Below are positions 1 to 64,000 of a DNA stretch of 64,000 nucleotides, piece after piece (the stretch's first letter is position 1; the number at the start of each line of letters is the position of its first letter). The notes beneath the pieces were generated by a model. The model did not search any database, was not told the DNA's origin, and worked only from the letters and a program-made list of their open reading frames with translations. Origin of the DNA: a virus. The translations under genes were made by a program, and so were the position numbers. The DNA is taken from positions 1 through 64,000 of the IMG/VR virus record IMGVR_UViG_3300027816_000098; one strand, given 5' to 3'.

Positions 1-1534
1 ATAGTTCTTCAAGCAATATATCAATATGGGGAGCATTAATTCTTTCCTCATAAAATAACATAGTTAAATCTTCATAGTGTTTCTTTGCTACAGATAGGGT
101 ATCAGTCTTTATTCCTACCTGTTTTAGTTCCTGTTGAATATCGAATGATTGCCAACGATCGAATGTAACTAAACCTAAATTAAATCCTTGTCTTCTTAAA
201 TCGATAATCCAGTTTTTAACTTCACTAAGATCTACTGGGCCTTCACGTTTTGGTTCCCACCACGCAATTGCATCTACAACTACATGAGGAACTATCTGTT
301 CATAGTTATTAAATGATTGAACATTTACCCATTTATCTACGTGAGCAATTGATACGGCACACTTGTCATGCTTCTGTGCTAAGTCAGCATGAACATAATA
401 AACAACATCTTCTTTTGGTTTAAAGTTAAGATCAAATCTTCTAGAGTGATCCAGTGGATTACGATTTGATAAACCCTTTTCAATCTTATCTCTTGATTTA
501 AAGAATGCATCAGATGATACAGTTGGCATACAGGCAAAACGCATTAATGCATCGCTTGGATCTGTTAGAAATGCTATTTTAAAATCTTCAATCTTTCTTG
601 TAGGATTCATCTCCCATGTTGGTCTGCGTAAAGCAAATACACCAGGGTACTTATATGCCTCTATATGATCTTCATCCCATTCTACTTCAAATGAATTATT
701 TGGATCATCTTCGCTCATGACTGGATTAATTACAAACTTATGTTTTCTAAGAACTGTTTGTTTTTCTGCAACTACATCTTCATATCTTTTAGAAATAAAA
801 TCACCCTTGTATCTAGGAAATGAAAGAAGGATTACCTTTCCATAATCAGGAAAACGAGAGTCTACAGAGCCTCTAAATGCTTTATATAAATTGTCAGCAG
901 TCTTACCTTGATCATTTCCACCTGCACCTTCCATAGAAAAACCAGATATTTCATCAAGCACTGCTAATATTAAGTTTAAACCTTCTGCAGATTCTCTTTC
1001 AGAGTGACCAGAGTAAACAGTAATTGCTTTATTAAATTCCATGTTGTCTACCTTGGCTTCATATTTTCCAGCAAACCATGGTGACTGTTCTATTTTAGAT
1101 TTAAATCCTTTAAAGAATACGTTCTTTGCTTGTTGTGCGTTTACCGCTACGTTAATAAGATCTATTGCATCTCCACTAGGTTTTCCAAAGTATCTAGAAG
1201 GATCTTTCAGGCATAGTAATTTATATACTAAATAGGCACAACCTATTGTAGATGTATGGTCCTTGCCGCTACCCTTTCCACACATAAGAATAACTTCGGA
1301 CTTTGTATATTTTTTATAATGCTCTTCGCCTTTTTCTTTGCCAAGCAATCTAATAATATCTTCTTTTTTATATATCTGGCTCATGCATTCTGCAAGAGTA
1401 TATTGGTACTCAGATAGTTCTGGCTGATTTAGATAATCTTTTCCAGTTACAAATGTTTTAATGTCTACTGGATTTTCTTCAAATGGACTTTCATCCAGTG
1501 CTTCTATAAAGTCACTAAAATCAATCGTTGTCAA
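1..1534 (-). CDS. Terminase large subunit (partial, C-terminus outside window)
   Basis: ATP-driven DNA packaging motor and nuclease that cuts concatemers and pumps DNA through the portal. The reading frame stays open to the window edge, so about 511 residues are visible. I place the start at a TTG at 1534, preceded by GAGGTGG and overlapping the end of the small subunit gene. Around residues 81-92 there is a variant P-loop (CGKGSGKD, with Cys in the usual first Gly position), and near residue 190 a Walker B strand (ILAVLDE). The RNase H-like nuclease domain starts near residue 385 with HADLAQKHDKCAV, followed by a TFDRWQS strand motif. Fold and motifs are typical of phage TerL. It lies about 35 kb away from the portal gene, at the end of the replication cluster. 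Confidence 0.9.
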   Translation of the reverse strand, partial: MTTIDFSDFIEALDESPFEENPVDIKTFVTGKDYLNQPELSEYQYTLAECMSQIYKKEDIIRLLGKEKGEEHYKKYTKSEVILMCGKGSGKDHTSTIGCAYLVYKLLCLKDPSRYFGKPSGDAIDLINVAVNAQQAKNVFFKGFKSKIEQSPWFAGKYEAKVDNMEFNKAITVYSGHSERESAEGLNLILAVLDEISGFSMEGAGGNDQGKTADNLYKAFRGSVDSRFPDYGKVILLSFPRYKGDFISKRYEDVVAEKQTVLRKHKFVINPVMSEDDPNNSFEVEWDEDHIEAYKYPGVFALRRPTWEMNPTRKIEDFKIAFLTDPSDALMRFACMPTVSSDAFFKSRDKIEKGLSNRNPLDHSRRFDLNFKPKEDVVYYVHADLAQKHDKCAVSIAHVDKWVNVQSFNNYEQIVPHVVVDAIAWWEPKREGPVDLSEVKNWIIDLRRQGFNLGLVTFDRWQSFDIQQELKQVGIKTDTLSVAKKHYEDLTMLFYEERINAPHIDILLEEL

Positions 1535-2042
1535 TTACTACCACCTCAGTTTGGATTTCTGAAAGACGTTTCATAATTTCCTCTCTGATTTCTGGATGAC
1601 CTGTTGCAATATCTTTTAATATCTTGATAAGAATATCGTGCTTTCTTTCCATTTCAATAATTTGTTCTGCTATTTCTTTATTGTCTAATAGTCCAGCCTT
1701 TTGTAGCATTTCAAGTCTTTTTGTTTCAATATCTGCAATAAGTTTAATAGATGTAGTTTTTGCTGTAAGATTTGCAGTAGAGTCTGCAGCGTCAATAACT
1801 TCATATGCTTTTTTAATTAATGATGAAAAGTGTTGATCTGCACCAGCAAGTGCTTCTTTTGCTCTTGCGTGAATTGCTTGATTATTGGAAGCCATTACAC
1901 GCCAATCACTTAGTAGTGACATTACTCTTGGTCTAGGAATATCTAGCGATCTAGAAATTTCTGCAGCATCGTGACCTTTTAGATACTCAGAGGCAACCTT
2001 GTTAACCAAGTCTAAATGTTTTACTAAATCATCTGTGCTCAT
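1521..2042 (-). CDS. Probable terminase small subunit
   Basis: A 173-residue protein directly upstream of, and overlapping, the terminase large subunit, which is the main reason for the call. An N-terminal helix-turn-helix is visible around residues 16-45 (HDAAEISRSLDIPRPRVMSL), followed by a helical, charged middle and C-terminal part suited to oligomerisation (KTTSIKLIADIETKRLEMLQ). Small terminase subunits recognise the packaging start on viral DNA and load the large subunit. The ATG at 2042 is preceded by AAGGACATTAG and overlaps the end of the preceding gene. No specific family was recognised beyond the HTH, so the role rests on context. Confidence 0.72.
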   Translation of the reverse strand: MSTDDLVKHLDLVNKVASEYLKGHDAAEISRSLDIPRPRVMSLLSDWRVMASNNQAIHARAKEALAGADQHFSSLIKKAYEVIDAADSTANLTAKTTSIKLIADIETKRLEMLQKAGLLDNKEIAEQIIEMERKHDILIKILKDIATGHPEIREEIMKRLSEIQTEVVVIDND

Positions 2043-2364
2043 CTAATGTCCTTAATAATACAAGGTAGCCAATAAGATCAAGTATTGTATCCTCTGATGC
2101 ATATTCGCTGCCCTTCTTTATTCTATTAAGTTTATCATCAATTCTAATATTAAGTTGTTCTTTTGGCTCTGCCTTACTAAATATATTAATAGGGTGGCTA
2201 TAGGAACTGCCGTATGACTGATTCTTCTTGATAAGTAACTCTGCTATATCAAGGCATTCATCTAGTATCTTTCGACCAGCAGGTGCTTGTGTAGAGATAT
2301 CCCTAATAAACTTCATTCTATCTTCTAGTTGTTTATCTATATCTATTCTAGGATATTCGGCCAT
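2029..2364 (-). CDS. Nmad1/DUF1599-like small helical protein
   Basis: A 111-residue protein. The middle and end resemble the nucleotide-modification-associated domain 1 (DUF1599) pattern: a K-rich start to a YGSSYSHP segment, then IRIDDKLNRIKKG and a closing helix EDTILDLIGYLVLLRTL. Members of that family are common in phages and are linked by context to DNA base metabolism, but no reaction is firmly known. It sits between an HTH protein and the terminase small subunit, with GAGGAAATA as ribosome binding site and overlaps at its end. No base-modification enzymes are visible nearby, so a link to modified DNA is not supported here. Confidence 0.55.
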   Translation of the reverse strand: MAEYPRIDIDKQLEDRMKFIRDISTQAPAGRKILDECLDIAELLIKKNQSYGSSYSHPINIFSKAEPKEQLNIRIDDKLNRIKKGSEYASEDTILDLIGYLVLLRTLDEHR

Positions 2365-2516
2365 TATTTCCTCTTTGTCTTTTTAATTTTAAATTTTGCC
2401 ATGTATACATAGATAGTCTCTGTACTGCATCCGCATTCTTTTGCAACCTCTTCAGGAGTCTTCTTATCATTTATAATCCTTTTTGTTAACCACAATTGAT
2501 TAGTATAGAGTTTCAT
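2364..2516 (-). CDS. Small helix-turn-helix protein
   Basis: A 50-residue basic protein. Nearly the whole length is one helix-turn-helix: KTPEEVAKECGCSTETIYVY followed by a Lys-rich tail. I start it at ATG 2516, just after the RuvC-like gene ends at 2524, rather than at an upstream TTG inside that gene. This resembles HTH domains used by phage regulators or by DNA-end recognition proteins. Its position in the recombination-packaging operon suggests DNA binding, but the target is unknown. Confidence 0.6.
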   Translation of the reverse strand: MKLYTNQLWLTKRIINDKKTPEEVAKECGCSTETIYVYMAKFKIKKTKRK

Positions 2517-2523
2517 TTTATCA

Positions 2524-3135
2524 CTAACCCTGTACCTTGTCAACATTTGTAGGTTCGTTTGCAAGTTTATGCCAGTTATTACTTGAGTACCATCCGATTG
2601 CTATAGAGTCAGCAACATCGTCATCTTCAACACTTAAATCAAACTCTATATTTATTTTCTTTATAGTTCTTGCTTTTCTAAATTCTCTTTCTTTTTGTTT
2701 ATACCAAGAGAATGATTTGTCATGACCGTATAAATCTCTAATAGCCAACTTTTCTTCTTTTTTAAGTTTGCCATTTCCTATCCAATTTTGCCAAGCAACT
2801 GGAGAGCAAGATGCTACAACCCTGTTTCCAGAGGTTTGTGCTGATCCTACAATTGCTCCTTGAACTAAAGCCAAGTTCATAGCAGTTTTTTGTGAGTTTG
2901 TATATATAGCAGACTCTATAACTATTGCATCTATTTCAAAGTCTTTTAAAAATGGTATTAATTTTCTGCATGCATCCCCAGCCTTTTCGTATACATGCTT
3001 TCCATGAAAATTAATTTTACCAAACTTGTGTAAAACTCCTTCTTTAAATATAGAAAATGCCATAGAGTTAGTTGAAGCATCTATAGCCATAATAGTTTTA
3101 GGGTGTCCAATATATAATAGTTTATTCTTTTTCAT
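2524..3135 (-). CDS. RuvC-like Holliday junction resolvase
   Basis: An RNase H-fold endonuclease expected to cut four-way junctions or branched DNA before packaging. With the start at ATG 3135 (AAAGGAT about 9 bases upstream), the acidic residues typical of the family are visible: Asp19 in MAIDAST, Glu74 in IVIESAIY, and an acidic run EDDDVADS near residues 169-176. Each lies at the end of a predicted strand or on the final helix, as in RuvC. Length of about 203 residues is slightly longer than cellular RuvC. It overlaps the upstream Zn-finger gene and belongs to the recombination cluster with the RecA-like and Cas4-like proteins. Confidence 0.82.
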   Translation of the reverse strand: MKKNKLLYIGHPKTIMAIDASTNSMAFSIFKEGVLHKFGKINFHGKHVYEKAGDACRKLIPFLKDFEIDAIVIESAIYTNSQKTAMNLALVQGAIVGSAQTSGNRVVASCSPVAWQNWIGNGKLKKEEKLAIRDLYGHDKSFSWYKQKEREFRKARTIKKINIEFDLSVEDDDVADSIAIGWYSSNNWHKLANEPTNVDKVQG

Positions 3136-3415
3136 AATCAAAATATCCTTTAATTTCTTTCATTAGTTTATCTACCTGTTTATTATTTACAAGGCAACTA
3201 TCACAAAATTTAGAATCATTATATACGCTTAGCAATGTATTACATCCCCCAGCACATCTTCTTTCTTTTTTAAGCCTAGTTCTAAATTTAGACTGATGAT
3301 ACCTTTGTGATATCTTTTGTTTTGTTGAATTGGTTCTACAGTCGGATGAACAATAGATTTGGTTTCTAATATGAGAATCAAATTCTTTTTCACACCACTG
3401 ACATACCTTTATCAT
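3122..3415 (-). CDS. Small two-zinc-motif protein
   Basis: A 97-residue basic protein with two likely Zn-binding knuckles: CQWCEKEF with YCSSDCR near the N-terminus (residues 5-26), and CAGGC with FCDSCL near residues 54-74. The stretch between is rich in Lys, Arg and Gln. No HNH catalytic His-Asn motif can be seen, so I do not call it an endonuclease. Its start overlaps the end of the Cas4-like gene in an ATGA-type junction and its end overlaps the RuvC-like gene, so it is probably co-translated with the recombination proteins. The function is unknown; nucleic-acid binding is inferred. Confidence 0.6.
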   Translation of the reverse strand: MIKVCQWCEKEFDSHIRNQIYCSSDCRTNSTKQKISQRYHQSKFRTRLKKERRCAGGCNTLLSVYNDSKFCDSCLVNNKQVDKLMKEIKGYFDYEKE

Positions 3416-4191
3416 TCAAGATCTTTCCTAGACTCAATCTTGATATCGCCCACTGGCTTTGTTTGACATACCTTGAGGAACATGCAGCCTTTACAATCTC
3501 TAGAGTTATATTTAACTCTGTATGGATTCTCTGGTAGTTTTCCTTCCTTAAACGCAGCCTCTACACTTTTCATCCAGTCAAAGAAGTAGTTTACAAAGTC
3601 TTTATACTTTTGATTTAGTCTGATAGGGAACATTAACATTTCATGATTGTTTTTATTCTCATATATTAATATTCCAAATGCTTGCTTCATAATTTTCATA
3701 TAGATTAGTAGTTGTTCTATATGGTAATTAGCAGGCTTCTTAGTTCTTTGAAATCCCTCATCTGTTTTAGTTTTAATTTCAGTAAGAATATTTTGATCAT
3801 TCCATTTGATAACAGCATCTGTTTTACCAGATATGGTTGGGTTTTCATATTTTAACTGTGCTTCTTTTGTTACTAATATGCCAGCATTTTCCATTGCTGT
3901 TTCAATTCTTGTGTGTCTGTCTGATCCAGAGTCCATATTAGCAACTTCATACCAAGTATTAGTATTTTCTGCTTCATTACCCTCAAACCATAGATACCAC
4001 ATTCTAGGGCATTTGCCAGCCCCATACGTTAATCCAGAGGGTGTAAACCCTGTTCTCTTAGCAAAGTATGGACCTTTTTTATGCTCATACCCGTCATGAA
4101 TCTTATCTATAATTTCATTTAAATTTATACTGCTTTCATCACTATGTTTCTCATCTTTAGACAAAATCTTATTAACTAATTTTTTTGACAT
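3412..4191 (-). CDS. Cas4/RecB-like PD-(D/E)XK exonuclease with Fe-S cysteines
   Basis: A 259-residue nuclease. The core is visible as Asp125 in GKTDAVI, Glu138 and Lys140 in LTEIK, and a QLLIY motif at residues 160-164. An N-terminal Cys61 (KCPRMWY) and a C-terminal trio Cys233, Cys236 and Cys242 (DCKGCMFLKVC) match the four-cysteine iron-sulfur arrangement of Cas4 and AddB nucleases. Phage proteins of this kind resect DNA ends for recombination. No Cas1, Cas2 or CRISPR repeats occur here, so this is a recombination enzyme, not part of a CRISPR system. It lies between a small unknown gene and a Zn protein in the recombination operon. Confidence 0.82.
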   Translation of the reverse strand: MSKKLVNKILSKDEKHSDESSINLNEIIDKIHDGYEHKKGPYFAKRTGFTPSGLTYGAGKCPRMWYLWFEGNEAENTNTWYEVANMDSGSDRHTRIETAMENAGILVTKEAQLKYENPTISGKTDAVIKWNDQNILTEIKTKTDEGFQRTKKPANYHIEQLLIYMKIMKQAFGILIYENKNNHEMLMFPIRLNQKYKDFVNYFFDWMKSVEAAFKEGKLPENPYRVKYNSRDCKGCMFLKVCQTKPVGDIKIESRKDLE

Positions 4192-4502
4192 TAGAATGAC
4201 CTTACACTATATTTAAGGGCATCAACTAGTTTATCTATTGCTTCTCTTGCAGAGTAGTATAGATTCTTTTTTACCCTTTCATCTTTTTTAACATGCGAAT
4301 ACCAAGAGGCAAGCATGCCAAACTTAGCAGAATATGCTTGCAGTTGGGTAATTAGTAGCGTAGCCTTTTGTGGCGGAATATCTGGATTAGAGATTAACTT
4401 AGCAACAACTACAAGTGCATTGGTTAATTCTTCATCTTTCATGTATTCTGATATATCGTTTAATCCTGTAACCTTGTTTAATATCTCAACTGTTGTTTCC
4501 AT
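4191..4502 (-). CDS. Hypothetical protein
   Basis: A 103-residue, mostly alpha-helical protein that I do not recognise. There are no cysteines, no transmembrane segments and no known catalytic motif; the C-terminal part contains alternating charged and hydrophobic residues (REAIDKLVDALKYS). It starts inside the end of the PDDEXK gene and ends on the start of the Cas4-like gene, so it sits between two nuclease genes and is probably co-expressed with them. A role as an accessory subunit to one of these nucleases is possible but is only an inference from position. Confidence 0.55.
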   Translation of the reverse strand: METTVEILNKVTGLNDISEYMKDEELTNALVVVAKLISNPDIPPQKATLLITQLQAYSAKFGMLASWYSHVKKDERVKKNLYYSAREAIDKLVDALKYSVRSF

Positions 4503-4788
4503 TGCTCTCTCTCAATTGCTCAAAAACTTGCCATTCTATTATAGCAAGTCTAACCTTTTTGTTTCCTTCTCCTAAAACTACCATTAATGCTGGATTCTTT
4601 TTTCTATCTACCTTCATTGTGTCAGACACAATCTTTGCCCAAGAATCTTGGCTCACAGAATATGATTTAGAATATTCTTTGACGTCTACAACAAAATCAT
4701 CTAGTGATCCGTCAGCCTTAACTGGTCCTCTTCCTGAATTAATGTGTTGCTTGGCACCAATACGCTTTAGTTCTCCACGCTCACTCAT
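4486..4788 (-). CDS. Small PDDEXK-family endonuclease-like protein
   Basis: A 100-residue protein resembling the compact phage PDDEXK endonuclease-like family: a Gly-rich start (NSGRGPVKADGSLDD), an acidic-Lys pair in the strand VVDVKEY (Asp35 and Lys37), a Ser-rich turn and helix SQDSWAKIVSDTMK, and a final strand PALMVVL. These elements follow the order expected for a minimal PD-(D/E)XK core of the Holliday junction resolvase type. The start ATG at 4788 overlaps the stop of the upstream 56-residue gene as TAATG. It would give this phage a second structure-specific nuclease beside the RuvC-like protein. Confidence 0.62.
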   Translation of the reverse strand: MSERGELKRIGAKQHINSGRGPVKADGSLDDFVVDVKEYSKSYSVSQDSWAKIVSDTMKVDRKKNPALMVVLGEGNKKVRLAIIEWQVFEQLRESNGNNS

Positions 4789-4958
4789 TAATATCCCCTT
4801 ACGTTAAAATTAACTTTAGATAAATGTTTTTCTTGACACATCCAAGTTAACTCCTGTTTTTCTTTGTACATTCTTGCTGTTGCAACTATTGCTTTACATG
4901 TATGGCAAATAAACTTACCATTGTATAAAGAATATCTATACGTTGATGGCTGATTCAA
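4788..4958 (-). CDS. 56-residue Zn-knuckle protein
   Basis: A short gene in the apparent gap between the RecA-like gene and the PDDEXK gene. A continuous frame begins at TTG 4958, inside the end of the RecA-like gene, and ends in a TAATG overlap with the next ATG. The protein has a CxxC at residues 18-21 (FICHTCK) and a second pair Cys41 and His45 (WMCQEKH), giving a plausible CCCH zinc site. The tight overlap on both sides and the Zn pattern support a real gene. The function is unknown; other small Zn proteins in this operon suggest nucleic-acid binding. Confidence 0.6.
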   Translation of the reverse strand: MNQPSTYRYSLYNGKFICHTCKAIVATARMYKEKQELTWMCQEKHLSKVNFNVRGY

Positions 4959-5946
4959 GTTCTTTTAGTTTCTCTGGATTTTCTTTTAGGTATTCAATTA
5001 CTTTTGCTCTGCCCTGTAGTCTTTCACCCAAAACTGTATACCAAGCACCACCCTTTTCGATGATACCTAGAAGTTCTGCAGTATCTACAAGATCTGCTGT
5101 CTTATCAACACCTGTCATGCTTCCACCAAAATAAAAGTCATATGATCCACTTAAAAATGCTGGACCAGTTTTATTAAAGTCAACGTGCCAGTTTACAACA
5201 CGTCCAACCTTTTCTTCAATAAGTTTATCTCCAACCTGTATCTTTCCTTTAATTGCTTGGTTTTCTGATTCGCTAGACCACAACTTAATAACTGTGCTAG
5301 AAAAGAACTTAACTGCTTGACCACCTGTTGGAACATGCGATGCATACATGGCACCGATATTGTTTCTTTGTTGTGAAATTAAAACTAATAATGTTTGATT
5401 TTCTTGATTGTTAGCATAGTTAAGCATCTTGACTGCATTGGTCATATCTCTTGCTTCAGCACCAATCTGCTTAGTATTTTCTAACTGCTTTAATTCAGTA
5501 GAATCTTTTTCAAAGTAAATTGCTGGAAGCAGTGCAGAGATAGAGTCTACAATTAATACATCTACTTTTGCTTTCATTAATTGTGTAGCAACATCGACCA
5601 TATCATTAATAGTTCTTGCTTCTGAATAGATTAATTTATCTGTATCTACCCCTAGTTTTGTAGCCCACTCTGGATCAAATGATTGCTCAGCGTCAATCCA
5701 AGCACACACCTTACCTTCTTTTTGTGCTTCACCAATCATCTGTAAACAGAATGATGATTTACCTGCTGATTTATTTCCCCAAATTAATATCTGTCTACCA
5801 TAACCAACTCCACCCTTTAGTGCATTATTAAGACTGATGCTGGGTGTTTTTTGTTTTTTAACTTCTACTTCTGTAGCATTGCTTACTCTTTTTCTTAATT
5901 CAGGATCTAACTGAGATAAGAAGTCTTCTATTTCTATTGTTTTCAT
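4936..5946 (-). CDS. RecA/UvsX-like recombinase
   Basis: A 336-residue recombinase that would form filaments on single-stranded DNA and drive strand exchange in recombination-dependent replication and repair. A Walker A loop is at residues 57-64 (GNKSAGKS) and a Walker B strand near 129-138 (VDVLIVDSISAL). An acidic motif WIDAEQSFDPEW lies between them, as in RecA. The length is close to bacterial RecA, though the C-terminal part is short. ATG 5946 is preceded by AGATAGG. Together with the SSB-like, Cas4-like and RuvC-like proteins it makes a self-contained recombination set. Confidence 0.92.
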   Translation of the reverse strand: MKTIEIEDFLSQLDPELRKRVSNATEVEVKKQKTPSISLNNALKGGVGYGRQILIWGNKSAGKSSFCLQMIGEAQKEGKVCAWIDAEQSFDPEWATKLGVDTDKLIYSEARTINDMVDVATQLMKAKVDVLIVDSISALLPAIYFEKDSTELKQLENTKQIGAEARDMTNAVKMLNYANNQENQTLLVLISQQRNNIGAMYASHVPTGGQAVKFFSSTVIKLWSSESENQAIKGKIQVGDKLIEEKVGRVVNWHVDFNKTGPAFLSGSYDFYFGGSMTGVDKTADLVDTAELLGIIEKGGAWYTVLGERLQGRAKVIEYLKENPEKLKELESAINV

Positions 5947-5958
5947 ATACCTATCTTT

Positions 5959-8900
5959 CTAGTTTGCCATTACTTCTCGTAATATTTCTGTTCCATCTTT
6001 TGATGTTTCAAAGGTCATTTTCTTAGCCTTGCCTGGCTCACACTTCATAAAGCCTTCTGAATATTTTGTAGGAAATATAACAATAGATTTCATGTCTCTA
6101 CTTGTATCTGCAACGATCATATTGGCCATCTTTTTTCCTGCTTTTGTTGTTCTTGACTTAAATGATACCACATAGTACTCTTCTCCGCTATATGGTAAAG
6201 TTTTATAGTTTAAGAATTTAATTAATGGATTAGATAGCGAATCTTTTATATCATCTATTGTTACTGCTTCCATAATTCTATTATTAGCAACAGCAATAAT
6301 ATAAGTTTTTCCCGCTTCAATCTTTGTTTCTTCGTCATCAAATACTCCAAGAAGACCAGTTGAATCCATAATTTCTACACGAGACCAGCCCTTACCTCTT
6401 TTAATATTTTTAATAACACCCATCAATATATACACACCAGTTTCTTCAAAGTCTTCTATCTCGTCTATATAAGCATAGTAGTGTTGTGGTACTGTTGTTT
6501 TAAATTCGGGAAGGTTTAAATACTCGTATAAACTTTCTCTTATCTTTTTTTCATCTCTAGGATTATCCGTAAAGGTTAATGCACCTACAGCATCAAGTGC
6601 TGCTAGTGATCTTGAATTAACCCCACTTCCTTTTGTAAATACAAAATCATAAAATTCTTGATATGAATTAAATGGTCTTCTTGCCATAATCTTAGAAGAT
6701 ATATTGTCTGATATCCATTTGATAGCAGATAATCCTATTCTTATTCCATTACCCTCGATCTTAAAATCACTATCTGACTCATTAATGTGGGGTAGTTTTA
6801 AGGCTATGCCCATTCTTTTTGCTTCAATCAAGTATTCTGTTCTAGCATCTTTATCTTGTTCATTCTTTAATAATGAATACATAAACTCGATGCCATAATA
6901 ATATTTTAACCATGCTGTCCAATATGAAAGCATTGAGTATGCAACAGCATGAGACTTATTAAATGAGTACCCTGCGTGAGCCTCAAAATCATGCCATAGT
7001 CCCTCTGCTTTGAATGGAGTAATATGTTTTGATGCACCAGTCACAAACTTGTCTTTAAATTCGTCAAATTCTTTTGCATCCTTTTTCTTACCAATAATTT
7101 TACGAACCTTGTCTGCTTCGGCCATACTCATTCCACCCAAGCCAACACATGCCTGCATAACTTGTTCTTGGTATAAAACACATCCATAAGTATCTTTAGT
7201 AAACTTTTGCATAATAGGATGTATATGCTCAGTTATTTCTCTACCATGTTTTCTAGCAAGATATGACTTACCAATTGTATTCATAGCACCTGGTCTTACA
7301 AGAGCATTGGAGGCTGCAAGTTCATCTAAGTTACTTACACCCATCTTTACCAACAAGTTTGTGTATGGTGTTGCTTCACACTGAAACACTCCTTTAGTTC
7401 TTCCATCTGAAAGCATCTCATACACTTTTGGATCATCTAAAGGTATTTCTTTTAACTTAATATTAATCTTATGTCTTTTCTTAATTATTTTTAAGGTATC
7501 ATCAATAACAGTTAAGGTTTTTAATCCAAGAACATCTAGTTTGATCAATCCAATATCTGCTGCCTCTTCCATATCAACTGCTACTACTGGAATTCTTTCC
7601 TTGCTTCCTGGGGCTGATCTTGTTTCTAATGGTGCATACTTAAAGATTGGTTCTTTTGCTGTTACAACACCAGCAGCGTGAATACCAGTACCACGAATAC
7701 GACCACGAAGTTGTTCACCGTATCTGACTACGTCTGGATATTTTAATCTAAACCACTGTGCATTTTTGCTTGTAATAAAATCGTCCCAGTCGTCTACTGT
7801 TTTTAAAACTTTATTTACTTCTGATAGTGGTATATTAAATGCTCTAGAAACATCTCTTACAATACCCTTACCTTTAAACATTAAGAATGTTGCAATGGAC
7901 GCTACGTTTTTATACTGTGATTCAAGATAAGACTTAACTTCATCTCTTCTACTATCTGCGATGTCCGAATCAATATCTGGAAAGTCATTACGTTCTGGAT
8001 TGATAAATCTAAAAAATAGCAATCCATACTCTAATGGGTCAACATCTGTGATTCCAAGTACGTAACAAATTAATGATCCCGCTGCAGAACCTCGACCAGG
8101 TCCAACCAAGATTCCTTGTTCCTTAGCCCAGTTAAGCATATTAGATACAATTAAAAAGTATGAAGAAAAGTTTTTATCTCTAATAATATCTAACTCTTCT
8201 TGCATTCTTTCTCTATATTCTGGCTTATTATATAATCCTTTTTGTTCCATACCTTTTAATACTAGGTCAACTAAACCTTGATGTGGATCATCAATTTTTG
8301 CAGGTAGTAAGTCTAAGCCGCTAACAATCTCATATTCTTCTACTTTGTTTGCAATTTCAATAGTGTTAGTATAAATGTCTTCTCTTTTTATACCTTGCAT
8401 ACTCATTGCTTGCTTCATTTCTTCATATGAAAGTAAGTGAATATCAAATGATCTAAATGACATAAATCTATCTTCACCGTATAGGTAATCAAGACGCTTC
8501 ATAACATCATCTATCTTTTGAGACTTTTCAAACTTAGCATCTTTAGTTAATTTTGCATGTGTATTTAAAAGAAGCATAATTTCTTGAATAACCTTTTGAT
8601 CTGTGCTGGCGTGGTGGCAATCAGGTGTTACTACTGATTTAATATCCATACTATCAGCCAAAGCAAGTAATTCATTGTTAAGTTCTTTTGAGTTATGTGG
8701 CATCACTTCAACATAAAAATCATCTTTAAATGTATCCTTAAACCATTTCAAAAGTCTTTTTGCTTCTGCATACTCATTGAACTCTAAAGCCTTAGCAATG
8801 AGGCCAGACATACATGCTGATAAAACTATTAATCCATCTTTATATTTTTCTAATAATTCAAAATCTATTCTAGGCTTGCTGTAGTATCCCTCTGTCCAAG

Positions 8901-9240
8901 CCAGTTCATTCAATCTATTTAAATTTTCTAAGCCCTGTTGATTCTTTGCAAGTATAACTATATGATTATAAATTAAATCTAGGGGATTTCCAAGTCTTTC
9001 TTTCTTATCTCTTTTATCAAATCTATCATGAGTAATATAACCTTCTATACCAAGAATTGGTTTTATACCCTCCGCCTTTGCTGCACGATACATTGGTCTG
9101 TGACCAGATAATGCACCATGATCAGTAATGGCTATGGCTTGCATGCCTATATTTTTTGCACGCTTGCAGTACTCTTCTGGAGTTGCAACACCATCCATTA
9201 ATGAATAGTGTGTATGCACGTGTAAAGGAACGTAGTTCAA
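5959..9240 (-). CDS. dnaE: DNA polymerase III alpha subunit (DnaE-like)
   Basis: The replicative polymerase, 1093 residues. The N-terminal PHP domain is plain (LHVHTHYSLMDG at residues 6-17). The C-family polymerase core has GPGRGSAAGSL near residue 380 and the catalytic FPDIDSDI near residue 417. Further on, LDVLGLKTLTVID and YQEQVM are typical, and a C-terminal OB-fold-like stretch is visible (MDSTGLLGVFDDEE). The likely start is TTG 9240 with AAAGG about nine bases upstream. No clamp, clamp loader or separate epsilon proofreading subunit is visible, so the host probably supplies them or the PHP domain proofreads. Confidence 0.94.
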   Translation of the reverse strand: MNYVPLHVHTHYSLMDGVATPEEYCKRAKNIGMQAIAITDHGALSGHRPMYRAAKAEGIKPILGIEGYITHDRFDKRDKKERLGNPLDLIYNHIVILAKNQQGLENLNRLNELAWTEGYYSKPRIDFELLEKYKDGLIVLSACMSGLIAKALEFNEYAEAKRLLKWFKDTFKDDFYVEVMPHNSKELNNELLALADSMDIKSVVTPDCHHASTDQKVIQEIMLLLNTHAKLTKDAKFEKSQKIDDVMKRLDYLYGEDRFMSFRSFDIHLLSYEEMKQAMSMQGIKREDIYTNTIEIANKVEEYEIVSGLDLLPAKIDDPHQGLVDLVLKGMEQKGLYNKPEYRERMQEELDIIRDKNFSSYFLIVSNMLNWAKEQGILVGPGRGSAAGSLICYVLGITDVDPLEYGLLFFRFINPERNDFPDIDSDIADSRRDEVKSYLESQYKNVASIATFLMFKGKGIVRDVSRAFNIPLSEVNKVLKTVDDWDDFITSKNAQWFRLKYPDVVRYGEQLRGRIRGTGIHAAGVVTAKEPIFKYAPLETRSAPGSKERIPVVAVDMEEAADIGLIKLDVLGLKTLTVIDDTLKIIKKRHKINIKLKEIPLDDPKVYEMLSDGRTKGVFQCEATPYTNLLVKMGVSNLDELAASNALVRPGAMNTIGKSYLARKHGREITEHIHPIMQKFTKDTYGCVLYQEQVMQACVGLGGMSMAEADKVRKIIGKKKDAKEFDEFKDKFVTGASKHITPFKAEGLWHDFEAHAGYSFNKSHAVAYSMLSYWTAWLKYYYGIEFMYSLLKNEQDKDARTEYLIEAKRMGIALKLPHINESDSDFKIEGNGIRIGLSAIKWISDNISSKIMARRPFNSYQEFYDFVFTKGSGVNSRSLAALDAVGALTFTDNPRDEKKIRESLYEYLNLPEFKTTVPQHYYAYIDEIEDFEETGVYILMGVIKNIKRGKGWSRVEIMDSTGLLGVFDDEETKIEAGKTYIIAVANNRIMEAVTIDDIKDSLSNPLIKFLNYKTLPYSGEEYYVVSFKSRTTKAGKKMANMIVADTSRDMKSIVIFPTKYSEGFMKCEPGKAKKMTFETSKDGTEILREVMAN

Positions 9241-9258
9241 ACCATAGCCTTTCTGATA

Positions 9259-9909
9259 TTACCAGTCGACCGATGTTGATGTTGCTTGATTGCTGAATCC
9301 AATATAAAAATTTTCTTGTTCAGCATAAGGAACTTCTCTAACAACTCTTTCAAGGTTAGGAAATTCAAATGATCCCCAGTTAAATGGTTCAGCATCTTGT
9401 TTCATTGGAAGTAGAACATAATTTGTTTCTGTTCCCTTTCCATTTCTTTTTAGTTTCCAAACCATATTTGAAATACTTGTTGAGTCTGCAGCATATTCTC
9501 TAATTGTATTGAATGTTGCAGTTTTGCTTACACCCATACTCCAAACTGCTACATGTGGTGCATCGATTCCATTGTCAACTAAAACGTTGCAATAAAATCT
9601 TAAACGTGCTCTCCAACCACTCTTTGGTTCTTTGCGAAACATTTCACAACCAAAACAACGACCTTGAGTATCTGCAGTACAAACTGCTTTTCTTTTATAG
9701 TCATCTGGATTTGAATGTTCACTTACAACAATAGCAAGACCACGCTTTTCATCATAGTGAGGTGAGTCTGCATCTAATTCGCTAACGAATCTTATTTGAG
9801 CACTTTGCCCATCATCTAACTTAAGCCACGTTACCTTTTCGCCTGAAATGTTTAATTTAGGCTTATCAATAACGGCCTCAATGTTTTTTAGACCTTTTAT
9901 AATTGACAT
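9259..9909 (-). CDS. Single-stranded DNA-binding protein (gp32-like, Zn site)
   Basis: A 216-residue protein expected to coat single-stranded DNA at the fork. An OB-type beta-rich core follows the N-terminal helix, and a probable zinc site is formed by His65, Cys77, Cys85 and Cys88 (CTADTQGRCFGC), which resembles the inserted Zn module of gp32-type phage SSBs. Aromatic and basic residues follow (GWRARLRFYCNV). ATG 9909 has a strong AAGGAG. It lies between primase and polymerase genes, as expected. The sequence is far from T4 gp32, so this is a structure-pattern call. Confidence 0.72.
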   Translation of the reverse strand: MSIIKGLKNIEAVIDKPKLNISGEKVTWLKLDDGQSAQIRFVSELDADSPHYDEKRGLAIVVSEHSNPDDYKRKAVCTADTQGRCFGCEMFRKEPKSGWRARLRFYCNVLVDNGIDAPHVAVWSMGVSKTATFNTIREYAADSTSISNMVWKLKRNGKGTETNYVLLPMKQDAEPFNWGSFEFPNLERVVREVPYAEQENFYIGFSNQATSTSVDW

Positions 9910-9947
9910 ATTTCTCCTTAGTATTTACTCTGTATATGAGCGTTATA

Positions 9948-10901
9948 TCATTGTAGCATAGAAGACACTATGTCGTCAAATTTATCTACAAACTTTTTTA
10001 AGTCATTGTCTGATAAATCGGACACATCTTTTATGCCTTCTGGTAAAGATGGTGCTATGCATCCACTTCCAAAATAACTTATCATTTTTTTAGACATGTT
10101 TTTGCCAGCCTCATCATTATCACCCAAGACAACAACTTGATTAAAGTATTGCTTAAGTAATTTTCTTTGTTCTTTTGATATAGTTGCACCAAGAGTTGCT
10201 ACTGCATGAACACCTACTTGTTCAAGTCTAATGGCATCAAATGATGACTCTACAACAAAAACTTTATCGTATCTTTTTGCTCTTTGCAAATTAAACAAGG
10301 TTTTGCTTTTAGGTAATCCAGGAGTATTTTTAAACACCTTACCCTCTATGGATCTACCAACAAATCCTAAACATAAACCTTCTGGAGAATATACTGGAAT
10401 AGTTACCATGTCTTGCTTTTCGGAGTATCCAAGTTTATATTTGATAACACTATCTTTATATATGTTTCTATTTTTATAGTAAGACATAGCCTTTGAACTT
10501 TCAAATACATTTTTATGCAATCTTTCTATAACTTCTAAATCATATTCTTGAAAATCTATTTTTTTATCTAATGTTTCTTGTAGTGCTTCAACTAAGTTTT
10601 TATTATCAGACTTAGAATCTATAAGCCTTGCTGCTTCAAAGTATGATCTTCCAGAAGCCTGCATAACTACTTCTGTTAACTCTTTCGTTTCTTGACAAGC
10701 AAAACAATAAAACATACCATTTGTTTTGTGAACTTCTGCAGCGGGTGTTCTTGAGTTATTATGAAATGGGCAAAATATAATAAAGTCTATATCTACTTCT
10801 GATACTATATCTATGCCAGAGGCTAGGAGACTTCTTCTGATTTGATTTTCTGTATAATAGTTGATCGTATTGTCGTATTCTTGTCTATTCCTAGTATGCA
10901 T
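9948..10901 (-). CDS. DnaG-type primase
   Basis: A 317-residue primase that makes RNA primers. The N-terminal CHC2 zinc finger has Cys44, His47, Cys66 and Cys69 (CPFHNNSR and FYCFACQ). The Toprim domain shows the conserved Glu in VVESSFDAI and the DxD-like GDNDEAGK near residue 258. It is much shorter than bacterial DnaG and lacks a clear C-terminal helicase-binding domain, as is usual in phages. The start is ATG 10901 with GGAAAAGAG upstream, overlapping the preceding gene by 79 bases. Its partner is the DnaB-like helicase encoded nearby. Confidence 0.9.
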   Translation of the reverse strand: MHTRNRQEYDNTINYYTENQIRRSLLASGIDIVSEVDIDFIIFCPFHNNSRTPAAEVHKTNGMFYCFACQETKELTEVVMQASGRSYFEAARLIDSKSDNKNLVEALQETLDKKIDFQEYDLEVIERLHKNVFESSKAMSYYKNRNIYKDSVIKYKLGYSEKQDMVTIPVYSPEGLCLGFVGRSIEGKVFKNTPGLPKSKTLFNLQRAKRYDKVFVVESSFDAIRLEQVGVHAVATLGATISKEQRKLLKQYFNQVVVLGDNDEAGKNMSKKMISYFGSGCIAPSLPEGIKDVSDLSDNDLKKFVDKFDDIVSSMLQ

Positions 10902-11137
10902 TTTGCATTCTCTTTTCCAACATATACTCCGTAAACTGATAACTTAAAATCAAATGTCTTTCCATTATAACTTACTGTAAAGTCTGTGTCAATATCGTAT
11001 CTAGGAACATAGCCTTTATTCCTCATTCCACTTATGACCATGAATATGTATTGGTCTTTTAATCTTGATATAAAAGACTCATCAAAGATTTCACCCTCTA
11101 GGCAAAATCGATGAATCTTTTTATGGCTATATGACAT
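10823..11137 (-). CDS. Hypothetical protein (likely leaderless)
   Basis: A 104-residue protein of mixed strands and helices that I do not recognise; motifs such as FTVSYNGKTFDFKLSVYG suggest a small beta-rich domain. It lies between the helicase and primase genes and overlaps the primase start. There is no Shine-Dalgarno sequence before ATG 11137; instead an extended -10 element ends six bases upstream, suggesting a leaderless transcript. The position implies a replication role, but nothing in the sequence shows which. Confidence 0.55.
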   Translation of the reverse strand: MSYSHKKIHRFCLEGEIFDESFISRLKDQYIFMVISGMRNKGYVPRYDIDTDFTVSYNGKTFDFKLSVYGVYVGKENAKCILGIDKNTTIRSTIIQKIKSEEVS

Positions 11138-11143
11138 ACCATA

Positions 11144-11152
11144 ATTATATCA
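11144..11152 (-). promoter_or_regulatory. Extended -10 promoter, leaderless spacing
   Basis: On the minus strand TGATATAAT, a perfect extended -10, ends six bases before ATG 11137. No -35 match or ribosome binding site is seen. The predicted transcription start coincides with the start codon. Confidence 0.55.
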
Positions 11153-11159
11153 ACGATAT

Positions 11160-12398
11160 TTAAGAGGATGGCTCATTATCTTTATACATAAATCTTCCAG
11201 AGTCAAAGTCTATATCAATCATAAACTCTCCACAAAAACCATGTCTATTCTTTCTAAAAACACACTCTAATATGCTACTACCTTGTGCTCTACCTAATGC
11301 TAATACCCAATCAGCATCGTAAGCCAACTGCCTTGACCAAGCAACCTGACCTAGTGATGGGACGGTGAACATATCTGTGGCATCATCTGGGGTAGCAGAA
11401 GCAATAGCAACAATAGGAACCTGTTCACTAATTGCTAATATTTTTAATTCTCTAGATATATTTTTAATCTTTACTACTTCATTATCAGTATAATTGTTTG
11501 ACTGCATTAATTGAATATAATCAACAAAGACTATATCAGGAGAGTATTGATCTATCTTACCCCTCAAAACTGATGGAGAAACCTCTCCAAGCCCATCGTT
11601 AGAAACAATGTGAAACGATGGCTTATTATCTAAATGTGTTTTACTCCAATTTCTAAAAGAGTCTGTATCTAAAACACCAGAACTTAATTTTCTATGAGAC
11701 CACATTCCTTGTCCCATAATTGTATAAGCACGATTACGAACTTCTGACTCTGTCATTTCTAATGAGATGAATAGCGGCTTTCTTCCGTTTTTCCATGCTT
11801 GAACAGCCATAAATAACGCGAGCCAAGACTTACCAATAGCAGGATAGGCAAGAAGAATGCCAAACTGACCAGGAGTAATACCCGCTGGAAGATAGTTATC
11901 AAAACCTGCAAGACCTGTTTGTATACCATGAATACCCTTTTCGTGTAATTCTTTTATTCTATCAAAATGTGCAATAGCATCTTCTACGTCTACTGCATCT
12001 ATATCTCTTATCTCTGCAGTTATTCTTTTTAGATCGGAGGTTTTAGAAATAATGCTGTTTAATGCATCTACTGGCTCATTAGTTTTTAATTTATTAGCAG
12101 TATCCATTAAGATACTACTTAGACTATTTTGTAGGTGACTTACCCTAAGTTCTTCAAGGTGATGCTTTGTGCTACCTATCTCACCTTGTGGATCAAAGTC
12201 TCTAAACTTTTCTACCACCAAATTAATTGACGGAACTACAGAGTTTTGTTCTTGATAGTTCCTAACAAATTCCCAAACATCTTTGTGTGTTTTAAACAAA
12301 GAGTCTGGATTAGATTGTAATAGTATGTGTATCTGTTTATCTTTTAATACCGCAGAAAGTACTTTTCCTTCTAGGTCTGCTGACACTACTTTAACCAA
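11160..12398 (-). CDS. DnaB-like replicative helicase
   Basis: A 412-residue RecA-fold helicase that unwinds DNA at the fork. The N-terminal 150 residues are helical, as in the DnaB linker region. A Walker A at about residues 184-191 (AYPAIGKS) and a Walker B near 294 (IVFVDYIQLM) mark the motor domain, followed by an arginine-rich C-terminal segment ending in CVFRKNRHG. Start TTG 12398 or an in-frame GTG at 12386 are both possible, since neither has a good ribosome binding site. The upstream 100-residue protein overlaps it and could be a loader. Confidence 0.9.
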   Translation of the reverse strand: MVKVVSADLEGKVLSAVLKDKQIHILLQSNPDSLFKTHKDVWEFVRNYQEQNSVVPSINLVVEKFRDFDPQGEIGSTKHHLEELRVSHLQNSLSSILMDTANKLKTNEPVDALNSIISKTSDLKRITAEIRDIDAVDVEDAIAHFDRIKELHEKGIHGIQTGLAGFDNYLPAGITPGQFGILLAYPAIGKSWLALFMAVQAWKNGRKPLFISLEMTESEVRNRAYTIMGQGMWSHRKLSSGVLDTDSFRNWSKTHLDNKPSFHIVSNDGLGEVSPSVLRGKIDQYSPDIVFVDYIQLMQSNNYTDNEVVKIKNISRELKILAISEQVPIVAIASATPDDATDMFTVPSLGQVAWSRQLAYDADWVLALGRAQGSSILECVFRKNRHGFCGEFMIDIDFDSGRFMYKDNEPSS

Positions 12399-12688
12399 TC
12401 TTTCGCTTGTTCTTTTAGTAACTGTCTTATTCTATCATCTTCTTTTCTATTTTGCAAATTTTTGTATAGTTTATCTGCATTGTTTGCAAACCACTTCCAA
12501 GAAGGTGTTTCTGATATTCTAAAATAATAGTCTAACATTTCATAGCACATATCTAGGGTATAGGATTCAATTAATGAATCTGCAGCCCACTGTTCTACAT
12601 ATATGTTAATATTGCTATCTATATTTTTTTCAATAGCAAGTTTTTTATATCTTGTAAGTAATGCATGTCTTAACTGCTTTTGTGCCAC
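12386..12688 (-). CDS. Small helical protein upstream of helicase (possible loader)
   Basis: A 100-residue, helical, charged protein with two Trp-rich stretches (YVEQWAADSL and PSWKWFANNADKLYKNL). It starts with GTG and overlaps the DnaB-like helicase gene, which often is true of phage helicase loaders. There is no AAA+ motif, so it would be a small loader or adaptor if that is its role. The call rests on position and size only; a generic replication accessory protein is the safe description. Confidence 0.5.
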   Translation of the reverse strand: MAQKQLRHALLTRYKKLAIEKNIDSNINIYVEQWAADSLIESYTLDMCYEMLDYYFRISETPSWKWFANNADKLYKNLQNRKEDDRIRQLLKEQAKDWLK

Positions 12689-12888
12689 TACTCTAGTTCT
12701 TTCTTAGCATCCTCAATCTTGGTCAATAGTTTGCCTTCAATGAATGAGTATACTCTTTCCATTGCTGCATCTTCATTCTCTCCTTCACGAAGAAAATCTG
12801 TACATCCTAGATCTAATCTTAGACTTTGAAAATTTCCTAAGTTTAGTGTATAACCCAAGGTTACTGATACTGTTGTTTTGTCTGACAT
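12688..12888 (-). CDS. Hypothetical protein
   Basis: A 66-residue acidic protein. I start it at ATG 12888, just after the stop of the upstream gene, with GTGGTGA as ribosome binding site, instead of at the upstream in-frame start inside that gene. The first half is predicted beta strand (TVSVTLGYTLNLG), the second a charged helix (RVYSFIEGKLLTKIEDAKK). I recognise no family. It is part of the replication operon. Confidence 0.55.
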   Translation of the reverse strand: MSDKTTVSVTLGYTLNLGNFQSLRLDLGCTDFLREGENEDAAMERVYSFIEGKLLTKIEDAKKELE

Positions 12889-12890
12889 AT

Positions 12891-13436
12891 TCACCACGTT
12901 TCTTCTGTCCATACGGGGATAAATTCCCCGCTTTTTGTTTTGGTATATAACATTATAGCGTCTCCAAGTAAAGAACGCAAGTCCTTTTCTGTTGGTACAT
13001 CAAACCTAGGAGTCACCCTTCCATCTTTTCTTGGTCTTCCTTTATGTATTGTAGCAATAATATCTCTAATTGTAAAGATATCATCTTCTGAATAATAAGC
13101 ATATTGTCTAAATATTCTTTTACCGCCTATTACAGCACCAGTTGGTGGCATAACTAATTCTTTTTTAATCCATCTTTCAAGTTGCATCCTTGATCTATTA
13201 AAGATCCTCATAGTATTTTTTACAGTATATGCTCTTTTTCTATGTTTTTTAAAATCAGAATACAGCATTGTTTGCTCTTTATCTTGGATAAAATTATATA
13301 AAACACATATATTGTTAGCCTTATTTACATGTATTAATCTTACTATTTCTTTATTAAGAAAAAATATTGTAGAACTTGGTTTTACAGGCTGTTGCCAGTT
13401 ATCTTTAACCTGGCCTTCTCTACCTTCATTATCCAT
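12891..13436 (-). CDS. MerR-like helix-turn-helix DNA-binding protein
   Basis: A 181-residue protein. The middle holds a MerR-type winged helix: RIFNRSRMQLERWIKKELV near residues 77-95, then a wing-like segment and YAYYSEDDIFTIRDII. The N-terminal 60 residues are beta-rich and close with RKRAYTV. Start ATG 13436 has GGAGAAG upstream and overlaps the preceding Zn protein gene. As the second gene of the replication operon it could regulate early genes or act in origin recognition (inference). Confidence 0.62.
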   Translation of the reverse strand: MDNEGREGQVKDNWQQPVKPSSTIFFLNKEIVRLIHVNKANNICVLYNFIQDKEQTMLYSDFKKHRKRAYTVKNTMRIFNRSRMQLERWIKKELVMPPTGAVIGGKRIFRQYAYYSEDDIFTIRDIIATIHKGRPRKDGRVTPRFDVPTEKDLRSLLGDAIMLYTKTKSGEFIPVWTEETW

Positions 13437-13600
13437 CTTGCAACTTCTCCATGTTTATCTGGATGATTATACATCTCTCTTTTGCCACATACAAGGCAGT
13501 ACAACTCAAGGTGATCGTATGAAAGAAATACTCTGTCAACAAGCATCCTTCCATTACATTTAGTACATCTTAATTCTTTTTCATTTACTATATGTGCCAT
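13382..13600 (-). CDS. Zn-ribbon protein, first gene of replication operon (likely leaderless)
   Basis: A 72-residue protein with two CxxC pairs: Cys12 and Cys15 (RCTKCNG), and Cys35 and Cys38 (YCLVCGK), a classic zinc ribbon. The tail is basic and helical. It is the first gene after the tail genes end, and ATG 13600 has no Shine-Dalgarno sequence. An extended -10 element lies eight bases upstream, so translation may begin at or next to the first base of the transcript. The function is unknown; nucleic-acid binding is inferred. Confidence 0.6.
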   Translation of the reverse strand: MAHIVNEKELRCTKCNGRMLVDRVFLSYDHLELYCLVCGKREMYNHPDKHGEVARWIMKVEKARLKITGNSL

Positions 13601-13608
13601 GGTTCAAA

Positions 13609-13617
13609 AGTATATCA
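13609..13617 (-). promoter_or_regulatory. Promoter for replication operon
   Basis: TGATATACT, an extended -10, on the minus strand, ending eight bases before ATG 13600. No -35 match. It sits exactly at the join between tail genes and replication genes. Confidence 0.5.
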
Positions 13618-13621
13618 TATC

Positions 13622-14044
13622 TTAGTTAGGTATACCGATTGCTATTAAGTTAACTCTTAGGTCTACTTTACCACTAGAGTTAAATCTTACTACCACGGTT
13701 GCACTGGATGTTGTAATGTTTCTAAGTGTAAAAATAACATCATCTCCAGGTGTTGAACCAGATCGGTTAAATATTGATGCTGTTACTACTGGTGTAAACT
13801 TAAATCTAGGGAATGTAAAGGTAACGCTATCTGTAGCATTGGCCTTTGCTTCAGTGGTTGTTAAAGCCAACTCTTCTGCATAAAACTTAATATTGCTGGT
13901 AGTGTCGCTATTTGCATTGACTGTAGAAACAGATGTATTTCTAATTGCTATTCTATTTTCAATAGAATTTATCTGGCTAACCATTTCATAGATATAATTA
14001 ACATCTAATGGTTGACCACGTTCAGGTAGTGATATTGCTGCCAT
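13622..14044 (-). CDS. Tail-associated beta-rich protein
   Basis: A 140-residue protein with a short helical N-terminus (NYIYEMVSQINSIENRIA), as in trimeric fibre proteins, and a C-terminal beta-sandwich-like half rich in Thr, Val and Phe (FTFPRFKFTPVVTASIF and later RVNLIAIGIPN). It is the last gene of the tail cluster, next to the tail spike, and has a strong GGAGGT ribosome binding site. It may be a fibre tip or a small attachment protein. I do not recognise a family. Confidence 0.5.
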   Translation of the reverse strand: MAAISLPERGQPLDVNYIYEMVSQINSIENRIAIRNTSVSTVNANSDTTSNIKFYAEELALTTTEAKANATDSVTFTFPRFKFTPVVTASIFNRSGSTPGDDVIFTLRNITTSSATVVVRFNSSGKVDLRVNLIAIGIPN

Positions 14045-14064
14045 AATACCTCCAGTATACCATG

Positions 14065-16128
14065 TTAGGCGTTAGTTGTGCTTGTTACAGCACTACTGCT
14101 ATCATTAAAAACATTTGTTGCTGCTGAGCCATAGTGGTTTCCAAAAGCCCTCATGCCGCTACATGTGCCAGTAATTAAAATTCCATTTAGGGCTATATTA
14201 GATCCTTCTTTAAATCCTCTATTGGCAATTATAGAACTATTGGTTACGGAATCATTAAAATATATATGATTATGTGTATTAGTTGTAACTTGACTTGGAT
14301 CTTTGGTTATATTGTTTGCAACCATAATAGCAGAGGAGTTAGTTCTAACATCTATAGAATCTTGAGATGTATCTTCTACCCTGTTATTTGCAATAACTCC
14401 GTCAACAACAGTAACAAACAATATTCCATCTCCAAGGTTAGACCCTGTTCTTGTTACATTTTTTATTTGATTTCCAGTTACAATTGCACCGTCTGTATTC
14501 CAAAAAGCAATTGCATTAGTTCCATTTGTGTCAAGTATAAGATTGTTAGATACTGTTATATTTTGACTTTGTTGAGGTACTGTTTGTGTTGTAGTAGTGT
14601 GATTTGCTCCACCATCCAATCCAATAGTAATGCCACCATAACAAGACTGTATTGTATTTGAATCAATAATTAAATTTTTATAAACTACATAAGTTCTAAT
14701 TGCATACTCAGTTAAAGAGTCAAAATGATTTTTTGTTATCTTAGTATTGGTATGATAAAATCCAGCGGTATAAGAATGACTTCCTACCCCTGTTGGCCAA
14801 GCAGTTGTTCCACTAGTACCAGATGGACCAAAATAACAATTTTCAATTACAACATCTTCACACGAAGTATTATCATAAGAACCAAAAGCACCAAATACTG
14901 CTGAACTTTTAGCAAGATCAATCTGTATTGCCTCAGAGTATCCTCTACTTCCAGTATCAACAAAACCAATAAGTCTGCAGTTTGATATTCTTACATTCTT
15001 ACTTGAGTTAATTTCTATTGCGTGAAAACCTGCTGTATCTTTTACTGTTAAATCTTGAATTATAATATTTTGTCCGTGACCAATACTAATACCCATAGCA
15101 GGTGTTACTGGATAAGATGGTCCTTTATTATCCCATATTCCACCAATAATTTTAATATTACCTTGTCCATTATAGCCACTATATGATGCACCAGCCAAGC
15201 CATTAATAATTAAATTTGATGTATGGTTTCTGCTTAATGTTGCTTTTTGAGAAGATAATAAAGTTGTACCTTCGTATATTTCAAGTCTGCTTCCTAAATT
15301 ATAAGTTCCAGTTGGAATATATACTATGCCACCACCAGCATCTCTTGCGGCATATAAAGCATTTTGAATTTTTGTTGCAGAATCTGCCTCTCCTGAAACA
15401 ACTCCATAATCTCTCACAACATCATAAAAATTAGTTTGTGCTGATGCACCACTTGGTAGATTTGCTGTAAGTAGCACCCTATTATTAGCATCATCATAAG
15501 TTGCTGTTAATCTAGTGTGAAAAGCATGATCAAACAATTGTGCTGCCGCATCTTGAATTGTTTCTGTAGGTACTGCTGCTGATGCAGTTGAGGTAAGCAA
15601 TACCCTGTTATTTGCATCGTCATAAGATGCAGTTACGTTTGTATGAAAAGCGTGATTAAGAAGTGGTGCTGCAGCATCTTGTATATCTTCTGTTGTTGGA
15701 TTTGCTACAGTTGTTAACAATACTCTGTTGTTAGCATCATCATATGAAGCAGTAATGTTTGTATGAAAAGCGTGATCTAATAATGGTGCAGCAGCGTCTT
15801 GGACTTGTTCTGTGCTAACCGACCCAGAGCCACCACCGCCTGTAATCAATACTCCATTTACAGTTAACGTGCTTCCAACCACCAAGTTTCCTGATATAGA
15901 TCCACTGCTAGCGTTAATAGTTCCTAAATTTAAAGTTTTTCCTTGTAAAACTGTTGTTATTGGAGCATTGATATATTCACTAGATGCTGCTACGTACCTA
16001 AATATATCATCTGCTTGTGGGCTTGCAGAGGTGATGCCACCAACCGCATCAATTGTAAAATTGTTATCAAGTAAATTTGTCCACTCACTTGTTTCCGTAT
16101 TAAATACTTTAGGATATGAACCTGTCAT
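14065..16128 (-). CDS. Tail spike with pectate-lyase-type beta-helix
   Basis: A 687-residue fibre. Residues from about 105 to 225 contain three tandem copies of a module of about 40 residues, each with a core like IQDAAAPLLDHAFHTN followed by YDDANNRVLL. The beta-helix entrance is clear at YDVVRDYGVVSGEADSATKI, with GGIVYIPTGTYNLGS, and the rest shows the repeating Asn- and Ile-rich rungs of a right-handed parallel beta-helix. Such spikes bind or cut surface polysaccharide. No catalytic acidic residues could be assigned by eye. It overlaps the next tail gene by four bases. Confidence 0.78.
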   Translation of the reverse strand: MTGSYPKVFNTETSEWTNLLDNNFTIDAVGGITSASPQADDIFRYVAASSEYINAPITTVLQGKTLNLGTINASSGSISGNLVVGSTLTVNGVLITGGGGSGSVSTEQVQDAAAPLLDHAFHTNITASYDDANNRVLLTTVANPTTEDIQDAAAPLLNHAFHTNVTASYDDANNRVLLTSTASAAVPTETIQDAAAQLFDHAFHTRLTATYDDANNRVLLTANLPSGASAQTNFYDVVRDYGVVSGEADSATKIQNALYAARDAGGGIVYIPTGTYNLGSRLEIYEGTTLLSSQKATLSRNHTSNLIINGLAGASYSGYNGQGNIKIIGGIWDNKGPSYPVTPAMGISIGHGQNIIIQDLTVKDTAGFHAIEINSSKNVRISNCRLIGFVDTGSRGYSEAIQIDLAKSSAVFGAFGSYDNTSCEDVVIENCYFGPSGTSGTTAWPTGVGSHSYTAGFYHTNTKITKNHFDSLTEYAIRTYVVYKNLIIDSNTIQSCYGGITIGLDGGANHTTTTQTVPQQSQNITVSNNLILDTNGTNAIAFWNTDGAIVTGNQIKNVTRTGSNLGDGILFVTVVDGVIANNRVEDTSQDSIDVRTNSSAIMVANNITKDPSQVTTNTHNHIYFNDSVTNSSIIANRGFKEGSNIALNGILITGTCSGMRAFGNHYGSAATNVFNDSSSAVTSTTNA

Positions 16129-16595
16129 AAATCTATCAGTCCTGTATCAAAGACCCCAAAAAGTTGTTTTAAAGCAATTGAAGTTATTGGTGGACTTGGA
16201 TGTGTTGGAAGTTGTCCATAAACTCTAATTTTTGTAGTTGTATTACTATATACAGTAACAGAGTTAGTGTTAACTCTAGAATAAAATTTTAAACCTTGCC
16301 CATCATTTTCATCTACAAATATATCATAAACATTTAGATTTGCTGACCCAGATACGGCAGCAATAGTTTCAATATATGGTGTCCACTTTACTTCATATGG
16401 CCCACCTTGTGTTAAAACAGTTAAATCGGCAGCAACCAATCCGTTACTTTTTTGCCCAGTGCTTTCTACCCTAAAAAGTTTAGACCACTCCGAGATACTA
16501 CCTTTGTCCTCTGTTGCTATTCTAAATCTAACAACATGGGTTCCATCTCTATTTGGAGGAGGTAGTTGTGATAATGGAATTATTACTTTAGCCAC
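16125..16595 (-). CDS. Minor tail protein
   Basis: A 156-residue beta-rich protein. The first half (VVRFRIATEDKGSISEWSKLF) resembles a fibronectin-III-type strand pattern, and the second half is Thr- and Ser-rich. It overlaps both neighbours (stop to start ATGA type) and is part of the distal tail cluster between the tail spike and a larger tail fibre protein. No specific family is recognised. It is probably a linker between baseplate and fibres. Confidence 0.5.
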   Translation of the reverse strand: MAKVIIPLSQLPPPNRDGTHVVRFRIATEDKGSISEWSKLFRVESTGQKSNGLVAADLTVLTQGGPYEVKWTPYIETIAAVSGSANLNVYDIFVDENDGQGLKFYSRVNTNSVTVYSNTTTKIRVYGQLPTHPSPPITSIALKQLFGVFDTGLIDL

Positions 16596-17749
16596 TAAGA
16601 TGTCACTCCTATGCCAAATCTATATTCAATATAGTTGTTAGTATTTTCTTCTTTTAAGATTGGTTGTGCATCATCTGTTTTAATAACATCATATCCTACT
16701 AATGCATATAAAGGATTAATAGTAGAGACATTGTCTATTCTTAATCCATCATAAACGACTAGATAGTTATCTGTTGGTACACCCCCAACTAAAACAGATG
16801 TGTACATTCTAATTCCATTAATATTTGAAAATGTAAAGTTAGAATCTCTTTCGAAGTCTGATAAAGACTTTGTTACAATAATATATCTATTTGGATTAGA
16901 ACTTATTTGAAAATCTGCTGCAGATAGTATTATGCTTAATGTTGCTTTTGGAGATGTTCCTGGAGTTGTTGTTCCGTTTGTAAACTCTAAAAGAATTCTA
17001 ACTGAGTCTGGTGCTGTATTTACTGATGCAGTTCTACTCAATAAACCTAATGCAAGTTTTAGTTGATCTGTTGTAATGTTTTGACTAAAATCAAAATTAA
17101 TTTCATTATTTTCAACATATGCAGCACTACTTGTTGCTACAAGTTTGCTAGAGTCTAAAGGGTTTAAAGTTAAATATGAACTACTTCCACTAACCATAAG
17201 AGCACGATTTAATAATCTTGGCTGCTCATATCTTGCTGATCTCAATGATGTATCAAATATGCTTGAGTCAGAGTTAATAAACTGTGCTTTTGTAGTTGTG
17301 GTAATATCGTTAGTTACAACACTGCCACTTGCAAAGTTTACAACTCCATCTGGTTCAAAAAGCACTGCAGATGCTGATCCATTATTTACATATGACCATG
17401 TTTCTGCTGGCGTATAGGTAATCAAAAGTCTACTATCATACTTTCCCGCTGTAACGTTTGTTGCCGCTGGATATACCCCAACTTCTGAAATTAAATATCT
17501 TTGAGTTGTAGGCATTTGTGCTTTAAATACTATTTTTTCTGTTCCATCATCTTCTCTTACAAAACCTTTTGCAATGATTGGCTCTCTAAAAACTTCAAAA
17601 TCTAATACTTGTGCAGATGGTGAGACAGTGGCCTCTACCCCAGTTAATTCTGGCTTTCTACCAGTTCCAGCAGCAATATATGTAGCAAATGCTGGTGCCT
17701 GATCTAAAAGATACTTTGCAATAATTTCTTTTCCATTTGTTGTAATCAA
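16595..17749 (-). CDS. Tail fibre / baseplate protein
   Basis: A 384-residue structural protein. The N-terminus (ITTNGKEIIAKYLLDQAPAF) followed by YIAAGTG and an EVGVYPA segment is typical of proteins that attach fibres to phage baseplates. The remainder is beta-rich with many Asn, Thr and Ser. It overlaps the downstream gene by one base. No enzymatic motif is seen. A link between the tail tip and the tail spike genes is the likely role. Confidence 0.55.
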   Translation of the reverse strand: MITTNGKEIIAKYLLDQAPAFATYIAAGTGRKPELTGVEATVSPSAQVLDFEVFREPIIAKGFVREDDGTEKIVFKAQMPTTQRYLISEVGVYPAATNVTAGKYDSRLLITYTPAETWSYVNNGSASAVLFEPDGVVNFASGSVVTNDITTTTKAQFINSDSSIFDTSLRSARYEQPRLLNRALMVSGSSSYLTLNPLDSSKLVATSSAAYVENNEINFDFSQNITTDQLKLALGLLSRTASVNTAPDSVRILLEFTNGTTTPGTSPKATLSIILSAADFQISSNPNRYIIVTKSLSDFERDSNFTFSNINGIRMYTSVLVGGVPTDNYLVVYDGLRIDNVSTINPLYALVGYDVIKTDDAQPILKEENTNNYIEYRFGIGVTS

Positions 17750-17750
17750 A

Positions 17751-18479
17751 TTAGTTCACCTCGTATATTGTACCATTAGAATCGATTTGGACCTCTACTA
17801 CTTCTTTATCCCTCATATTAACTACCTCAATGATTAGATTTCCACTTTCATCTATATATACATAGTCTGTTAGTCCAAGGGCTTCTAAATATTCATCACT
17901 AGGTATTTTATTATTTAAATTAATAGAGTTACTTATAAAAGTAGAATCAGATGTTTGTACAGATATTAATTCATCAGGGTTAAACTTTCTTCTTATATCA
18001 GATAGATTGGATATAATATTATATGATGGATTATTTCCCTCTACCGTGTCGTGTCTGACAAACTTTACTAACTCATTAGCACCTATGTTTTCAAACAATA
18101 AGTTTTCTATGGTCTTAGCATCTAATTCTTCTGTTGCTAGATTAACCACGTCTCTTTCTGGAACCATTACTGGTGGTGGCGTAAATGAAAAATCTCCTGT
18201 ATCTGGTGGTGGTAACGCTGGACCTGGATCTGGTGGCAATACCGTATCGCCTCCCCCTTGCTTCCCCCTTTTCTTTCTTTTTTTATCTACTCCAATTGGA
18301 GCCCTAAATGGCTTTGTGTATGAATAAGCAAATAAATTATTTGTAGATGTTCCAGGCTTTCTAGTTCCCTGTATTCCAGTATTGGCTTTTTTAACAGCCT
18401 CTGCTAACTTCTGTACTTTTGGACTACTGGATGGAGAGGCTTTTCCTCCTCCACCTTTACCTGCTGCTGGTTTTGCCAT
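17751..18479 (-). CDS. Gly/Pro-rich tail-associated protein
   Basis: A 242-residue protein. The first 70 residues are low-complexity Lys-, Gly-, Ser- and Pro-rich, the next segment is a Pro-rich linker (PPDPGPALPPPDTGDFSF), and the C-terminal 130 residues look folded and acidic. Composition suits a flexible connector. It directly follows the 1456-residue tail protein, with a one-base overlap. I recognise no family. Confidence 0.5.
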   Translation of the reverse strand: MAKPAAGKGGGGKASPSSSPKVQKLAEAVKKANTGIQGTRKPGTSTNNLFAYSYTKPFRAPIGVDKKRKKRGKQGGGDTVLPPDPGPALPPPDTGDFSFTPPPVMVPERDVVNLATEELDAKTIENLLFENIGANELVKFVRHDTVEGNNPSYNIISNLSDIRRKFNPDELISVQTSDSTFISNSINLNNKIPSDEYLEALGLTDYVYIDESGNLIIEVVNMRDKEVVEVQIDSNGTIYEVN

Positions 18480-21400
18480 TATGCTTCCACCATCCTTAAT
18501 CTATTTCTAATTCCACTTGCTGATCTAGAATAAAATATTTCTGTTACAACAAACTTTTTATCTATATCTACAAAAATAGTTCCTTCTTGATTATTTTGTT
18601 CTGGGAATCTATAGTTTACTGTCAATAAATCTCCAAGTTGTATATGAGGTGTCCCAAATGTTTCAATATACATATTTTTTCTAGGTCTTATAGTTTTTTT
18701 AACCATCCACTCCATTATATCGCGTGCTTGATCATAACTTTGAATATATGGAGACTCTAATGTAAATGACCTATCTCCGTATTTAGATCTGCTTGACTTA
18801 ACGTTTTGATATGTTTTTTCTGATACTTGTGGAGAAACTATAACATTGTTAACTACCACTGGATCGCTAAAGTTTGACAAGTCTTTAAAGTAGTCGTCTA
18901 CGTTTAATACACCAGATGTATTTTGAGTAAAGGTTACTCCTATAATTCTTAAATAACTTCCAGATGTTTCATCTAGAACAATAGCCTTATCTGTATTATT
19001 GAACACCAAAAATTCAGCACCGTATGATCCAGCCCTAAATCCAGAAGCGGTATATGTTCTTTCGCTATTAAATGTAGGTGCTAAGAATGCTAAAAATGCT
19101 GGGTATGCTTTGTCATATTTAACATTAAAGTATGCACATTCTCTAAATATAGTTCCAAACTCATCAAAATATATAGAATACTTTGGACCACTATTAGGGT
19201 TAATTCCAGATAGATATGTTGACTGAACTATTCCAGACATAGCATATGTTCTAAGAGCGTCAGATGATAGTATTTCCTTGCTAGAAAATGGTTTACTTGT
19301 ACTATTGACTACAGATACACTACTTTCTTTACTTTGCAAATTTTTAAGTGCATAAACATTATCAAACATACACTTTGAAGGACCTCTAGTAAATAATGCT
19401 ATGTTGTTATATAAAGGCAAAGGAGAAGTGTCATCTACAGTAGATATTAATATATTGTTTATATATAGATAGAATCTTCTAGTATCTCCAATGTTTTCAT
19501 ATTCTACAGATAGATCATATACAGTTGGATTTGTTTGATTTGCTACCCTGTCGTTTCCAACAAACCTACCTTCATCTACTAATATCTTTGTTAGCCCACC
19601 CCATAATTTATACGGAACTGCTACTGTTGTGTTGTTTACTGTACCAGGCTGTACTTTATAAAATATAACATTATGAACTACGCTTGTAGTTGCACCAGTT
19701 GTAGCGTCTGCTGTTGTATATCTTTCTAAGTTATCTCCAGTTAGAGATACAATTTCAAAATAGTATCCACATCCAGTTGATGAGTTTAGTAATACAGCAA
19801 TTCCTCCAGAGCCACCTTCAATCTTAGGAGTATCGTTTGCTGTCAAAGGCTCTACGGTATAATAGTCTACAGCATTTTGTGGTGTTAAAATTTTATCTCC
19901 ATAGATAGACTTTCCAATAATTCTCATTCTAGTTCCAAAATGTTTAAAGTCATTATTCATTTCTTTATATACATATGTAACAAAATCTCTTTTTTCAATA
20001 TTTGTTGGTAAAGGTGTTGGCCCAGTAAATACTAAGGCTGAAGACTGAATAGTTCCAGCAGTTGTAGTTTTATAATCTTTTAATACATCATCAGATGGTA
20101 TTGATTGACGCATAAAATTAGCAATAATACTAGTTCTTGTTGAAGATAGTGCGGTTGTATTATCCATACCAACGCCTGCTAAGTTTAAACTTTGTTTTGG
20201 TGGAAAAGATATAGAGTTTGTAGGGGTTGTTGTAAATATATAATTTGATGACATTTTAATGCCACGAACATTTGCGTTGTCAGTCCAGTAAGAAGATAAT
20301 CCAGCAGTATGCTCTGTTATAGTTGTACCAAATTGTGCTCTTCCGTGTGACTTTACTTCTCCATTTTTATATGTTACTCCTGGATCTAGTCCAACAACAC
20401 TTGCTGATGCTAAGTTAACATAGTATGGTTCTGAGTAAATTCTAACATTTCCAGTAGGATACATTTTTCCATTGAATGGCAACTCTGCAAAATATTTTTG
20501 ATATTCTTGATTACTTGTTATCCAAAATGTTCCTTGTCCTGGTATTGTGTATTCAACTGCATCATATCTAATAATTTCACCGTTAGCATATAGATAGCCT
20601 TGAAATCTAGGTAGCCAATATACATTTTCTCCTAGGTCTATAATATTATTCACAACAAGATTGCTTTCTACGCTTGGGGGCTGGTCGTTAAGAGTTGTAT
20701 TTAAAGCAACGGCTCCTAAAGAAAATCCAGTACTTTTTGATTGTTCGTTAATAGTTTTGGTTGCAATGTCATTTCCAACTTCCCAAAGCAAAACTGGCTT
20801 GTAGATATATGTTCTATCCTCATCTATTTTAGTTGCTTGAGAAAGTGATGCTGGTGATCTTTGTATGTATCTAGTAACATAATTAATTTTTCCATTATTT
20901 AAAATTTTTGTATCTACACCCTCTATTTGAATTATGTTTGGCAAAACTGATCCAGAAGAGGCTGCAGTTCTTTGTCCATAAAGTGTGTAGTCTACTGCTC
21001 TGTCTGCAGTGTCTGGAAGTAGGTAGTCTTTTGTCATAATCACAAAATCATTGTTTTCGTCAAAGAACATTGCTGTTTGTGTTGATATAGATAATCTTTC
21101 TAATACCTCTGCAACGGATGCATCTGTTTCTACAAAAAAGAAAGGTATTACTGGATCATTCTTTGTTGTAATGTTTCTAAATATATAATTGCTAAAGCCA
21201 ATGCTGTCTAAAAGAACTGCTACTGCCTTTGTTAGTGTAGTATTATTTAATAGTATTGATGGTGCTGTCGCTGTTTCAAATCTAAAATAACTATCTCTAA
21301 GTGGAACATTAACATCAAAGAGTCCTCCAACAACTACGGGAAATTCTTCTGAATATAATGTTTTTATAGGTATAAATTTATCAAACCCATTAACATCTAA

Positions 21401-22849
21401 TATTGCTTCATAGAAGTCAAACTTTACATTTGGTTTTAGTAATCCTTTAATTAAACTGCTGTCATTGTTTTCACTAAATGCTTCATCGTAATTCATTAAG
21501 GTAATTTGTCCGTTTGATGCTAATAGTCCACCAACTGGTAATCCAGTATTTGATTTTGCTAAAGATCTATTTGTTTCAAATGTTGATACATAGTTTGATA
21601 TATCTGCTTTTAGTCTTGGAGATAATTCTATTAAGTCAAAGGTAGTTTCTGGTCCATACATAGTTTCTACTACGACTCTTAAACCTTTAATATATTTTAC
21701 TTCTCTGTATGTTCTTATACCGTCTATCTCAAAGTACTCTGGGTCAACAAGTGTTCTAACCATTCCTATACGTTTTGTATCATCGTCTTCTAATAAAGAA
21801 AATCCATATTCTGGAACAGATATGTCCCACGCTGCTCCATCCCAAATATAAAGTTCACCTGGGTCTGTTGTACTTGATCCAACTAGGTATGCCTCTCCAG
21901 CAAGTAGGCCATTTACCAAAAGAGCACTAGAACTTAAATTGTCAACTAAGTTAAAATTAGTTTTATAATCATCTGGTGCTATTAATCCATAATATAATTC
22001 AACATATCCATCATATTTAACTATATTAGTACCGTCTCTTCTTGTGCTATCTTCATCAAAGTCTATAGCAGTATTCCAGTTATTTGCCTCGTCTAGGTAC
22101 TGAATAGACCACCTTTTTGGAATACTTGATTTGTTAATGTCTCCTAGTGGATCTTCTACGCTAACATCATCTAGTCTATTTCTTATAGTGCCTTTAGATG
22201 TTTCGGCAAGATTTGTTTGCATCTTTAAAACTATTCTATTAATTGCAAAATTATTTTCATATATAACAAATGGAACGGCATCTTCTATTTCATATCCTAT
22301 AGCATTTGCTTGAGTCTTATTTGATATACCTCTTTCTTTACTAATAAAATTAGCACTAGCATTTGCTTTATATAATTCTCTTCTATATGAATTCCAGTAT
22401 TTAAATTTATCATATCTAGATGCTAAATAATATCTTGGTCTTCTAGCAGATGTAATATTATCTATGTATTTATTATCAAAGAATAATGCTTTATTTATAC
22501 CCGATCTAGGTCTAAATGGTTGAAAGCATTCTTTTAATGAAAAGTATAAACTTCTATCTACTTCTGTATTTGTAAACAATAATGATGCATCGTTGTCATC
22601 TACTGCATACTCTGATATCACTTTTGACTCTAATGCGTCTAAGTAAAAATTACCTTCATCATTTACATCATATGAAGATACTAAGGCATTATATATTGGT
22701 GAAGCAGAATCATTTGGTCTATATCTATAGTTTCCATAATTTTCTATAGACTGTAAATCATTTAGATTCCATTCTGCTGTTACTAAAGACTCAACCTTTA
22801 AGGTATTTACAGTTTGAAGATGGTCTAATAACTCTTCATCGTTAAACAT
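18479..22849 (-). CDS. Large minor tail protein (putative tail hub)
   Basis: A 1456-residue beta-rich protein, the second largest tail protein, located after the tape measure and a 194-residue distal tail protein. In siphoviruses this place is taken by the tail-hub or tail-associated protein (Tal or gp-J type). The C-terminus contains GDLLTVNYRFPEQNNQEG, similar to the end of many hub proteins where a baseplate-like domain closes. No peptidase or lysozyme motif was found. The role is inferred from order and size. Confidence 0.6.
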   Translation of the reverse strand: MFNDEELLDHLQTVNTLKVESLVTAEWNLNDLQSIENYGNYRYRPNDSASPIYNALVSSYDVNDEGNFYLDALESKVISEYAVDDNDASLLFTNTEVDRSLYFSLKECFQPFRPRSGINKALFFDNKYIDNITSARRPRYYLASRYDKFKYWNSYRRELYKANASANFISKERGISNKTQANAIGYEIEDAVPFVIYENNFAINRIVLKMQTNLAETSKGTIRNRLDDVSVEDPLGDINKSSIPKRWSIQYLDEANNWNTAIDFDEDSTRRDGTNIVKYDGYVELYYGLIAPDDYKTNFNLVDNLSSSALLVNGLLAGEAYLVGSSTTDPGELYIWDGAAWDISVPEYGFSLLEDDDTKRIGMVRTLVDPEYFEIDGIRTYREVKYIKGLRVVVETMYGPETTFDLIELSPRLKADISNYVSTFETNRSLAKSNTGLPVGGLLASNGQITLMNYDEAFSENNDSSLIKGLLKPNVKFDFYEAILDVNGFDKFIPIKTLYSEEFPVVVGGLFDVNVPLRDSYFRFETATAPSILLNNTTLTKAVAVLLDSIGFSNYIFRNITTKNDPVIPFFFVETDASVAEVLERLSISTQTAMFFDENNDFVIMTKDYLLPDTADRAVDYTLYGQRTAASSGSVLPNIIQIEGVDTKILNNGKINYVTRYIQRSPASLSQATKIDEDRTYIYKPVLLWEVGNDIATKTINEQSKSTGFSLGAVALNTTLNDQPPSVESNLVVNNIIDLGENVYWLPRFQGYLYANGEIIRYDAVEYTIPGQGTFWITSNQEYQKYFAELPFNGKMYPTGNVRIYSEPYYVNLASASVVGLDPGVTYKNGEVKSHGRAQFGTTITEHTAGLSSYWTDNANVRGIKMSSNYIFTTTPTNSISFPPKQSLNLAGVGMDNTTALSSTRTSIIANFMRQSIPSDDVLKDYKTTTAGTIQSSALVFTGPTPLPTNIEKRDFVTYVYKEMNNDFKHFGTRMRIIGKSIYGDKILTPQNAVDYYTVEPLTANDTPKIEGGSGGIAVLLNSSTGCGYYFEIVSLTGDNLERYTTADATTGATTSVVHNVIFYKVQPGTVNNTTVAVPYKLWGGLTKILVDEGRFVGNDRVANQTNPTVYDLSVEYENIGDTRRFYLYINNILISTVDDTSPLPLYNNIALFTRGPSKCMFDNVYALKNLQSKESSVSVVNSTSKPFSSKEILSSDALRTYAMSGIVQSTYLSGINPNSGPKYSIYFDEFGTIFRECAYFNVKYDKAYPAFLAFLAPTFNSERTYTASGFRAGSYGAEFLVFNNTDKAIVLDETSGSYLRIIGVTFTQNTSGVLNVDDYFKDLSNFSDPVVVNNVIVSPQVSEKTYQNVKSSRSKYGDRSFTLESPYIQSYDQARDIMEWMVKKTIRPRKNMYIETFGTPHIQLGDLLTVNYRFPEQNNQEGTIFVDIDKKFVVTEIFYSRSASGIRNRLRMVEA

Positions 22850-23433
22850 TATACTTCCTCAACTGATACCGATATGTTCCAAAAATCATGTGTAGTAAAT
22901 CCTCTTTTAACTACTGAGTAATCAAAGTCAGAGAAATATACTTCTAGAACTTCATTATATTGTTGTAAGTGTGCATATGGTGCTGTATCAAATTTATCAT
23001 ATCTATCATAAGCCAAAAGCATAAAGAAAGATCCTTGATGTGCCTCGTACCACTTTACTAGATCAACTCCACCTGCACCGCCATCTGCTGTATATTCTTC
23101 TGCAGAATATGTTTGTATTCCACTAGAGTCAAACCCTGGATCTCCACTAAATGCTCTAGAAGGAAGCATTTCCCAAGACCAAGAAACATTTGTTTTGTCT
23201 GCAATATGATAAGAACGCATTGTTCCAGATATCATTCTTTGTTTATTTTCTATTCTTTGTTTAGTAAAATTAATCTCACTTCTATTATGGTCTGATAGTA
23301 TTAAAAAGTCTTCACCTTCGGTATTGCCATCTGGTATAAATAATCCTCCACTAAGGGTATATGAGTCTGCCCATGCAATTGCTTGTGGTCTGGTATATGC
23401 AAATCTATTTTGAATATATGTTGAATTAACCAT
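22849..23433 (-). CDS. Distal tail protein-like
   Basis: A 194-residue protein directly after the tape measure gene. This position usually holds the distal tail (Dit) protein, which forms the hub ring at the end of the tail tube. The sequence is beta-rich and aromatic, with DHNRSEINFTKQRIENKQRM and a closing FWNISVSVEEV. Overlaps with both neighbours support co-translation. The fold is not recognised with certainty. Confidence 0.55.
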   Translation of the reverse strand: MVNSTYIQNRFAYTRPQAIAWADSYTLSGGLFIPDGNTEGEDFLILSDHNRSEINFTKQRIENKQRMISGTMRSYHIADKTNVSWSWEMLPSRAFSGDPGFDSSGIQTYSAEEYTADGGAGGVDLVKWYEAHQGSFFMLLAYDRYDKFDTAPYAHLQQYNEVLEVYFSDFDYSVVKRGFTTHDFWNISVSVEEV

Positions 23434-26400
23434 TAAAGTCTATTGCTCCTTAAGTTTGTATCTGTCATTCTTCTAAGTTTTCCAACTACAACATTTGCTA
23501 TTTCTTCTGGTGAGGCATCTGTGTTTGGAACATTAACGTTTACATTATAAGTATACACTGGAGTGTTATTTATTGTTGATGTTGTTGGTGCTACTGATCC
23601 TAACTCTACTGATGAGCCAGTTCCCTTTATTGATGGAAATACGTCTCCATTAAGTGCTTTAAGCATATCCATGTTTTCTGCAGCAACTGATTTTCTAACT
23701 ACAAATTCTCCTGGTGTAAGAAGTGCTGGAACTCTATCTGTATTTCCTAAGCCTGGAACTATGTTACCAACAGCATACTTCTTCATCTTTCCACCCATGG
23801 CCATGCCTGGTGCTGGTTCATTAGATGTATACTTTAGGAAACCTCCAAATGCTTTTTTAATAACTCCACCAGCGTTGGCTGCTGTTGGGTCATATTTTCT
23901 ATTCGCTGCTTGATTTATATATTTAGCAATATCTTTATAGTAGCCCACTAATCTTCCAACTCTTGCTTCTTCCTCTATTTGTCGGGCTCTAATTCTTAGT
24001 TGAGTTGCTTCTATCTGTCTTGCAATAACTTCTCTTTGTGACTCTAAGTTTTTAATTTGATCTTGTAGTGGCCATGTTTGAAGATCTCTTTCATACATTC
24101 TTTGGTTTATTGAATCAATTTGTGACTCTATCTGTTGTCTTGTTAAGAGTTGTCCATTTACTGATGTTGTTAATGCATCAATTTCTCTTTGTCTTTGTAG
24201 TTCTAGTTCTGCTTGAGTATTGTCTATTTGACCTTGAGCAAAGTCTTCTGTCATTGTCAAAGCAGCCTGTGCTGCAGCAGCGATATCTCCACTAGTTAAG
24301 GCACTGGCTAAATCAAGTCTATTTTTTTCTTGTTGTGCTACTTGAGCATTTGCTTCTTTTACTCTATTCAAAGCATCAATTCTTGCATTATAAGATTTAT
24401 TTACATTTTCTTCTTTCTTAGACAGATCTTCTAATGCTTTGTTTCTAACAGTAAGTTGTCTTTGATCAGCATCATTTAATTTATTGATAGCATCTATTTG
24501 ATCTTGTACCGCTTCTATGTTAGCGTCAATAGCATCTGTTTGTGCTTCTAAAATATCTACTTGTCTTTCGTCTTCACCTTTAACTATATTTTGTAAAACT
24601 CTTTGAGCGGCTGCTTGTTGATTTACTGCTTTTACCAAGTCTAGTCTTTTCTTTTTAACTAATTCAATTGCAGTGGCAGCATCTAGATTTGCGGCTGCTT
24701 CTGGTGACAATCCTCTTTTTACTAACACGCTAAGTGCTGCTGAATACTCTTTTGTTTGCTTAATTGATTCTTCTAATATTTGAATCTTAGACTTTTCTCC
24801 ACCTGATCCTGGTGGATCTTCTTCTTGAAAGGTTACTGGTGGCTTTACTCCATCAGGTGCACGAGATGTAACTTGAGGTGTAATATAATTTCTAAATGCA
24901 TTTGCTGCTTCTATCAATCCTTTGTCAGTAAGTGCTTTAACTATTTTATCAACTAGATCTTTATCTATATTTCCAGTTGTTAGTTGATTGAAATATTCTG
25001 TTGCCTTTAAGACATCTCCATCTGCTAGTCCAGTAAATACAGCATCAACAATGCTTGACTCAAATCCTTGACCAACTCCAACTAGTGACTGTTCTGCTGC
25101 TTTTCTTTGATCATCAAAAAACTTTACAACAGCCTTTGATTCTTGAGTTCTTAAGTTACCAAACTTATTTCTATCATAAAGATTTTTTAACTCAGCATCT
25201 GTTTTACCTAAATACTGTGCAAAAGAGTCTATTGCTTTAGTGGTATTTTTATTTATTAAATCTGTTTGTTGTTTAATTCCTTCTTGATACTTAGTAAAAC
25301 TTATTTCTCCATCTTCATACTGGGTTGTCAGTACATCCATAGAGGCTGCTATATTTTCATTTGCACCCTTTAGTATTTCATTGATGTTGTTTGCCACATT
25401 TTCTCTTACTTGGTTTTCTTCAATACCAAATAGTTTAGATATAAAGTTGCCTTCTTCTACTTGTTGCTGTGCTAAAGTAATTATGTCAGACAGATTAAAC
25501 TTAGGAGATATTTCAGCAGCAATCTGTAAAATGTTATTTTCTAATAATTCTCCATTAGGTCCAAATAGTTTTGATATTTTTCCAACTGCATCTATCGCTA
25601 AACTCTGATCATTTAATGCTAAACCAATATCTTTTGCAATAGCCTCTGCTTCATCTGGCGTAATTGCTCCAGCAACAACTGCTTTCGAAACTTGATTTCT
25701 GATTGCTAGAGCAGCGTCTCCACCTGCTGCTCTTACCTTTTCAATGTCTGCCAATAGTTTCTTTCCTGCATCACTTTGTATATATTGTGTTGAGAATTGT
25801 TGTGCTTCAGCACTAATTCCTCCACCTGCTCTACTTGCTCTTGTTTCTGCTAATCTTTGTCTAGTTGTAGTTCTTCCAAAAGATTCAGCCATTGCTTCAA
25901 TATTTTCTGTAGATCCATACATTGCTCTTGTCATAGCAGCACCAGCATCTGCTACCTTCTTTAATTCTTTATTTACAACAATGCTTAACAATCCAGAAGT
26001 TGCCATAAATGCTGTAATTACTAAACCTACTGGATTTGTAAGGAATGGTAATCTTGTTGCTAATACTCTTAATACTGGTCCTAAAACTTGGAATGCACTA
26101 GCGGCAATAGAGGCACCTGTTACAACTTTTCCAATTGCACTAACTGCTTGGTTAGAACTTGACTGTAATGCTGGACCAGCCAAAAAGCCTGTAAAAGCAG
26201 CACCACCGATTCCTCCACCAACACGAGATCCAATTGCCGCCATCCTTGCTTGGCCAACTGTTCTTCCAGTAATATTTTGATATCTTTGGTTTCTTTCTTT
26301 TCTTGTTCCTTGTTGAAAATTCTTTACTTTACCAGCATTTAATGCGTCTAAGAATGGTCTATTTCTTGCTGCTGCATCTTTGTTGACAACAAATTCTCCT

Positions 26401-29400
26401 GGAGTTAATAGTGCTGCTTGAGTCCCACTACTATTTATATCTCCACCTTTATTTTTTGTTACCAATATGTTTCTTAGTCCTGATAATGCTGCAGGTATGT
26501 TTGCTCCACCAGTGTAACTTGCTCCAACAATACTTCCATCTCTTCCTATAAAGTTTACTTTTCCTGATTTATTTCTATAAACACCAATACTTCCTTTTGG
26601 TAGGTTTTTGATAAATTGAGACTTTTGATCTTTTGTTATATCTCCTGCTAATTTTTTACCTTTATTTAAAACAACAAGACCTTTTGCTCTAAGGTTTGTT
26701 ATTGTTCTAGGGCTTTCAATGTCAGTTGGTTTTGATATTCCTATCTTATTATAAATTTCTTTTGTATCTGCTCTCCACTGCATTGGTCTCTTTAATAAAG
26801 AATATGTTTCAGGATATAATTTTTTAATTGCCCTTTGATAGATTGGGCCTACATGCTTATCAAATAGTAATTCATCGCCTCGACCAGTCTTTACCATTAA
26901 TTCTAGTTTTCTTACCATTGCTGCTTGAACTCTATCAGAACCCGTTCCTCTACCAGTTTTACCTAGCACTTGATCTAGTGGACCAAAGGTTTGACCTGCT
27001 GGAGTATTTCTTAAATATGACAACAGATCAGATGCTTTTACTCCACTTCCAACACTGTTTCTTAATGCTTGATTAATTGATCTAGGTAAAAATGCTGTAA
27101 ATCCTTCTTGTTGTGTTGCAAATTTGCCAACCTTATTAAATATTTTTTCTTGGCCTCCAGTGAGTCCAGATGGTTTAACAAAATCTCCTCCAGATCCTAA
27201 GTGTGTAAGTTCAAGTGGTGGTCCAAACATTCTTGCTTGAGATGGCGATAACTTTCCTGGTCTAACTCCAATACCACTTCTTTCTACGGCTTCTTGTGCT
27301 AATATATCTAGATTTCTTTTATTTTCTATTACATCTCCGCCACCAAAGTATCCAGCAACTCCACCCATATTTAATCTTTCTAAGAACTTTGTACCAATGC
27401 TTCTAGTTGCATCTTTTGTTACAACAAATTCTCCTGGTGTCAACATTGCTGGAACTGTATCTTGATTACCAGTTCCTGGAACTTGACCACCTGTAGCAAA
27501 TCTTCTTGGGAAAGCACCTTTAATATTTCTTGATCTTGCTTGTGCTGTTTGTAATGCAGTTCCTGGTGCAGCAAATGTAAATTTAGATAAGGATGCTGCT
27601 TCGGCCATTCTGTTTATTAAATATGAATATGTATCGCCTAAGTTTCTAACTGCTGCCCTTGCACCCTCTGCGGCAGAAACTTGAGCACGGAAAGCATCGT
27701 TTGCAGACATGGTTGCTGAACCCAACTGTTTTGCTGCAATTGCGGCGTCTATCTCTTCAAGAGACATATACTTCATGGATTGAGTTACTGCTTGAATTCC
27801 GCCTACAACCCCACCCTTCATTAATCCTTTAGAAAATATTCCAAGAGATTGTAATAATTTAGCAAGAGTTCCACTTAGGTTCATTAATAAACCAAAAAAC
27901 ATTGTTCCAGCAGGTATAACTAAGCCAGTAATAATAGTTGCTAGTGCTATAAATTTCTTTGAAAAGTCAGGAAGATTATTAAATCCTTCTACTATCTTAG
28001 TTAAGAAATTAACAACAGGAATAGCAAGTTGAACAAATAATTGACCTATAGGAGCAATTGCTAATTTAAATTTTTCAATAGCCGCGGTTAATTGCACACC
28101 AAATGATTGCTCAATAACAGACAACTCTCTCTCAGCAGTTTGTCTTAACTGTTCAGAGGAGAATGCCATAGTGTCTATAACTTGACTTGCCTGTGATCCA
28201 TCTCTAACTATATTCTCAAATAGTGCACCTAGACGAGCGTATTGGAACTTACCAAATACTTGCTCTAATGCTTGTTGTCTAGAGAATTCATCTAAAGTTT
28301 GAAGTGCTGTTGCGAAATCCATTACAGTGCCCATTAAATCTCCACGATTTCTTTGGACAATTGCATCTAGATTAATGTTAAATCCAGCAAGCATTTCTTT
28401 TGCTTGTTTTGTTGGGTTAATTAAAGATCCAAGACCTGACTTTAGTGCGTTTGCACCCTGCTCTGCGGATACTCCACCTTCCTGCATTGCTGCAAGAAAT
28501 ACAGCCATATCTTTTACGTCTCCACCTAAACCTTTAATAACTGGTGCCACACGTGGAATTGCTGCTGCTAAATCTTGTAAACTTACTACAGTTTGGTTTT
28601 CAACCATGTTTAAGAAGTTAACTGTATCTGCTAACTCTTGTCCACTAAGTCTAAATGCTGACTGCAAAGCAATTGTTGTATCAAGTGCTTGATTTTGATC
28701 CATTTGACCAAGTGTTGATAACCTAGTTGCTTGAGTTACTGCGTCTGTTAAATCTTTATTTCTACGACCTGCTGCTGCAGCCTGAGCAGCCAAGCCAACT
28801 GTATCTTTAACTGCAATTCCATATTTTGTATATTCTTTACCCAAAGCCATAACAGCATCCATATTGCCTTGTAATTCTGCAGGTGTGGTAAAGATGTCTC
28901 CATAAACTTTTTTAAATGCTACTGCTTGTCTTTCTAGTTCCATGAATGTTTTGCCAGCAGTTGATCCAAATACTGTCAACGGTAGTGTAAAACCAACCAT
29001 CAACTGACGACCAGCCCACTGAACATTCTTACCAAAGTTAATTAATTGTGTTGTTCCTTGCTTAAACATCGAAGTAAGAATTTGAGATCTTTGTGTAGCA
29101 ATAGCCATCTCGGAACTAAATGCTGCTAGAGGTCTGATAGCAAGAGCCTCTTGCATGCCTCTTGATGCACCAGTTGTGGCTATAAATTGAGTTTGTAATG
29201 TTCTTGAACGCTCTGCGGCAAGACCCATTGTTTCAGCAAATAAAGCACTGTTTCTATTAAATTTAGCATTAAAAAATTGACCTAGAGTTGCTTGACCTTT
29301 TCTTAGGGTAGCATCTAATGCACCAGCAGATGTTTTCATCTTTACGGTTTCAGCAGTAAAGAATCTGCTTGCATTAACTAAGTCTTGTAATTCAGTAGTA

Positions 29401-29549
29401 TATTTAGCAGTGGCACTACTTTGAAATTTATTATTTTTATTTACCGCAATTGTAAATGCGTTTATTTGTTGTTGTAAAGCCTTTAATTGGGCAGCGGCAT
29501 TACCCGTATTGATCTCAATATCAATAATACCCTTGGCTACATCAGCCAC
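23433..29549 (-). CDS. Tape measure protein
   Basis: A 2038-residue protein that sets tail length and is packed inside the tube. N-terminal and middle parts are helical with Gln/Ala-rich heptads and hydrophobic segments (about residues 515-545 and 1150-1200). Three similar modules with the core LTPGEFVV lie near residues 686-728, 1036-1073 and 1923-1966, each preceded by a Gly-rich stretch and followed by a Lys/Asp helix. A coiled coil occupies roughly residues 1600-1870. The GTG start at 29549 overlaps the stop of the frameshifted chaperone and has GAGGTGA upstream. By the usual ratio a protein this size implies a tail of about 300 nm (inference). Confidence 0.93.
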   Translation of the reverse strand: MADVAKGIIDIEINTGNAAAQLKALQQQINAFTIAVNKNNKFQSSATAKYTTELQDLVNASRFFTAETVKMKTSAGALDATLRKGQATLGQFFNAKFNRNSALFAETMGLAAERSRTLQTQFIATTGASRGMQEALAIRPLAAFSSEMAIATQRSQILTSMFKQGTTQLINFGKNVQWAGRQLMVGFTLPLTVFGSTAGKTFMELERQAVAFKKVYGDIFTTPAELQGNMDAVMALGKEYTKYGIAVKDTVGLAAQAAAAGRRNKDLTDAVTQATRLSTLGQMDQNQALDTTIALQSAFRLSGQELADTVNFLNMVENQTVVSLQDLAAAIPRVAPVIKGLGGDVKDMAVFLAAMQEGGVSAEQGANALKSGLGSLINPTKQAKEMLAGFNINLDAIVQRNRGDLMGTVMDFATALQTLDEFSRQQALEQVFGKFQYARLGALFENIVRDGSQASQVIDTMAFSSEQLRQTAERELSVIEQSFGVQLTAAIEKFKLAIAPIGQLFVQLAIPVVNFLTKIVEGFNNLPDFSKKFIALATIITGLVIPAGTMFFGLLMNLSGTLAKLLQSLGIFSKGLMKGGVVGGIQAVTQSMKYMSLEEIDAAIAAKQLGSATMSANDAFRAQVSAAEGARAAVRNLGDTYSYLINRMAEAASLSKFTFAAPGTALQTAQARSRNIKGAFPRRFATGGQVPGTGNQDTVPAMLTPGEFVVTKDATRSIGTKFLERLNMGGVAGYFGGGDVIENKRNLDILAQEAVERSGIGVRPGKLSPSQARMFGPPLELTHLGSGGDFVKPSGLTGGQEKIFNKVGKFATQQEGFTAFLPRSINQALRNSVGSGVKASDLLSYLRNTPAGQTFGPLDQVLGKTGRGTGSDRVQAAMVRKLELMVKTGRGDELLFDKHVGPIYQRAIKKLYPETYSLLKRPMQWRADTKEIYNKIGISKPTDIESPRTITNLRAKGLVVLNKGKKLAGDITKDQKSQFIKNLPKGSIGVYRNKSGKVNFIGRDGSIVGASYTGGANIPAALSGLRNILVTKNKGGDINSSGTQAALLTPGEFVVNKDAAARNRPFLDALNAGKVKNFQQGTRKERNQRYQNITGRTVGQARMAAIGSRVGGGIGGAAFTGFLAGPALQSSSNQAVSAIGKVVTGASIAASAFQVLGPVLRVLATRLPFLTNPVGLVITAFMATSGLLSIVVNKELKKVADAGAAMTRAMYGSTENIEAMAESFGRTTTRQRLAETRASRAGGGISAEAQQFSTQYIQSDAGKKLLADIEKVRAAGGDAALAIRNQVSKAVVAGAITPDEAEAIAKDIGLALNDQSLAIDAVGKISKLFGPNGELLENNILQIAAEISPKFNLSDIITLAQQQVEEGNFISKLFGIEENQVRENVANNINEILKGANENIAASMDVLTTQYEDGEISFTKYQEGIKQQTDLINKNTTKAIDSFAQYLGKTDAELKNLYDRNKFGNLRTQESKAVVKFFDDQRKAAEQSLVGVGQGFESSIVDAVFTGLADGDVLKATEYFNQLTTGNIDKDLVDKIVKALTDKGLIEAANAFRNYITPQVTSRAPDGVKPPVTFQEEDPPGSGGEKSKIQILEESIKQTKEYSAALSVLVKRGLSPEAAANLDAATAIELVKKKRLDLVKAVNQQAAAQRVLQNIVKGEDERQVDILEAQTDAIDANIEAVQDQIDAINKLNDADQRQLTVRNKALEDLSKKEENVNKSYNARIDALNRVKEANAQVAQQEKNRLDLASALTSGDIAAAAQAALTMTEDFAQGQIDNTQAELELQRQREIDALTTSVNGQLLTRQQIESQIDSINQRMYERDLQTWPLQDQIKNLESQREVIARQIEATQLRIRARQIEEEARVGRLVGYYKDIAKYINQAANRKYDPTAANAGGVIKKAFGGFLKYTSNEPAPGMAMGGKMKKYAVGNIVPGLGNTDRVPALLTPGEFVVRKSVAAENMDMLKALNGDVFPSIKGTGSSVELGSVAPTTSTINNTPVYTYNVNVNVPNTDASPEEIANVVVGKLRRMTDTNLRSNRL

Positions 29550-30219
29550 TAACTAATCACCTCGTAATCTAACCCATGACCAATCCCAAAGCCTTTTTGC
29601 TTTGCAGCAACACCTTGCAGTGCCACTATGTCATTAGGGTTAGAGGTTTTTCCATTGCTGAAAACCCTTGCCTTTAGTGCTTCCCAAGCATCGTGAGACG
29701 ACTTAGAATTTTTATCTAAATCTATTCCTTTTAGTGAAGCAAGGAACTTTTTGTTTTCATATTCTTCTTCTCTTTTAGTAGTTAGTATTTCTACTAATTC
29801 AGGTAGAGATAAAGAATTCTCCAGTTCCTCGTAATTCTTCCAAAGTCCTAGAAGAAATACTTTAGATTCTATCTCGGCGAGATCTAGTTCTGACCAACTA
29901 GAGCCGCCGCTAGTGCGTTTGGGTCGTTCAACTTAATTCCTGCAGCCACTTCAATTACTTTATAAACTGTTGGTAAATCAATAAGTTCTTCTAATTTTGC
30001 TTTATCTGCTATTTCAGGCTTGTATTGCTTCATAGCAATTGCAGCACAACTTAAAAGCAAATCCATTGATTTAATATTGTCTTCAGCAATTGACGTGTCT
30101 GATATTTTTTGAAACTCTTTCATAAAATCTCTCAATAGAGAAATTTTTAAAGGTTTCATTGTTACTTTCGTACCGTCTTGTAATTCAACTTCTACAATTT
30201 CATAGACACTTGTTGCCAT
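29549..30219 (-). CDS. Tail assembly chaperone, -1 frameshift fusion (gpGT-type)
   Basis: A 223-residue product made when ribosomes slip by -1 in the preceding chaperone gene. The first 101 residues are shared with the short form. After the slip the frame continues for 122 residues, beginning with RTSGGSSWSEL and including LAEIESKVFLLGLWKNYEEL, and stops at TAG 29549-29551, overlapping the tape measure start. The downstream frame lacks its own good start and stop-free upstream sequence, which fits a frameshift extension rather than a separate gene. In siphoviruses these two products bind the tape measure and major tail protein during assembly. Confidence 0.85.
29884..30219 (-). CDS. Tail assembly chaperone, short form (gpG-type)
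   Basis: A 111-residue acidic, helical protein directly after the major tail protein and before the tape measure, the standard place for the chaperone pair. It begins with ATG 30219 (strong AGGAGGATAA) and ends at TAG 29884-29886. The sequence SVYEIVEVELQDGTKVTMKP is typical of the beta-strand start of these proteins. It is the product of ribosomes that do not slip; most translation is expected to end here (inference from the family). Confidence 0.85.
   Translation of the reverse strand: MATSVYEIVEVELQDGTKVTMKPLKISLLRDFMKEFQKISDTSIAEDNIKSMDLLLSCAAIAMKQYKPEIADKAKLEELIDLPTVYKVIEVAAGIKLNDPNALAAALVGQN
29917..29923 (-). promoter_or_regulatory. Programmed -1 frameshift slippery site CCCAAAC
   Basis: Minus-strand heptamer C-CCA-AAC in exact X-XXY-YYZ register with the chaperone reading frame. 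The codons are GAC CCA AAC, residues 99-101. A short GC-rich stretch (GCGGCGGCTC) begins about eight bases downstream and could form part of a stimulatory structure. Confidence 0.85.
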
Positions 30220-30244
30220 TTATCCTCCTTAAGGACATAGTAAA

Positions 30245-30273
30245 ATTATAGCACAAAACCCACCTCTCGACAA
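30245..30273 (-). promoter_or_regulatory. Promoter for tail chaperone and tape measure operon
   Basis: TTGTCG, then 17 bases, then TATAAT on the minus strand, with TGC directly before the -10 (extended -10). The -10 ends 25 bases before ATG 30219. The -35 overlaps the loop of a terminator hairpin, so termination and re-initiation meet at one point. Confidence 0.6.
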
Positions 30274-30283
30274 GAGAGATGGG
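30259..30283 (-). terminator. Terminator after major tail protein gene
   Basis: On the minus strand CCCATCTCTC and GAGAGGTGGG pair around a short loop (one T-G pair), followed by TTTTGTG. It lies about 25 bases after the major tail protein stop codon. Confidence 0.7.
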
Positions 30284-30305
30284 CTAAGTGTCTATTTAAT
30301 TGTTT

Positions 30306-30989
30306 TTAACCACGTACGCGATCTACGATTTTACCGTATGATCCATTTGATGCTGGAAGTAGACGGAATGATACTTCGAACATTGATGGTTCGTCACGTT
30401 TTGCAGATACTGTTACACTTTCAATTGAGAGTGCACGGTGTGCTACATATACGCGTTCTACTGCTGATGCACCAGTTGCGTCTGGGTCTCCAGATCCTGG
30501 TCCGATTGCAACGATTGCTCGTTCAACTGGAACAGATCCTAGTTCTCCAGAGTTTAAGACTAGTGTATCTTCAGTTGCACCATCGTATTTATCTGTACTT
30601 GGAGCAGCGATTGCTAACAATAAGTTTTCAAGTGTTGCTTCAGCAAATGCTGTTGCCATGTTAACTTGCATACCTTGTTTGTAAAGTTTTGCAACGTCTA
30701 GCAATTGATCAACTTGGACTTCACCGAAGTCTGGTTGGAATTGTAATTCCAAACCGTTCATGGTGTAACCTACGTTGTTATAATCAGATGATGCTTCCAT
30801 TGTGTCTGCGAACGGTGTTCCAGATACGAATGAAGGAATTCCTGATACGCTACCTGAACCAGTAAAGTTATAAACTGCTGCTGATCCAGAACCTTGTGAG
30901 TACTTCAAGGCACCTTTGCCACCTGTTCCTTTTGATACGAACAGACGAGCGGCACCTACGATAATTTGGTTGCTGTTACCTAATGCCAT
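30306..30989 (-). CDS. Major tail protein
   Basis: A 227-residue protein that builds the tail tube. It lies between the tail terminator gene and the chaperone pair, which is the standard place, and is followed by a terminator, as expected for a heavily expressed gene. Composition is beta-rich with conserved-looking strands (YNNVGYTMNGLELQFQPDF, FEVSFRLLPASNGSYG). Codons here are richer in G and C at third positions than in the neighbours (e.g. repeated ACG and TCG), in line with high expression. ATG 30989 has AAGGAAGGTGA upstream. Confidence 0.85.
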   Translation of the reverse strand: MALGNSNQIIVGAARLFVSKGTGGKGALKYSQGSGSAAVYNFTGSGSVSGIPSFVSGTPFADTMEASSDYNNVGYTMNGLELQFQPDFGEVQVDQLLDVAKLYKQGMQVNMATAFAEATLENLLLAIAAPSTDKYDGATEDTLVLNSGELGSVPVERAIVAIGPGSGDPDATGASAVERVYVAHRALSIESVTVSAKRDEPSMFEVSFRLLPASNGSYGKIVDRVRG

Positions 30990-31060
30990 ATTTTATTTCA
31001 CCTTCCTTGTTTTTAGGAAAAGTGGGGCGATTTCCTCAATACTAATTATATACCTATTTA

Positions 31061-31645
31061 TTACTCATTATATTGCTTAGAATGATAGTCATATTTGATA
31101 ATAAGATCTCTAGATGGTCTATATTCCATTAAATCAGATACATCTTGTTGACTTTCTGCATACCCTGACTGAAACACATTGATACAGTGAAAACTATACT
31201 TAAATAAGTCTGGATAGGTAGATTCATCATAGTCTCTTAATGTTCCAGCAAATTGATTTATATCTTGTGCTGCGGTATCTTCTCTATCTAAAATTGCTGT
31301 GATAAGACTTGTTAGGTTGATTGTTACTCCATATCTATCTGCACCGTTAGGAGCATCTCCATATAAAGACCCACCATAAATTGTATATCTCATTTGCTCA
31401 CTTTTTATAGGATAAAAATACTTATATGATCCTGTTCTTACTTTTGTAAACTTATCAAATATAATATATGGTAAATCATTCTCTAATATATCAGGAGGAA
31501 TATTTCCTGCACCCGCTGGGAAAAATGGTATAAAGTCTGGACCACCTACGGTCTTAGGGTATAGGTTATAAAAGGCTGGTGCCTGAGTTTTAAACTGTTC
31601 CCAAACATATTCATTAATAATGTTTTCTGGTCTATAAATCTTCAT
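31061..31645 (-). CDS. Tail terminator / tail completion protein
   Basis: A 194-residue protein directly upstream of the major tail protein. Tail terminators occupy this position and end the growth of the tube and join it to the head connector. The sequence holds a Tyr-rich alternating pattern (LPYIIFDKFTKVRTGSYKYF and later RYTIYGGSLYG). The start overlaps the upstream gene in an ATGA fashion. Identification is by gene order; no sequence motif is diagnostic. Confidence 0.6.
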   Translation of the reverse strand: MKIYRPENIINEYVWEQFKTQAPAFYNLYPKTVGGPDFIPFFPAGAGNIPPDILENDLPYIIFDKFTKVRTGSYKYFYPIKSEQMRYTIYGGSLYGDAPNGADRYGVTINLTSLITAILDREDTAAQDINQFAGTLRDYDESTYPDLFKYSFHCINVFQSGYAESQQDVSDLMEYRPSRDLIIKYDYHSKQYNE

Positions 31646-32328
31646 CGTCTACCACCTGGTCCTTTTACGATCCAAGATAATGCTGCTTGTTTTCCTATTG
31701 ATCTTGCATTTCTATTTTTAGCAGCACTTCTAAATTTATTACTATATTCTTTAGGGTTAGAAAAGTGTTTATAAAATCCTATTGAGTCCAAGTATACATT
31801 AGTAAAATATATCCCATAAAACTCATTGAATGCTCTAACAAAAGATCCTCTTGTTGCAGCACCTCCTGGGTTTGCTATTACGATAGGACCACTTCTAAAA
31901 AACTCTTCTCCATCCACTTCAAAAAACAATGCTTTGGCATTAACTTCATTTATAACTACCTCTATTCCTTCTTCCATTACTCTTGCTTTATCAAAAAATT
32001 CTTGATCACTATTTGGCGGGGTTGTATCGGAATACAAAAACTCTGCAGATACTAATGCATTATTACCTTTTAAAGCAGATGTTAGTTCAAATAGTCTTCC
32101 ACCAGGGTTTCCAACTTGACCCCATTCATATACGTGGTGTAGCATTCCAGGATGTGATCTAGCAAGGCCGTCTAGATAATCGTAGAAAACATCTATTGAT
32201 TCATCTGCTATATTCTTAGTTATTTTCTTTTGGTTTCTTTTTAACTCTGTTGTAAAGCCATCTGTATATTGAACAACATTCTTTAAAACTTGTGAGACAT
32301 TATTAACATTTATTTTTGCTGTAATCAT
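31642..32328 (-). CDS. Neck / head-tail joining protein (HK97 gp10-like)
   Basis: About 228 residues. I place the start at ATG 32328, which overlaps the upstream stop as ATGA and follows GTGGGA, rather than at an upstream GTG. In the head-tail block this position normally holds HK97 gp10-type proteins. The N-terminal helix is followed by a beta core, with the run FELTSALKGNNALVSAEFLY and a basic C-terminus (FRSAAKNRNARSIGKQAAL). The assignment relies on order and length. Confidence 0.6.
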   Translation of the reverse strand: MITAKINVNNVSQVLKNVVQYTDGFTTELKRNQKKITKNIADESIDVFYDYLDGLARSHPGMLHHVYEWGQVGNPGGRLFELTSALKGNNALVSAEFLYSDTTPPNSDQEFFDKARVMEEGIEVVINEVNAKALFFEVDGEEFFRSGPIVIANPGGAATRGSFVRAFNEFYGIYFTNVYLDSIGFYKHFSNPKEYSNKFRSAAKNRNARSIGKQAALSWIVKGPGGRR

Positions 32329-32798
32329 GATTCCCACTTTTGCACTTGAGACTTACTTATGTACAGTCTAAAATGTCTTAGATTATGGTTATAGTCAAAT
32401 GTAGGTACTATAGTTTTAACTTCATATTTAGTATTTACTACCCCTGCTGAATTAACTAAGTTTTGACCATTGATCCATACATAGGCTCCAGATGGATCTT
32501 TTATGTTTGTTACTGATATAGACGTAATAGGATGATAAATTCCACTACTATCTTGTCTTAGATCTTGTTTAGTTCTTAAAAATGCATTTGAGTCATAGAT
32601 AAAGTCTGTACCTTTTGTTCTAAGTTCTCCATTAAAGCCTCTTGTAGACAATTCACTAATAATTGAACAATCTATTGTTCTATCGTATACCCATGTTTTA
32701 GATATATTGCCGTAGTCTTGTTGTCTAGTTGTAGCATAGTATACATCTGCTGTCATTGGAAATAATAAGTCGTCAAGACTAGATGTCTCTAAAATCAT
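32325..32798 (-). CDS. Head-tail connector (stopper-like)
   Basis: A 157-residue beta-rich protein between the adaptor and gp10-like genes. Small proteins in this slot usually form the stopper ring that holds DNA in the head. Conserved-looking features are PMTADVYYATTRQQDYGNIS and a final strand-rich segment. It overlaps the upstream stop by one base and the next start by four. No diagnostic motif is recognised. Confidence 0.55.
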   Translation of the reverse strand: MILETSSLDDLLFPMTADVYYATTRQQDYGNISKTWVYDRTIDCSIISELSTRGFNGELRTKGTDFIYDSNAFLRTKQDLRQDSSGIYHPITSISVTNIKDPSGAYVWINGQNLVNSAGVVNTKYEVKTIVPTFDYNHNLRHFRLYISKSQVQKWES

Positions 32799-33685
32799 TA
32801 CAACACCCCGATACGAAGCCTGTTTCTGTACTTCTCCAAAATTTTATCTACAAACATATTGCCAGTTCCAGTACTTGGATTTTTAGCAAACTTAATCTTA
32901 AAGTCTTCATTATCAAATGATTCAATATATCTGTTTATATATTTTAGATTATCGTTTTTAATATCTTGTATTAATAATTCACATGCTTCTTGTATGTCTT
33001 GAGGAACAACTTTATATCCAAAGTCTCCGTCAATTGTATATTCGGCATTTTCAGCAAATTGAACATCTAGATATCTTTCCATCCATACCTGTCTATAATT
33101 GACTTTATTCTCTGGTGTTTCATCGTCTACGTTAGTTATTGATGTGCCATCTTTTGTAATTGCATAAACAACGTCATTTGCACTAGCACTTAGGCTAGAA
33201 TCATATTGTAAATCTTGATTTTCATATACTTTATAAATCTTGTATATTTTTTCATCTATTGGCAAATAGTCGGATCCATTTCCAACCACTGTTTTTTCTT
33301 TACGAAGGAATGGAAACCCTTGAGTTTGTGAGTCTATAATATATCTTGCTAGTCTTTCATATTCAATTTCTTTTCCATCAGTAATGCTCAATGCAGAGGC
33401 TACTGTGTCTAAATTGCAATATGGTCTTATGATTTCAATATTCGTTAAAATTACTGTATCACCAATAGAGTTTTTAACTGATGCTGCTAGCGATCCAGTA
33501 TAGTTTAAATATTTTGAGTCAAGGCTAAATGATACTGCTCCAGATATTGTGGTTGCTGATGCTGAGAATGTTTCACCTGTATATAGGTCTTCATAGTCTA
33601 ATGTATATGTTCCACTTGGAGAAATTGTAAAAGTGGCTGTTAGGCCAGTAACTTTTTTATATTGTCTTTCATTTAATATTTCCAT
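32798..33685 (-). CDS. Head-tail adaptor protein with N-terminal Ig-like part
   Basis: A 295-residue protein, the first of four connector genes after the capsid gene. The C-terminal 200 residues contain the helical pattern of gp6-type adaptors (YCNLDTVASALSI, and VPQDIQEACELLIQDIKNDN), which form the ring below the portal. The first 95 residues (TFTISPSGTYTLDYEDLYTG) look like an extra beta-sandwich domain, larger than in most adaptors. ATG 33685 has AAGGAGG upstream, with a promoter just before it. Confidence 0.6.
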   Translation of the reverse strand: MEILNERQYKKVTGLTATFTISPSGTYTLDYEDLYTGETFSASATTISGAVSFSLDSKYLNYTGSLAASVKNSIGDTVILTNIEIIRPYCNLDTVASALSITDGKEIEYERLARYIIDSQTQGFPFLRKEKTVVGNGSDYLPIDEKIYKIYKVYENQDLQYDSSLSASANDVVYAITKDGTSITNVDDETPENKVNYRQVWMERYLDVQFAENAEYTIDGDFGYKVVPQDIQEACELLIQDIKNDNLKYINRYIESFDNEDFKIKFAKNPSTGTGNMFVDKILEKYRNRLRIGVL

Positions 33686-33709
33686 AATAAATAAAATTCC
33701 TCCTTACTA

Positions 33710-33718
33710 ATTATATCA
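33710..33718 (-). promoter_or_regulatory. Extended -10 promoter for connector and tail genes
   Basis: TGATATAAT on the minus strand, 24 bases before ATG 33685 and directly after the capsid terminator. No -35 match was found. This mirrors the terminator-promoter join at 30.25 kb. Confidence 0.5.
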
Positions 33719-33731
33719 TTGTAAAAAGATT

Positions 33732-33761
33732 GAAGGGAGGATATTTTACTATCCCCCCTTC
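33732..33761 (-). terminator. Terminator after major capsid gene
   Basis: On the minus strand GAAGGG-G-GGATA and TATCC-T-CCCTTC form a 12-pair stem with one mismatch and a six-base loop, followed by AATCTTTTT. It begins 18 bases after the capsid stop. Confidence 0.75.
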
Positions 33762-33778
33762 TGTGAACTAAAAGTTAA

Positions 33779-34768
33779 TTAGTTCTTTGAGAATGCAACT
33801 GCATCTGTTTCTTCGATTTGAACACCAAAACGTAAGAAAGTTGTATATTCTACAGTGTCTTTCTTAGGTTGGAATTCGCGATGTACAGTAATGTCTCTTT
33901 GGAATCCCCAAATACGGTTTTCTGGGAATGTCAATGAGATATAGTCTGCTGGCATCAAAGGAACTTCAACTAGAGGAATTCCTAGTACACGGTATGTAAC
34001 AGGTGCACCTAATGTTTGTGGTGCTACTCCGTCAATAACGCGTTCTACGATTCTTTCTGATGGCAAGTTACCGCTTGAGCCGAGACCATTGATGATATCT
34101 GCTACTGTTTCGCTAGAAGCGTAGAATTTCATTGCACCGCGTGATGCACGATACTTACGTGGCATTGCAAGAACTAATGCTTGCAAATCTTCCACGGTTG
34201 TACCAAATGTACCACCAGCATCGTTACCAGTTTGTTCTTTTACATAGAAACCTTCCAAAATGTTAAGGAATGAGTTTGTACCAGAACCTGTACCGTTGAT
34301 AGCAAGATCTTCAAGATCGTTTGCAAATGCACGAGTCATTGTGCGAACTAAGTGATCTTCTAATCCTGCACCTTCGATGTTGTCTTCAAGTGCTTCTGTT
34401 GATACTTCCCAGTCAAGACGGATTTTCTTTGTAGAAAGTTCCACCTTTGTGAAAGTAACACCAGCGTTGGTGTATGTTGCGTCTGCTTGTGCAGCAGCAC
34501 GGATAACACGTTCTCCAACGTTTAACTTCTCTAGTTCTGCTGAGTTGGCACGCATTGTTACACGGCGACCATCACGAGCAAGAACTTGTTGTTCGAAAAT
34601 ATATTCGATAAATTGAGCAGATTGTTCTGGATTTAAGATACCGCCACCATCGGCTGGTGATGCTGTACCTGCAGGTCCTAGGTTTGCTGAAGGAGTTGAT
34701 ACTCCACCAATTCCACCTGAAACGATTGATCCAGTTGCTGCTGATTTTTCTAAAATTTCTTCTGACAT
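33779..34768 (-). CDS. Major capsid protein (HK97 fold)
   Basis: A 329-residue protein. After a Ser/Gly-rich N-terminus (about 45 residues) the sequence shows HK97-fold features: a long helix region (SAQFIEYIFEQQVLARDGRR), a charged strand RVTMRANSAEL, and the A-domain-type motif VPLMPADYISLTFPENRIWG. The C-terminus reads TFLRFGVQIEETDAVAFSKN, which is typical of the end of the A-domain. It is preceded by the protease/scaffold gene and followed by a terminator. Codon use is richer in strong codons, suggesting high expression. Confidence 0.92.
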   Translation of the reverse strand: MSEEILEKSAATGSIVSGGIGGVSTPSANLGPAGTASPADGGGILNPEQSAQFIEYIFEQQVLARDGRRVTMRANSAELEKLNVGERVIRAAAQADATYTNAGVTFTKVELSTKKIRLDWEVSTEALEDNIEGAGLEDHLVRTMTRAFANDLEDLAINGTGSGTNSFLNILEGFYVKEQTGNDAGGTFGTTVEDLQALVLAMPRKYRASRGAMKFYASSETVADIINGLGSSGNLPSERIVERVIDGVAPQTLGAPVTYRVLGIPLVEVPLMPADYISLTFPENRIWGFQRDITVHREFQPKKDTVEYTTFLRFGVQIEETDAVAFSKN

Positions 34769-34792
34769 AATTTTTTCACCTCCCAGTGAATG

Positions 34793-35386
34793 TTAACGAT
34801 AGAGGTCAGCGGAATTGAGGAAACGCCCGCCCCACATCGACCTTTTTTGTATTTTGTTTTCCTGCACGACCCCGCCGAGGTCGCCAGACTTGCGGATAGC
34901 GGTATCATCTTCTAGTGAGTCAACACGCTTTCCAAACTCTTCTGCGTTGTTTTTCATTGTTGTAACTTCCTCGTTTACTTTTGCAACGCTTTTTTGCAAT
35001 TCGGCAATTTGATCATTAATTGATTTTACAGTTGCCACTAAATCTCCAACTGCTGCAGTAACGGACTTGCTAACTTCTTCAACAGAAGTTTTGACTGTTT
35101 CAACAGCCTTTGCCAAGTCAGCATCTTTGCTCTCTTCAGCAGGAGTGGTGGCATCTTCAACTACAGTATCAGATTTTTCAACTGCTTCTGCTGCTGCTTC
35201 TGCTGGTGCTTCTGCTGCTGCTTCTGCTGGTGCTTCTGCTGCTGCTTCTGCTGGTGCTTCTGCTGCTGCTTCTGCTGGTGCTTCTGCTGCTACTTCTGCT
35301 TCTGCTGTTTCAGACTCAACGATTTCATCTACAACGACTACTTCGTCTTCAACTGCCTTAGTTACTTCTTTTTCTGTATTTGCCAT
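34793..35386 (-). CDS. Nested in-frame scaffold protein
   Basis: A 197-residue product predicted from an internal start inside the protease gene, in the same frame. ATG 35386 follows a near-perfect ribosome binding site, AAAGGAGGGG, at ideal distance. The protein consists of an acidic N-terminus, the Ala-Glu-Pro repeat region, and a long coiled-coil ending near the capsid gene (VEEVSKSVTAAVGDLVATVK). This matches the known plan in lambda, where Nu3 scaffold starts in frame inside the C protease gene. Scaffold would be made in excess over protease. Confidence 0.7.
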   Translation of the reverse strand: MANTEKEVTKAVEDEVVVVDEIVESETAEAEVAAEAPAEAAAEAPAEAAAEAPAEAAAEAPAEAAAEAVEKSDTVVEDATTPAEESKDADLAKAVETVKTSVEEVSKSVTAAVGDLVATVKSINDQIAELQKSVAKVNEEVTTMKNNAEEFGKRVDSLEDDTAIRKSGDLGGVVQENKIQKRSMWGGRFLNSADLYR

Positions 35387-36505
35387 ATTATTCCCCTCCT
35401 TTACGGAATTATCAATTGACATCCCATCAAGTGATTTTGATGAATTCATTCTTAATGTTTTCATCTTGTGTCCGACAATTGTATCCGTAGGTTTTCCATC
35501 TCTGTAAACCCTAATAGCAACTGCTGGATCTTCTGGCGTTCCTGTAATAGTAAAAGAACTATTTGGAACCTTTATTTTTCCATTGCGAACGACTCTAGTA
35601 ACTTTTCCTCTTGCAGTACCACCGCTTGAGTTCCAAGATACCATGTCGCCAACTCTAACATTACTTGCTTTACCCATTTCTTCTTTTTCTTCTTTATCAT
35701 GCCACATTGCCATATGATCTGGGCAATTTTTTGGATCTTCACAATCATCCATTGAATGTGGATTTTTATTTGGTGTCATTTCGTTTGTGATTGCACCATG
35801 TTCTTTTAATAAGTCTTTAATTCTTTGTGTTTTTTCTGTATCTGTTGTTTCAACAAATCCAATTAGTAATTCACCTGTACGTGGATCTTCTTCTTTAGAA
35901 AGTCTAACTAATCCATTATCTTTTGACCAATATACATTTTCAACAGTCATCTTAGATAAAAATCCATCAACAACATTAGTTCCATCTTCTTTCTTTTGAA
36001 TAGATAAAATGTTTGCAAATTGATTTGCTGGATTATCTACTAAAGATAATTCACTCAAGTCATAATCTTTAATAACTCTAATTGCTTTATCCATCTGGGG
36101 GTCATATTGATCTTCACTATCTTTAATACTACCGCCAATAGAAAAACCAGAAAGAGTACCGTCAAGAACTTTTTCCCAAGTGTCTTGAGCACCTTTAGAA
36201 ATGTAAGCATCTACATACACCCCATTATAAAACTTATCTTCTTCTTTGTTATAAAATTTATCTGCTTTGAATGACATTACTCTACCGACTGCGATAGGCA
36301 TGTGCATTTCTCTTAGATTTCCACGGAATCTTTCAAATGCCTTAATACTAACATCTGTTGGGACAATGTCTGACTGCTTGTCAACATTGTCTAGGGTTGC
36401 GAACCCTGAAACCATACGTTTTTCTTTATCGACTTTAGCGATTGGCATGGATAACTTTATAGAGTTATCTTCAGAGTGCCAAAATGCTTTATGCAAATTA
36501 GTCAT
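34793..36505 (-). CDS. Prohead protease fused to Tudor-like domain and scaffold
   Basis: A 570-residue multi-domain protein between portal and capsid genes. Residues 15-172 match an XkdF/U35-type prohead serine protease: MHMPI near His68, LSGFSIGGSI with candidate catalytic Ser119 or Ser122, and LSELSLVDNPANQ. Residues 280-353 resemble the Hva1 Tudor domain (VRVGDMVSWNSSGG, ITGTPEDPAVAIRVY, VGHKMKTL). The C-terminal 197 residues form an Ala/Glu/Pro-rich then coiled-coil scaffold. An internal start for the scaffold is at codon 374. The start ATG 36505 has GGAAG upstream. The Tudor insertion in a maturation protease is unusual in my experience. Confidence 0.82.
   Translation of the reverse strand: MTNLHKAFWHSEDNSIKLSMPIAKVDKEKRMVSGFATLDNVDKQSDIVPTDVSIKAFERFRGNLREMHMPIAVGRVMSFKADKFYNKEEDKFYNGVYVDAYISKGAQDTWEKVLDGTLSGFSIGGSIKDSEDQYDPQMDKAIRVIKDYDLSELSLVDNPANQFANILSIQKKEDGTNVVDGFLSKMTVENVYWSKDNGLVRLSKEEDPRTGELLIGFVETTDTEKTQRIKDLLKEHGAITNEMTPNKNPHSMDDCEDPKNCPDHMAMWHDKEEKEEMGKASNVRVGDMVSWNSSGGTARGKVTRVVRNGKIKVPNSSFTITGTPEDPAVAIRVYRDGKPTDTIVGHKMKTLRMNSSKSLDGMSIDNSVKEGNNMANTEKEVTKAVEDEVVVVDEIVESETAEAEVAAEAPAEAAAEAPAEAAAEAPAEAAAEAPAEAAAEAVEKSDTVVEDATTPAEESKDADLAKAVETVKTSVEEVSKSVTAAVGDLVATVKSINDQIAELQKSVAKVNEEVTTMKNNAEEFGKRVDSLEDDTAIRKSGDLGGVVQENKIQKRSMWGGRFLNSADLYR
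35184..35291. repeat. 24-base tandem repeat (Ala-Glu-Pro coding)
   Basis: About 4.5 nearly identical copies of a 24-base unit (GCTTCTGCTGCTGCTTCTGC with TGGT, plus strand). On the coding strand it gives repeated AEAPAEAA. It lies in the scaffold part of the protease gene and likely varies in copy number by slippage. Confidence 0.9.
35393..35402 (-). promoter_or_regulatory. Internal ribosome binding site for scaffold
   Basis: AAAGGAGGGG on the minus strand, six bases before ATG 35386, encoded within codons VKEG of the protease gene. It is stronger than the site of the protease itself. Confidence 0.75.
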
Positions 36506-36549
36506 ACTACTTCCATTATATTAGTATTTATAAGGGTTTTTAAAAACTG

Positions 36550-38109
36550 TTATAATACGGTTCTACCCTCGCCACCTGGACCTCGTCCAGTGGTGGTTGA
36601 AGGAGAATCACTAGCATTGTCAGTTCTTTGTTGATCCCTGCTTCTGTTTCCAGTTGCTTGTGCTGTTTGTTCTGCTCTTTGTTGAGCACCCAAAACAATT
36701 GGGTCTTGTCCCCCTAGTCTTGAAGGGTAACCAAGTCTTTCTCTTACTTCATTAGGAACAACTACCTGCATTCTTAGATATCTTTCATCTATTTGGCTTT
36801 GAGTAGTTTCATCTGTTAAGGTAAGTTCATTTAGTTTAAATTGTAAAATATCTGTTTTTTCTTTAACAATTTTATTGATTACTTTTTCTAGGTTTCTTTG
36901 GGCTGGTCTAGCAACTTGTTCTTTGAATGTTCTATCAGAAGCGAGAGCAGAGGCAATAGAAACTCCAGCACCCCCTCCTACTTTAGAGAAAGGTACCTGG
37001 TGTGCCATCAAGATATCGTCTCTATTAGACTTACGGTATCTTTCAAACGATCCTTCTTGAATTCCAGCCTCAATAGGATCCATCTTAAATTCTACTTTGC
37101 TATCTGTTGTATCTCCTGGAAGTGGGATATACAGAGTTCTGTGACTTTGACCACGAAGTCCTGATTGCAAGAATCTAAATAACTTATCTTCTGCGTCTGA
37201 ACTTAATTTAGCACCTTTTAGGGTTACTATATATCTAGGAACTGCTTTGTTTTCAAAGTAGTCAATATTATATCTACCTGCTAAATTATCTCCTACCATT
37301 GATACTGATGATGCAATTGTATCTGGCACTCCGTAGTATGAAGTCTTTGGAGAGTATTTCTTGATATGGATAAGTTCATTTGGTCTTGGATCAGTAGTTA
37401 CTGGATTTGATTCTTTTCCTTGGAAGTTTCTAAAGAATACAACTCTTTGGTTAACTATTTGAATATATCCATCACGAATACGGCGTACACGAATTGTAGT
37501 TGCTGGAATATGGCCAATGTAGCCTATTTCTCCATTTACTTTTCTACCTACTTCAATATATCCATTTCCTGTTGATTCAACATCTGTATAAACTTTTTCT
37601 AATATATGGCTAAATGTATCTTCATCGTTTAGATCTTCTAACCACTGTGTCATCTGTGCTTTTAGTCTTTGAAGTTTTCTTTGTGCTCTCATCAGTTGTT
37701 CTTCTGATTCTGCTTCTTCTAATCTAGCAGTTGTAGCATCTGTATTTTCAAAGTGGTATCCTAAGCCAACTATGTTTGATACCTTGGCATTAATTGCAGC
37801 ATGGTTTGCAAATGAGTTTTCGTAAAACCAAGCAAGTTCATCTAAATTATATGGAGGAACAACAACATCATATAGTCCGTATGCTGTAACAATATCCATT
37901 TCTGGGAATAATTGTTTTGATTTTGTGTTATCTTGTCCTGTAAAAACTTTGTTTATTGAGCGTGATGCTCTGCGTTTAAAATTTGAATCTAGCCCAGAAT
38001 ATGATTTTGCTACTTCAGCATCAATCATGAAGTCGTCTGACTTTTGTTGCTTTTCCATTCTGTCTAGGTTATCTATTCTAGCAACGTATTCGTATTCTTC
38101 ATTCTCCAT
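36550..38109 (-). CDS. Portal protein
   Basis: A 519-residue protein that forms the dodecameric ring for DNA entry. Typical features are NSFANHAAINAKVSNIVGLG in the N-terminal half, a stretch PKTSYYGVPDTIASSVSMVG, and the helix-rich LMAHQVPFSKVGGGAGVSIA before the crown domain. The C-terminus is a flexible Gln/Asn/Pro-rich tail. Order fits: it is upstream of the protease, scaffold and capsid genes. The start overlaps the preceding gene. Confidence 0.92.
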   Translation of the reverse strand: MENEEYEYVARIDNLDRMEKQQKSDDFMIDAEVAKSYSGLDSNFKRRASRSINKVFTGQDNTKSKQLFPEMDIVTAYGLYDVVVPPYNLDELAWFYENSFANHAAINAKVSNIVGLGYHFENTDATTARLEEAESEEQLMRAQRKLQRLKAQMTQWLEDLNDEDTFSHILEKVYTDVESTGNGYIEVGRKVNGEIGYIGHIPATTIRVRRIRDGYIQIVNQRVVFFRNFQGKESNPVTTDPRPNELIHIKKYSPKTSYYGVPDTIASSVSMVGDNLAGRYNIDYFENKAVPRYIVTLKGAKLSSDAEDKLFRFLQSGLRGQSHRTLYIPLPGDTTDSKVEFKMDPIEAGIQEGSFERYRKSNRDDILMAHQVPFSKVGGGAGVSIASALASDRTFKEQVARPAQRNLEKVINKIVKEKTDILQFKLNELTLTDETTQSQIDERYLRMQVVVPNEVRERLGYPSRLGGQDPIVLGAQQRAEQTAQATGNRSRDQQRTDNASDSPSTTTGRGPGGEGRTVL

Positions 38110-38464
38110 TTGACTTTAAACCTCTTTCTGCATCCATCCATGCACCGATATCTGTTTCGCTTGCAATGTATCCTTCTTTCATTCTTTGAACTTGTTCTGA
38201 GTACTCAGCATCGGATACTCTTCTTATTCCTGGCATAAAAATTACTTTTCCTGCTGGTGCTCCGTAGTATTCTGCTGCTTGTTTTACCTTAGCCATCTTT
38301 TCAAGGTCGTATGGATGGCCAGGTATATTCATAACATTTCCTCTACCGTCTCCAAATGCTTTGCCATTCTTATCCATTTGCCACACATATATGCCATATT
38401 TTTGTTGTTTATTTAAGACTGTTAACTTACTTTTGCCATTTTTTGGATCACCGTAATTTTTCAT
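38099..38464 (-). CDS. Conserved-looking protein upstream of portal
   Basis: A 121-residue basic protein of unknown function. It has motifs KQQKYGIYVWQMDKNGKAFG and DLEKMAKVKQAAEYYG. Its end overlaps the portal start. I choose ATG 38464 because an extended -10 element ends seven bases upstream and no ribosome binding site exists; the GTG two codons upstream would lie only one base from the -10. It could be a head-assembly or virion internal protein, but this is only from position. Confidence 0.55.
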   Translation of the reverse strand: MKNYGDPKNGKSKLTVLNKQQKYGIYVWQMDKNGKAFGDGRGNVMNIPGHPYDLEKMAKVKQAAEYYGAPAGKVIFMPGIRRVSDAEYSEQVQRMKEGYIASETDIGAWMDAERGLKSNGE

Positions 38465-38471
38465 ATACACA

Positions 38472-38480
38472 ATTGTACCA
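38472..38480 (-). promoter_or_regulatory. Extended -10 promoter before head genes
   Basis: TGGTACAAT on the minus strand, seven bases before ATG 38464. No -35 match and no ribosome binding site, so the transcript for the portal operon is probably leaderless. Confidence 0.5.
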
Positions 38481-38482
38481 TA

Positions 38483-41400
38483 CTATACTGGTTTTTGGCT
38501 ATACTCTTCCCAAATTGTTCCAGTAATTACAACTACGCTATCAGAACTTACATTTAGTTGTGAAGTATCATCTAAAACTACACTAGCAACTCCAAAAGTA
38601 GACTCATATATATTTGTTCCATCAACATTGATCCTAAGTTCTTCTACTTGTCCTTCTATGCTTGACCAGTTTTGTGCGTCTTCCCAGGTTTGCCATGTTG
38701 TTTCTGTGCTAATGTCAACCCAGTCATTTAAGATAAACTCTCTTCCTACTGCTTCATTTGACTTTCTATAAAAAGCCATATTATTAACCATGAGCCCCTC
38801 ATATACTTCAAATTGTCCAACATAGTTTGCTAAATCTTCACCCTGATCAAATACTATAAGTATTGAATTCCAAGTTAAAGGGGTAATGTAGATATCATCA
38901 ACTAACTTACCATTTTGATAAAATATTAAATCATTAGATACATTTATATTATTTTCGTCATATACCTCTACCTTGCCTCTAAGGCTATTTGATTCTGGGG
39001 ATAGGTATAGGGTGTATGTTTTTAGGTATGTTTTTATTTGTGCAATAGCCTGGGTAGGCTCTATTGTATAGTCCTTGTTGTAGAATCCCCAAAATTGAAC
39101 TCCACCTAGCAAATACTGGCTTGCTTGCTGTTGGTTTATTGGAACAGTTATTCCCCTTGTTGCAGATGAATCATATGGTAATACGCTTATTCCTGAGTCT
39201 GCAGTTGTATACATGTATGACGTAGAGTCTTTATAGACAACAAATGGATTTTTATTTTTGTAAACATAAAATTTATCATATCTACTAAAAGGATATAGTT
39301 TGTATCCATCTGGGCTACTTATTGAATAAAAAGAACTTTCATCATATGCTAGCGATGAAAGAGACATTTTTTTAATTTGGATAGGATTATTTATCAAGCC
39401 ATTAGTTTGTAGTTCAATATGGACTGTTATGTAGTAGTCTTTAAAGTCAACTAGTTCTTTGGGTGGGAATATAACAGTTCTATCCATTACTTCGTACTTT
39501 GTGGTATTAAAATCTTGAATAGTTTCAGAATCAAAATCTAGTACCCTGTCTCCATTAATTCTTTGTATAAATTCGTATTGAGAATATGGTATCTTTCCTA
39601 CATCTGCAAAATTTTGTAATGTTACATATGACTTTATAAAGTAGTTTTCCTTAGAATAGTTTTTAAATGCTAAGTCTAGTTGTGGGTCTGTTAAGTAAGT
39701 TGTAGATGCTGATGGACCTCCTCCGTCAAACTCTAGGTCTACATCATCTACCTCTTTGTCATAGAATCCATCATCGAACCAAAATTTAAAATTAGAAGAC
39801 TGTGATGATCCTCCATCTAGATAGTATTGATCTTTTTTTAAAATTGGAGATGACGGTGTTTCTATGTTGTATTGTAATAAATCTAAGTCATAGTATGAAT
39901 TTTTATTTCTGTCTTCTACGTATCTTCCAAAATATGATAGTGGAATTGAGTCTTCCCAGTATCCAGAGGCACCTATGTCTAACAACAAACTGTCTGACAA
40001 TCTTTGAGGATAAAATGTATAGTTTCCTATATAATATTTCAAGTATAAAGAATCTAGTGTTTGGGTAAAGAATCCACTAGCGGTAATATATTCACTTAAA
40101 TCTTTTTGAGTATACAGTGCATTATTAAAGGTAATTCTATGTATCTTTCCACTATATACAGAATTTTGTGTACCGCCCAATCTCAAAGATAGGTTTTGTG
40201 GATTAAAGAAAAAGTTTTCTATAGTTGCAGCATACTGGGTATTTATAGTATTAAGATCAATTCCTGCTATAAATGTTGAAGATGCTGAAAGAGAAAGTTG
40301 TCCTATTTTGGTAGAGTTAAAGTAGTACTCTAAGCCAGAGTTACTTACCGTTACCTCAAACGTATTGCTGTTAAAACTGTTAGAAAATGTCATCAAAACT
40401 TCTGGGCTTGCTGAAAGTGATGCTGGTGACTCAAATACTCCAAATATACTTCTTATAGGACTATTCAAGAAATTTAAATTAGAAAAGTATATGCTAGAAA
40501 CTATGTTGTTATAAGATGAGTCTGGTCTTAGTTTAATAAATGGATATTCATCATCTTGTATATTATAGTTATCAGTTAAGAATGTATTTAACTCTACCCC
40601 TTCAAAAGACCCACTTGCTGAAGTACTAAATATGATATCTGGAAGTTGGTAGTTTGGAAACGATAAAAATCTTGATGTGCTACTTAAGTTATTAAAAAAT
40701 CCAGAGTTCCAATCATTCATGTCTGGATAGTTTAATGTAGATGTATATTTAGCGTATGGAAAGTCTAGTTGGAAAGAGTCTCCATTAAAGTTTGTTGCTA
40801 TATTGTTTGCCGCCTCAACACCTTGTGCATAAATAAATCTTCTTTTTGCAACTTGTTCTGGAACTGCGTAAGGGTAAACTGCAAAACAATCAATTTCTAA
40901 ATTAGGAATTTCTTCATCGGAAAAAAAGCCAACATAGTCTTTAGTTATTTCTGGAAAAGAAATACTGTTTTGATCCAAGTCCATTTGTATTACTAAGTCA
41001 CCGTTTATCAATAGTGAGGCATTGGCTATATTGTAAACAAAGTCTATTAGCATTGGTCTATACCATTTGCCAATAAAATAAGACTTTTTGTTTAATCCTA
41101 TCTTAATTATAATAAAATCACTTTCTATATAAATTCCATCTTCTGATGTTAGCGGACCAAATATTTTTATTGGATTTTTTGCTGTGGTATATGCTCGCAA
41201 CCAAAATTCTGCAGTTAATGTTCTATATCTTCCAAATTCATTTAGAAATCCTTGACCTTCAAATGCTAGTGATGGAGTTCTTCCATATAGCGGATGCTTT
41301 AATGATGTAATGTTATTGGATCCAAAAGTAATTGGAAAGTCTAATGTTGAAGAAAGCATTCTATTTTTTTCAACTAGGTAGTATCCATTGTTTGAGTTTC

Positions 41401-42109
41401 CAATACCGTATGAATCTGCTGCAACTACTGTTATTGCGGAAGCAGAAAGAGAAGTGTAATTTGATGCTGATACAATTCCTAAAAGTGCTGCATCTTGTAT
41501 TTGTTCTGGAACCTTTCCAGTTGTTTCGTAGTGAAATAATTCAGACCACTGCCCTACGGAAAGTCCATTGAAAACAATATTATACTCATCACCAAAGTCT
41601 GGGCCAGCATTTAAATATGTAACTCTTACAAATGGATATATGTCTACATTTCCTTCTGGAACTTGCATTGTATGACTTACTTTTTCCCACTTCTCATTTT
41701 CTGGTCCACTGAGAGTGCTAAAGTATAAATTATTGTTATATCTAAATCCTATATCAACAGTCAAAACAAATCCAGAGGTATCGTAGAAAAATGTGTTTAT
41801 AGATATTGTCTTTTTATCTGGATCTAGATTTAACTCTGTATTTATTGGAGATGCTAATGCTGATGCGGATAGTGATACAGACGCTGAGTTAATTGTCATG
41901 TAGTACTTTGGATTTCCAGCCATAGGCTCACCGTATACTGCAGATGGAGAAACTACCTCTTCTAGGTTATAAAGAGACCAATTTGCTAGATCTTTTTGAG
42001 ATGTACTTAATTTAGAAACGTAAGATGCTTCATCATCTAAAGACCATAGTGCTATTGGGTGTTCTGCATAGATTCTAGCAGCGTATAGGTTTGAAACTGA
42101 TTTAGACAT
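38483..42109 (-). CDS. Large structural protein with lectin-like domains
   Basis: A 1208-residue beta-rich protein, dominated by Asn, Ser, Tyr and Phe. Segments such as YRTLTAEFWLRAYTTAKNP and IYIESDFIIIKIGLNKKSYF followed by MLIDFVYNIANASLLINGDL look like concanavalin/laminin-G sandwiches, and at least two more similar blocks follow. ATG 42109 has AGAGG upstream. It lies just upstream of the portal gene, not in the tail cluster, so it could be a head-decoration or whisker-like adhesin, or a fibre placed out of order. No enzyme motif was seen. Confidence 0.6.
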   Translation of the reverse strand: MSKSVSNLYAARIYAEHPIALWSLDDEASYVSKLSTSQKDLANWSLYNLEEVVSPSAVYGEPMAGNPKYYMTINSASVSLSASALASPINTELNLDPDKKTISINTFFYDTSGFVLTVDIGFRYNNNLYFSTLSGPENEKWEKVSHTMQVPEGNVDIYPFVRVTYLNAGPDFGDEYNIVFNGLSVGQWSELFHYETTGKVPEQIQDAALLGIVSASNYTSLSASAITVVAADSYGIGNSNNGYYLVEKNRMLSSTLDFPITFGSNNITSLKHPLYGRTPSLAFEGQGFLNEFGRYRTLTAEFWLRAYTTAKNPIKIFGPLTSEDGIYIESDFIIIKIGLNKKSYFIGKWYRPMLIDFVYNIANASLLINGDLVIQMDLDQNSISFPEITKDYVGFFSDEEIPNLEIDCFAVYPYAVPEQVAKRRFIYAQGVEAANNIATNFNGDSFQLDFPYAKYTSTLNYPDMNDWNSGFFNNLSSTSRFLSFPNYQLPDIIFSTSASGSFEGVELNTFLTDNYNIQDDEYPFIKLRPDSSYNNIVSSIYFSNLNFLNSPIRSIFGVFESPASLSASPEVLMTFSNSFNSNTFEVTVSNSGLEYYFNSTKIGQLSLSASSTFIAGIDLNTINTQYAATIENFFFNPQNLSLRLGGTQNSVYSGKIHRITFNNALYTQKDLSEYITASGFFTQTLDSLYLKYYIGNYTFYPQRLSDSLLLDIGASGYWEDSIPLSYFGRYVEDRNKNSYYDLDLLQYNIETPSSPILKKDQYYLDGGSSQSSNFKFWFDDGFYDKEVDDVDLEFDGGGPSASTTYLTDPQLDLAFKNYSKENYFIKSYVTLQNFADVGKIPYSQYEFIQRINGDRVLDFDSETIQDFNTTKYEVMDRTVIFPPKELVDFKDYYITVHIELQTNGLINNPIQIKKMSLSSLAYDESSFYSISSPDGYKLYPFSRYDKFYVYKNKNPFVVYKDSTSYMYTTADSGISVLPYDSSATRGITVPINQQQASQYLLGGVQFWGFYNKDYTIEPTQAIAQIKTYLKTYTLYLSPESNSLRGKVEVYDENNINVSNDLIFYQNGKLVDDIYITPLTWNSILIVFDQGEDLANYVGQFEVYEGLMVNNMAFYRKSNEAVGREFILNDWVDISTETTWQTWEDAQNWSSIEGQVEELRINVDGTNIYESTFGVASVVLDDTSQLNVSSDSVVVITGTIWEEYSQKPV

Positions 42110-42140
42110 AGATATTCCTCTAGTCTATTTTAGCATGTTA

Positions 42141-44081
42141 CTACTTAGTAATATCAACTATTTCACATACCCCAGCAACACAAGATAATTCTTGAGTTCC
42201 AGTTGTACCGTCTTCTGTTTCATATATAGAGAGCATTTCCCATTGAATATTTTCAGGGGATTTTTTAACCCACTCTTCATATTGATCTTTATTAATTTCT
42301 TGATATGGTGCTTGCTTGTATGTGTGTTCGCTTGCTGGTAAAAATGATACCCCACCAATTGAATCAAAATTGTCAAATACCCATGCTCCAACTCTTAACC
42401 ACTCATCTTCGTGAACGTTAATAGTAACGCTTGGATTATGCTCTGTCCAGTGAGTTCTATAAATCTTCCACATTTCAAGATGATCTATTGCTGTTAGGGT
42501 CTTTGTTATAGTAGCATTTTTAGGTGCTTTTTGTGGAAAATAAAATACAGTTGTTTCTTCTGGCTTCATTACGTCTGGTTCATTTGGAACTCCAGAATCT
42601 TTTAAGAATTGTGTTAGTGGATCATTATTTGCACCACGAACGCTTCTTAAGTAATATTCAGAGTACCAAGGATGAATACCACTAGACACCCCGACCAATT
42701 GACTTACAGTGCCAGAAGGCTTAACGCAAGTAATAGATGCAGATGGATTAATGTTTAACTTTTTTGCTTCGTGTTCATTAACTCTAACTGCTTCCATTCT
42801 CATGTCAGTCAATAACTGTTCTAACGGTTTTCCAGGAGTAGAAGTTATTTTGTTTCCATAGATACCTGTTAGTGAAACACCCAACAATCTTTCTTCTTCA
42901 CAGTTATCTTTCCAAGATTTTCTAATATATTTAAAATCTGTTAATGTTGATTGCCATGTTCCAAGAATAGTTGCTAATCTAACTTTATCTAATAGTTCAT
43001 CTCTTGTATCATCAGCACTAATTACTACCTCAGTTAAATTACAAAATTCATTGGGACGTAAAATAATTTCTCCACATGGGTTTGTACCTGCAACAAGTGA
43101 AGCATCTCTACGACCAAATGATTCAACATGTCTGCGAACAGAGTCCATATTAAAAATGCCACGTTCTCCAGATTTAGATTCATATAAGTTTCTCCATTCA
43201 CGGAGGAATTGTGCAACGCTTGGTTTAGCGTGATAAACAGCAGAATTGTTTGCCAAAGCACGTTGACCATTTTGTTCCCACCATGATCCACTTTTTGCTT
43301 TTGCCATTTCGAAATCATCTAAGTTAGATAAACTAATAAGAGCACTTCTACGAACTCCTCCAACAACAACAACTTCTCCAACCTTACACATAATGTCGTG
43401 TGCTTCAATTGGTTTTAGTCTACGACCTGCAGCATTTCTAAAAGTGTCTGTTACAAATACAAATAGAGCATTAAGTGGTCCAGGACCAGACGCACGCCCA
43501 CCAAAAGTTTTTAATCTTGCACCTGATGGTCTAACCTTTGACATATCCCAATTTGGAATTTGTCCTTGATAAAGTAAGGCAATTAATTCTTTTAATGCTT
43601 TAGCCCATCCAAGTTTAGAATCTTCTACAACAATAGTTGTTTCTGTTTGATTAAATGATTCAGCAATTACTGGAAGTTCATCAACGTATTTTGATTCAAC
43701 AGAAAATCCAACACCAGTTCCATTCATAAGAATATACATTGCTTCATCAAATGCACGAGGGCTATCAACAGCGATGAATGAACAGTTGTATGCTGCAATA
43801 TGATCACGTTCTAGGGCAGGTCCTGCTGTCATTAGAGCACGCATTGATGGCATAACTTTATGATTTAAAATTGCATCTTTTACTTCGTCAAATATTTTAG
43901 AATTTGGACTATATCCATAGTTTAGTACTAAATGGTCTTTCATAAAGTTCATTAGCCTGTTGACTGTTTCAGCCCAGGTTTCTCTACGATTCTCGTTTGA
44001 TAACCATCTAGCATACCTAGAGATATGGATAAAATTCTTGTATGGATCTGTTATCGATCCTTTTTCATTAATAAATGACAA
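42141..44081 (-). CDS. nrdJ: Adenosylcobalamin-dependent ribonucleotide reductase (class II)
   Basis: Makes deoxyribonucleotides from ribonucleotides using coenzyme B12. With the TTG start at 44081 (AAGGAAG upstream) it has 646 residues, like monomeric triphosphate reductases. All redox and radical residues are present: Cys100 in NCSF, Cys336 in NPCGE (thiyl position), Cys347 in EFCNLTE, spaced 11 apart as in the Lactobacillus enzyme, and a C-terminal pair Cys634 and Cys639 (SCVAGVC). An ATG 15 codons upstream lies inside the promoter, so I reject it. The phage thus boosts nucleotide supply with an oxygen-independent enzyme that needs host B12. Confidence 0.93.
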   Translation of the reverse strand: MSFINEKGSITDPYKNFIHISRYARWLSNENRRETWAETVNRLMNFMKDHLVLNYGYSPNSKIFDEVKDAILNHKVMPSMRALMTAGPALERDHIAAYNCSFIAVDSPRAFDEAMYILMNGTGVGFSVESKYVDELPVIAESFNQTETTIVVEDSKLGWAKALKELIALLYQGQIPNWDMSKVRPSGARLKTFGGRASGPGPLNALFVFVTDTFRNAAGRRLKPIEAHDIMCKVGEVVVVGGVRRSALISLSNLDDFEMAKAKSGSWWEQNGQRALANNSAVYHAKPSVAQFLREWRNLYESKSGERGIFNMDSVRRHVESFGRRDASLVAGTNPCGEIILRPNEFCNLTEVVISADDTRDELLDKVRLATILGTWQSTLTDFKYIRKSWKDNCEEERLLGVSLTGIYGNKITSTPGKPLEQLLTDMRMEAVRVNEHEAKKLNINPSASITCVKPSGTVSQLVGVSSGIHPWYSEYYLRSVRGANNDPLTQFLKDSGVPNEPDVMKPEETTVFYFPQKAPKNATITKTLTAIDHLEMWKIYRTHWTEHNPSVTINVHEDEWLRVGAWVFDNFDSIGGVSFLPASEHTYKQAPYQEINKDQYEEWVKKSPENIQWEMLSIYETEDGTTGTQELSCVAGVCEIVDITK

Positions 44082-44097
44082 AATAAAACACTTCCTT

Positions 44098-44126
44098 TTG
44101 ATTTTTTTAAGAGTTAATGATATCAT
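44098..44126 (+). promoter_or_regulatory. Plus-strand promoter for Zn-ribbon gene
   Basis: TTGATT, 17 bases, TATCAT on the plus strand. The predicted start is about 24 bases before ATG 44157. It overlaps the divergent minus-strand promoter around a palindrome ATGATATCAT (44118-44127). Confidence 0.5.
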
Positions 44127-44153
44127 TGTACTAGAGTTTTAAAGAAAGGTCAA
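44125..44153 (-). promoter_or_regulatory. Minus-strand promoter for ribonucleotide reductase gene
   Basis: TTGACC, 17 bases, TACAAT on the minus strand, near the sigma-70 consensus. The transcript would start about 37 bases before TTG 44081, excluding the longer ATG 44126 start. Confidence 0.65.
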
Positions 44154-44156
44154 ATC

Positions 44157-44381
44157 ATGTTATCAATACAGGAAGTTAACTTTTATAACAGTTTAGTTGA
44201 AAAGAACCTTGTTGGCAAAATCAACTGCCCCTTTGACGAAAACGACATTGTTGTAAGCAAGGTAAACTCTAAAGATGAGGTTTACTTTGAGTGCATATCT
44301 TGTCAGACATCGTTTGAAGTAGGAATCAAAGTAGAAAATATTATTAAAACTACTATTGACAAATATAAAAATCAAAGATAA
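44157..44381 (+). CDS. Small Zn-binding protein on the plus strand
   Basis: A 74-residue protein with Cys24 (INCPFDEN), Cys46 and Cys49 (ECISCQ), an incomplete zinc-ribbon pattern. The ATG at 44157 has AAAGG upstream and its own promoter. It is one of only two plus-strand genes and is transcribed away from the reductase gene. I recognise no family. It may be a small regulator or nucleic-acid binder. Confidence 0.6.
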   Translation: MLSIQEVNFYNSLVEKNLVGKINCPFDENDIVVSKVNSKDEVYFECISCQTSFEVGIKVENIIKTTIDKYKNQR

Positions 44382-44591
44382 ACTTGATGGGTGGATAGGG
44401 TGGGAATAGATTAAATATATATAATATTAATAAAATAATAATATTAAAATATAATTAAATATCTATATATGTATATATGTGTATATGTGAAAAGTTTGTG
44501 ACATATATCACTTTTTAAAAAATAGTTGATTTTCTAGAATATATGGGTTATACTAGTATGGTAACTAAATACTTCTTCAAGGAGGTAACTT
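44382..44591. other. AT-rich non-coding region
   Basis: A 210-base gap between the two plus-strand genes, almost pure A and T from about 44410 to 44490. It contains an inverted repeat AATATTA/TAATATT at 44423-44445 and a GTGA/TCAC inverted pair at 44498-44511, then the promoter for the next gene. It is the longest gap in the window and could hold an operator or an origin; no DnaA-box or iteron array was seen. Confidence 0.5.
44526..44554 (+). promoter_or_regulatory. Promoter for lysozyme-like gene
   Basis: TTGATT, 17 bases, TATACT on the plus strand, followed by AAGGAGG before ATG 44592. The GTGA/TCAC inverted pair at 44498-44511 lies just upstream and may be an operator. Confidence 0.6.
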
Positions 44592-45101
44592 ATGAAGAGT
44601 GTAATATTAGCAACTTTAGCATTTATTTTTGTAGGAACATATTCTAATTATGTAGATAGACATAGACCAATTTATACCGCTGAACCTTTGGTGGCTGTCG
44701 AACAAGGACAGGCCACCTTTAGCCCTTTAAAGGGGCTTGTAGAGGCTCGTGAGAGCAATGCTACAACAGCCAGCAGATCTAGAGCACAGTTCACAGATCC
44801 AGACTCACAGAAGGCCATATTGGCTTATCAACAATACATAAAAGATAGTGTTCCATCAAAAGAATTATCTTGCTATTTTAATATCATTGATAGAGAGTCA
44901 AAATGGAACCCTCTTGCAGACAATCCAAAATCAACTGCGTTTGGTCTAGCACAATTTTTAAATAGTACTTGGGAAATAGTTGACTCAAAGAAAACTAAAG
45001 ACCCATATGCTCAAATTGATGCAATGATCAAATATGTAAATCTAGTTTATGGTGATGGATGTAAGGCTTGGGAATTTAGGCAGTATAAAGGCTGGTACTA
45101 A
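44592..45101 (+). CDS. Secreted lysozyme/transglycosylase-fold protein
   Basis: A 169-residue protein with an N-terminal hydrophobic segment, residues 3-17 (VILATLAFIFVGTY), that looks like a signal or anchor sequence. The C-terminal domain has the lytic transglycosylase pattern: Glu102 in IIDRESKWNP, then FGLAQFLNSTW, and a closing GWY. Two cysteines (94 and about 154) could form a disulfide, which fits export. It probably cleaves peptidoglycan during lysis or entry. It has its own promoter and a strong AAGGAGG, and its end overlaps the convergent minus-strand gene by four bases. Confidence 0.78.
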   Translation: MKSVILATLAFIFVGTYSNYVDRHRPIYTAEPLVAVEQGQATFSPLKGLVEARESNATTASRSRAQFTDPDSQKAILAYQQYIKDSVPSKELSCYFNIIDRESKWNPLADNPKSTAFGLAQFLNSTWEIVDSKKTKDPYAQIDAMIKYVNLVYGDGCKAWEFRQYKGWY

Positions 45102-45616
45102 GGCTTCTTGCCAAAAATCAAGGAAGAATTATTTGTAGCATTTTGATTGAATGCTCTATCATAATAGGTCTTATCCTTTGATGATTTTCTTTCATTATTT
45201 TCTTGATGCTTTAATATTTCTTCATATTCAGGATTAAAATATTTAACTATTGCTTCTCCTATAATAGTTCCATACTTATTTTGATCTATAGTATCATTTT
45301 GTCTACATACATTAATAGTTAAGGTTAAATACTCTTTACTACCCCCGTTATTTTGTGGGTATGTGCAACTGATTAAACTATCTCTAAAGTTCTTAGTTAT
45401 TGACTTTCCTAGGTTAATGGCAAGTTCATTTTCATCATATACGTAAATAATTGGATCCTTGCTACCCAGTTGCCTTTCTTTTCCTAACTCTATGGTCAGG
45501 TCTGCCTGGTTTTGAAAAAGTGCCTTCCTGTGCCCGCTATGGCTCTTTAAGAAGTCTTCTATAACTGTTGCTAAAGGCTTTAATTCATCTATTGCAGAAA
45601 AGTAAAATTTTGCCAT
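45098..45616 (-). CDS. Hypothetical protein (likely leaderless)
   Basis: A 172-residue protein with a folded first two thirds (DFLKSHSGHRKALFQNQADL) and a charged, Asn/Lys-rich tail. I recognise no family. No ribosome binding site is present. TATAAT ends six bases before ATG 45616, so the transcript is likely leaderless. It is convergent with the lysozyme-like gene and lies directly downstream of the glycosyltransferase gene. Confidence 0.55.
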   Translation of the reverse strand: MAKFYFSAIDELKPLATVIEDFLKSHSGHRKALFQNQADLTIELGKERQLGSKDPIIYVYDENELAINLGKSITKNFRDSLISCTYPQNNGGSKEYLTLTINVCRQNDTIDQNKYGTIIGEAIVKYFNPEYEEILKHQENNERKSSKDKTYYDRAFNQNATNNSSLIFGKKP

Positions 45617-45622
45617 ACATTA

Positions 45623-45628
45623 ATTATA
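45623..45628 (-). promoter_or_regulatory. -10 element with leaderless spacing
   Basis: TATAAT on the minus strand, six bases before ATG 45616; it overlaps the stop codon of the glycosyltransferase gene. No -35 at a proper distance was found. Confidence 0.4.
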
Positions 45629-46712
45629 ACGCAAGAATTTTGTCAAATGTCTCTTCCCAGTCAGCGGCTCTTGCTTCCATACTAAACTTTTCTTTTACTA
45701 TCTCTCTATTCTTTTCTCTTTCTTCTTTTCTTACTTTAGGATTCAACAGTTCTTCTGCATGCTGTAGCCATTCGTTAGCATCTTTTGCTATTCTACCAAC
45801 ACCTTGTTCTGCTAGGTAAACATATTCAGGGCTTGGGCTAGCAATAAAAGGTATACCTGCTGCGGTATATTCAAGACCTTTTATAAAAGATTTAGCGTCA
45901 TTAAAATCTAGGTTTGTTAAAGGAACTATGCCAACATCAATTTTTCTAAATAGTTCTGGATATGTTAATATTGGCTTCATTGGCTCATGGGTAAAATATT
46001 TTTTATCTAAACCTATTTGTTTATATACTTCTGGAGCATTTAAAATACTTCCTGAATGATGAAACTTGCAATGTTGATTTTCTATAAATTTTCCAAAGTA
46101 TGGATTAAGATTTTCTAAATCGCCACTACGCCATGGAGTTGCACCAACCCAACCATATGTTGGCAAATGTCCAGAATGATCAGTTCTTGGTGTCCACCTA
46201 TCTAAATCAATTCCATTCCTTACTAAATATACTGGCTTGTCTGGATGCTTCTTTTGATAATATTCTTGAAGAAATGGTGTAGATGTAATTAAAGCAGTGG
46301 CTTTTTCTATAATCTTAAAGTAGTGCTCTCTATTATTATTTGGATTCTTATTAGGATCAGTCATTGTGTATGCAAGATTAGTTTTAGCAAGACCCTCCAT
46401 GTGATCATCTAAATCTACAACAATCTTTTGACCCATAGCCAACGCTTTGTCTACCTGTTCTACAACCTTTTCTAACATGATAAGTTTAAGAACAACTATG
46501 TCCCAACCATGTATTGCTTGTTGATCTGGTATTAATATTCCAAAACCATATTTATCATTGTATCCTGGCATTCCCATACCAGCCTCATACTTATCTTTTT
46601 TTAATTGCTGTAGTGGCAAATAACATCTATACCAAGCACAACCATTTGGTTGTATAGGTTTTAGTCCAAAAGCCCAATCATAGGTTAAAAATCCAATTGT
46701 TGGTCTATTCAT
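45624..46712 (-). CDS. GT-B fold glycosyltransferase
   Basis: A 362-residue enzyme. The C-terminal half shows typical GT4-type features: YGWVGATPWRSGDLENL for the second Rossmann domain, then DVGIVPLTNLDFNDAKSFIK and EYTAAGIPFIASPSPE, the region that binds the nucleotide-sugar. The N-terminal part (AWYRCYLPLQQL) fits the acceptor domain. It may glycosylate phage DNA, virion proteins or host surface; nothing in the sequence shows which. It overlaps the upstream 90-residue gene by one base. Confidence 0.8.
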   Translation of the reverse strand: MNRPTIGFLTYDWAFGLKPIQPNGCAWYRCYLPLQQLKKDKYEAGMGMPGYNDKYGFGILIPDQQAIHGWDIVVLKLIMLEKVVEQVDKALAMGQKIVVDLDDHMEGLAKTNLAYTMTDPNKNPNNNREHYFKIIEKATALITSTPFLQEYYQKKHPDKPVYLVRNGIDLDRWTPRTDHSGHLPTYGWVGATPWRSGDLENLNPYFGKFIENQHCKFHHSGSILNAPEVYKQIGLDKKYFTHEPMKPILTYPELFRKIDVGIVPLTNLDFNDAKSFIKGLEYTAAGIPFIASPSPEYVYLAEQGVGRIAKDANEWLQHAEELLNPKVRKEEREKNREIVKEKFSMEARAADWEETFDKILAL

Positions 46713-46984
46713 TAATTAATGCTTTCTTTATTTGGTTTTGGCATAGAAAAGGTGCCATCTTTATATTTCCAACCTACATGAGGACCATTTAAAAATGGAT
46801 CTTTGTTTGTAATCTCAACTATCGTTGGATTGCTTTGTAATATTGCTGCCATTCTTTCATCACACATAAAGGTTTGAACAACCTCATCATCTATAATAAA
46901 TGCTAAAACTATTTGTCCGTTATATATTTTGTCAGTAGATATTTGAATACCTTGTGAAGTTCTGTCTTTCTTTACAGATGGCAT
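46712..46984 (-). CDS. Hypothetical protein paired with Zn-ribbon gene
   Basis: A 90-residue protein. I start it at ATG 46984, immediately after the stop of the Zn-ribbon gene, since its true start does not need the preceding overlapping part. The middle is beta-rich (GQIVLAFIIDDEVVQTFMC), and the end contains GPHVGWKYKDGTF. It probably works together with its upstream neighbour. No family is certain. Confidence 0.55.
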   Translation of the reverse strand: MPSVKKDRTSQGIQISTDKIYNGQIVLAFIIDDEVVQTFMCDERMAAILQSNPTIVEITNKDPFLNGPHVGWKYKDGTFSMPKPNKESIN

Positions 46985-46985
46985 A

Positions 46986-47222
46986 TTACCATTTTCCCAT
47001 AGGACATGTTGCATGAGAGAGTTGAACTTTAAGATCCATAAAGCATCCACATTCCTTACATTGACGGGTTGGTTTAAATAGTCTATCACAGTCCAAGCAA
47101 ACATTCAAGCGTTTATCTGATTCTTCTTTAGAAAGTTTTTCTATATTAGGATTTATCATATCCCAAGGGCGAACGGTATCTCCTTGGCTTTTTTCTTTCC
47201 AAATCTCCCACTTGCTTGTCAT
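46986..47222 (-). CDS. Zn-ribbon protein of a phage family
   Basis: A 78-residue protein with Cys42 and Cys45 (VCLDCDRLF), Cys55, Cys58 and Cys60 (QCKECGCF), and a final TCPMGKW. This Cys pattern and the closing CPxGKW are well known from small proteins of aquatic T4-like phages. The N-terminal part is acidic and unstructured. Function is unknown; a metal-bound folding core is likely. Confidence 0.65.
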   Translation of the reverse strand: MTSKWEIWKEKSQGDTVRPWDMINPNIEKLSKEESDKRLNVCLDCDRLFKPTRQCKECGCFMDLKVQLSHATCPMGKW

Positions 47223-48025
47223 TATGAACCTACTATCGATATATCTTGAATAGCAGAAGACTCCAAATAATTACTTCCTGGAACAAAAATAATACCAGAT
47301 TGATGCCCTTTGTTAGGACTAGGGGCGGTATAAGAAATAGAACTTCCGTAAAAATTATTAGAGTCATCTCTACCTCTAATAGTTATAACGTCTCCAGAAG
47401 TACTTATCTGTATTCCATTAATATTATCATTGCTGGCAATAGTACAAGGAGAAAAAGATGTAGAAGCGTTACATGTACTTCTTAAGAGTAAGTTTGTAAC
47501 ATCAGATACAGTTCCATTTACTGAATTTAATAGTCTAACATAAAAATTATATCTTGTTCTTGTTCCATAATTGTACCCTGTTGAGCACGACTCACATCCC
47601 CAAGGAAATCCATTTGCATCTTTTCCGTAACAAAAACCTCTAGGTACGCAATTTTCATAACTGCCAGTAATATAACTCTCAGACCCCTGTGTATAGTAAG
47701 TAACGCCAGCCCACCAGTTATCTTGATCTTGAAGCCAAAAAACTACTCCAGCACCTGCTGAAGAAAGAGACATTGTTGCTGTTATATCTTGAGATCTTAA
47801 ATCAAAACTTGTTAATATTGGATAAGAACTTGAAGAAGTAGAAGTAGAGACTGTATCTCCATCAGTTGTCCACGACCCTCTGATTGGATCCCAAGCATTT
47901 AAAATATTAAAGGTATCAGAGATGGATGGATTAAAATTTTTAACTTGTTGAGGTATTAAACCTTTGATAGTGTTTTGTTTATTTAGTGTCTTAGACTGAC
48001 CTAAAGTATTTGATCCGATTCTCAT
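47222..48025 (-). CDS. Putative virion-associated protein (likely leaderless)
   Basis: A 267-residue protein rich in Ser, Thr, Gly and Asn. The middle resembles a concanavalin-like sandwich (GAGVVFWLQDQDNWWAGVTYY), with several cysteines that could form disulfides. No ribosome binding site precedes ATG 48025; TATAAT lies exactly six bases upstream, and a terminator hairpin is directly before it. It is probably a tail or surface protein. Confidence 0.5.
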   Translation of the reverse strand: MRIGSNTLGQSKTLNKQNTIKGLIPQQVKNFNPSISDTFNILNAWDPIRGSWTTDGDTVSTSTSSSSYPILTSFDLRSQDITATMSLSSAGAGVVFWLQDQDNWWAGVTYYTQGSESYITGSYENCVPRGFCYGKDANGFPWGCESCSTGYNYGTRTRYNFYVRLLNSVNGTVSDVTNLLLRSTCNASTSFSPCTIASNDNINGIQISTSGDVITIRGRDDSNNFYGSSISYTAPSPNKGHQSGIIFVPGSNYLESSAIQDISIVGS

Positions 48026-48031
48026 ATATTA

Positions 48032-48037
48032 ATTATA
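48032..48037 (-). promoter_or_regulatory. -10 element with leaderless spacing
   Basis: TATAAT on the minus strand, six bases before ATG 48025, in the context TATAATTAATATATGAG. The same 17 bases occur before the 30-residue ORF at 60826. No -35 match was seen. Confidence 0.5.
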
Positions 48038-48050
48038 CAATAGCAAAAGA

Positions 48051-48070
48051 GGGTAGAATCTCTCCTACCC
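48051..48070 (-). terminator. Terminator after holin gene
   Basis: GGGTAG (48051-48056) pairs with CTACCC (48065-48070) around an eight-base loop. On the minus strand it is followed by TCTTTT and on the plus strand by CCTTTTTT, so it could act in both directions. It begins 14 bases after the holin stop. Confidence 0.7.
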
Positions 48071-48084
48071 CCTTTTTTCTAATT

Positions 48085-48327
48085 TTATTTCTTTTTAGCA
48101 GATTTTGGTTCTGGCTTTGCACCAATACCAAATTTTGTATCTTTTGGATTAACTGCACGAAGAACAACCCAAACTGCTGCAGAAACTGCTGAGTTTAGAA
48201 TTGTGCCTAAAGCATCTCCAGTTAAAGATGTTAGGTCTGCACCAGTAGCAACGAATTGTGTTACTAATGCGATAACAAATGCGTTCAAGGCTGATCCAAG
48301 AACTTTTTTGTTCAGTACTGATTCCAT
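48085..48327 (-). CDS. Putative holin
   Basis: An 80-residue protein with two predicted transmembrane segments, about residues 12-28 (ALNAFVIALVTQFVATG) and 42-58 (TILNSAVSAAVWVVLRA), a Gly-rich turn between, and a Lys-rich cytoplasmic tail (EPKSAKKK). This is the layout of class II holins, which open the membrane at lysis. It has a consensus promoter and a terminator of its own and a strong AAGGAGG, so its expression is separate from neighbouring genes. Confidence 0.75.
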   Translation of the reverse strand: MESVLNKKVLGSALNAFVIALVTQFVATGADLTSLTGDALGTILNSAVSAAVWVVLRAVNPKDTKFGIGAKPEPKSAKKK

Positions 48328-48358
48328 TAATATCCTCCTTTAGGACATTGATTATACA

Positions 48359-48387
48359 ATTGTACACCCTATAGTAAGTGGTGTCAA
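48359..48387 (-). promoter_or_regulatory. Consensus promoter for holin gene
   Basis: TTGACA, 17 bases, TACAAT on the minus strand: a perfect -35 and spacer with a near-consensus -10. It would give a leader of about 25 bases before ATG 48327, including AAGGAGG. A second TATAAT overlaps just downstream (48351-48356). Confidence 0.72.
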
Positions 48388-48389
48388 TA

Positions 48390-48704
48390 CTATGATATTT
48401 CTAGGCCGCTTATATGAAAACTTACGTTAGCGTTGCTTGCTACCAGTCTAACGGTATTAGTAGCCACTAGAACCTGTTTTGCATCAATGATAACAGAATC
48501 TCTTGCTGGGACTGTTGATTCTACAGCCAAGCCTATGTTATTAAGAAAAATAGAGTAAGTTCTTGCGGTTGTATCGGAATTATTAACTACAATATTTGTA
48601 ATTAAAGTTGTTGTTGCTGATGGTACTGTGTATACAGTACTTGCAGAAGTAGGAGATACTACTGGTGTAGCACCTCTATATATTACTTTAAATGTATTAG
48701 CCAT
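48390..48704 (-). CDS. Small beta-sandwich tail protein, paralog A
   Basis: A 104-residue, Thr/Val/Ser-rich beta protein. It shares size, order of strands and motifs with the proteins at 53165-53500 and 60398-60730: a short start (FKVIYRGATP), a SASTVYTVPSATTTLI-type strand, then TNIVVNNSDTTARTYSIFL, VPARDSVIID and a closing FHISGLEIS. These look like three copies of one ancestral gene. It is probably a minor virion protein bound to the fibre complex. AGGAGA precedes ATG 48704. Confidence 0.55.
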   Translation of the reverse strand: MANTFKVIYRGATPVVSPTSASTVYTVPSATTTLITNIVVNNSDTTARTYSIFLNNIGLAVESTVPARDSVIIDAKQVLVATNTVRLVASNANVSFHISGLEIS

Positions 48705-48711
48705 GATTCTC

Positions 48712-49311
48712 CTATAGTCCTAAAAGTGCTAGAACTTCTGTATTATCTATTCTACCACCTAAAGTTCCGTGTTCTTCTATCCCAACCCAAGCGGATCCAG
48801 ACCAAATAGTCTGTTGATTTGTATCCTGAAGATATGCTAAAGTTCCCTCAACTGGAGCGGTAAGTGCTGAGTTTCTACTAGTTGAGTTAGTAAATATATT
48901 AATACCTTTATTTGCTTGCGTTGTATTGTCAAAAGTAGCAGTACCATTTAATGCAGTATTTCCAGTTACTGTTAATTGATCATTTACTGTTAAATCATCT
49001 CCAATAGTAACATCGTCAGGAAGACCTATTGTTACAAACCCAGTAGATGCTGAAAGACTTATTTCGTTTGCTGTGCCACTTAATGTTAAAACAGCACTTG
49101 CGGCAATTCCTTCTAGCAATGTTTTAAAGGATGCTATATGAGCATGAATACTATCTGCTGCTGGGGTGTCTGTTGCCCCGTCAAAATTTTCTACACCAAA
49201 ATGATAGGCTAAAAATGCTTCTCTAATGTTTGCTGGATCAGTCAATTCTGGAATTAGAGTATCAAATTCCGTTGAAGGATAATTCGCTGCTATACTAATT
49301 AACTCTGCCAT
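48712..49311 (-). CDS. Tail fibre protein
   Basis: A 199-residue protein. It has a repeating pattern (TGFVTIGLPDDVTIGDDLTV and NDQLTVTGNTALNGTATFDN) typical of phage fibre shafts, and a C-terminal region containing YLQDTNQQTIWSGSAWVGIE, as in many fibre attachment proteins. GGAGAT precedes ATG 49311. It is one of the adhesin cluster. Confidence 0.6.
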   Translation of the reverse strand: MAELISIAANYPSTEFDTLIPELTDPANIREAFLAYHFGVENFDGATDTPAADSIHAHIASFKTLLEGIAASAVLTLSGTANEISLSASTGFVTIGLPDDVTIGDDLTVNDQLTVTGNTALNGTATFDNTTQANKGINIFTNSTSRNSALTAPVEGTLAYLQDTNQQTIWSGSAWVGIEEHGTLGGRIDNTEVLALLGL

Positions 49312-49320
49312 ATATCTCCA

Positions 49321-50604
49321 TTATACAGGGAACGTATCCTTGAATTCATACTTAATTGTTGCAGGAAATGTTTCAGCATCTACAACATCTATAGCAAATA
49401 CAATATCATCACCTATAATAGTATGTGTTACGATATAGTTTATAGTTCCAACATTTATAACATCTGGCGTGCTAGAAGATACTGTTGTTCCATTGTGGAT
49501 TATTCTTTCATCATGAAATAGGTAGTTTCCATTTTGACTTATCTGTATTTTTAAATCAACTGTTCTTAATTGAGTCTTACTTACGGATCCCAACACAACA
49601 GATCCAGAAGAACTTTGAATTATTTCCTGAAGATCAAAAGTTGAATAGTTGTATTCTGTAACAATATCAGCAGTATTTAAAATCATCTGCATAGAAGGTT
49701 GATTATCTGATATTAAATATAAAACATCGGGGGAGTTAAATGGTACCTTAAATATAATATCTCCACTATCATCACCATTATTAGTTACACCATCATTATA
49801 TATAGCACTTGCTGCATATGAATATGCACTTCTAATATAATTAGCATTTCCAGGTGTATTTACAGATATTTTATATAATTGTCCTCTTAGTAATTGTACT
49901 TCTTGTGTTTCTACCCCTCCAACATAATATGCTTCAGGGTGTAATAAACTTGTTATAAATACTTGTGTGTCTATATCAAAATATGTAAATGATGCTGATG
50001 TTGCTGAAGCACTTGTAATATCGTAAATATTGTAATATGTTGCTTCATTAATAGGTCCTTCTGGTCCAGTTGCACCAGCAGGCCCAGCAGGTCCAGCGTT
50101 TCCAATTGGTCCTGGAGGTCCAGCAGCACCTGTTGCTCCAGTTGCTCCAGTTGCTCCAGTTGCACCAGTTGGTAGTATTAAGTTTAAAAATGCACTTGCA
50201 GATGTTCCAGTAAAATAAGCACTTGCTGTTGCACCATTTGTAACTGAGCCAACTGCAATATTTGTAAATGGTCCAGCGGCACCAGTAGCACCAGTTTCAC
50301 CTTGTAATCCTCTTAGTCCAGATTCTAAAATAAATTGCCAAACGCTGTCATCGCCAGGAACTGCAGTATATTGATAAATAGATCCATAATCTAAATCACC
50401 AGTGTTGCTATTAATAAATAAATCTCCAATTATAGGAGACTCATTTAAAAATACAACGCTGCCTGCACCAGTTGGTTGACCAGGTCCAGCAAATATATAA
50501 CTTCCTCTATCACCTTTAGGACCAATATCTACTTGTAAATCAATTGAAGATGGAGGACCTATAACTGTAATTTGATCTGTACTAACTACTGGACTAATTG
50601 CCAT
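49321..50604 (-). CDS. Collagen-like tail fibre protein
   Basis: A 427-residue protein. Near residue 100 and again from about residues 145-185 there are Gly-X-Y triplets (GETGATGAAGPF, and a longer run beginning GATGATGATGATGAAGPP), which would form a collagen triple helix. The N-terminus (GPPSSIDLQVDIGPKGDRG) resembles fibre attachment domains, and the C-terminal 240 residues are beta-rich. It is probably a trimeric fibre. It overlaps the upstream gene by one base. Confidence 0.72.
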   Translation of the reverse strand: MAISPVVSTDQITVIGPPSSIDLQVDIGPKGDRGSYIFAGPGQPTGAGSVVFLNESPIIGDLFINSNTGDLDYGSIYQYTAVPGDDSVWQFILESGLRGLQGETGATGAAGPFTNIAVGSVTNGATASAYFTGTSASAFLNLILPTGATGATGATGATGAAGPPGPIGNAGPAGPAGATGPEGPINEATYYNIYDITSASATSASFTYFDIDTQVFITSLLHPEAYYVGGVETQEVQLLRGQLYKISVNTPGNANYIRSAYSYAASAIYNDGVTNNGDDSGDIIFKVPFNSPDVLYLISDNQPSMQMILNTADIVTEYNYSTFDLQEIIQSSSGSVVLGSVSKTQLRTVDLKIQISQNGNYLFHDERIIHNGTTVSSSTPDVINVGTINYIVTHTIIGDDIVFAIDVVDAETFPATIKYEFKDTFPV

Positions 50605-50960
50605 TATGATTCCCCAGTTTTTCTAACATCCTGATTTACAGACAATGCTCCAGTTAATATTGTATAAACAGTTGAAGAAGATGTTTTTGTAATTTCTAAA
50701 TCGTAAACATAAGATGAGCCAGTTAATTGATTTCCAAATGTTGGAGTAATTTTACATGTAATTGTATCTGTAGATGCGTCAACAGAAGCACTACCATATC
50801 CAATAAACTTTGTTGCATCTCCTCTTTCTGTTGCCACTATAAATAAACTAGTATATCCAGTTAAGTCAAACGCACTACCGTCTGGATTTTTAGGATTGAC
50901 TACAAAGTCATATTGATCACCACGATAATATGAAATGTTGTATGTTGCAGGAAATGCCAT
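50604..50960 (-). CDS. BppU-like baseplate/fibre attachment protein
   Basis: A 118-residue beta-sandwich protein. The pattern YNISYYRGDQYDFVVNPKNP and FDLTGYTSLFIVATERGDAT resembles the N-terminal domain of BppU-type upper baseplate proteins, which hold receptor-binding proteins. It starts the operon with the collagen-like fibre, with an extended -10 promoter and AAGGAGGGTGA upstream. Confidence 0.55.
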   Translation of the reverse strand: MAFPATYNISYYRGDQYDFVVNPKNPDGSAFDLTGYTSLFIVATERGDATKFIGYGSASVDASTDTITCKITPTFGNQLTGSSYVYDLEITKTSSSTVYTILTGALSVNQDVRKTGES

Positions 50961-50977
50961 TTAATTCACCCTCCTTA

Positions 50978-50986
50978 ATTATATCA
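50978..50986 (-). promoter_or_regulatory. Extended -10 promoter
   Basis: TGATATAAT on the minus strand, 17 bases before ATG 50960, directly followed by AAGGAGG. No -35 match was found. Confidence 0.45.
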
Positions 50987-51274
50987 CTATGACCATGAAT
51001 TAGGGTCTATTTTTAAATGTTCCCAAGACTTTTCACAGCCACATTTTTCTAACTCGTCCCAATCAGTAAAAAATGTAGGAGGTATAAAATTATCTTCTTT
51101 TTCATCATATTTATAGCCTATACCAGCATATATTTTACCCTCTATATCTAAATATGTTTCTACCCATTTTTGATCAGGAAATGATTCTTTCATTTGTTCT
51201 AAAGATTCTCCTGCTAGTATTGCTACTGCAAAATTATTTTCATCAAGTGCTACAAAATTTTTAATATAACTCAT
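50987..51274 (-). CDS. Small fibre-associated protein (YAGIGYxYDE family), paralog A
   Basis: A 95-residue protein of a family common in aquatic phages. Key features are the start FVALDENNFAVAIL, the motif YAGIGYKYDEKEDNFIPP, and an acidic or Trp-containing end. The protein at 57683-57955 is a paralog. Function is unknown; members often lie beside fibre genes and may be chaperones or caps of fibres. It overlaps the glycine-rich gene by four bases. Confidence 0.6.
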   Translation of the reverse strand: MSYIKNFVALDENNFAVAILAGESLEQMKESFPDQKWVETYLDIEGKIYAGIGYKYDEKEDNFIPPTFFTDWDELEKCGCEKSWEHLKIDPNSWS

Positions 51275-52218
51275 TGTCTATGCTCCCATATAATTATCAT
51301 ACCAGTTCCACCTTTTGCTCCTGCTCCACCGCCGCCACCAGTATTAGGAGTTCCAGCAGAACCAGAATTTCCTCCACCACCAAGACCACCAGTGCCTCCA
51401 GTTGTACCTCCACCGCCTCCTCCTCCACCAAAAGCAAGGGCACTAATTGTTTGTGATGCAGAGTTAATAAATGTTGCAGGAAGTGGTGCTTGTAAAGTTA
51501 CTCCAGTTCCACCATTACCACCAGTACTTCCAGAAGCATTTCCTCCTGCTGCTACACAACTTCCACCACCTCCACCACCACTTGCTCCACCAGCACTTCC
51601 TCCGTTAAAGCCGTGTCCAGTAGTCCAATACTCTCCACCATTTAATCTTGCCCAAGAACCAGAAGCACCAGCACCTGCTCCACCGCCAGTTCCAGCAAAA
51701 AATCCAGGATTCCCAGATGGACCACCACCTCCACCACCAGGTGAAATTATAACTGTTGAATCATTTATTGGATTAAGGTTTCCAGCCCTTGGAGTTGCTC
51801 CTACTGTGTAAGCAAAAGTAGATATCCCAATATTACTTCCAAACATTGTTGGACCACCTGCTTCACCATGTGAATTTGTGTCCTGTAATCCATCTCCACT
51901 ACTCTGTCCACTAGCATCTCCACCAAACCCAATACTGTAGTACCATGTTGTAGCATTTCCTACATAATATTTTTTTATATAAGTTACTACTCCACCTCCA
52001 CCTCCACCATGACTTGTGGATCCTCCACCGCCACCACCAATTAATGCAATATCTATAAAATCAACATTTGAAGGTCTTGTCCATGTTCCACTTGTTAAAA
52101 AAAATTGAGCATTTCCTAAACCAACAGAAACATTATTATATTTTGTTTTTAATTTTCCATAAGCAACATTACTATCTAATGAATGTATATATGATGTATT
52201 TATTCTTCTTATACTCAT
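51271..52218 (-). CDS. Glycine-rich adhesin A
   Basis: A 315-residue protein. I start it at ATG 52218, which overlaps the upstream stop as ATGA. The N-terminal 60 residues are a folded attachment region, followed by the strand IDIALIGGGGGGST and many polyglycine blocks separated by short loops, ending in GMIIIWEHR. This plan matches gp38-type fibre-tip adhesins, where glycine-rich segments pack as polyglycine-II helices and the loops bind the receptor. It is one of four such genes. Confidence 0.72.
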   Translation of the reverse strand: MSIRRINTSYIHSLDSNVAYGKLKTKYNNVSVGLGNAQFFLTSGTWTRPSNVDFIDIALIGGGGGGSTSHGGGGGGVVTYIKKYYVGNATTWYYSIGFGGDASGQSSGDGLQDTNSHGEAGGPTMFGSNIGISTFAYTVGATPRAGNLNPINDSTVIISPGGGGGGPSGNPGFFAGTGGGAGAGASGSWARLNGGEYWTTGHGFNGGSAGGASGGGGGGSCVAAGGNASGSTGGNGGTGVTLQAPLPATFINSASQTISALAFGGGGGGGGTTGGTGGLGGGGNSGSAGTPNTGGGGGAGAKGGTGMIIIWEHRQ

Positions 52219-53162
52219 GAAGAAAACCACTCTCTAATTAAAATTACTCCTGTACCGCCAGTTCTACTACCAACAAAGTTAGTTGGAGAAGCACTTCCGC
52301 CTCCACCTCTTCCATTAGTTCCAACGGCATTAACCGTAGCACCACAGTCTCCAGTAACCCCACCACTGCCACCAGCACCACCACCACCATAGCAAACTGC
52401 AGAAAATGGAGATGTTAATGTTATTCCAACTCCACCTGTACCACTACTAGCGGTACCTCCCGCACCACCACCGCCACCACCTGGGCTACTAGTAACAGGA
52501 GCAACACCTCCACGACCACCATATCCTTGCCAAGCAATTTTTCCTGTAGTTGGTTCACCAATTGCATAAGGAATCATTCCATAAGTATTATTAGGATTGT
52601 TTGATCCAGTACCACCAGAAGAACCTAAGCCAAAAGAACCAGCAGAACCACAAGGATGTCCACCTCCACCACCACCAGGGGCTATTAATGTTCTTCTTAA
52701 ATTACTAGGGTCAATACCAGTTAAATTTGCCATAGCAAATGAATTAGAAATTGGAGAAAAAATTGTTGGATTTCCTGCATGTCCCCAAGAATTTCCAGAA
52801 CAATTATCAGTACCATAAACAGATCCAGTAGCATTTCCACCTATAAAAATATACCATGTATTATAGTCCCCAATATAAAATTGGTTAACTTGAATAACAG
52901 CACCACCTCCACCACCAGCACCACGTCTTGGTCCAGATACTGTTTGAGCAGATGATCCACCACCGCCAACTAAAGCAATATCAATAAAATGAACATTTGC
53001 TGGTCTTGAATATGTTGTTGAAGACGAATAGGTAACAACTGATCCAGTTCTAGTAGGAATATATTTAGCAGAAACTCTATTATAAGAAGTATCTATTATA
53101 TTATTTGTAAGGGTATTATTTATACCAGACAACACTGATGCCTGTGCTAGTCTGATTGACAT
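52215..53162 (-). CDS. Glycine-rich adhesin B
   Basis: A 315-residue protein closely parallel to the downstream neighbour: the same N-terminal start (MSIR), the same IDIALVGGGGSSA strand, similar glycine blocks and a closing VILIREWF. The loops between glycine blocks differ more than the frame, suggesting duplication followed by divergence in the receptor-binding parts. It overlaps the next gene by four bases and likely forms a second receptor-binding tip. Confidence 0.72.
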   Translation of the reverse strand: MSIRLAQASVLSGINNTLTNNIIDTSYNRVSAKYIPTRTGSVVTYSSSTTYSRPANVHFIDIALVGGGGSSAQTVSGPRRGAGGGGGAVIQVNQFYIGDYNTWYIFIGGNATGSVYGTDNCSGNSWGHAGNPTIFSPISNSFAMANLTGIDPSNLRRTLIAPGGGGGGHPCGSAGSFGLGSSGGTGSNNPNNTYGMIPYAIGEPTTGKIAWQGYGGRGGVAPVTSSPGGGGGGAGGTASSGTGGVGITLTSPFSAVCYGGGGAGGSGGVTGDCGATVNAVGTNGRGGGGSASPTNFVGSRTGGTGVILIREWFSS

Positions 53163-53164
53163 TA

Positions 53165-53500
53165 TTAACTTATTTCTGTTCCAAAAGCAGATACAGATAT
53201 GGAACTACTTGTTCCAGATGCCATTATATACTTACCAGCCTGCATTGTAATACCTAGTGTCAGTGTCACTGTATCATTTGCAGGCACTGTAGAACCAAAA
53301 ACTATAAATTCAGATGAAGCAGGTGATGTTGATCCAGACACTGCAAGTCTATATGTTTGAGCACTTGCTGTTTGATTACATACTACAATTGTAGAAACAA
53401 TCCAAGATCTTCCAGTAGCAACTGGGCCAGCAATTGTATTATAAGTTGTAATAGCACCAGCAGTATTTGCTTGTCCTAAAATTCTATAATCTACAGCCAT
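53165..53500 (-). CDS. Small beta-sandwich tail protein, paralog B
   Basis: A 111-residue protein, related to those at 48390-48704 and 60398-60730. Shared features are the YRILGQANTAGA start, IVVCNQTASAQTYRLAVSGS, VPANDTVTLTLGITMQAGK and a final VSAFGTEIS. The TAA of the upstream 59-residue gene is directly followed by this ATG. It is likely a minor fibre-associated protein. Confidence 0.6.
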   Translation of the reverse strand: MAVDYRILGQANTAGAITTYNTIAGPVATGRSWIVSTIVVCNQTASAQTYRLAVSGSTSPASSEFIVFGSTVPANDTVTLTLGITMQAGKYIMASGTSSSISVSAFGTEIS

Positions 53501-53680
53501 TTATGCCCCCATCAGTAGAAAAGGATGAATCATGTTATCTACATATTTTTTTGTAGCAGCATCCTGGTCTACTAGTGGTTCTGCTAAACCTTTAACAGTA
53601 CCACCAAATTTACTAATCCTAATTGAAGATACCTCTAAAGGATTATCTGGATCATTATGCGTCAATTGGTCTAATGGCAT
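53501..53680 (-). CDS. 59-residue fibre-attachment-like protein
   Basis: A short gene in the apparent gap between two tail genes. ATG 53680 has AGGAGA upstream, and TAA directly precedes the next ATG. The protein contains GLAEPLVDQDAATKKYVDN, a motif known from the N-terminal parts of phage fibre proteins that is usually found within much longer proteins. It may be a standalone remnant of a fibre or a small connector. Confidence 0.65.
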   Translation of the reverse strand: MPLDQLTHNDPDNPLEVSSIRISKFGGTVKGLAEPLVDQDAATKKYVDNMIHPFLLMGA

Positions 53681-53688
53681 AATATCTC

Positions 53689-56600
53689 CTATGCTTGTGC
53701 TTCAGTCCAGGATAGACGTCCCAATACACTTGCTGAGGCAGAAGAACTTAAGTTTGTTACAACAATTGTAAGTGTGTCTGGTCCATCTGGATAGATATTT
53801 ACGTTAGAGTTTGCTCCTCCACCACCAAGAATAGAGTTACCTAAATCACGAACAGTATTAAGATCAACGCTATTAGCACCAGATCCTACGAAGAAACCAG
53901 CAGTTACCTCACCACCAGATACTGTTGTGGTTCCGCCTGCATAGTTTGCAATTTGTGCAAGGCTTGAGTTTTGTAATGTAGTTACGTTGTTTACAGCGTT
54001 TGTCCATGCAGTTGATGATGATGGTAATCCATTTAATACTGCAGTAATCAAAAGATTTGAGTTTGCTGTGTTAGTTGTAATGTCAAGAGCACGAAGAACT
54101 AACTGCATTCTATTAATAAGTTCTCTTGAACCAAAAGCACCAACAACACCTTGATCTACAGATGGAGCAACGCGAATTGAGAACAATGCTCTAGAATTTG
54201 ATGCTGGAACTCCAGTAAATGTGGTTTGTCCATAAGTAAATACAAGAGACTTATCGTCATCGTATCTACCATCCATAATTACAGAAGTACCCCAGTGACT
54301 AATGGTTGGAGAAAATGTTGGAAACGCTTGCTCTATAACAACTGGAGCGGTTGCTGAATAAGTAAATGATTGACCACTTGTTGCACCCATTGGTGGGAAT
54401 AGTACATCAGTAGGGTTAGAGGACAAAGCAGCATTACTAAATGTTAATGTTGTTCCTGAGATATTTGTTAAGAATGTTCCTTCAGGAAATGCAGCACTTA
54501 CTACTCTTTGTCCGATTTGTAAACCAGACGCACTACCAATTGTTCCGCTATTTGATCCACTTGCAACTGTTACTGATTGATTTGTTGTTAAACCTGCTTG
54601 TGCTCTAGTTAATCCACTAAATGCACTTGCTGAAATTCCTGTATAGTTAATATATTCATACTTGCTTGCATCTCTAATGCATAGAGTTCCACTAGGTGGG
54701 AATCCTGCTGTGCTAGAAACGTTAATAACTGTATCGGAAGCACCTACGTTGCTTGTAATCATGGTTACATATGGAAATGTTTGGCTTTCGTATCTTGCTG
54801 GTAAGTTACCAGAACGCATGTATGCTTCACTATTTAAATTGTTATTTGGTTGTTTGTGTACATACATTACGTTACCACCAGGACCTCTTACGCCCCAACG
54901 AACATAACCTGCACCATACCAAGAATAATCAATGTAGAACATTTGCATCTTAGATAAATCAATATTATATCCAGAAGGACCTGTTCCATCTATTTTGTCT
55001 AAATTAAATTGAGATTGAGGAATCTTTGTATCTACCGTTTTAGAAGCAATAACATGTGTTGCTGTTGCTCCCCTGTAAGATGGACTAATTGTCATAGAAG
55101 TATCAGATGCAATATCTTGTACTTTATAAGATTGTCCACGGATTACAATATAATCACCTGGATTTATTTGCTTTGAAAAGATTGTTGGGAAAGAAGCAAC
55201 TGTTTGAGTTACTGTATTAGAACCATTTGTAACGCTAATTCTACCAGCCAGTTGGAAAGTAGATGATCTTCTTACTGCATAAAGTGTTTGACCATCAAAT
55301 TCAAAGAATAAACCATTTTGTGTATCAAAGATACCTAAACGGTTTTGTGCACCATACCATCCATTTACTGCTACATAGTATGGTCCAGATCCAACGTTTG
55401 AAGATGGACTTGTTGCTGTTGTATATTGGAATGTATTAAAACCAGTAACTGATGTTACTGTAAATGTTCCATTGTAAACAGGATCTAAACATCCACTCAT
55501 AGTGATTGATGTTCCTGGAAGAATGTTATGTTTTTCTTTAGTTTGAACTGTTACCAAGTTTCCTACAGCAGTAACTGAGTCTAGTTGTAGATTTGGTTTT
55601 AGGATTGTACCAGAACTTGCTTGAATACCCTTACCTGATTGATAACGGAAATAACGGCGAGTTTGACGTACCATCTGTTCATAGTTAGAACTTGAATTGC
55701 TTGAGAAAATAACTCCACCATCTGTTGGGCGATGCAACACTTGTCCTTGTGGTAAATTATAAACTGTACCGCTAGCAACTGTTCCAGTTGGTGCTGCTGC
55801 AGCATAGTATCTAAATTGTGTTGGGCTAACAATTGTTGTTACAATAAATGATCCGTTAGGTGCATTTGTGCTTGCTGTTGTTCCAGTTACAACAATTTCG
55901 TTACCAATTGATAATCCATGAGGTACTGTTGTTGTTACTGTAATTTGAGTTCCAGAAAATGTAATTGTTGGAGTTCCACCAATTGCAGCACTTGTATATA
56001 GTGATCCTTGATAAATTGCTGTCTTGTTAGCATCATAAATAGCGGTTACTGCTGTTGTGTTTGCAGCACGTGCTGTATATGTAGCACTATTTGTACCACC
56101 ACCTGATTCAATAATAAAGTTACCATTTGCAATACTTAAGAATGAGTCTTGGACAAATATCGCTGTACCGTTTGCTGGAAATGTTCCAGAGGAAAGAGCG
56201 ACTGTAACCGTTCTAGAGTTAGTGTTCATTGTCATAGAAGAAATATTAGGAATTTGAATAGAAGATGCAAAGGCAAATGGTCTTTGATTGATCATCGATA
56301 AGTTTTCCCACTTAGTAATTTGGGTACCATACTCAAAGTCTGTATCGATAAGTGCTTGTGGAGTTGTTACTCTAAGTTTGTTTGTGGAATCTAAATAAGA
56401 TTCTGCTGGTATAAATTTTTCTTCATTTTCATCAATTACTATTTGTAATTTATCTGTAGAAGACATTGAGGTAGTATTATAATTTAAAACAATAGTTGTT
56501 GATTCTACCATTGATGAGTTAATGGTTGCACTATAGGAGGTTGCTCTTAAGGCAGGGTCAGAGAAATTATATATAACTTGATTAGTAGTAACATTTGTAA

Positions 56601-56703
56601 TTAATGTTAGTTTTTCCCTTGGAATAAATTTATTGTTGATAACAATAGTTTTTGTTGATGGGGTGAAAGTGTAATCTAATCTTTCTAGTACTTCTCTTGA
56701 CAT
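53689..56703 (-). CDS. Large tail structural protein
   Basis: A 1004-residue beta-rich protein. At least two segments have a common pattern: VPHGLSIGNEIVVTGT followed by NGSFIVTTI, and KHNILPGTSITMSGCLD followed by NGTFTVTSV, typical of Ig-like repeats in structural proteins of aquatic phages. Middle and C-terminal parts include WYGAGYVRWGVRGPGG and a helical end. ATG 56703 has GGGAGG upstream. It is probably a baseplate or fibre base protein. Confidence 0.6.
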   Translation of the reverse strand: MSREVLERLDYTFTPSTKTIVINNKFIPREKLTLITNVTTNQVIYNFSDPALRATSYSATINSSMVESTTIVLNYNTTSMSSTDKLQIVIDENEEKFIPAESYLDSTNKLRVTTPQALIDTDFEYGTQITKWENLSMINQRPFAFASSIQIPNISSMTMNTNSRTVTVALSSGTFPANGTAIFVQDSFLSIANGNFIIESGGGTNSATYTARAANTTAVTAIYDANKTAIYQGSLYTSAAIGGTPTITFSGTQITVTTTVPHGLSIGNEIVVTGTTASTNAPNGSFIVTTIVSPTQFRYYAAAAPTGTVASGTVYNLPQGQVLHRPTDGGVIFSSNSSSNYEQMVRQTRRYFRYQSGKGIQASSGTILKPNLQLDSVTAVGNLVTVQTKEKHNILPGTSITMSGCLDPVYNGTFTVTSVTGFNTFQYTTATSPSSNVGSGPYYVAVNGWYGAQNRLGIFDTQNGLFFEFDGQTLYAVRRSSTFQLAGRISVTNGSNTVTQTVASFPTIFSKQINPGDYIVIRGQSYKVQDIASDTSMTISPSYRGATATHVIASKTVDTKIPQSQFNLDKIDGTGPSGYNIDLSKMQMFYIDYSWYGAGYVRWGVRGPGGNVMYVHKQPNNNLNSEAYMRSGNLPARYESQTFPYVTMITSNVGASDTVINVSSTAGFPPSGTLCIRDASKYEYINYTGISASAFSGLTRAQAGLTTNQSVTVASGSNSGTIGSASGLQIGQRVVSAAFPEGTFLTNISGTTLTFSNAALSSNPTDVLFPPMGATSGQSFTYSATAPVVIEQAFPTFSPTISHWGTSVIMDGRYDDDKSLVFTYGQTTFTGVPASNSRALFSIRVAPSVDQGVVGAFGSRELINRMQLVLRALDITTNTANSNLLITAVLNGLPSSSTAWTNAVNNVTTLQNSSLAQIANYAGGTTTVSGGEVTAGFFVGSGANSVDLNTVRDLGNSILGGGGANSNVNIYPDGPDTLTIVVTNLSSSASASVLGRLSWTEAQA

Positions 56704-56710
56704 ATTTTAT

Positions 56711-57643
56711 TTATCCTCCCAAGACTATATCGATTGCTTTGAACGGATATATCCTTGTTCTTGTTGTAGTAGTTGGTCCTGATACTATTGTAGCATCACA
56801 TGTCGCTCCAGTTGGAACAGGTCCTGCAAACGCTATATACCCTTGATCATCTATCCTAAATCCTCTTCTTGGAATCATTGATTGCCAGACGGTTTCAGGA
56901 AAGTCTACTGATTGTATTATACCATTAATTGAAATTGAAAGTTTGAAAGGATTTGTTATTGCTACACTAGCACTTTGATACATTGGTAAAAATCTAGTTT
57001 CTATACCGTTGAATTGTGGAGATAAATCATCTAGTGGTATAATTTCAATTTCTGATTGGGTTACAGAGTCAAATGCTCCAGCAGTTAATTGGATCCTATT
57101 ACTTGCATCATTATAAGTTGCTACTAAGTTAGTATGAAAGCCATGATTGAATAAGCCAGATACAGCATCTTGAATATATTCTACACCCGTTGAATCCTGT
57201 GGAACATATGTTGAAGCCCCGTTGGCTATAGTCAAATATACAGAAGAGGCTGCATTGATTTGATAGGTTGTATTTGCAGAGGCTGAACTAAAGGCTGAAT
57301 TAAAGGCTGTTGCAGATGCACTGGTGATGCTATTATAAATATTTGAAAAGAATGCAGGATCGTCATTGATAGCGGCTGCTAGTTCATTTAAAGTATCAAG
57401 GGTGCCTGGAGAAGCATCTATTAAACTATTTATCTGGGTATCAATATAAGAAACAAGACTTGATGATGCTGATGTTACGAGGGGTATAGCAAAATAATCT
57501 AAACTATTCCATGCTGTAGTTCCATTACCAATTTTAAGTTTATAAGTATCTGTTTCTAGACCTAGTTCACCGCTAGATAAAACAGGATTTTCAAATGTCC
57601 AAGATGCTGCTAATCCTCTACGAACTTGGATTTTAGTTGCCAT
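56711..57643 (-). CDS. Fibre protein with Mtd-N type N-terminus
   Basis: A 310-residue protein. The start (IQVRRGLAASWTFENPVLSS then TYKLKIGNGTTAWNSL) matches the N-terminal domain found in major tropism determinant and many other fibre proteins. A middle coiled coil follows (LDTLNELAAAINDDPAFFSN), then a single copy of the IQDAVSGLFNHGFHTN module also found three times in the tail spike. It probably anchors fibres to the baseplate. GGGTGA precedes ATG 57643, with a promoter further upstream. Confidence 0.7.
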   Translation of the reverse strand: MATKIQVRRGLAASWTFENPVLSSGELGLETDTYKLKIGNGTTAWNSLDYFAIPLVTSASSSLVSYIDTQINSLIDASPGTLDTLNELAAAINDDPAFFSNIYNSITSASATAFNSAFSSASANTTYQINAASSVYLTIANGASTYVPQDSTGVEYIQDAVSGLFNHGFHTNLVATYNDASNRIQLTAGAFDSVTQSEIEIIPLDDLSPQFNGIETRFLPMYQSASVAITNPFKLSISINGIIQSVDFPETVWQSMIPRRGFRIDDQGYIAFAGPVPTGATCDATIVSGPTTTTRTRIYPFKAIDIVLGG

Positions 57644-57664
57644 TAAATTACTTCACCCTTATTT

Positions 57665-57673
57665 ATTATAGCA
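57665..57673 (-). promoter_or_regulatory. Extended -10 promoter
   Basis: TGCTATAAT on the minus strand, 21 bases before ATG 57643, with GGGTGA between. No -35 match was found. Confidence 0.45.
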
Positions 57674-57682
57674 TTACGAGGA

Positions 57683-57955
57683 TTAATTTTCTTTTTCCCA
57701 TAGACAAGTATCTTCATTTAAAATATAATTATCTCCTGGTTTTGGGGGTATAAAAGCATCCCTAATTTCATCATAAGTAAATCCAATACCAGCATAGTTC
57801 TTTCTAATTCTATTATTATAGGAAGTTTGTTTCCATATACCGCCTAAATTTAAATCATTTGCAAGATATTCTTGTCCTCTATGTTCTTGAAAATCAGGTA
57901 TAACTAATACCTGTAAAACAATATTATTTTCATCTATTTGTGCAAAGTGTGCCAT
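57683..57955 (-). CDS. Small fibre-associated protein (YAGIGYxYDE family), paralog B
   Basis: A 90-residue paralog of the protein at 50987-51274. It has the start FAQIDENNIVLQVLV, then NYAGIGFTYDEIRDAFIPPK and the typical end LNEDTCLWEKEN. This copy is closer to the standard family form of aquatic phages. It lies directly downstream of a glycine-rich adhesin, just as its paralog does, hinting at a shared function with adhesins. Confidence 0.65.
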   Translation of the reverse strand: MAHFAQIDENNIVLQVLVIPDFQEHRGQEYLANDLNLGGIWKQTSYNNRIRKNYAGIGFTYDEIRDAFIPPKPGDNYILNEDTCLWEKEN

Positions 57956-57966
57956 ATATTCCTCCT

Positions 57967-59307
57967 TTATCTTGGATACCTAATTATAACTATTCCTGAA
58001 CCGCCAGCACCAGCAACTTGTGTGGTTCCTGTAGACTCATTGCGTCCACCACCACCACCACCTGAGCCTGTGTTTGCTATTCCAGCAACTCCAGCAGTTG
58101 AACCATTACCACCGTTTCCTCCACCATTTGTTCCAGTACCTCTAGTTCCGTATCCAACACCACCACCACCGCCGCCGCCATAGACTGTAGAAGCACCAGA
58201 AATAGAACTTGTTATTCCAGCACCACCTATACCACCATTGCTTGCATCAGCGTTTCCACCAGGGCCTCCTGCACCACCACCGCCTCCAGAATTACGTGCA
58301 TTATCTCCAGGTCCTGGGAATCCATTACCGCCAGCATAACCTTGATTAGTAGTTCCAGAAGCACCTGTTGTATTGCTAGCACCTCCACCGCCAATAGTTC
58401 CGTTAGCACCACCTCCAGATCCACCTGTTGAATTAGCACCAGTGCTTGAATCTTTTCCACGACCACCACCAATTGCTTCAATTGAGCCAAATGATGAATT
58501 GCTTCCAGGATTATTAGCAGCACCTCCTGAACCAACTGTTACAGTATAATTAACTCCACTAGATAAAGATAATGGAGATTCTAATGTACCTCCACCACCA
58601 GTTTGTCCTGTTGTGCATCTAACACCACCAGCACCTCCACCGCCACCGCCAGATACTCCTGGTCCTCCACCACCACCGCCACCTGCAACAACTAAATACT
58701 CAACAGTAAGTGGCACGGTAGGAGTAAATGTTCCATTTCCTTTAAATGTATGTATATAATATCCACCTATCTCTGATACTTCTCCACCTGATGCATATGC
58801 TGATCTTTCTAAAGATTTAATTCCATACAAAGTTGCTGTAGAGTATTGTGGATAAGAACCATTATCTGGTGCTATGGATATAGATGTTATAGCAGCACTA
58901 TCAGACCAAAGTCCAGAAATTATATTTATGGCACCATAAGTAGCATTATTTTCTGCAACATTATCTACACTAAAAGGTTTATAGTTTGAAGAAGTATAGC
59001 CAGTTATATAAATTTCTGTATTATTAAAAACAGATGCCGTTGCATTTCCCATAACAGTTCCAGCATATCTTGCAATAGATCCAGTAGATGCACCAGAGCC
59101 ATCACTAAATAAATATTTATTAGAAAAATTTGATGTAGAGCCATTAAAAGAAATATATTGTCCAGTTGGTGCGTTATAAGTAGTTCTTGCCGACATAACA
59201 ATTTTTAAATCGGTATATATTTGAGGAATGTTGGTAAAATTAATAGAAGCAGCACCTGCAGCACCTACTGTTATAGTTGCTATTTTAGATAATGTTACTG
59301 GAGCCAT
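57967..59307 (-). CDS. Glycine-rich adhesin C fused to a beta-sandwich module
   Basis: A 446-residue protein. Residues 1-165 form a beta-rich module ending in ATLYGIKS, also seen as standalone proteins at 59308-59802 and 59802-60398. From residue 190 it follows the glycine-rich plan, opening with VEYLVVAGGGGGGGPG and ending GSGIVIIRYPR. The fusion shows that adhesin tips and beta modules are exchanged. It is probably the receptor-binding protein of a fibre, with the module as anchor. Confidence 0.72.
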   Translation of the reverse strand: MAPVTLSKIATITVGAAGAASINFTNIPQIYTDLKIVMSARTTYNAPTGQYISFNGSTSNFSNKYLFSDGSGASTGSIARYAGTVMGNATASVFNNTEIYITGYTSSNYKPFSVDNVAENNATYGAINIISGLWSDSAAITSISIAPDNGSYPQYSTATLYGIKSLERSAYASGGEVSEIGGYYIHTFKGNGTFTPTVPLTVEYLVVAGGGGGGGPGVSGGGGGGAGGVRCTTGQTGGGGTLESPLSLSSGVNYTVTVGSGGAANNPGSNSSFGSIEAIGGGRGKDSSTGANSTGGSGGGANGTIGGGGASNTTGASGTTNQGYAGGNGFPGPGDNARNSGGGGGAGGPGGNADASNGGIGGAGITSSISGASTVYGGGGGGGVGYGTRGTGTNGGGNGGNGSTAGVAGIANTGSGGGGGGRNESTGTTQVAGAGGSGIVIIRYPR

Positions 59308-59802
59308 TTATGCCGCCTTTATTCCATATAAATGAAAAGTAGATCCTGAAGTTATATCCCCACTTGACCAAAATATAGTTATTGATGTAATTGCTGAATT
59401 AGATGACCATTTTTGAACTAACATTTCAACTACGTCCGAAGCATTACTTTGGCGTACCAAGTTTGTTTTATGTTTATTAGTTGATGAATAATCTAGAAAG
59501 TTAACTGTAGAAAGAGTTGTTGTTCCAATATTAGTATTACCAGCATAATCAAAAAAGAAATAACCAAGGCTAGTTTGTCTATATGAAGCGGTATCGGTGC
59601 CATTACCTCGAGTGCCAACCATTGAATAATTACTTCCAGTGTCGGAATTTAATCGCATATATCCTGTTACGCCATTTGTAGAAGGTGATGCAGTTATTTT
59701 TAAAACTAAATCAGTATAGGTTTGAGGTATAGAATTAAAAATAACAGAAGATGTTGATGCTCCTAAAGTTATAGATGATATTGGCTCATATGTTGCTGGC
59801 AT
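59308..59802 (-). CDS. Beta-sandwich fibre module protein
   Basis: A 164-residue beta protein with the same frame as the N-terminal module of its downstream neighbour: SSVIFNSIPQTYTDLVLK, a middle part with NSDTGSNYSMVGTRGNG, and a closing FHLYGIKAA. It starts directly at the end of the next gene upstream. It is likely a standalone fibre head that shares an origin with the fused version. Confidence 0.6.
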   Translation of the reverse strand: MPATYEPISSITLGASTSSVIFNSIPQTYTDLVLKITASPSTNGVTGYMRLNSDTGSNYSMVGTRGNGTDTASYRQTSLGYFFFDYAGNTNIGTTTLSTVNFLDYSSTNKHKTNLVRQSNASDVVEMLVQKWSSNSAITSITIFWSSGDITSGSTFHLYGIKAA

Positions 59803-60398
59803 TATATTACTCCATATAAAGCAAAGTTAGAATGCTGAATCCATGAAGCAGAATTTGCTGGTATAAATCTAATTGATGTAATAGCGGCAGTGGAACGCCA
59901 GTTGCCTGAAAATAAAAATAAAAATCCAGATCCATTTTGATCATGCCCAGTTAATGATTTTATTGTTTTAAACTTATTTGTATTTGTATAATCTAAAATA
60001 TCTATTATTCCCACACCAAAAACATTTGCTGTAGAGCCTGCCCCAGGTGTTCTACCAGCCAACATATTTGTTTGATTAATATTTGCAAATGTTCCAGTTG
60101 CAGATAAGTTATTTGAATAAAGTCCATGTTGTGAGTAATTTGATCCTGTATCAGAATTAAAAATCATTTCTGCGTTATTATCGGTATTGCTAGCAAGATT
60201 ACACCTACCAGTAAATCTAAGTTGTAAATGAGTATATGTTTGAGGAATATTACTAAATAAAATTTCACTTGCACCACTTACACCTACAGTGTTAGTAGCA
60301 ATACTTTCAAAATTGCCAGGTGAAGAAGATTGATCCCATGCCCTGGCTCTTTTTGAACCAGTAGTCATTGAAGATGTTTTGAAACTTGTAATTGCCAT
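59802..60398 (-). CDS. Beta-sandwich fibre module protein with N-terminal extension
   Basis: A 198-residue paralog of the previous two: EILFSNIPQTYTHLQLRF, FNSDTGSNYSQHGLYS, and closing FALYGVI. It has an extra N-terminal segment of about 30 residues (FKTSSMTTGSKRARAWD) that may attach it to the fibre. It overlaps its neighbours by one base on both sides, suggesting coupled translation. Confidence 0.6.
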   Translation of the reverse strand: MAITSFKTSSMTTGSKRARAWDQSSSPGNFESIATNTVGVSGASEILFSNIPQTYTHLQLRFTGRCNLASNTDNNAEMIFNSDTGSNYSQHGLYSNNLSATGTFANINQTNMLAGRTPGAGSTANVFGVGIIDILDYTNTNKFKTIKSLTGHDQNGSGFLFLFSGNWRSTAAITSIRFIPANSASWIQHSNFALYGVI

Positions 60399-60730
60399 TA
60401 TACAATTTCAGCCCCGAATACACTAAATGTTAAATTAGCGGATGAAGCATAAACTGTTACAACATCAGAAGCGTCAATTGTTATACCCAATGAAAGTGCT
60501 GTACTGTCGTTTGCACCAACAGTAGTATCGTATGCAATATAGTGACTGTTTGCTAACGATGCACCATTTGGTCTTAGAGCAATACGATATGTTGCACCAC
60601 TTGTGTCACGGTTAGTAATGATTATAGTTGAAACTACAACCTGTGTACTAGCCGAAACAGTATAGATATCAGTAGCGGTTGTAGCACTTGGTGCTGATTG
60701 TGCTAAGATCTTATAATTTTTTGTTGCCAT
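60398..60730 (-). CDS. Small beta-sandwich tail protein, paralog C
   Basis: A 110-residue member of the family at 48390-48704 and 53165-53500: start YKILAQSAPSATTATDIYTV, IIITNRDTSGATYRIALRPN, VGANDSTALSLGITIDASD and closing FSVFGAEIV. It is more like copy B than copy A. The GGGAGG ribosome binding site lies in the end of the upstream micro-gene. Confidence 0.6.
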   Translation of the reverse strand: MATKNYKILAQSAPSATTATDIYTVSASTQVVVSTIIITNRDTSGATYRIALRPNGASLANSHYIAYDTTVGANDSTALSLGITIDASDVVTVYASSANLTFSVFGAEIV

Positions 60731-60733
60731 TAT

Positions 60734-60826
60734 TTACCTCCCTGCTAAAAATACATCTTGTATGCTATCTACGTCTAAATCTTGGACGGTAGTAATTAAA
60801 TCTGCTAATTCTCTTGCTTTACTCAT
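60734..60826 (-). CDS. 30-residue micro-ORF resembling a fibre N-terminus
   Basis: A short frame starting at ATG 60826 and ending at TAA. The protein starts SKARELADLITTVQDLDVD, similar to the N-termini of the fibre proteins at 60863 and 62773 (ARSRDISKVL, TRARDVSKIF). It may be a remnant of a fibre gene that lost its C-terminus, or a small structural tail peptide. AAGGAGA lies upstream at a long distance, and TATAAT lies six bases before the ATG. Confidence 0.5.
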   Translation of the reverse strand: MSKARELADLITTVQDLDVDSIQDVFLAGR

Positions 60827-60862
60827 ATATTAATTATATCTCCTTTAATTTTATATACCCTT

Positions 60863-61477
60863 TTATTTTTTATAACCATAAATTGAAATAGACCCACTCA
60901 TTGTATTTGCAGCACCGTACATTGTTATTCCATCATAAGATGTTGATAAAGTATGAGTAATTCCTGATTCCGATAACCAAAGTTGAGTTGTATCTGCTAA
61001 GAGTTTTGCTGTATACCGAGAAAAACCATAAGTTTGAGATGCAGCAAAAGGATTAACAAGTTCAATTTCAAATAATTCATTACCAGCACTTGCTGTGTAA
61101 TTTAAATCCCAATTTGTTAACGCTGCTCTAGTTCCATATAGTGTTGTACTAGCACCACGAATATTTTGAACACCATAGTTTGATCCAGTTGCGTCACTTC
61201 CTCCTGTACGAAGTCTAAAATACGCACCTTCGTTTGCACTCCAGTTTATATTTGTTAAAATTCTATATCTATCGTAATTAGCACTAAATATGTTATTTAA
61301 AGAAATTGATGAAGCAGTTGCAAAAGTTATTGTACCACTTGTTGATATTGAAGATGTGGCACTTCCTCCAACAACTGATATAGAACTTGGAACAATGCTA
61401 ACTAAGCCTAATTCACTATCTGTAGCCAAGGCGGTACTCGAAGATAAAACCTTTGATATATCTCTACTTCTAGCCAT
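60863..61477 (-). CDS. Fibre head protein with RDISK-type N-terminus
   Basis: A 204-residue protein with an ARSRDISKVLSSSTALATDS anchor, a short linker and a C-terminal beta-sandwich of about 160 residues (VGGSATSSISTSGTITFATA to SISIYGYKK). The C-terminal domain is paralogous to the end of the protein at 61496-62749. GGGGG precedes the ATG. It is probably a small receptor-binding or fibre cap protein. Confidence 0.6.
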   Translation of the reverse strand: MARSRDISKVLSSSTALATDSELGLVSIVPSSISVVGGSATSSISTSGTITFATASSISLNNIFSANYDRYRILTNINWSANEGAYFRLRTGGSDATGSNYGVQNIRGASTTLYGTRAALTNWDLNYTASAGNELFEIELVNPFAASQTYGFSRYTAKLLADTTQLWLSESGITHTLSTSYDGITMYGAANTMSGSISIYGYKK

Positions 61478-61495
61478 TATATTTTATATACCCCC

Positions 61496-62749
61496 TTAGT
61501 TCCTGTATCCATAAATTCCAACTGTGCCAGTAAAATTACCTGCACTATTACCAAAAGTAATTCCTGTTAAAGAAGTAGTTTGATTATATCCACCTACAAC
61601 TGTAAATAATGATGGAGAAGTACCTGATAAATCTCTACCACTTTGACTTACAATTCTTGTGTAATCTGTTGCGAAAGGTTTGAATACATCCATAGATATA
61701 GCAACTGCTCCAACTGCTTGATATAGTAATTCAAAAGATGATTGACCTGATGCTCTACCACCAGTTAAAGTTGTAGAACTTGCTAAAATATTTTGAAACA
61801 AATAATTACTTGCAGTAACATTACCACTTCCATTTCGAAATTGAACTGTAATGTTTTGAGTGCCACTTGTAACGCATTCAAAAATAATTCGATAATTGTT
61901 GTAATTTGTATTAAAGACACCATCTATTGAAACACTAGAAGCACTTGTAAAAGAAACTGCTCCAGTAGAAGAAACGGACCCACTACCACCAGTTACAGCG
62001 ATAGAAGTTGGAACTAACTGAACTAATCCACCAGCAGCCACAGGAGCGTAAGTAGTAGAGGCACTACTTTGACTTAAATATGTGCTACTAGCACTAGTTT
62101 TAGTTAAAAATTGATCATCAGTTTGTGCAATAGTATAAGTATTAGGAACTCTAAAATTCTTTAAGGTATGAATTTGAATAATATCATTTGTAACTACCGC
62201 CTCATCTAGGGTTACAGCAGAACCACTAGTGGCAACATATTCTTCGGGTGCTAATAAAATTCCATTTACATATACTTTTTCTAATCCAGCAGTATAATCT
62301 AAAGTAACTGCATTATCATCTAAGCCAGATATAACTGTGCCAGAGGCACTTACAGTTTTAGTCCATCTTTCAAATGTATTAGCAACTTTATTATCTATTT
62401 GTGCTTGTGTATATGTATTACCTACATTTATATTATTATAGGCTATTACTTCTACTATATACCCCGCTGTTAGGGCTGTAAGACCTGTGATTGTGGTTCC
62501 TGTAGTTGCTGTGTAGTCTGAGTCTCTTGCTAATAGAACACCATTAAGATATACCTGCTCATATCCAGGGGTATAAATTAAAGATTCTCCATTATCATCA
62601 TTACCAGACAAAGATGTTTCTGATCCTACTGCTGTATATTGCCAGCGGGTAGAATTAACTAAATTTCCAGCGGTATTTAAAGGTACCCATTCTGTACCAT
62701 TATAAGCATATAAGGCTTTACCATTTGTTAATATTTGTGCTGATGCCAT
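61496..62749 (-). CDS. Fibre protein with two repeated modules and a beta head
   Basis: A 417-residue protein. The first part repeats a motif twice: LIYTPGYEQVYLNGVLLARD and LDYTAGLEKVYVNGILLAPE, each followed by similar strands (near residues 55-115 and 145-205). The C-terminal beta-sandwich, SIAVTGGSGSVSSTGAVSF to VGIYGYRN, is shared with the upstream-neighbour protein at 60863-61477. TATAAT occurs six bases before ATG 62749, together with AAGGAGAAGG. It is likely a trimeric fibre. Confidence 0.65.
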   Translation of the reverse strand: MASAQILTNGKALYAYNGTEWVPLNTAGNLVNSTRWQYTAVGSETSLSGNDDNGESLIYTPGYEQVYLNGVLLARDSDYTATTGTTITGLTALTAGYIVEVIAYNNINVGNTYTQAQIDNKVANTFERWTKTVSASGTVISGLDDNAVTLDYTAGLEKVYVNGILLAPEEYVATSGSAVTLDEAVVTNDIIQIHTLKNFRVPNTYTIAQTDDQFLTKTSASSTYLSQSSASTTYAPVAAGGLVQLVPTSIAVTGGSGSVSSTGAVSFTSASSVSIDGVFNTNYNNYRIIFECVTSGTQNITVQFRNGSGNVTASNYLFQNILASSTTLTGGRASGQSSFELLYQAVGAVAISMDVFKPFATDYTRIVSQSGRDLSGTSPSLFTVVGGYNQTTSLTGITFGNSAGNFTGTVGIYGYRN

Positions 62750-62772
62750 ATTTTAATTATACCTTCTCCTTG

Positions 62773-63705
62773 TTATGTTAAATACCTAATTATTACTATT
62801 CCGCTACCGCCTGCTGCTCCACCATTCTTTCCTCCACCACCGCCACCACCAGTATTTGTTTGTCCTGGATTTCCAGCACCACCGTTATTTTGTGTATAGT
62901 TACCACCGCCACCAAGTCCACCATTTCCTGTTGTAGGACCTTCTCCAGATCCACCTCCACCACCACCTGCGTAATATGTTGGAGTTCCACTTATAGAAAC
63001 TTGTGTACCATTTCCTCCGTGACCTCCTGAGTTACCAGCAGTTCCTGATGCTCCAGCACCACCTCCACCACCACCTCTATAGTTAACACCGTTTCCACCA
63101 TTATTTCCTTGTCCAGCAGTTCCTGCACCACCATTTGATGTATCTCCACCACCACCTCCACCAGATCCACCACCGTTACCTCCTACGTTATAGTAGTTAC
63201 CTCCATATCCACCACCTAAAGATGTTATAGTAGAAAAAACTGAATTTGATCCATTATTTGATCCAGATGCACCTCCAGATCCTACTGTAACAGTATGAGA
63301 TCCTGCACTTACTGACATTGTAGAATTTCTTAATCCGCCTGCACCACCACCACCACCTCTATCTCCAGCACCACCAGCACCTCCACCAGCAACAACTAAA
63401 TATTCAACATCTAAAGAAACATTTGCTAAGAAAATACCACTTGATAAAAATGTATGAATAGTATAAGCACCAGATGTAGTTATATCTCCACCAGTTGCTT
63501 TTTGTTGAGTAAGTTTAGGAATTCTAAAAGATGATGATCCAAATATTTGCATCACTGGTGCAGAAGCACTTGAAGTATCAATCCACAATCTTCCATTAGT
63601 ATTTGATGAACTAGGAGAAGCAGAAGAAATAACTATTCTAGAATCTAAATCAGAAATACTTGCAGCGGTAGTAAAAATTTTACTCACATCTCTTGCTCTA
63701 GTCAT
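62773..63705 (-). CDS. Glycine-rich adhesin D
   Basis: A 310-residue protein with a TRARDVSKIF N-terminus shared with the protein at 60863 and an attachment-like middle (NGRLWIDTSSASAPVMQIFG). From residue 100 it follows the glycine-rich plan: VEYLVVAGGGAGGAGDRGGG, then many glycine blocks, ending in GGSGIVIIRYLT, like adhesin C. The N-terminus shows how the adhesin is attached in this copy. TATAAT is six bases before ATG 63705, and GGGGAGG lies just upstream. Confidence 0.72.
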   Translation of the reverse strand: MTRARDVSKIFTTAASISDLDSRIVISSASPSSSNTNGRLWIDTSSASAPVMQIFGSSSFRIPKLTQQKATGGDITTSGAYTIHTFLSSGIFLANVSLDVEYLVVAGGGAGGAGDRGGGGGAGGLRNSTMSVSAGSHTVTVGSGGASGSNNGSNSVFSTITSLGGGYGGNYYNVGGNGGGSGGGGGGDTSNGGAGTAGQGNNGGNGVNYRGGGGGGAGASGTAGNSGGHGGNGTQVSISGTPTYYAGGGGGGSGEGPTTGNGGLGGGGNYTQNNGGAGNPGQTNTGGGGGGGKNGGAAGGSGIVIIRYLT

Positions 63706-63712
63706 ATTATAA

Positions 63713-63892
63713 TTATACCTCCCCAGGAATATATTCTTCTGCTATATTTCCTTCTTCTACCCATTTTAAATACTCTTTATAATCCATATTATTTTCATCC
63801 GTTGGTATATTAGATTCCGAACCATCTTCATTAAACCTTTTAATAAAAAGACTACCTGAAACAATTCCTCTATATGTTTTATACATTGTCAT
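63713..63892 (-). CDS. Small hypothetical protein
   Basis: A 59-residue acidic protein. I start it at ATG 63892, one base after the stop of the partial upstream gene, rather than inside that gene. It includes YRGIVSGSLFIKRFNEDGSE and WVEEGNIAEEYIPGE, and seems fully folded as a small domain. It lies between fibre genes. No family is recognised. Confidence 0.55.
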   Translation of the reverse strand: MTMYKTYRGIVSGSLFIKRFNEDGSESNIPTDENNMDYKEYLKWVEEGNIAEEYIPGEV

Positions 63893-63893
63893 T

Positions 63894-64000
63894 TTATAAC
63901 TCCGCCGATAACCATAAATAAGATCCAGCACCATTTGTGCGATTAAATGTTGCTCGCCCAGCAGTTGATGCTGCAGTTATTGCTGCAATATCTATTCCAT
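63894..64000 (-). CDS. C-terminus of a tail fibre protein (partial)
   Basis: The last 34 residues of a gene that starts beyond the window, ending in TAA one base before the next ATG. The visible part includes ITAASTAGRATFNRTNGAGS and ends YLWLSAEL. Length and content fit the end of another fibre or structural protein, but the family cannot be judged. Confidence 0.5.
   Translation of the reverse strand, partial: GIDIAAITAASTAGRATFNRTNGAGSYLWLSAEL

Follow-up and report, generated by a model that had tools for sequence, protein, structure and literature searches.

The four glycine-rich genes of this virus record encode fibre heads of a known kind. The explanation that we consider probable for them as a whole is that they are receptor-contacting heads of the family of cyanophage Pam3 and mycobacteriophage Bxb1, set in an exchangeable fibre array, accompanied by small partner genes (here called T) and probably displayed together. 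In each head a TNF-like beta core would hold some twelve extended, glycine-rich strands arranged as a lattice, and the connecting loops, which vary between relatives, would contact the host surface. The short N-terminal leaders would stay with their place, and the bodies behind them would be exchanged, duplicated or fused between lineages. Two of the heads together, and a third one alone, would each be made from a tightly packed run of a small gene (s), the head or heads, and T, with T serving the preceding head as its assembly or tip partner. All four heads would be made in the same infection, with several of them most likely displayed together.

Four glycine-rich genes in a phage record

The window analysed here comes from a linear record of an uncultivated virus and covers 64,000 of its 66,560 bases. 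All four genes lie on its minus strand at the places given for them by the sequence-only reading, and are intact and without internal stops. They are called here A (51271..52218; 315 aa from its ATG), B (52215..53162; 315 aa), C (57967..59307) and D (62773..63705; 310 aa). Their glycine content is 29.5%, 23.8%, 26.0% and 30.6%, respectively, with runs of four to eight glycines. All of them score above the gathering score (24.3 bits) of the Pfam family PF21722, Gly_rich_2, with 77.3 bits for D, 70.0 for C, 41.8 for B and a marginal 25.2 for A, and C and D are 45% identical over the head. The start of A is most likely the ATG at 52218, which overlaps the stop of B as ATGA, and not the GTG at 52230. 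Judged by composition, the rest of the 66,560-base record holds no fifth glycine-rich gene of this kind, and overlapping proline-rich antisense ORFs were rejected as artefacts of GGN codons.

It had been remarked that the four proteins have different N-terminal anchors, and they do differ as described: A and B have an MSIR leader in common, C is a fusion of a beta module (betaA, about residues 1-166) to a glycine-rich head (about residues 190-446), and D begins with an ARDVSK-type leader. However, the beta module is not unique to C, as it is also found in the neighbouring genes at 59308 and 59802, and the ARDVSK leader of D recurs within the array on genes that are not glycine-rich. The view of these proteins as adhesin-like tips with variable loops was borne out by Pfam, by the model of D and its Foldseek match described below, and by the alignment of relatives, where an entropy and indel map demonstrated that the glycine motifs are nearly invariant and that indels are confined to the intervening loops of varying length. 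In other searches, tblastn of D against phage records returned no match, probably owing to a low-complexity filter that masks glycine. A pattern search in viral contigs gave nothing confirmed for D and only sister contigs for B, and single-sequence searches of the PDB with C and D returned nothing or only spurious matches.

The record encodes a portal, a head protease and a major head-like protein, as well as a 2,038-aa tape-measure-like protein, a tailspike and a DnaE-like polymerase. The portal and the polymerase have their closest counterparts, at 52-54% identity, in Streptomyces phages, for example Muntaha and BillNye. Since the genomes of this type of phage are about 127 kb long, the record is probably an incomplete part of a larger actinophage genome, and by the same relationship its host is probably an actinobacterium. 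The actinophage marker WhiB is absent from the record. The tailspike-like gene (14065-16128), which has a beta-helix and lies far from the glycine-rich array, encodes a further candidate receptor-binding protein. It could be the main one, which counts against the glycine-rich heads in that role. A 1,208-aa protein encoded at 38483-42109, between the ribonucleotide reductase and portal genes, matched nothing in PHROGs and nothing above the cut-off in Pfam.

The fibre array and the small gene T

All four belong to an array in which more than a dozen fibre-like genes share one strand. Its upper end is beyond 64 kb and its lower end at 48,045-48,076, where a pattern match on the minus strand indicates a strong terminator-like hairpin with a 14-pair stem, which would end the array transcript. 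Two tightly packed runs within it have a common plan, in which a gene of about 110 aa (s) is followed by one or more heads and then by a small gene T. The first cassette is composed of s (60398..60730), a leader plus betaA head protein (59802..60398), a betaA head protein (59308..59802), C, and a T gene (57683..57955; phrog_7759, of unknown function) whose product is the proposed cognate partner of C. The second is composed of s (53165..53500), B, A, and a T gene (50987..51274; phrog_14370/phrog_7759) whose product is the proposed partner of A and B and whose start overlaps the stop of A as ATGA. The genes of both cassettes are joined by TAATG, as between the first s gene and 59802, by TAAATG or by ATGA, or else lie up to about twelve bases apart. 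A third paralogue of the s proteins is encoded at 48390-48704. D lies outside both cassettes and has no T behind it.

Other genes of the array, likewise on the minus strand, encode a fibre-like protein (61496..62749), of which the N-terminal half belongs to the tail fibre family phrog_38058 and which carries a betaB head, and an ARDISK-leader protein that also has a betaB head (60863..61477). Between the cassettes lies a large virion structural protein (VSP, 53689..56703; phrog_5838), which served as the landmark for comparing relatives. A protein with an Mtd_N docking domain (Pfam PF18454, major tropism determinant) is encoded at 56711..57643, also within the array, in a record that holds no reverse transcriptase.

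In contigs found through the VSP, T was located directly behind 15 of 54 glycine-rich genes but behind only 3 of 371 other genes, and the s family directly before 14 of the 54 as compared with 15 of the 371. For a comparison of greater independence, a second set of 80 loci was fetched with the T profile alone, these being the best-scoring 80 of at least 593, with a profile built from T genes mostly behind such heads and with relatives only partly removed. A glycine-rich gene stands directly before 67 of the 84 T genes in these loci, as opposed to 49 of 545 other genes (odds ratio 40), and when the preceding proteins were clustered at 35% identity, 31 of 38 clusters were glycine-rich. T was also found behind a glycine-rich head in Bellamy, HTVC025P, HTVC023P, CRP-143, CRP-207, Melnitz-3 and S-SM1. 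This position directly behind a fibre gene is the gene-order trait of fibre assembly chaperones. As T resembles neither Pam3 gp25 nor Mu Tfa in sequence and has no relevant match in the PDB, the suggestion of a chaperone role comes from gene order together with the precedents of Pam3 and the hafunaviruses. Pfam had no match for four members of the family or for the two T proteins of the window, and we propose that this unannotated family may be the cognate assembly or tip partner of the preceding head.

There is a sizeable, though smaller, chance that T has no head partner and is a general gene of fibre modules, or that it belongs together with 2OG-Fe(II) oxygenases to a unit that modifies fibres. 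In S-TIM4, S-SSM5 and S-CAM8, among others, T adjoins oxygenase genes, the glycine-rich gene of these three lying a few genes off, and many T genes without a glycine-rich gene before them have an oxygenase-like one, as identified by sequence motif. Against this, the gene directly before T is glycine-rich in about 80% of cases, compared with 9% for the other genes in the same stretches, and the ends of T and head are often overlapping or touching. At the loci of the same three cyanophages, leprecan-like genes accompany the oxygenase genes beside T and may form a fibre-modifying unit with them.

Exchange between lineages and probable display of several heads

In two sister contigs (L005 and L007) in which the VSP is 93% identical, A is kept at 87% and B at 92%, the frame of B being read in L005 only in its second half. 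The dN/dS values against L007 are 0.24 for A and 0.11 for B, which indicates purifying selection and that both genes are maintained. Diversifying selection on the two was considered and was not seen, nor was it clear in the comparison with L007 that they evolve faster than their neighbours. Against a further relative, L006, A and B drop to about 50%, as do several other fibre-like neighbours, and the block upstream of the VSP has been replaced, with the exception of the Mtd_N gene.

Elsewhere in the array the leader is kept and the body is not. The ARDISK-leader gene at 60863 has the same leader in L005 (18/20) in front of an unrelated body (z 0.3), and a gene at L084:1895-3079 retains 22 of 24 leader residues in a comparison of sister contigs, again with an unrelated body (z 1.9). 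The fibre-like protein at 61496..62749 still has 68% body identity to the protein in the same slot of L005. At the place of D a sister contig has a related head (52% in the aligned part), and at the place of C a head that does not have the betaA module. Relatives with full flanks carry from zero to six glycine-rich genes around the VSP, and 19 of these 26 carry none. In three relatives (L008, L009 and L059) a stretch of 20 kb holds five or six such genes, of which three stand in tandem. In the actinophage DSL-LC01 (L207:9908-18469), a 2,853-aa protein combines a glycine-rich segment (about residues 180-430) with a VSP-like C-terminus, which ties glycine-rich heads to a structural protein. This protein is annotated as "ALK tyrosine kinase receptor", a label that probably stems from a fold match to ALK. 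Judged from these sequences, the pattern observed is one of exchange between lineages, with no evidence of phase variation. Such exchange of heads behind constant leaders suggests a means of changing host recognition without rebuilding the tail. Gene conversion among the four was also considered, and no sign of it was found.

It had been suggested that one virion may display several tips or that the phage may switch among them. The first suggestion is plausible and is the one that we favour, since genes that are intact, co-directional and closely packed, with purifying selection on A and B, argue for joint expression from an operon-like arrangement. It is possible, though less likely than not, that only one or two of the heads, presumably the conserved A and B, bind the host, C and D being accessory or recently acquired or else decorating the phage head. 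The retention of A and B at 87-92% in sister contigs in which the places of C and D hold diverged genes would fit such a division, as would the filing of the VSP in PHROGs under "head and packaging" and the many relatives that have no glycine-rich gene around it. However, C and D are intact and their family scores are higher than those of A and B, a sister contig has related heads at both of their places, and C has a T partner of its own.

Switching fared less well. A phase-variable phage with one type of tip per virion, which switches by inversion, mutagenic retrohoming or recombination between copies, is improbable, even though four paralogous heads are encoded in one genome, an Mtd_N domain gene lies within the array, and phase variation of an adhesin is known from the haloarchaeal virus phiCh1, as cited in PMC8651126. 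No reverse transcriptase, resolvase or other serine recombinase, or tyrosine integrase was found in the 66.6 kb sequenced, which are probably a partial genome. The sole inverted repeats, none of them useful for inversion, are short stretches of 18-26 nt that match imperfectly (76-89%), and the longest exact DNA word common to any two of the four genes is 20 nt. The four genes are moreover intact and on one strand, each with its own start site, and a pattern search found no strong terminator between them. With neither the enzymes nor the repeats for switching, and with no strong terminator to separate the genes, co-display is likelier than switching.

A more far-reaching reading joins these observations into a rack of interchangeable tips, in which leaders of fixed place carry heads exchanged between lineages through recombination, each head has its cognate T, and four tips stand on one particle at once. 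We put this forward only tentatively and consider it doubtful in its full form. If it is true, T would represent a class of partners of glycine-rich heads that is widespread in aquatic phages and has gone unrecognised until now.

Fold of the heads and closest known systems

D was folded by AlphaFold from an alignment with 28 related proteins, namely C and others from related contigs; an alignment that mixed C with beta-module proteins was misaligned and was left out of the folding. The model has a pLDDT of about 95 over residues 70-310. Residues 1-60, comprising the leader, were of low confidence and unstructured, with no helix, and thus no docking domain was seen. The sole PDB match of the D model in Foldseek at E<=1e-3 was the Pam3 fibre (7ypx, E 3.8e-5). 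The model of B was weak (pLDDT 62), and its best Foldseek matches were the Bxb1 tail tip (9d93, E 8e-7), the Pam3 fibre (7ypx, 2.4e-4) and the glycine-rich domain of ALK (7e-4). A sequence profile search of the PDB also ranked the Pam3 fibre first (E 3e-4). The antibody linkers among its lower matches point to glycine bias, by which glycine-rich sequence inflates similarity scores. In BFVD, 165 matches were obtained at E<=1e-3, and the named ones listed were mostly "glycine-rich domain-containing protein". As modelled for D and B, the heads are TNF-like plus glycine-rich folds, of which Pam3 gp24 and the Bxb1 tail tip are the nearest solved relatives. Polyglycine-II geometry may be common to all four heads; in the high-confidence stretches of the D model the glycine motifs are mostly without DSSP assignment.

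The initial description of these proteins as being of the gp38 type proved too narrow, and it is very improbable that they are true S16-type gp38 tip adhesins capping a gp37-like trimeric fibre: gp38 does have glycine motifs separated by variable loops (PMC6851490), but Pfam gave no gp38 family match at E<=0.1, S16 gp38 was not among the 50 Foldseek matches listed for either model (D or B), the D model has no helical attachment domain, and no gp37-like gene was identified.

Aquatic phages commonly encode glycine-rich heads, which are annotated by domain name only. Their link to solved fibres, together with the proposed T partner gene, which follows them well above chance, offers a simple handle on receptor-binding genes in uncultured phages. 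A limited search of open-licence papers found no account of an array in which several heads combine constant leaders with exchanged bodies and are accompanied by a recurring T. Members of the same head family occur in the cyanophages Bellamy, S-TIM4 and S-SM1 and in the pelagiphages HTVC025P and HTVC023P, usually with T adjacent or nearby. These heads are annotated by domain name only or as hypothetical, and the hosts differ from the one proposed here. In the haloarchaeal hafunaviruses, HF2 and its relatives, a glycine-rich adhesin is followed by a small gene, as here, and the two track host range (PMC8651126), although a single adhesin gene is the host-range determinant there, as compared with four heads in this record. 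Neither the HF2 adhesin nor its small protein matches the head or T profiles, and the latter was rejected as a T-like candidate since it is not homologous to T. S16 gp38 (PDB 6F45) resembles the present heads in having glycine-rich motifs, which are polyglycine II in gp38, between hypervariable host-range loops. Unlike them, it is built on another core (PMC6851490), a beta-helix, with a helical domain that caps gp37.

The best match of D in both structure and sequence is Pam3 gp24 (PDB 7ypx/7yfw), which has a TNF-like core, a glycine-rich lattice and variable distal loops; it has been described as a TNF-like domain joined to a glycine-rich one, whose stem is conserved and whose tip varies, and as being assembled with the chaperone gp25 (PMC9608196). 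In Pam3 this assembly chaperone is required, whereas T is not recognisably related to it, and Pam3 has one type of fibre with a long N-terminal helical bundle, as opposed to four heads with short leaders. The best structural match of B, in turn, is provided by the polyglycine-rich tail-tip proteins of mycobacteriophage Bxb1 (PDB 9d93). The genome organisation of Bxb1 differs from that of the present record, but Bxb1 is a long-tailed actinobacterial phage, as the present one probably is, and its tip contains more than one such chain.
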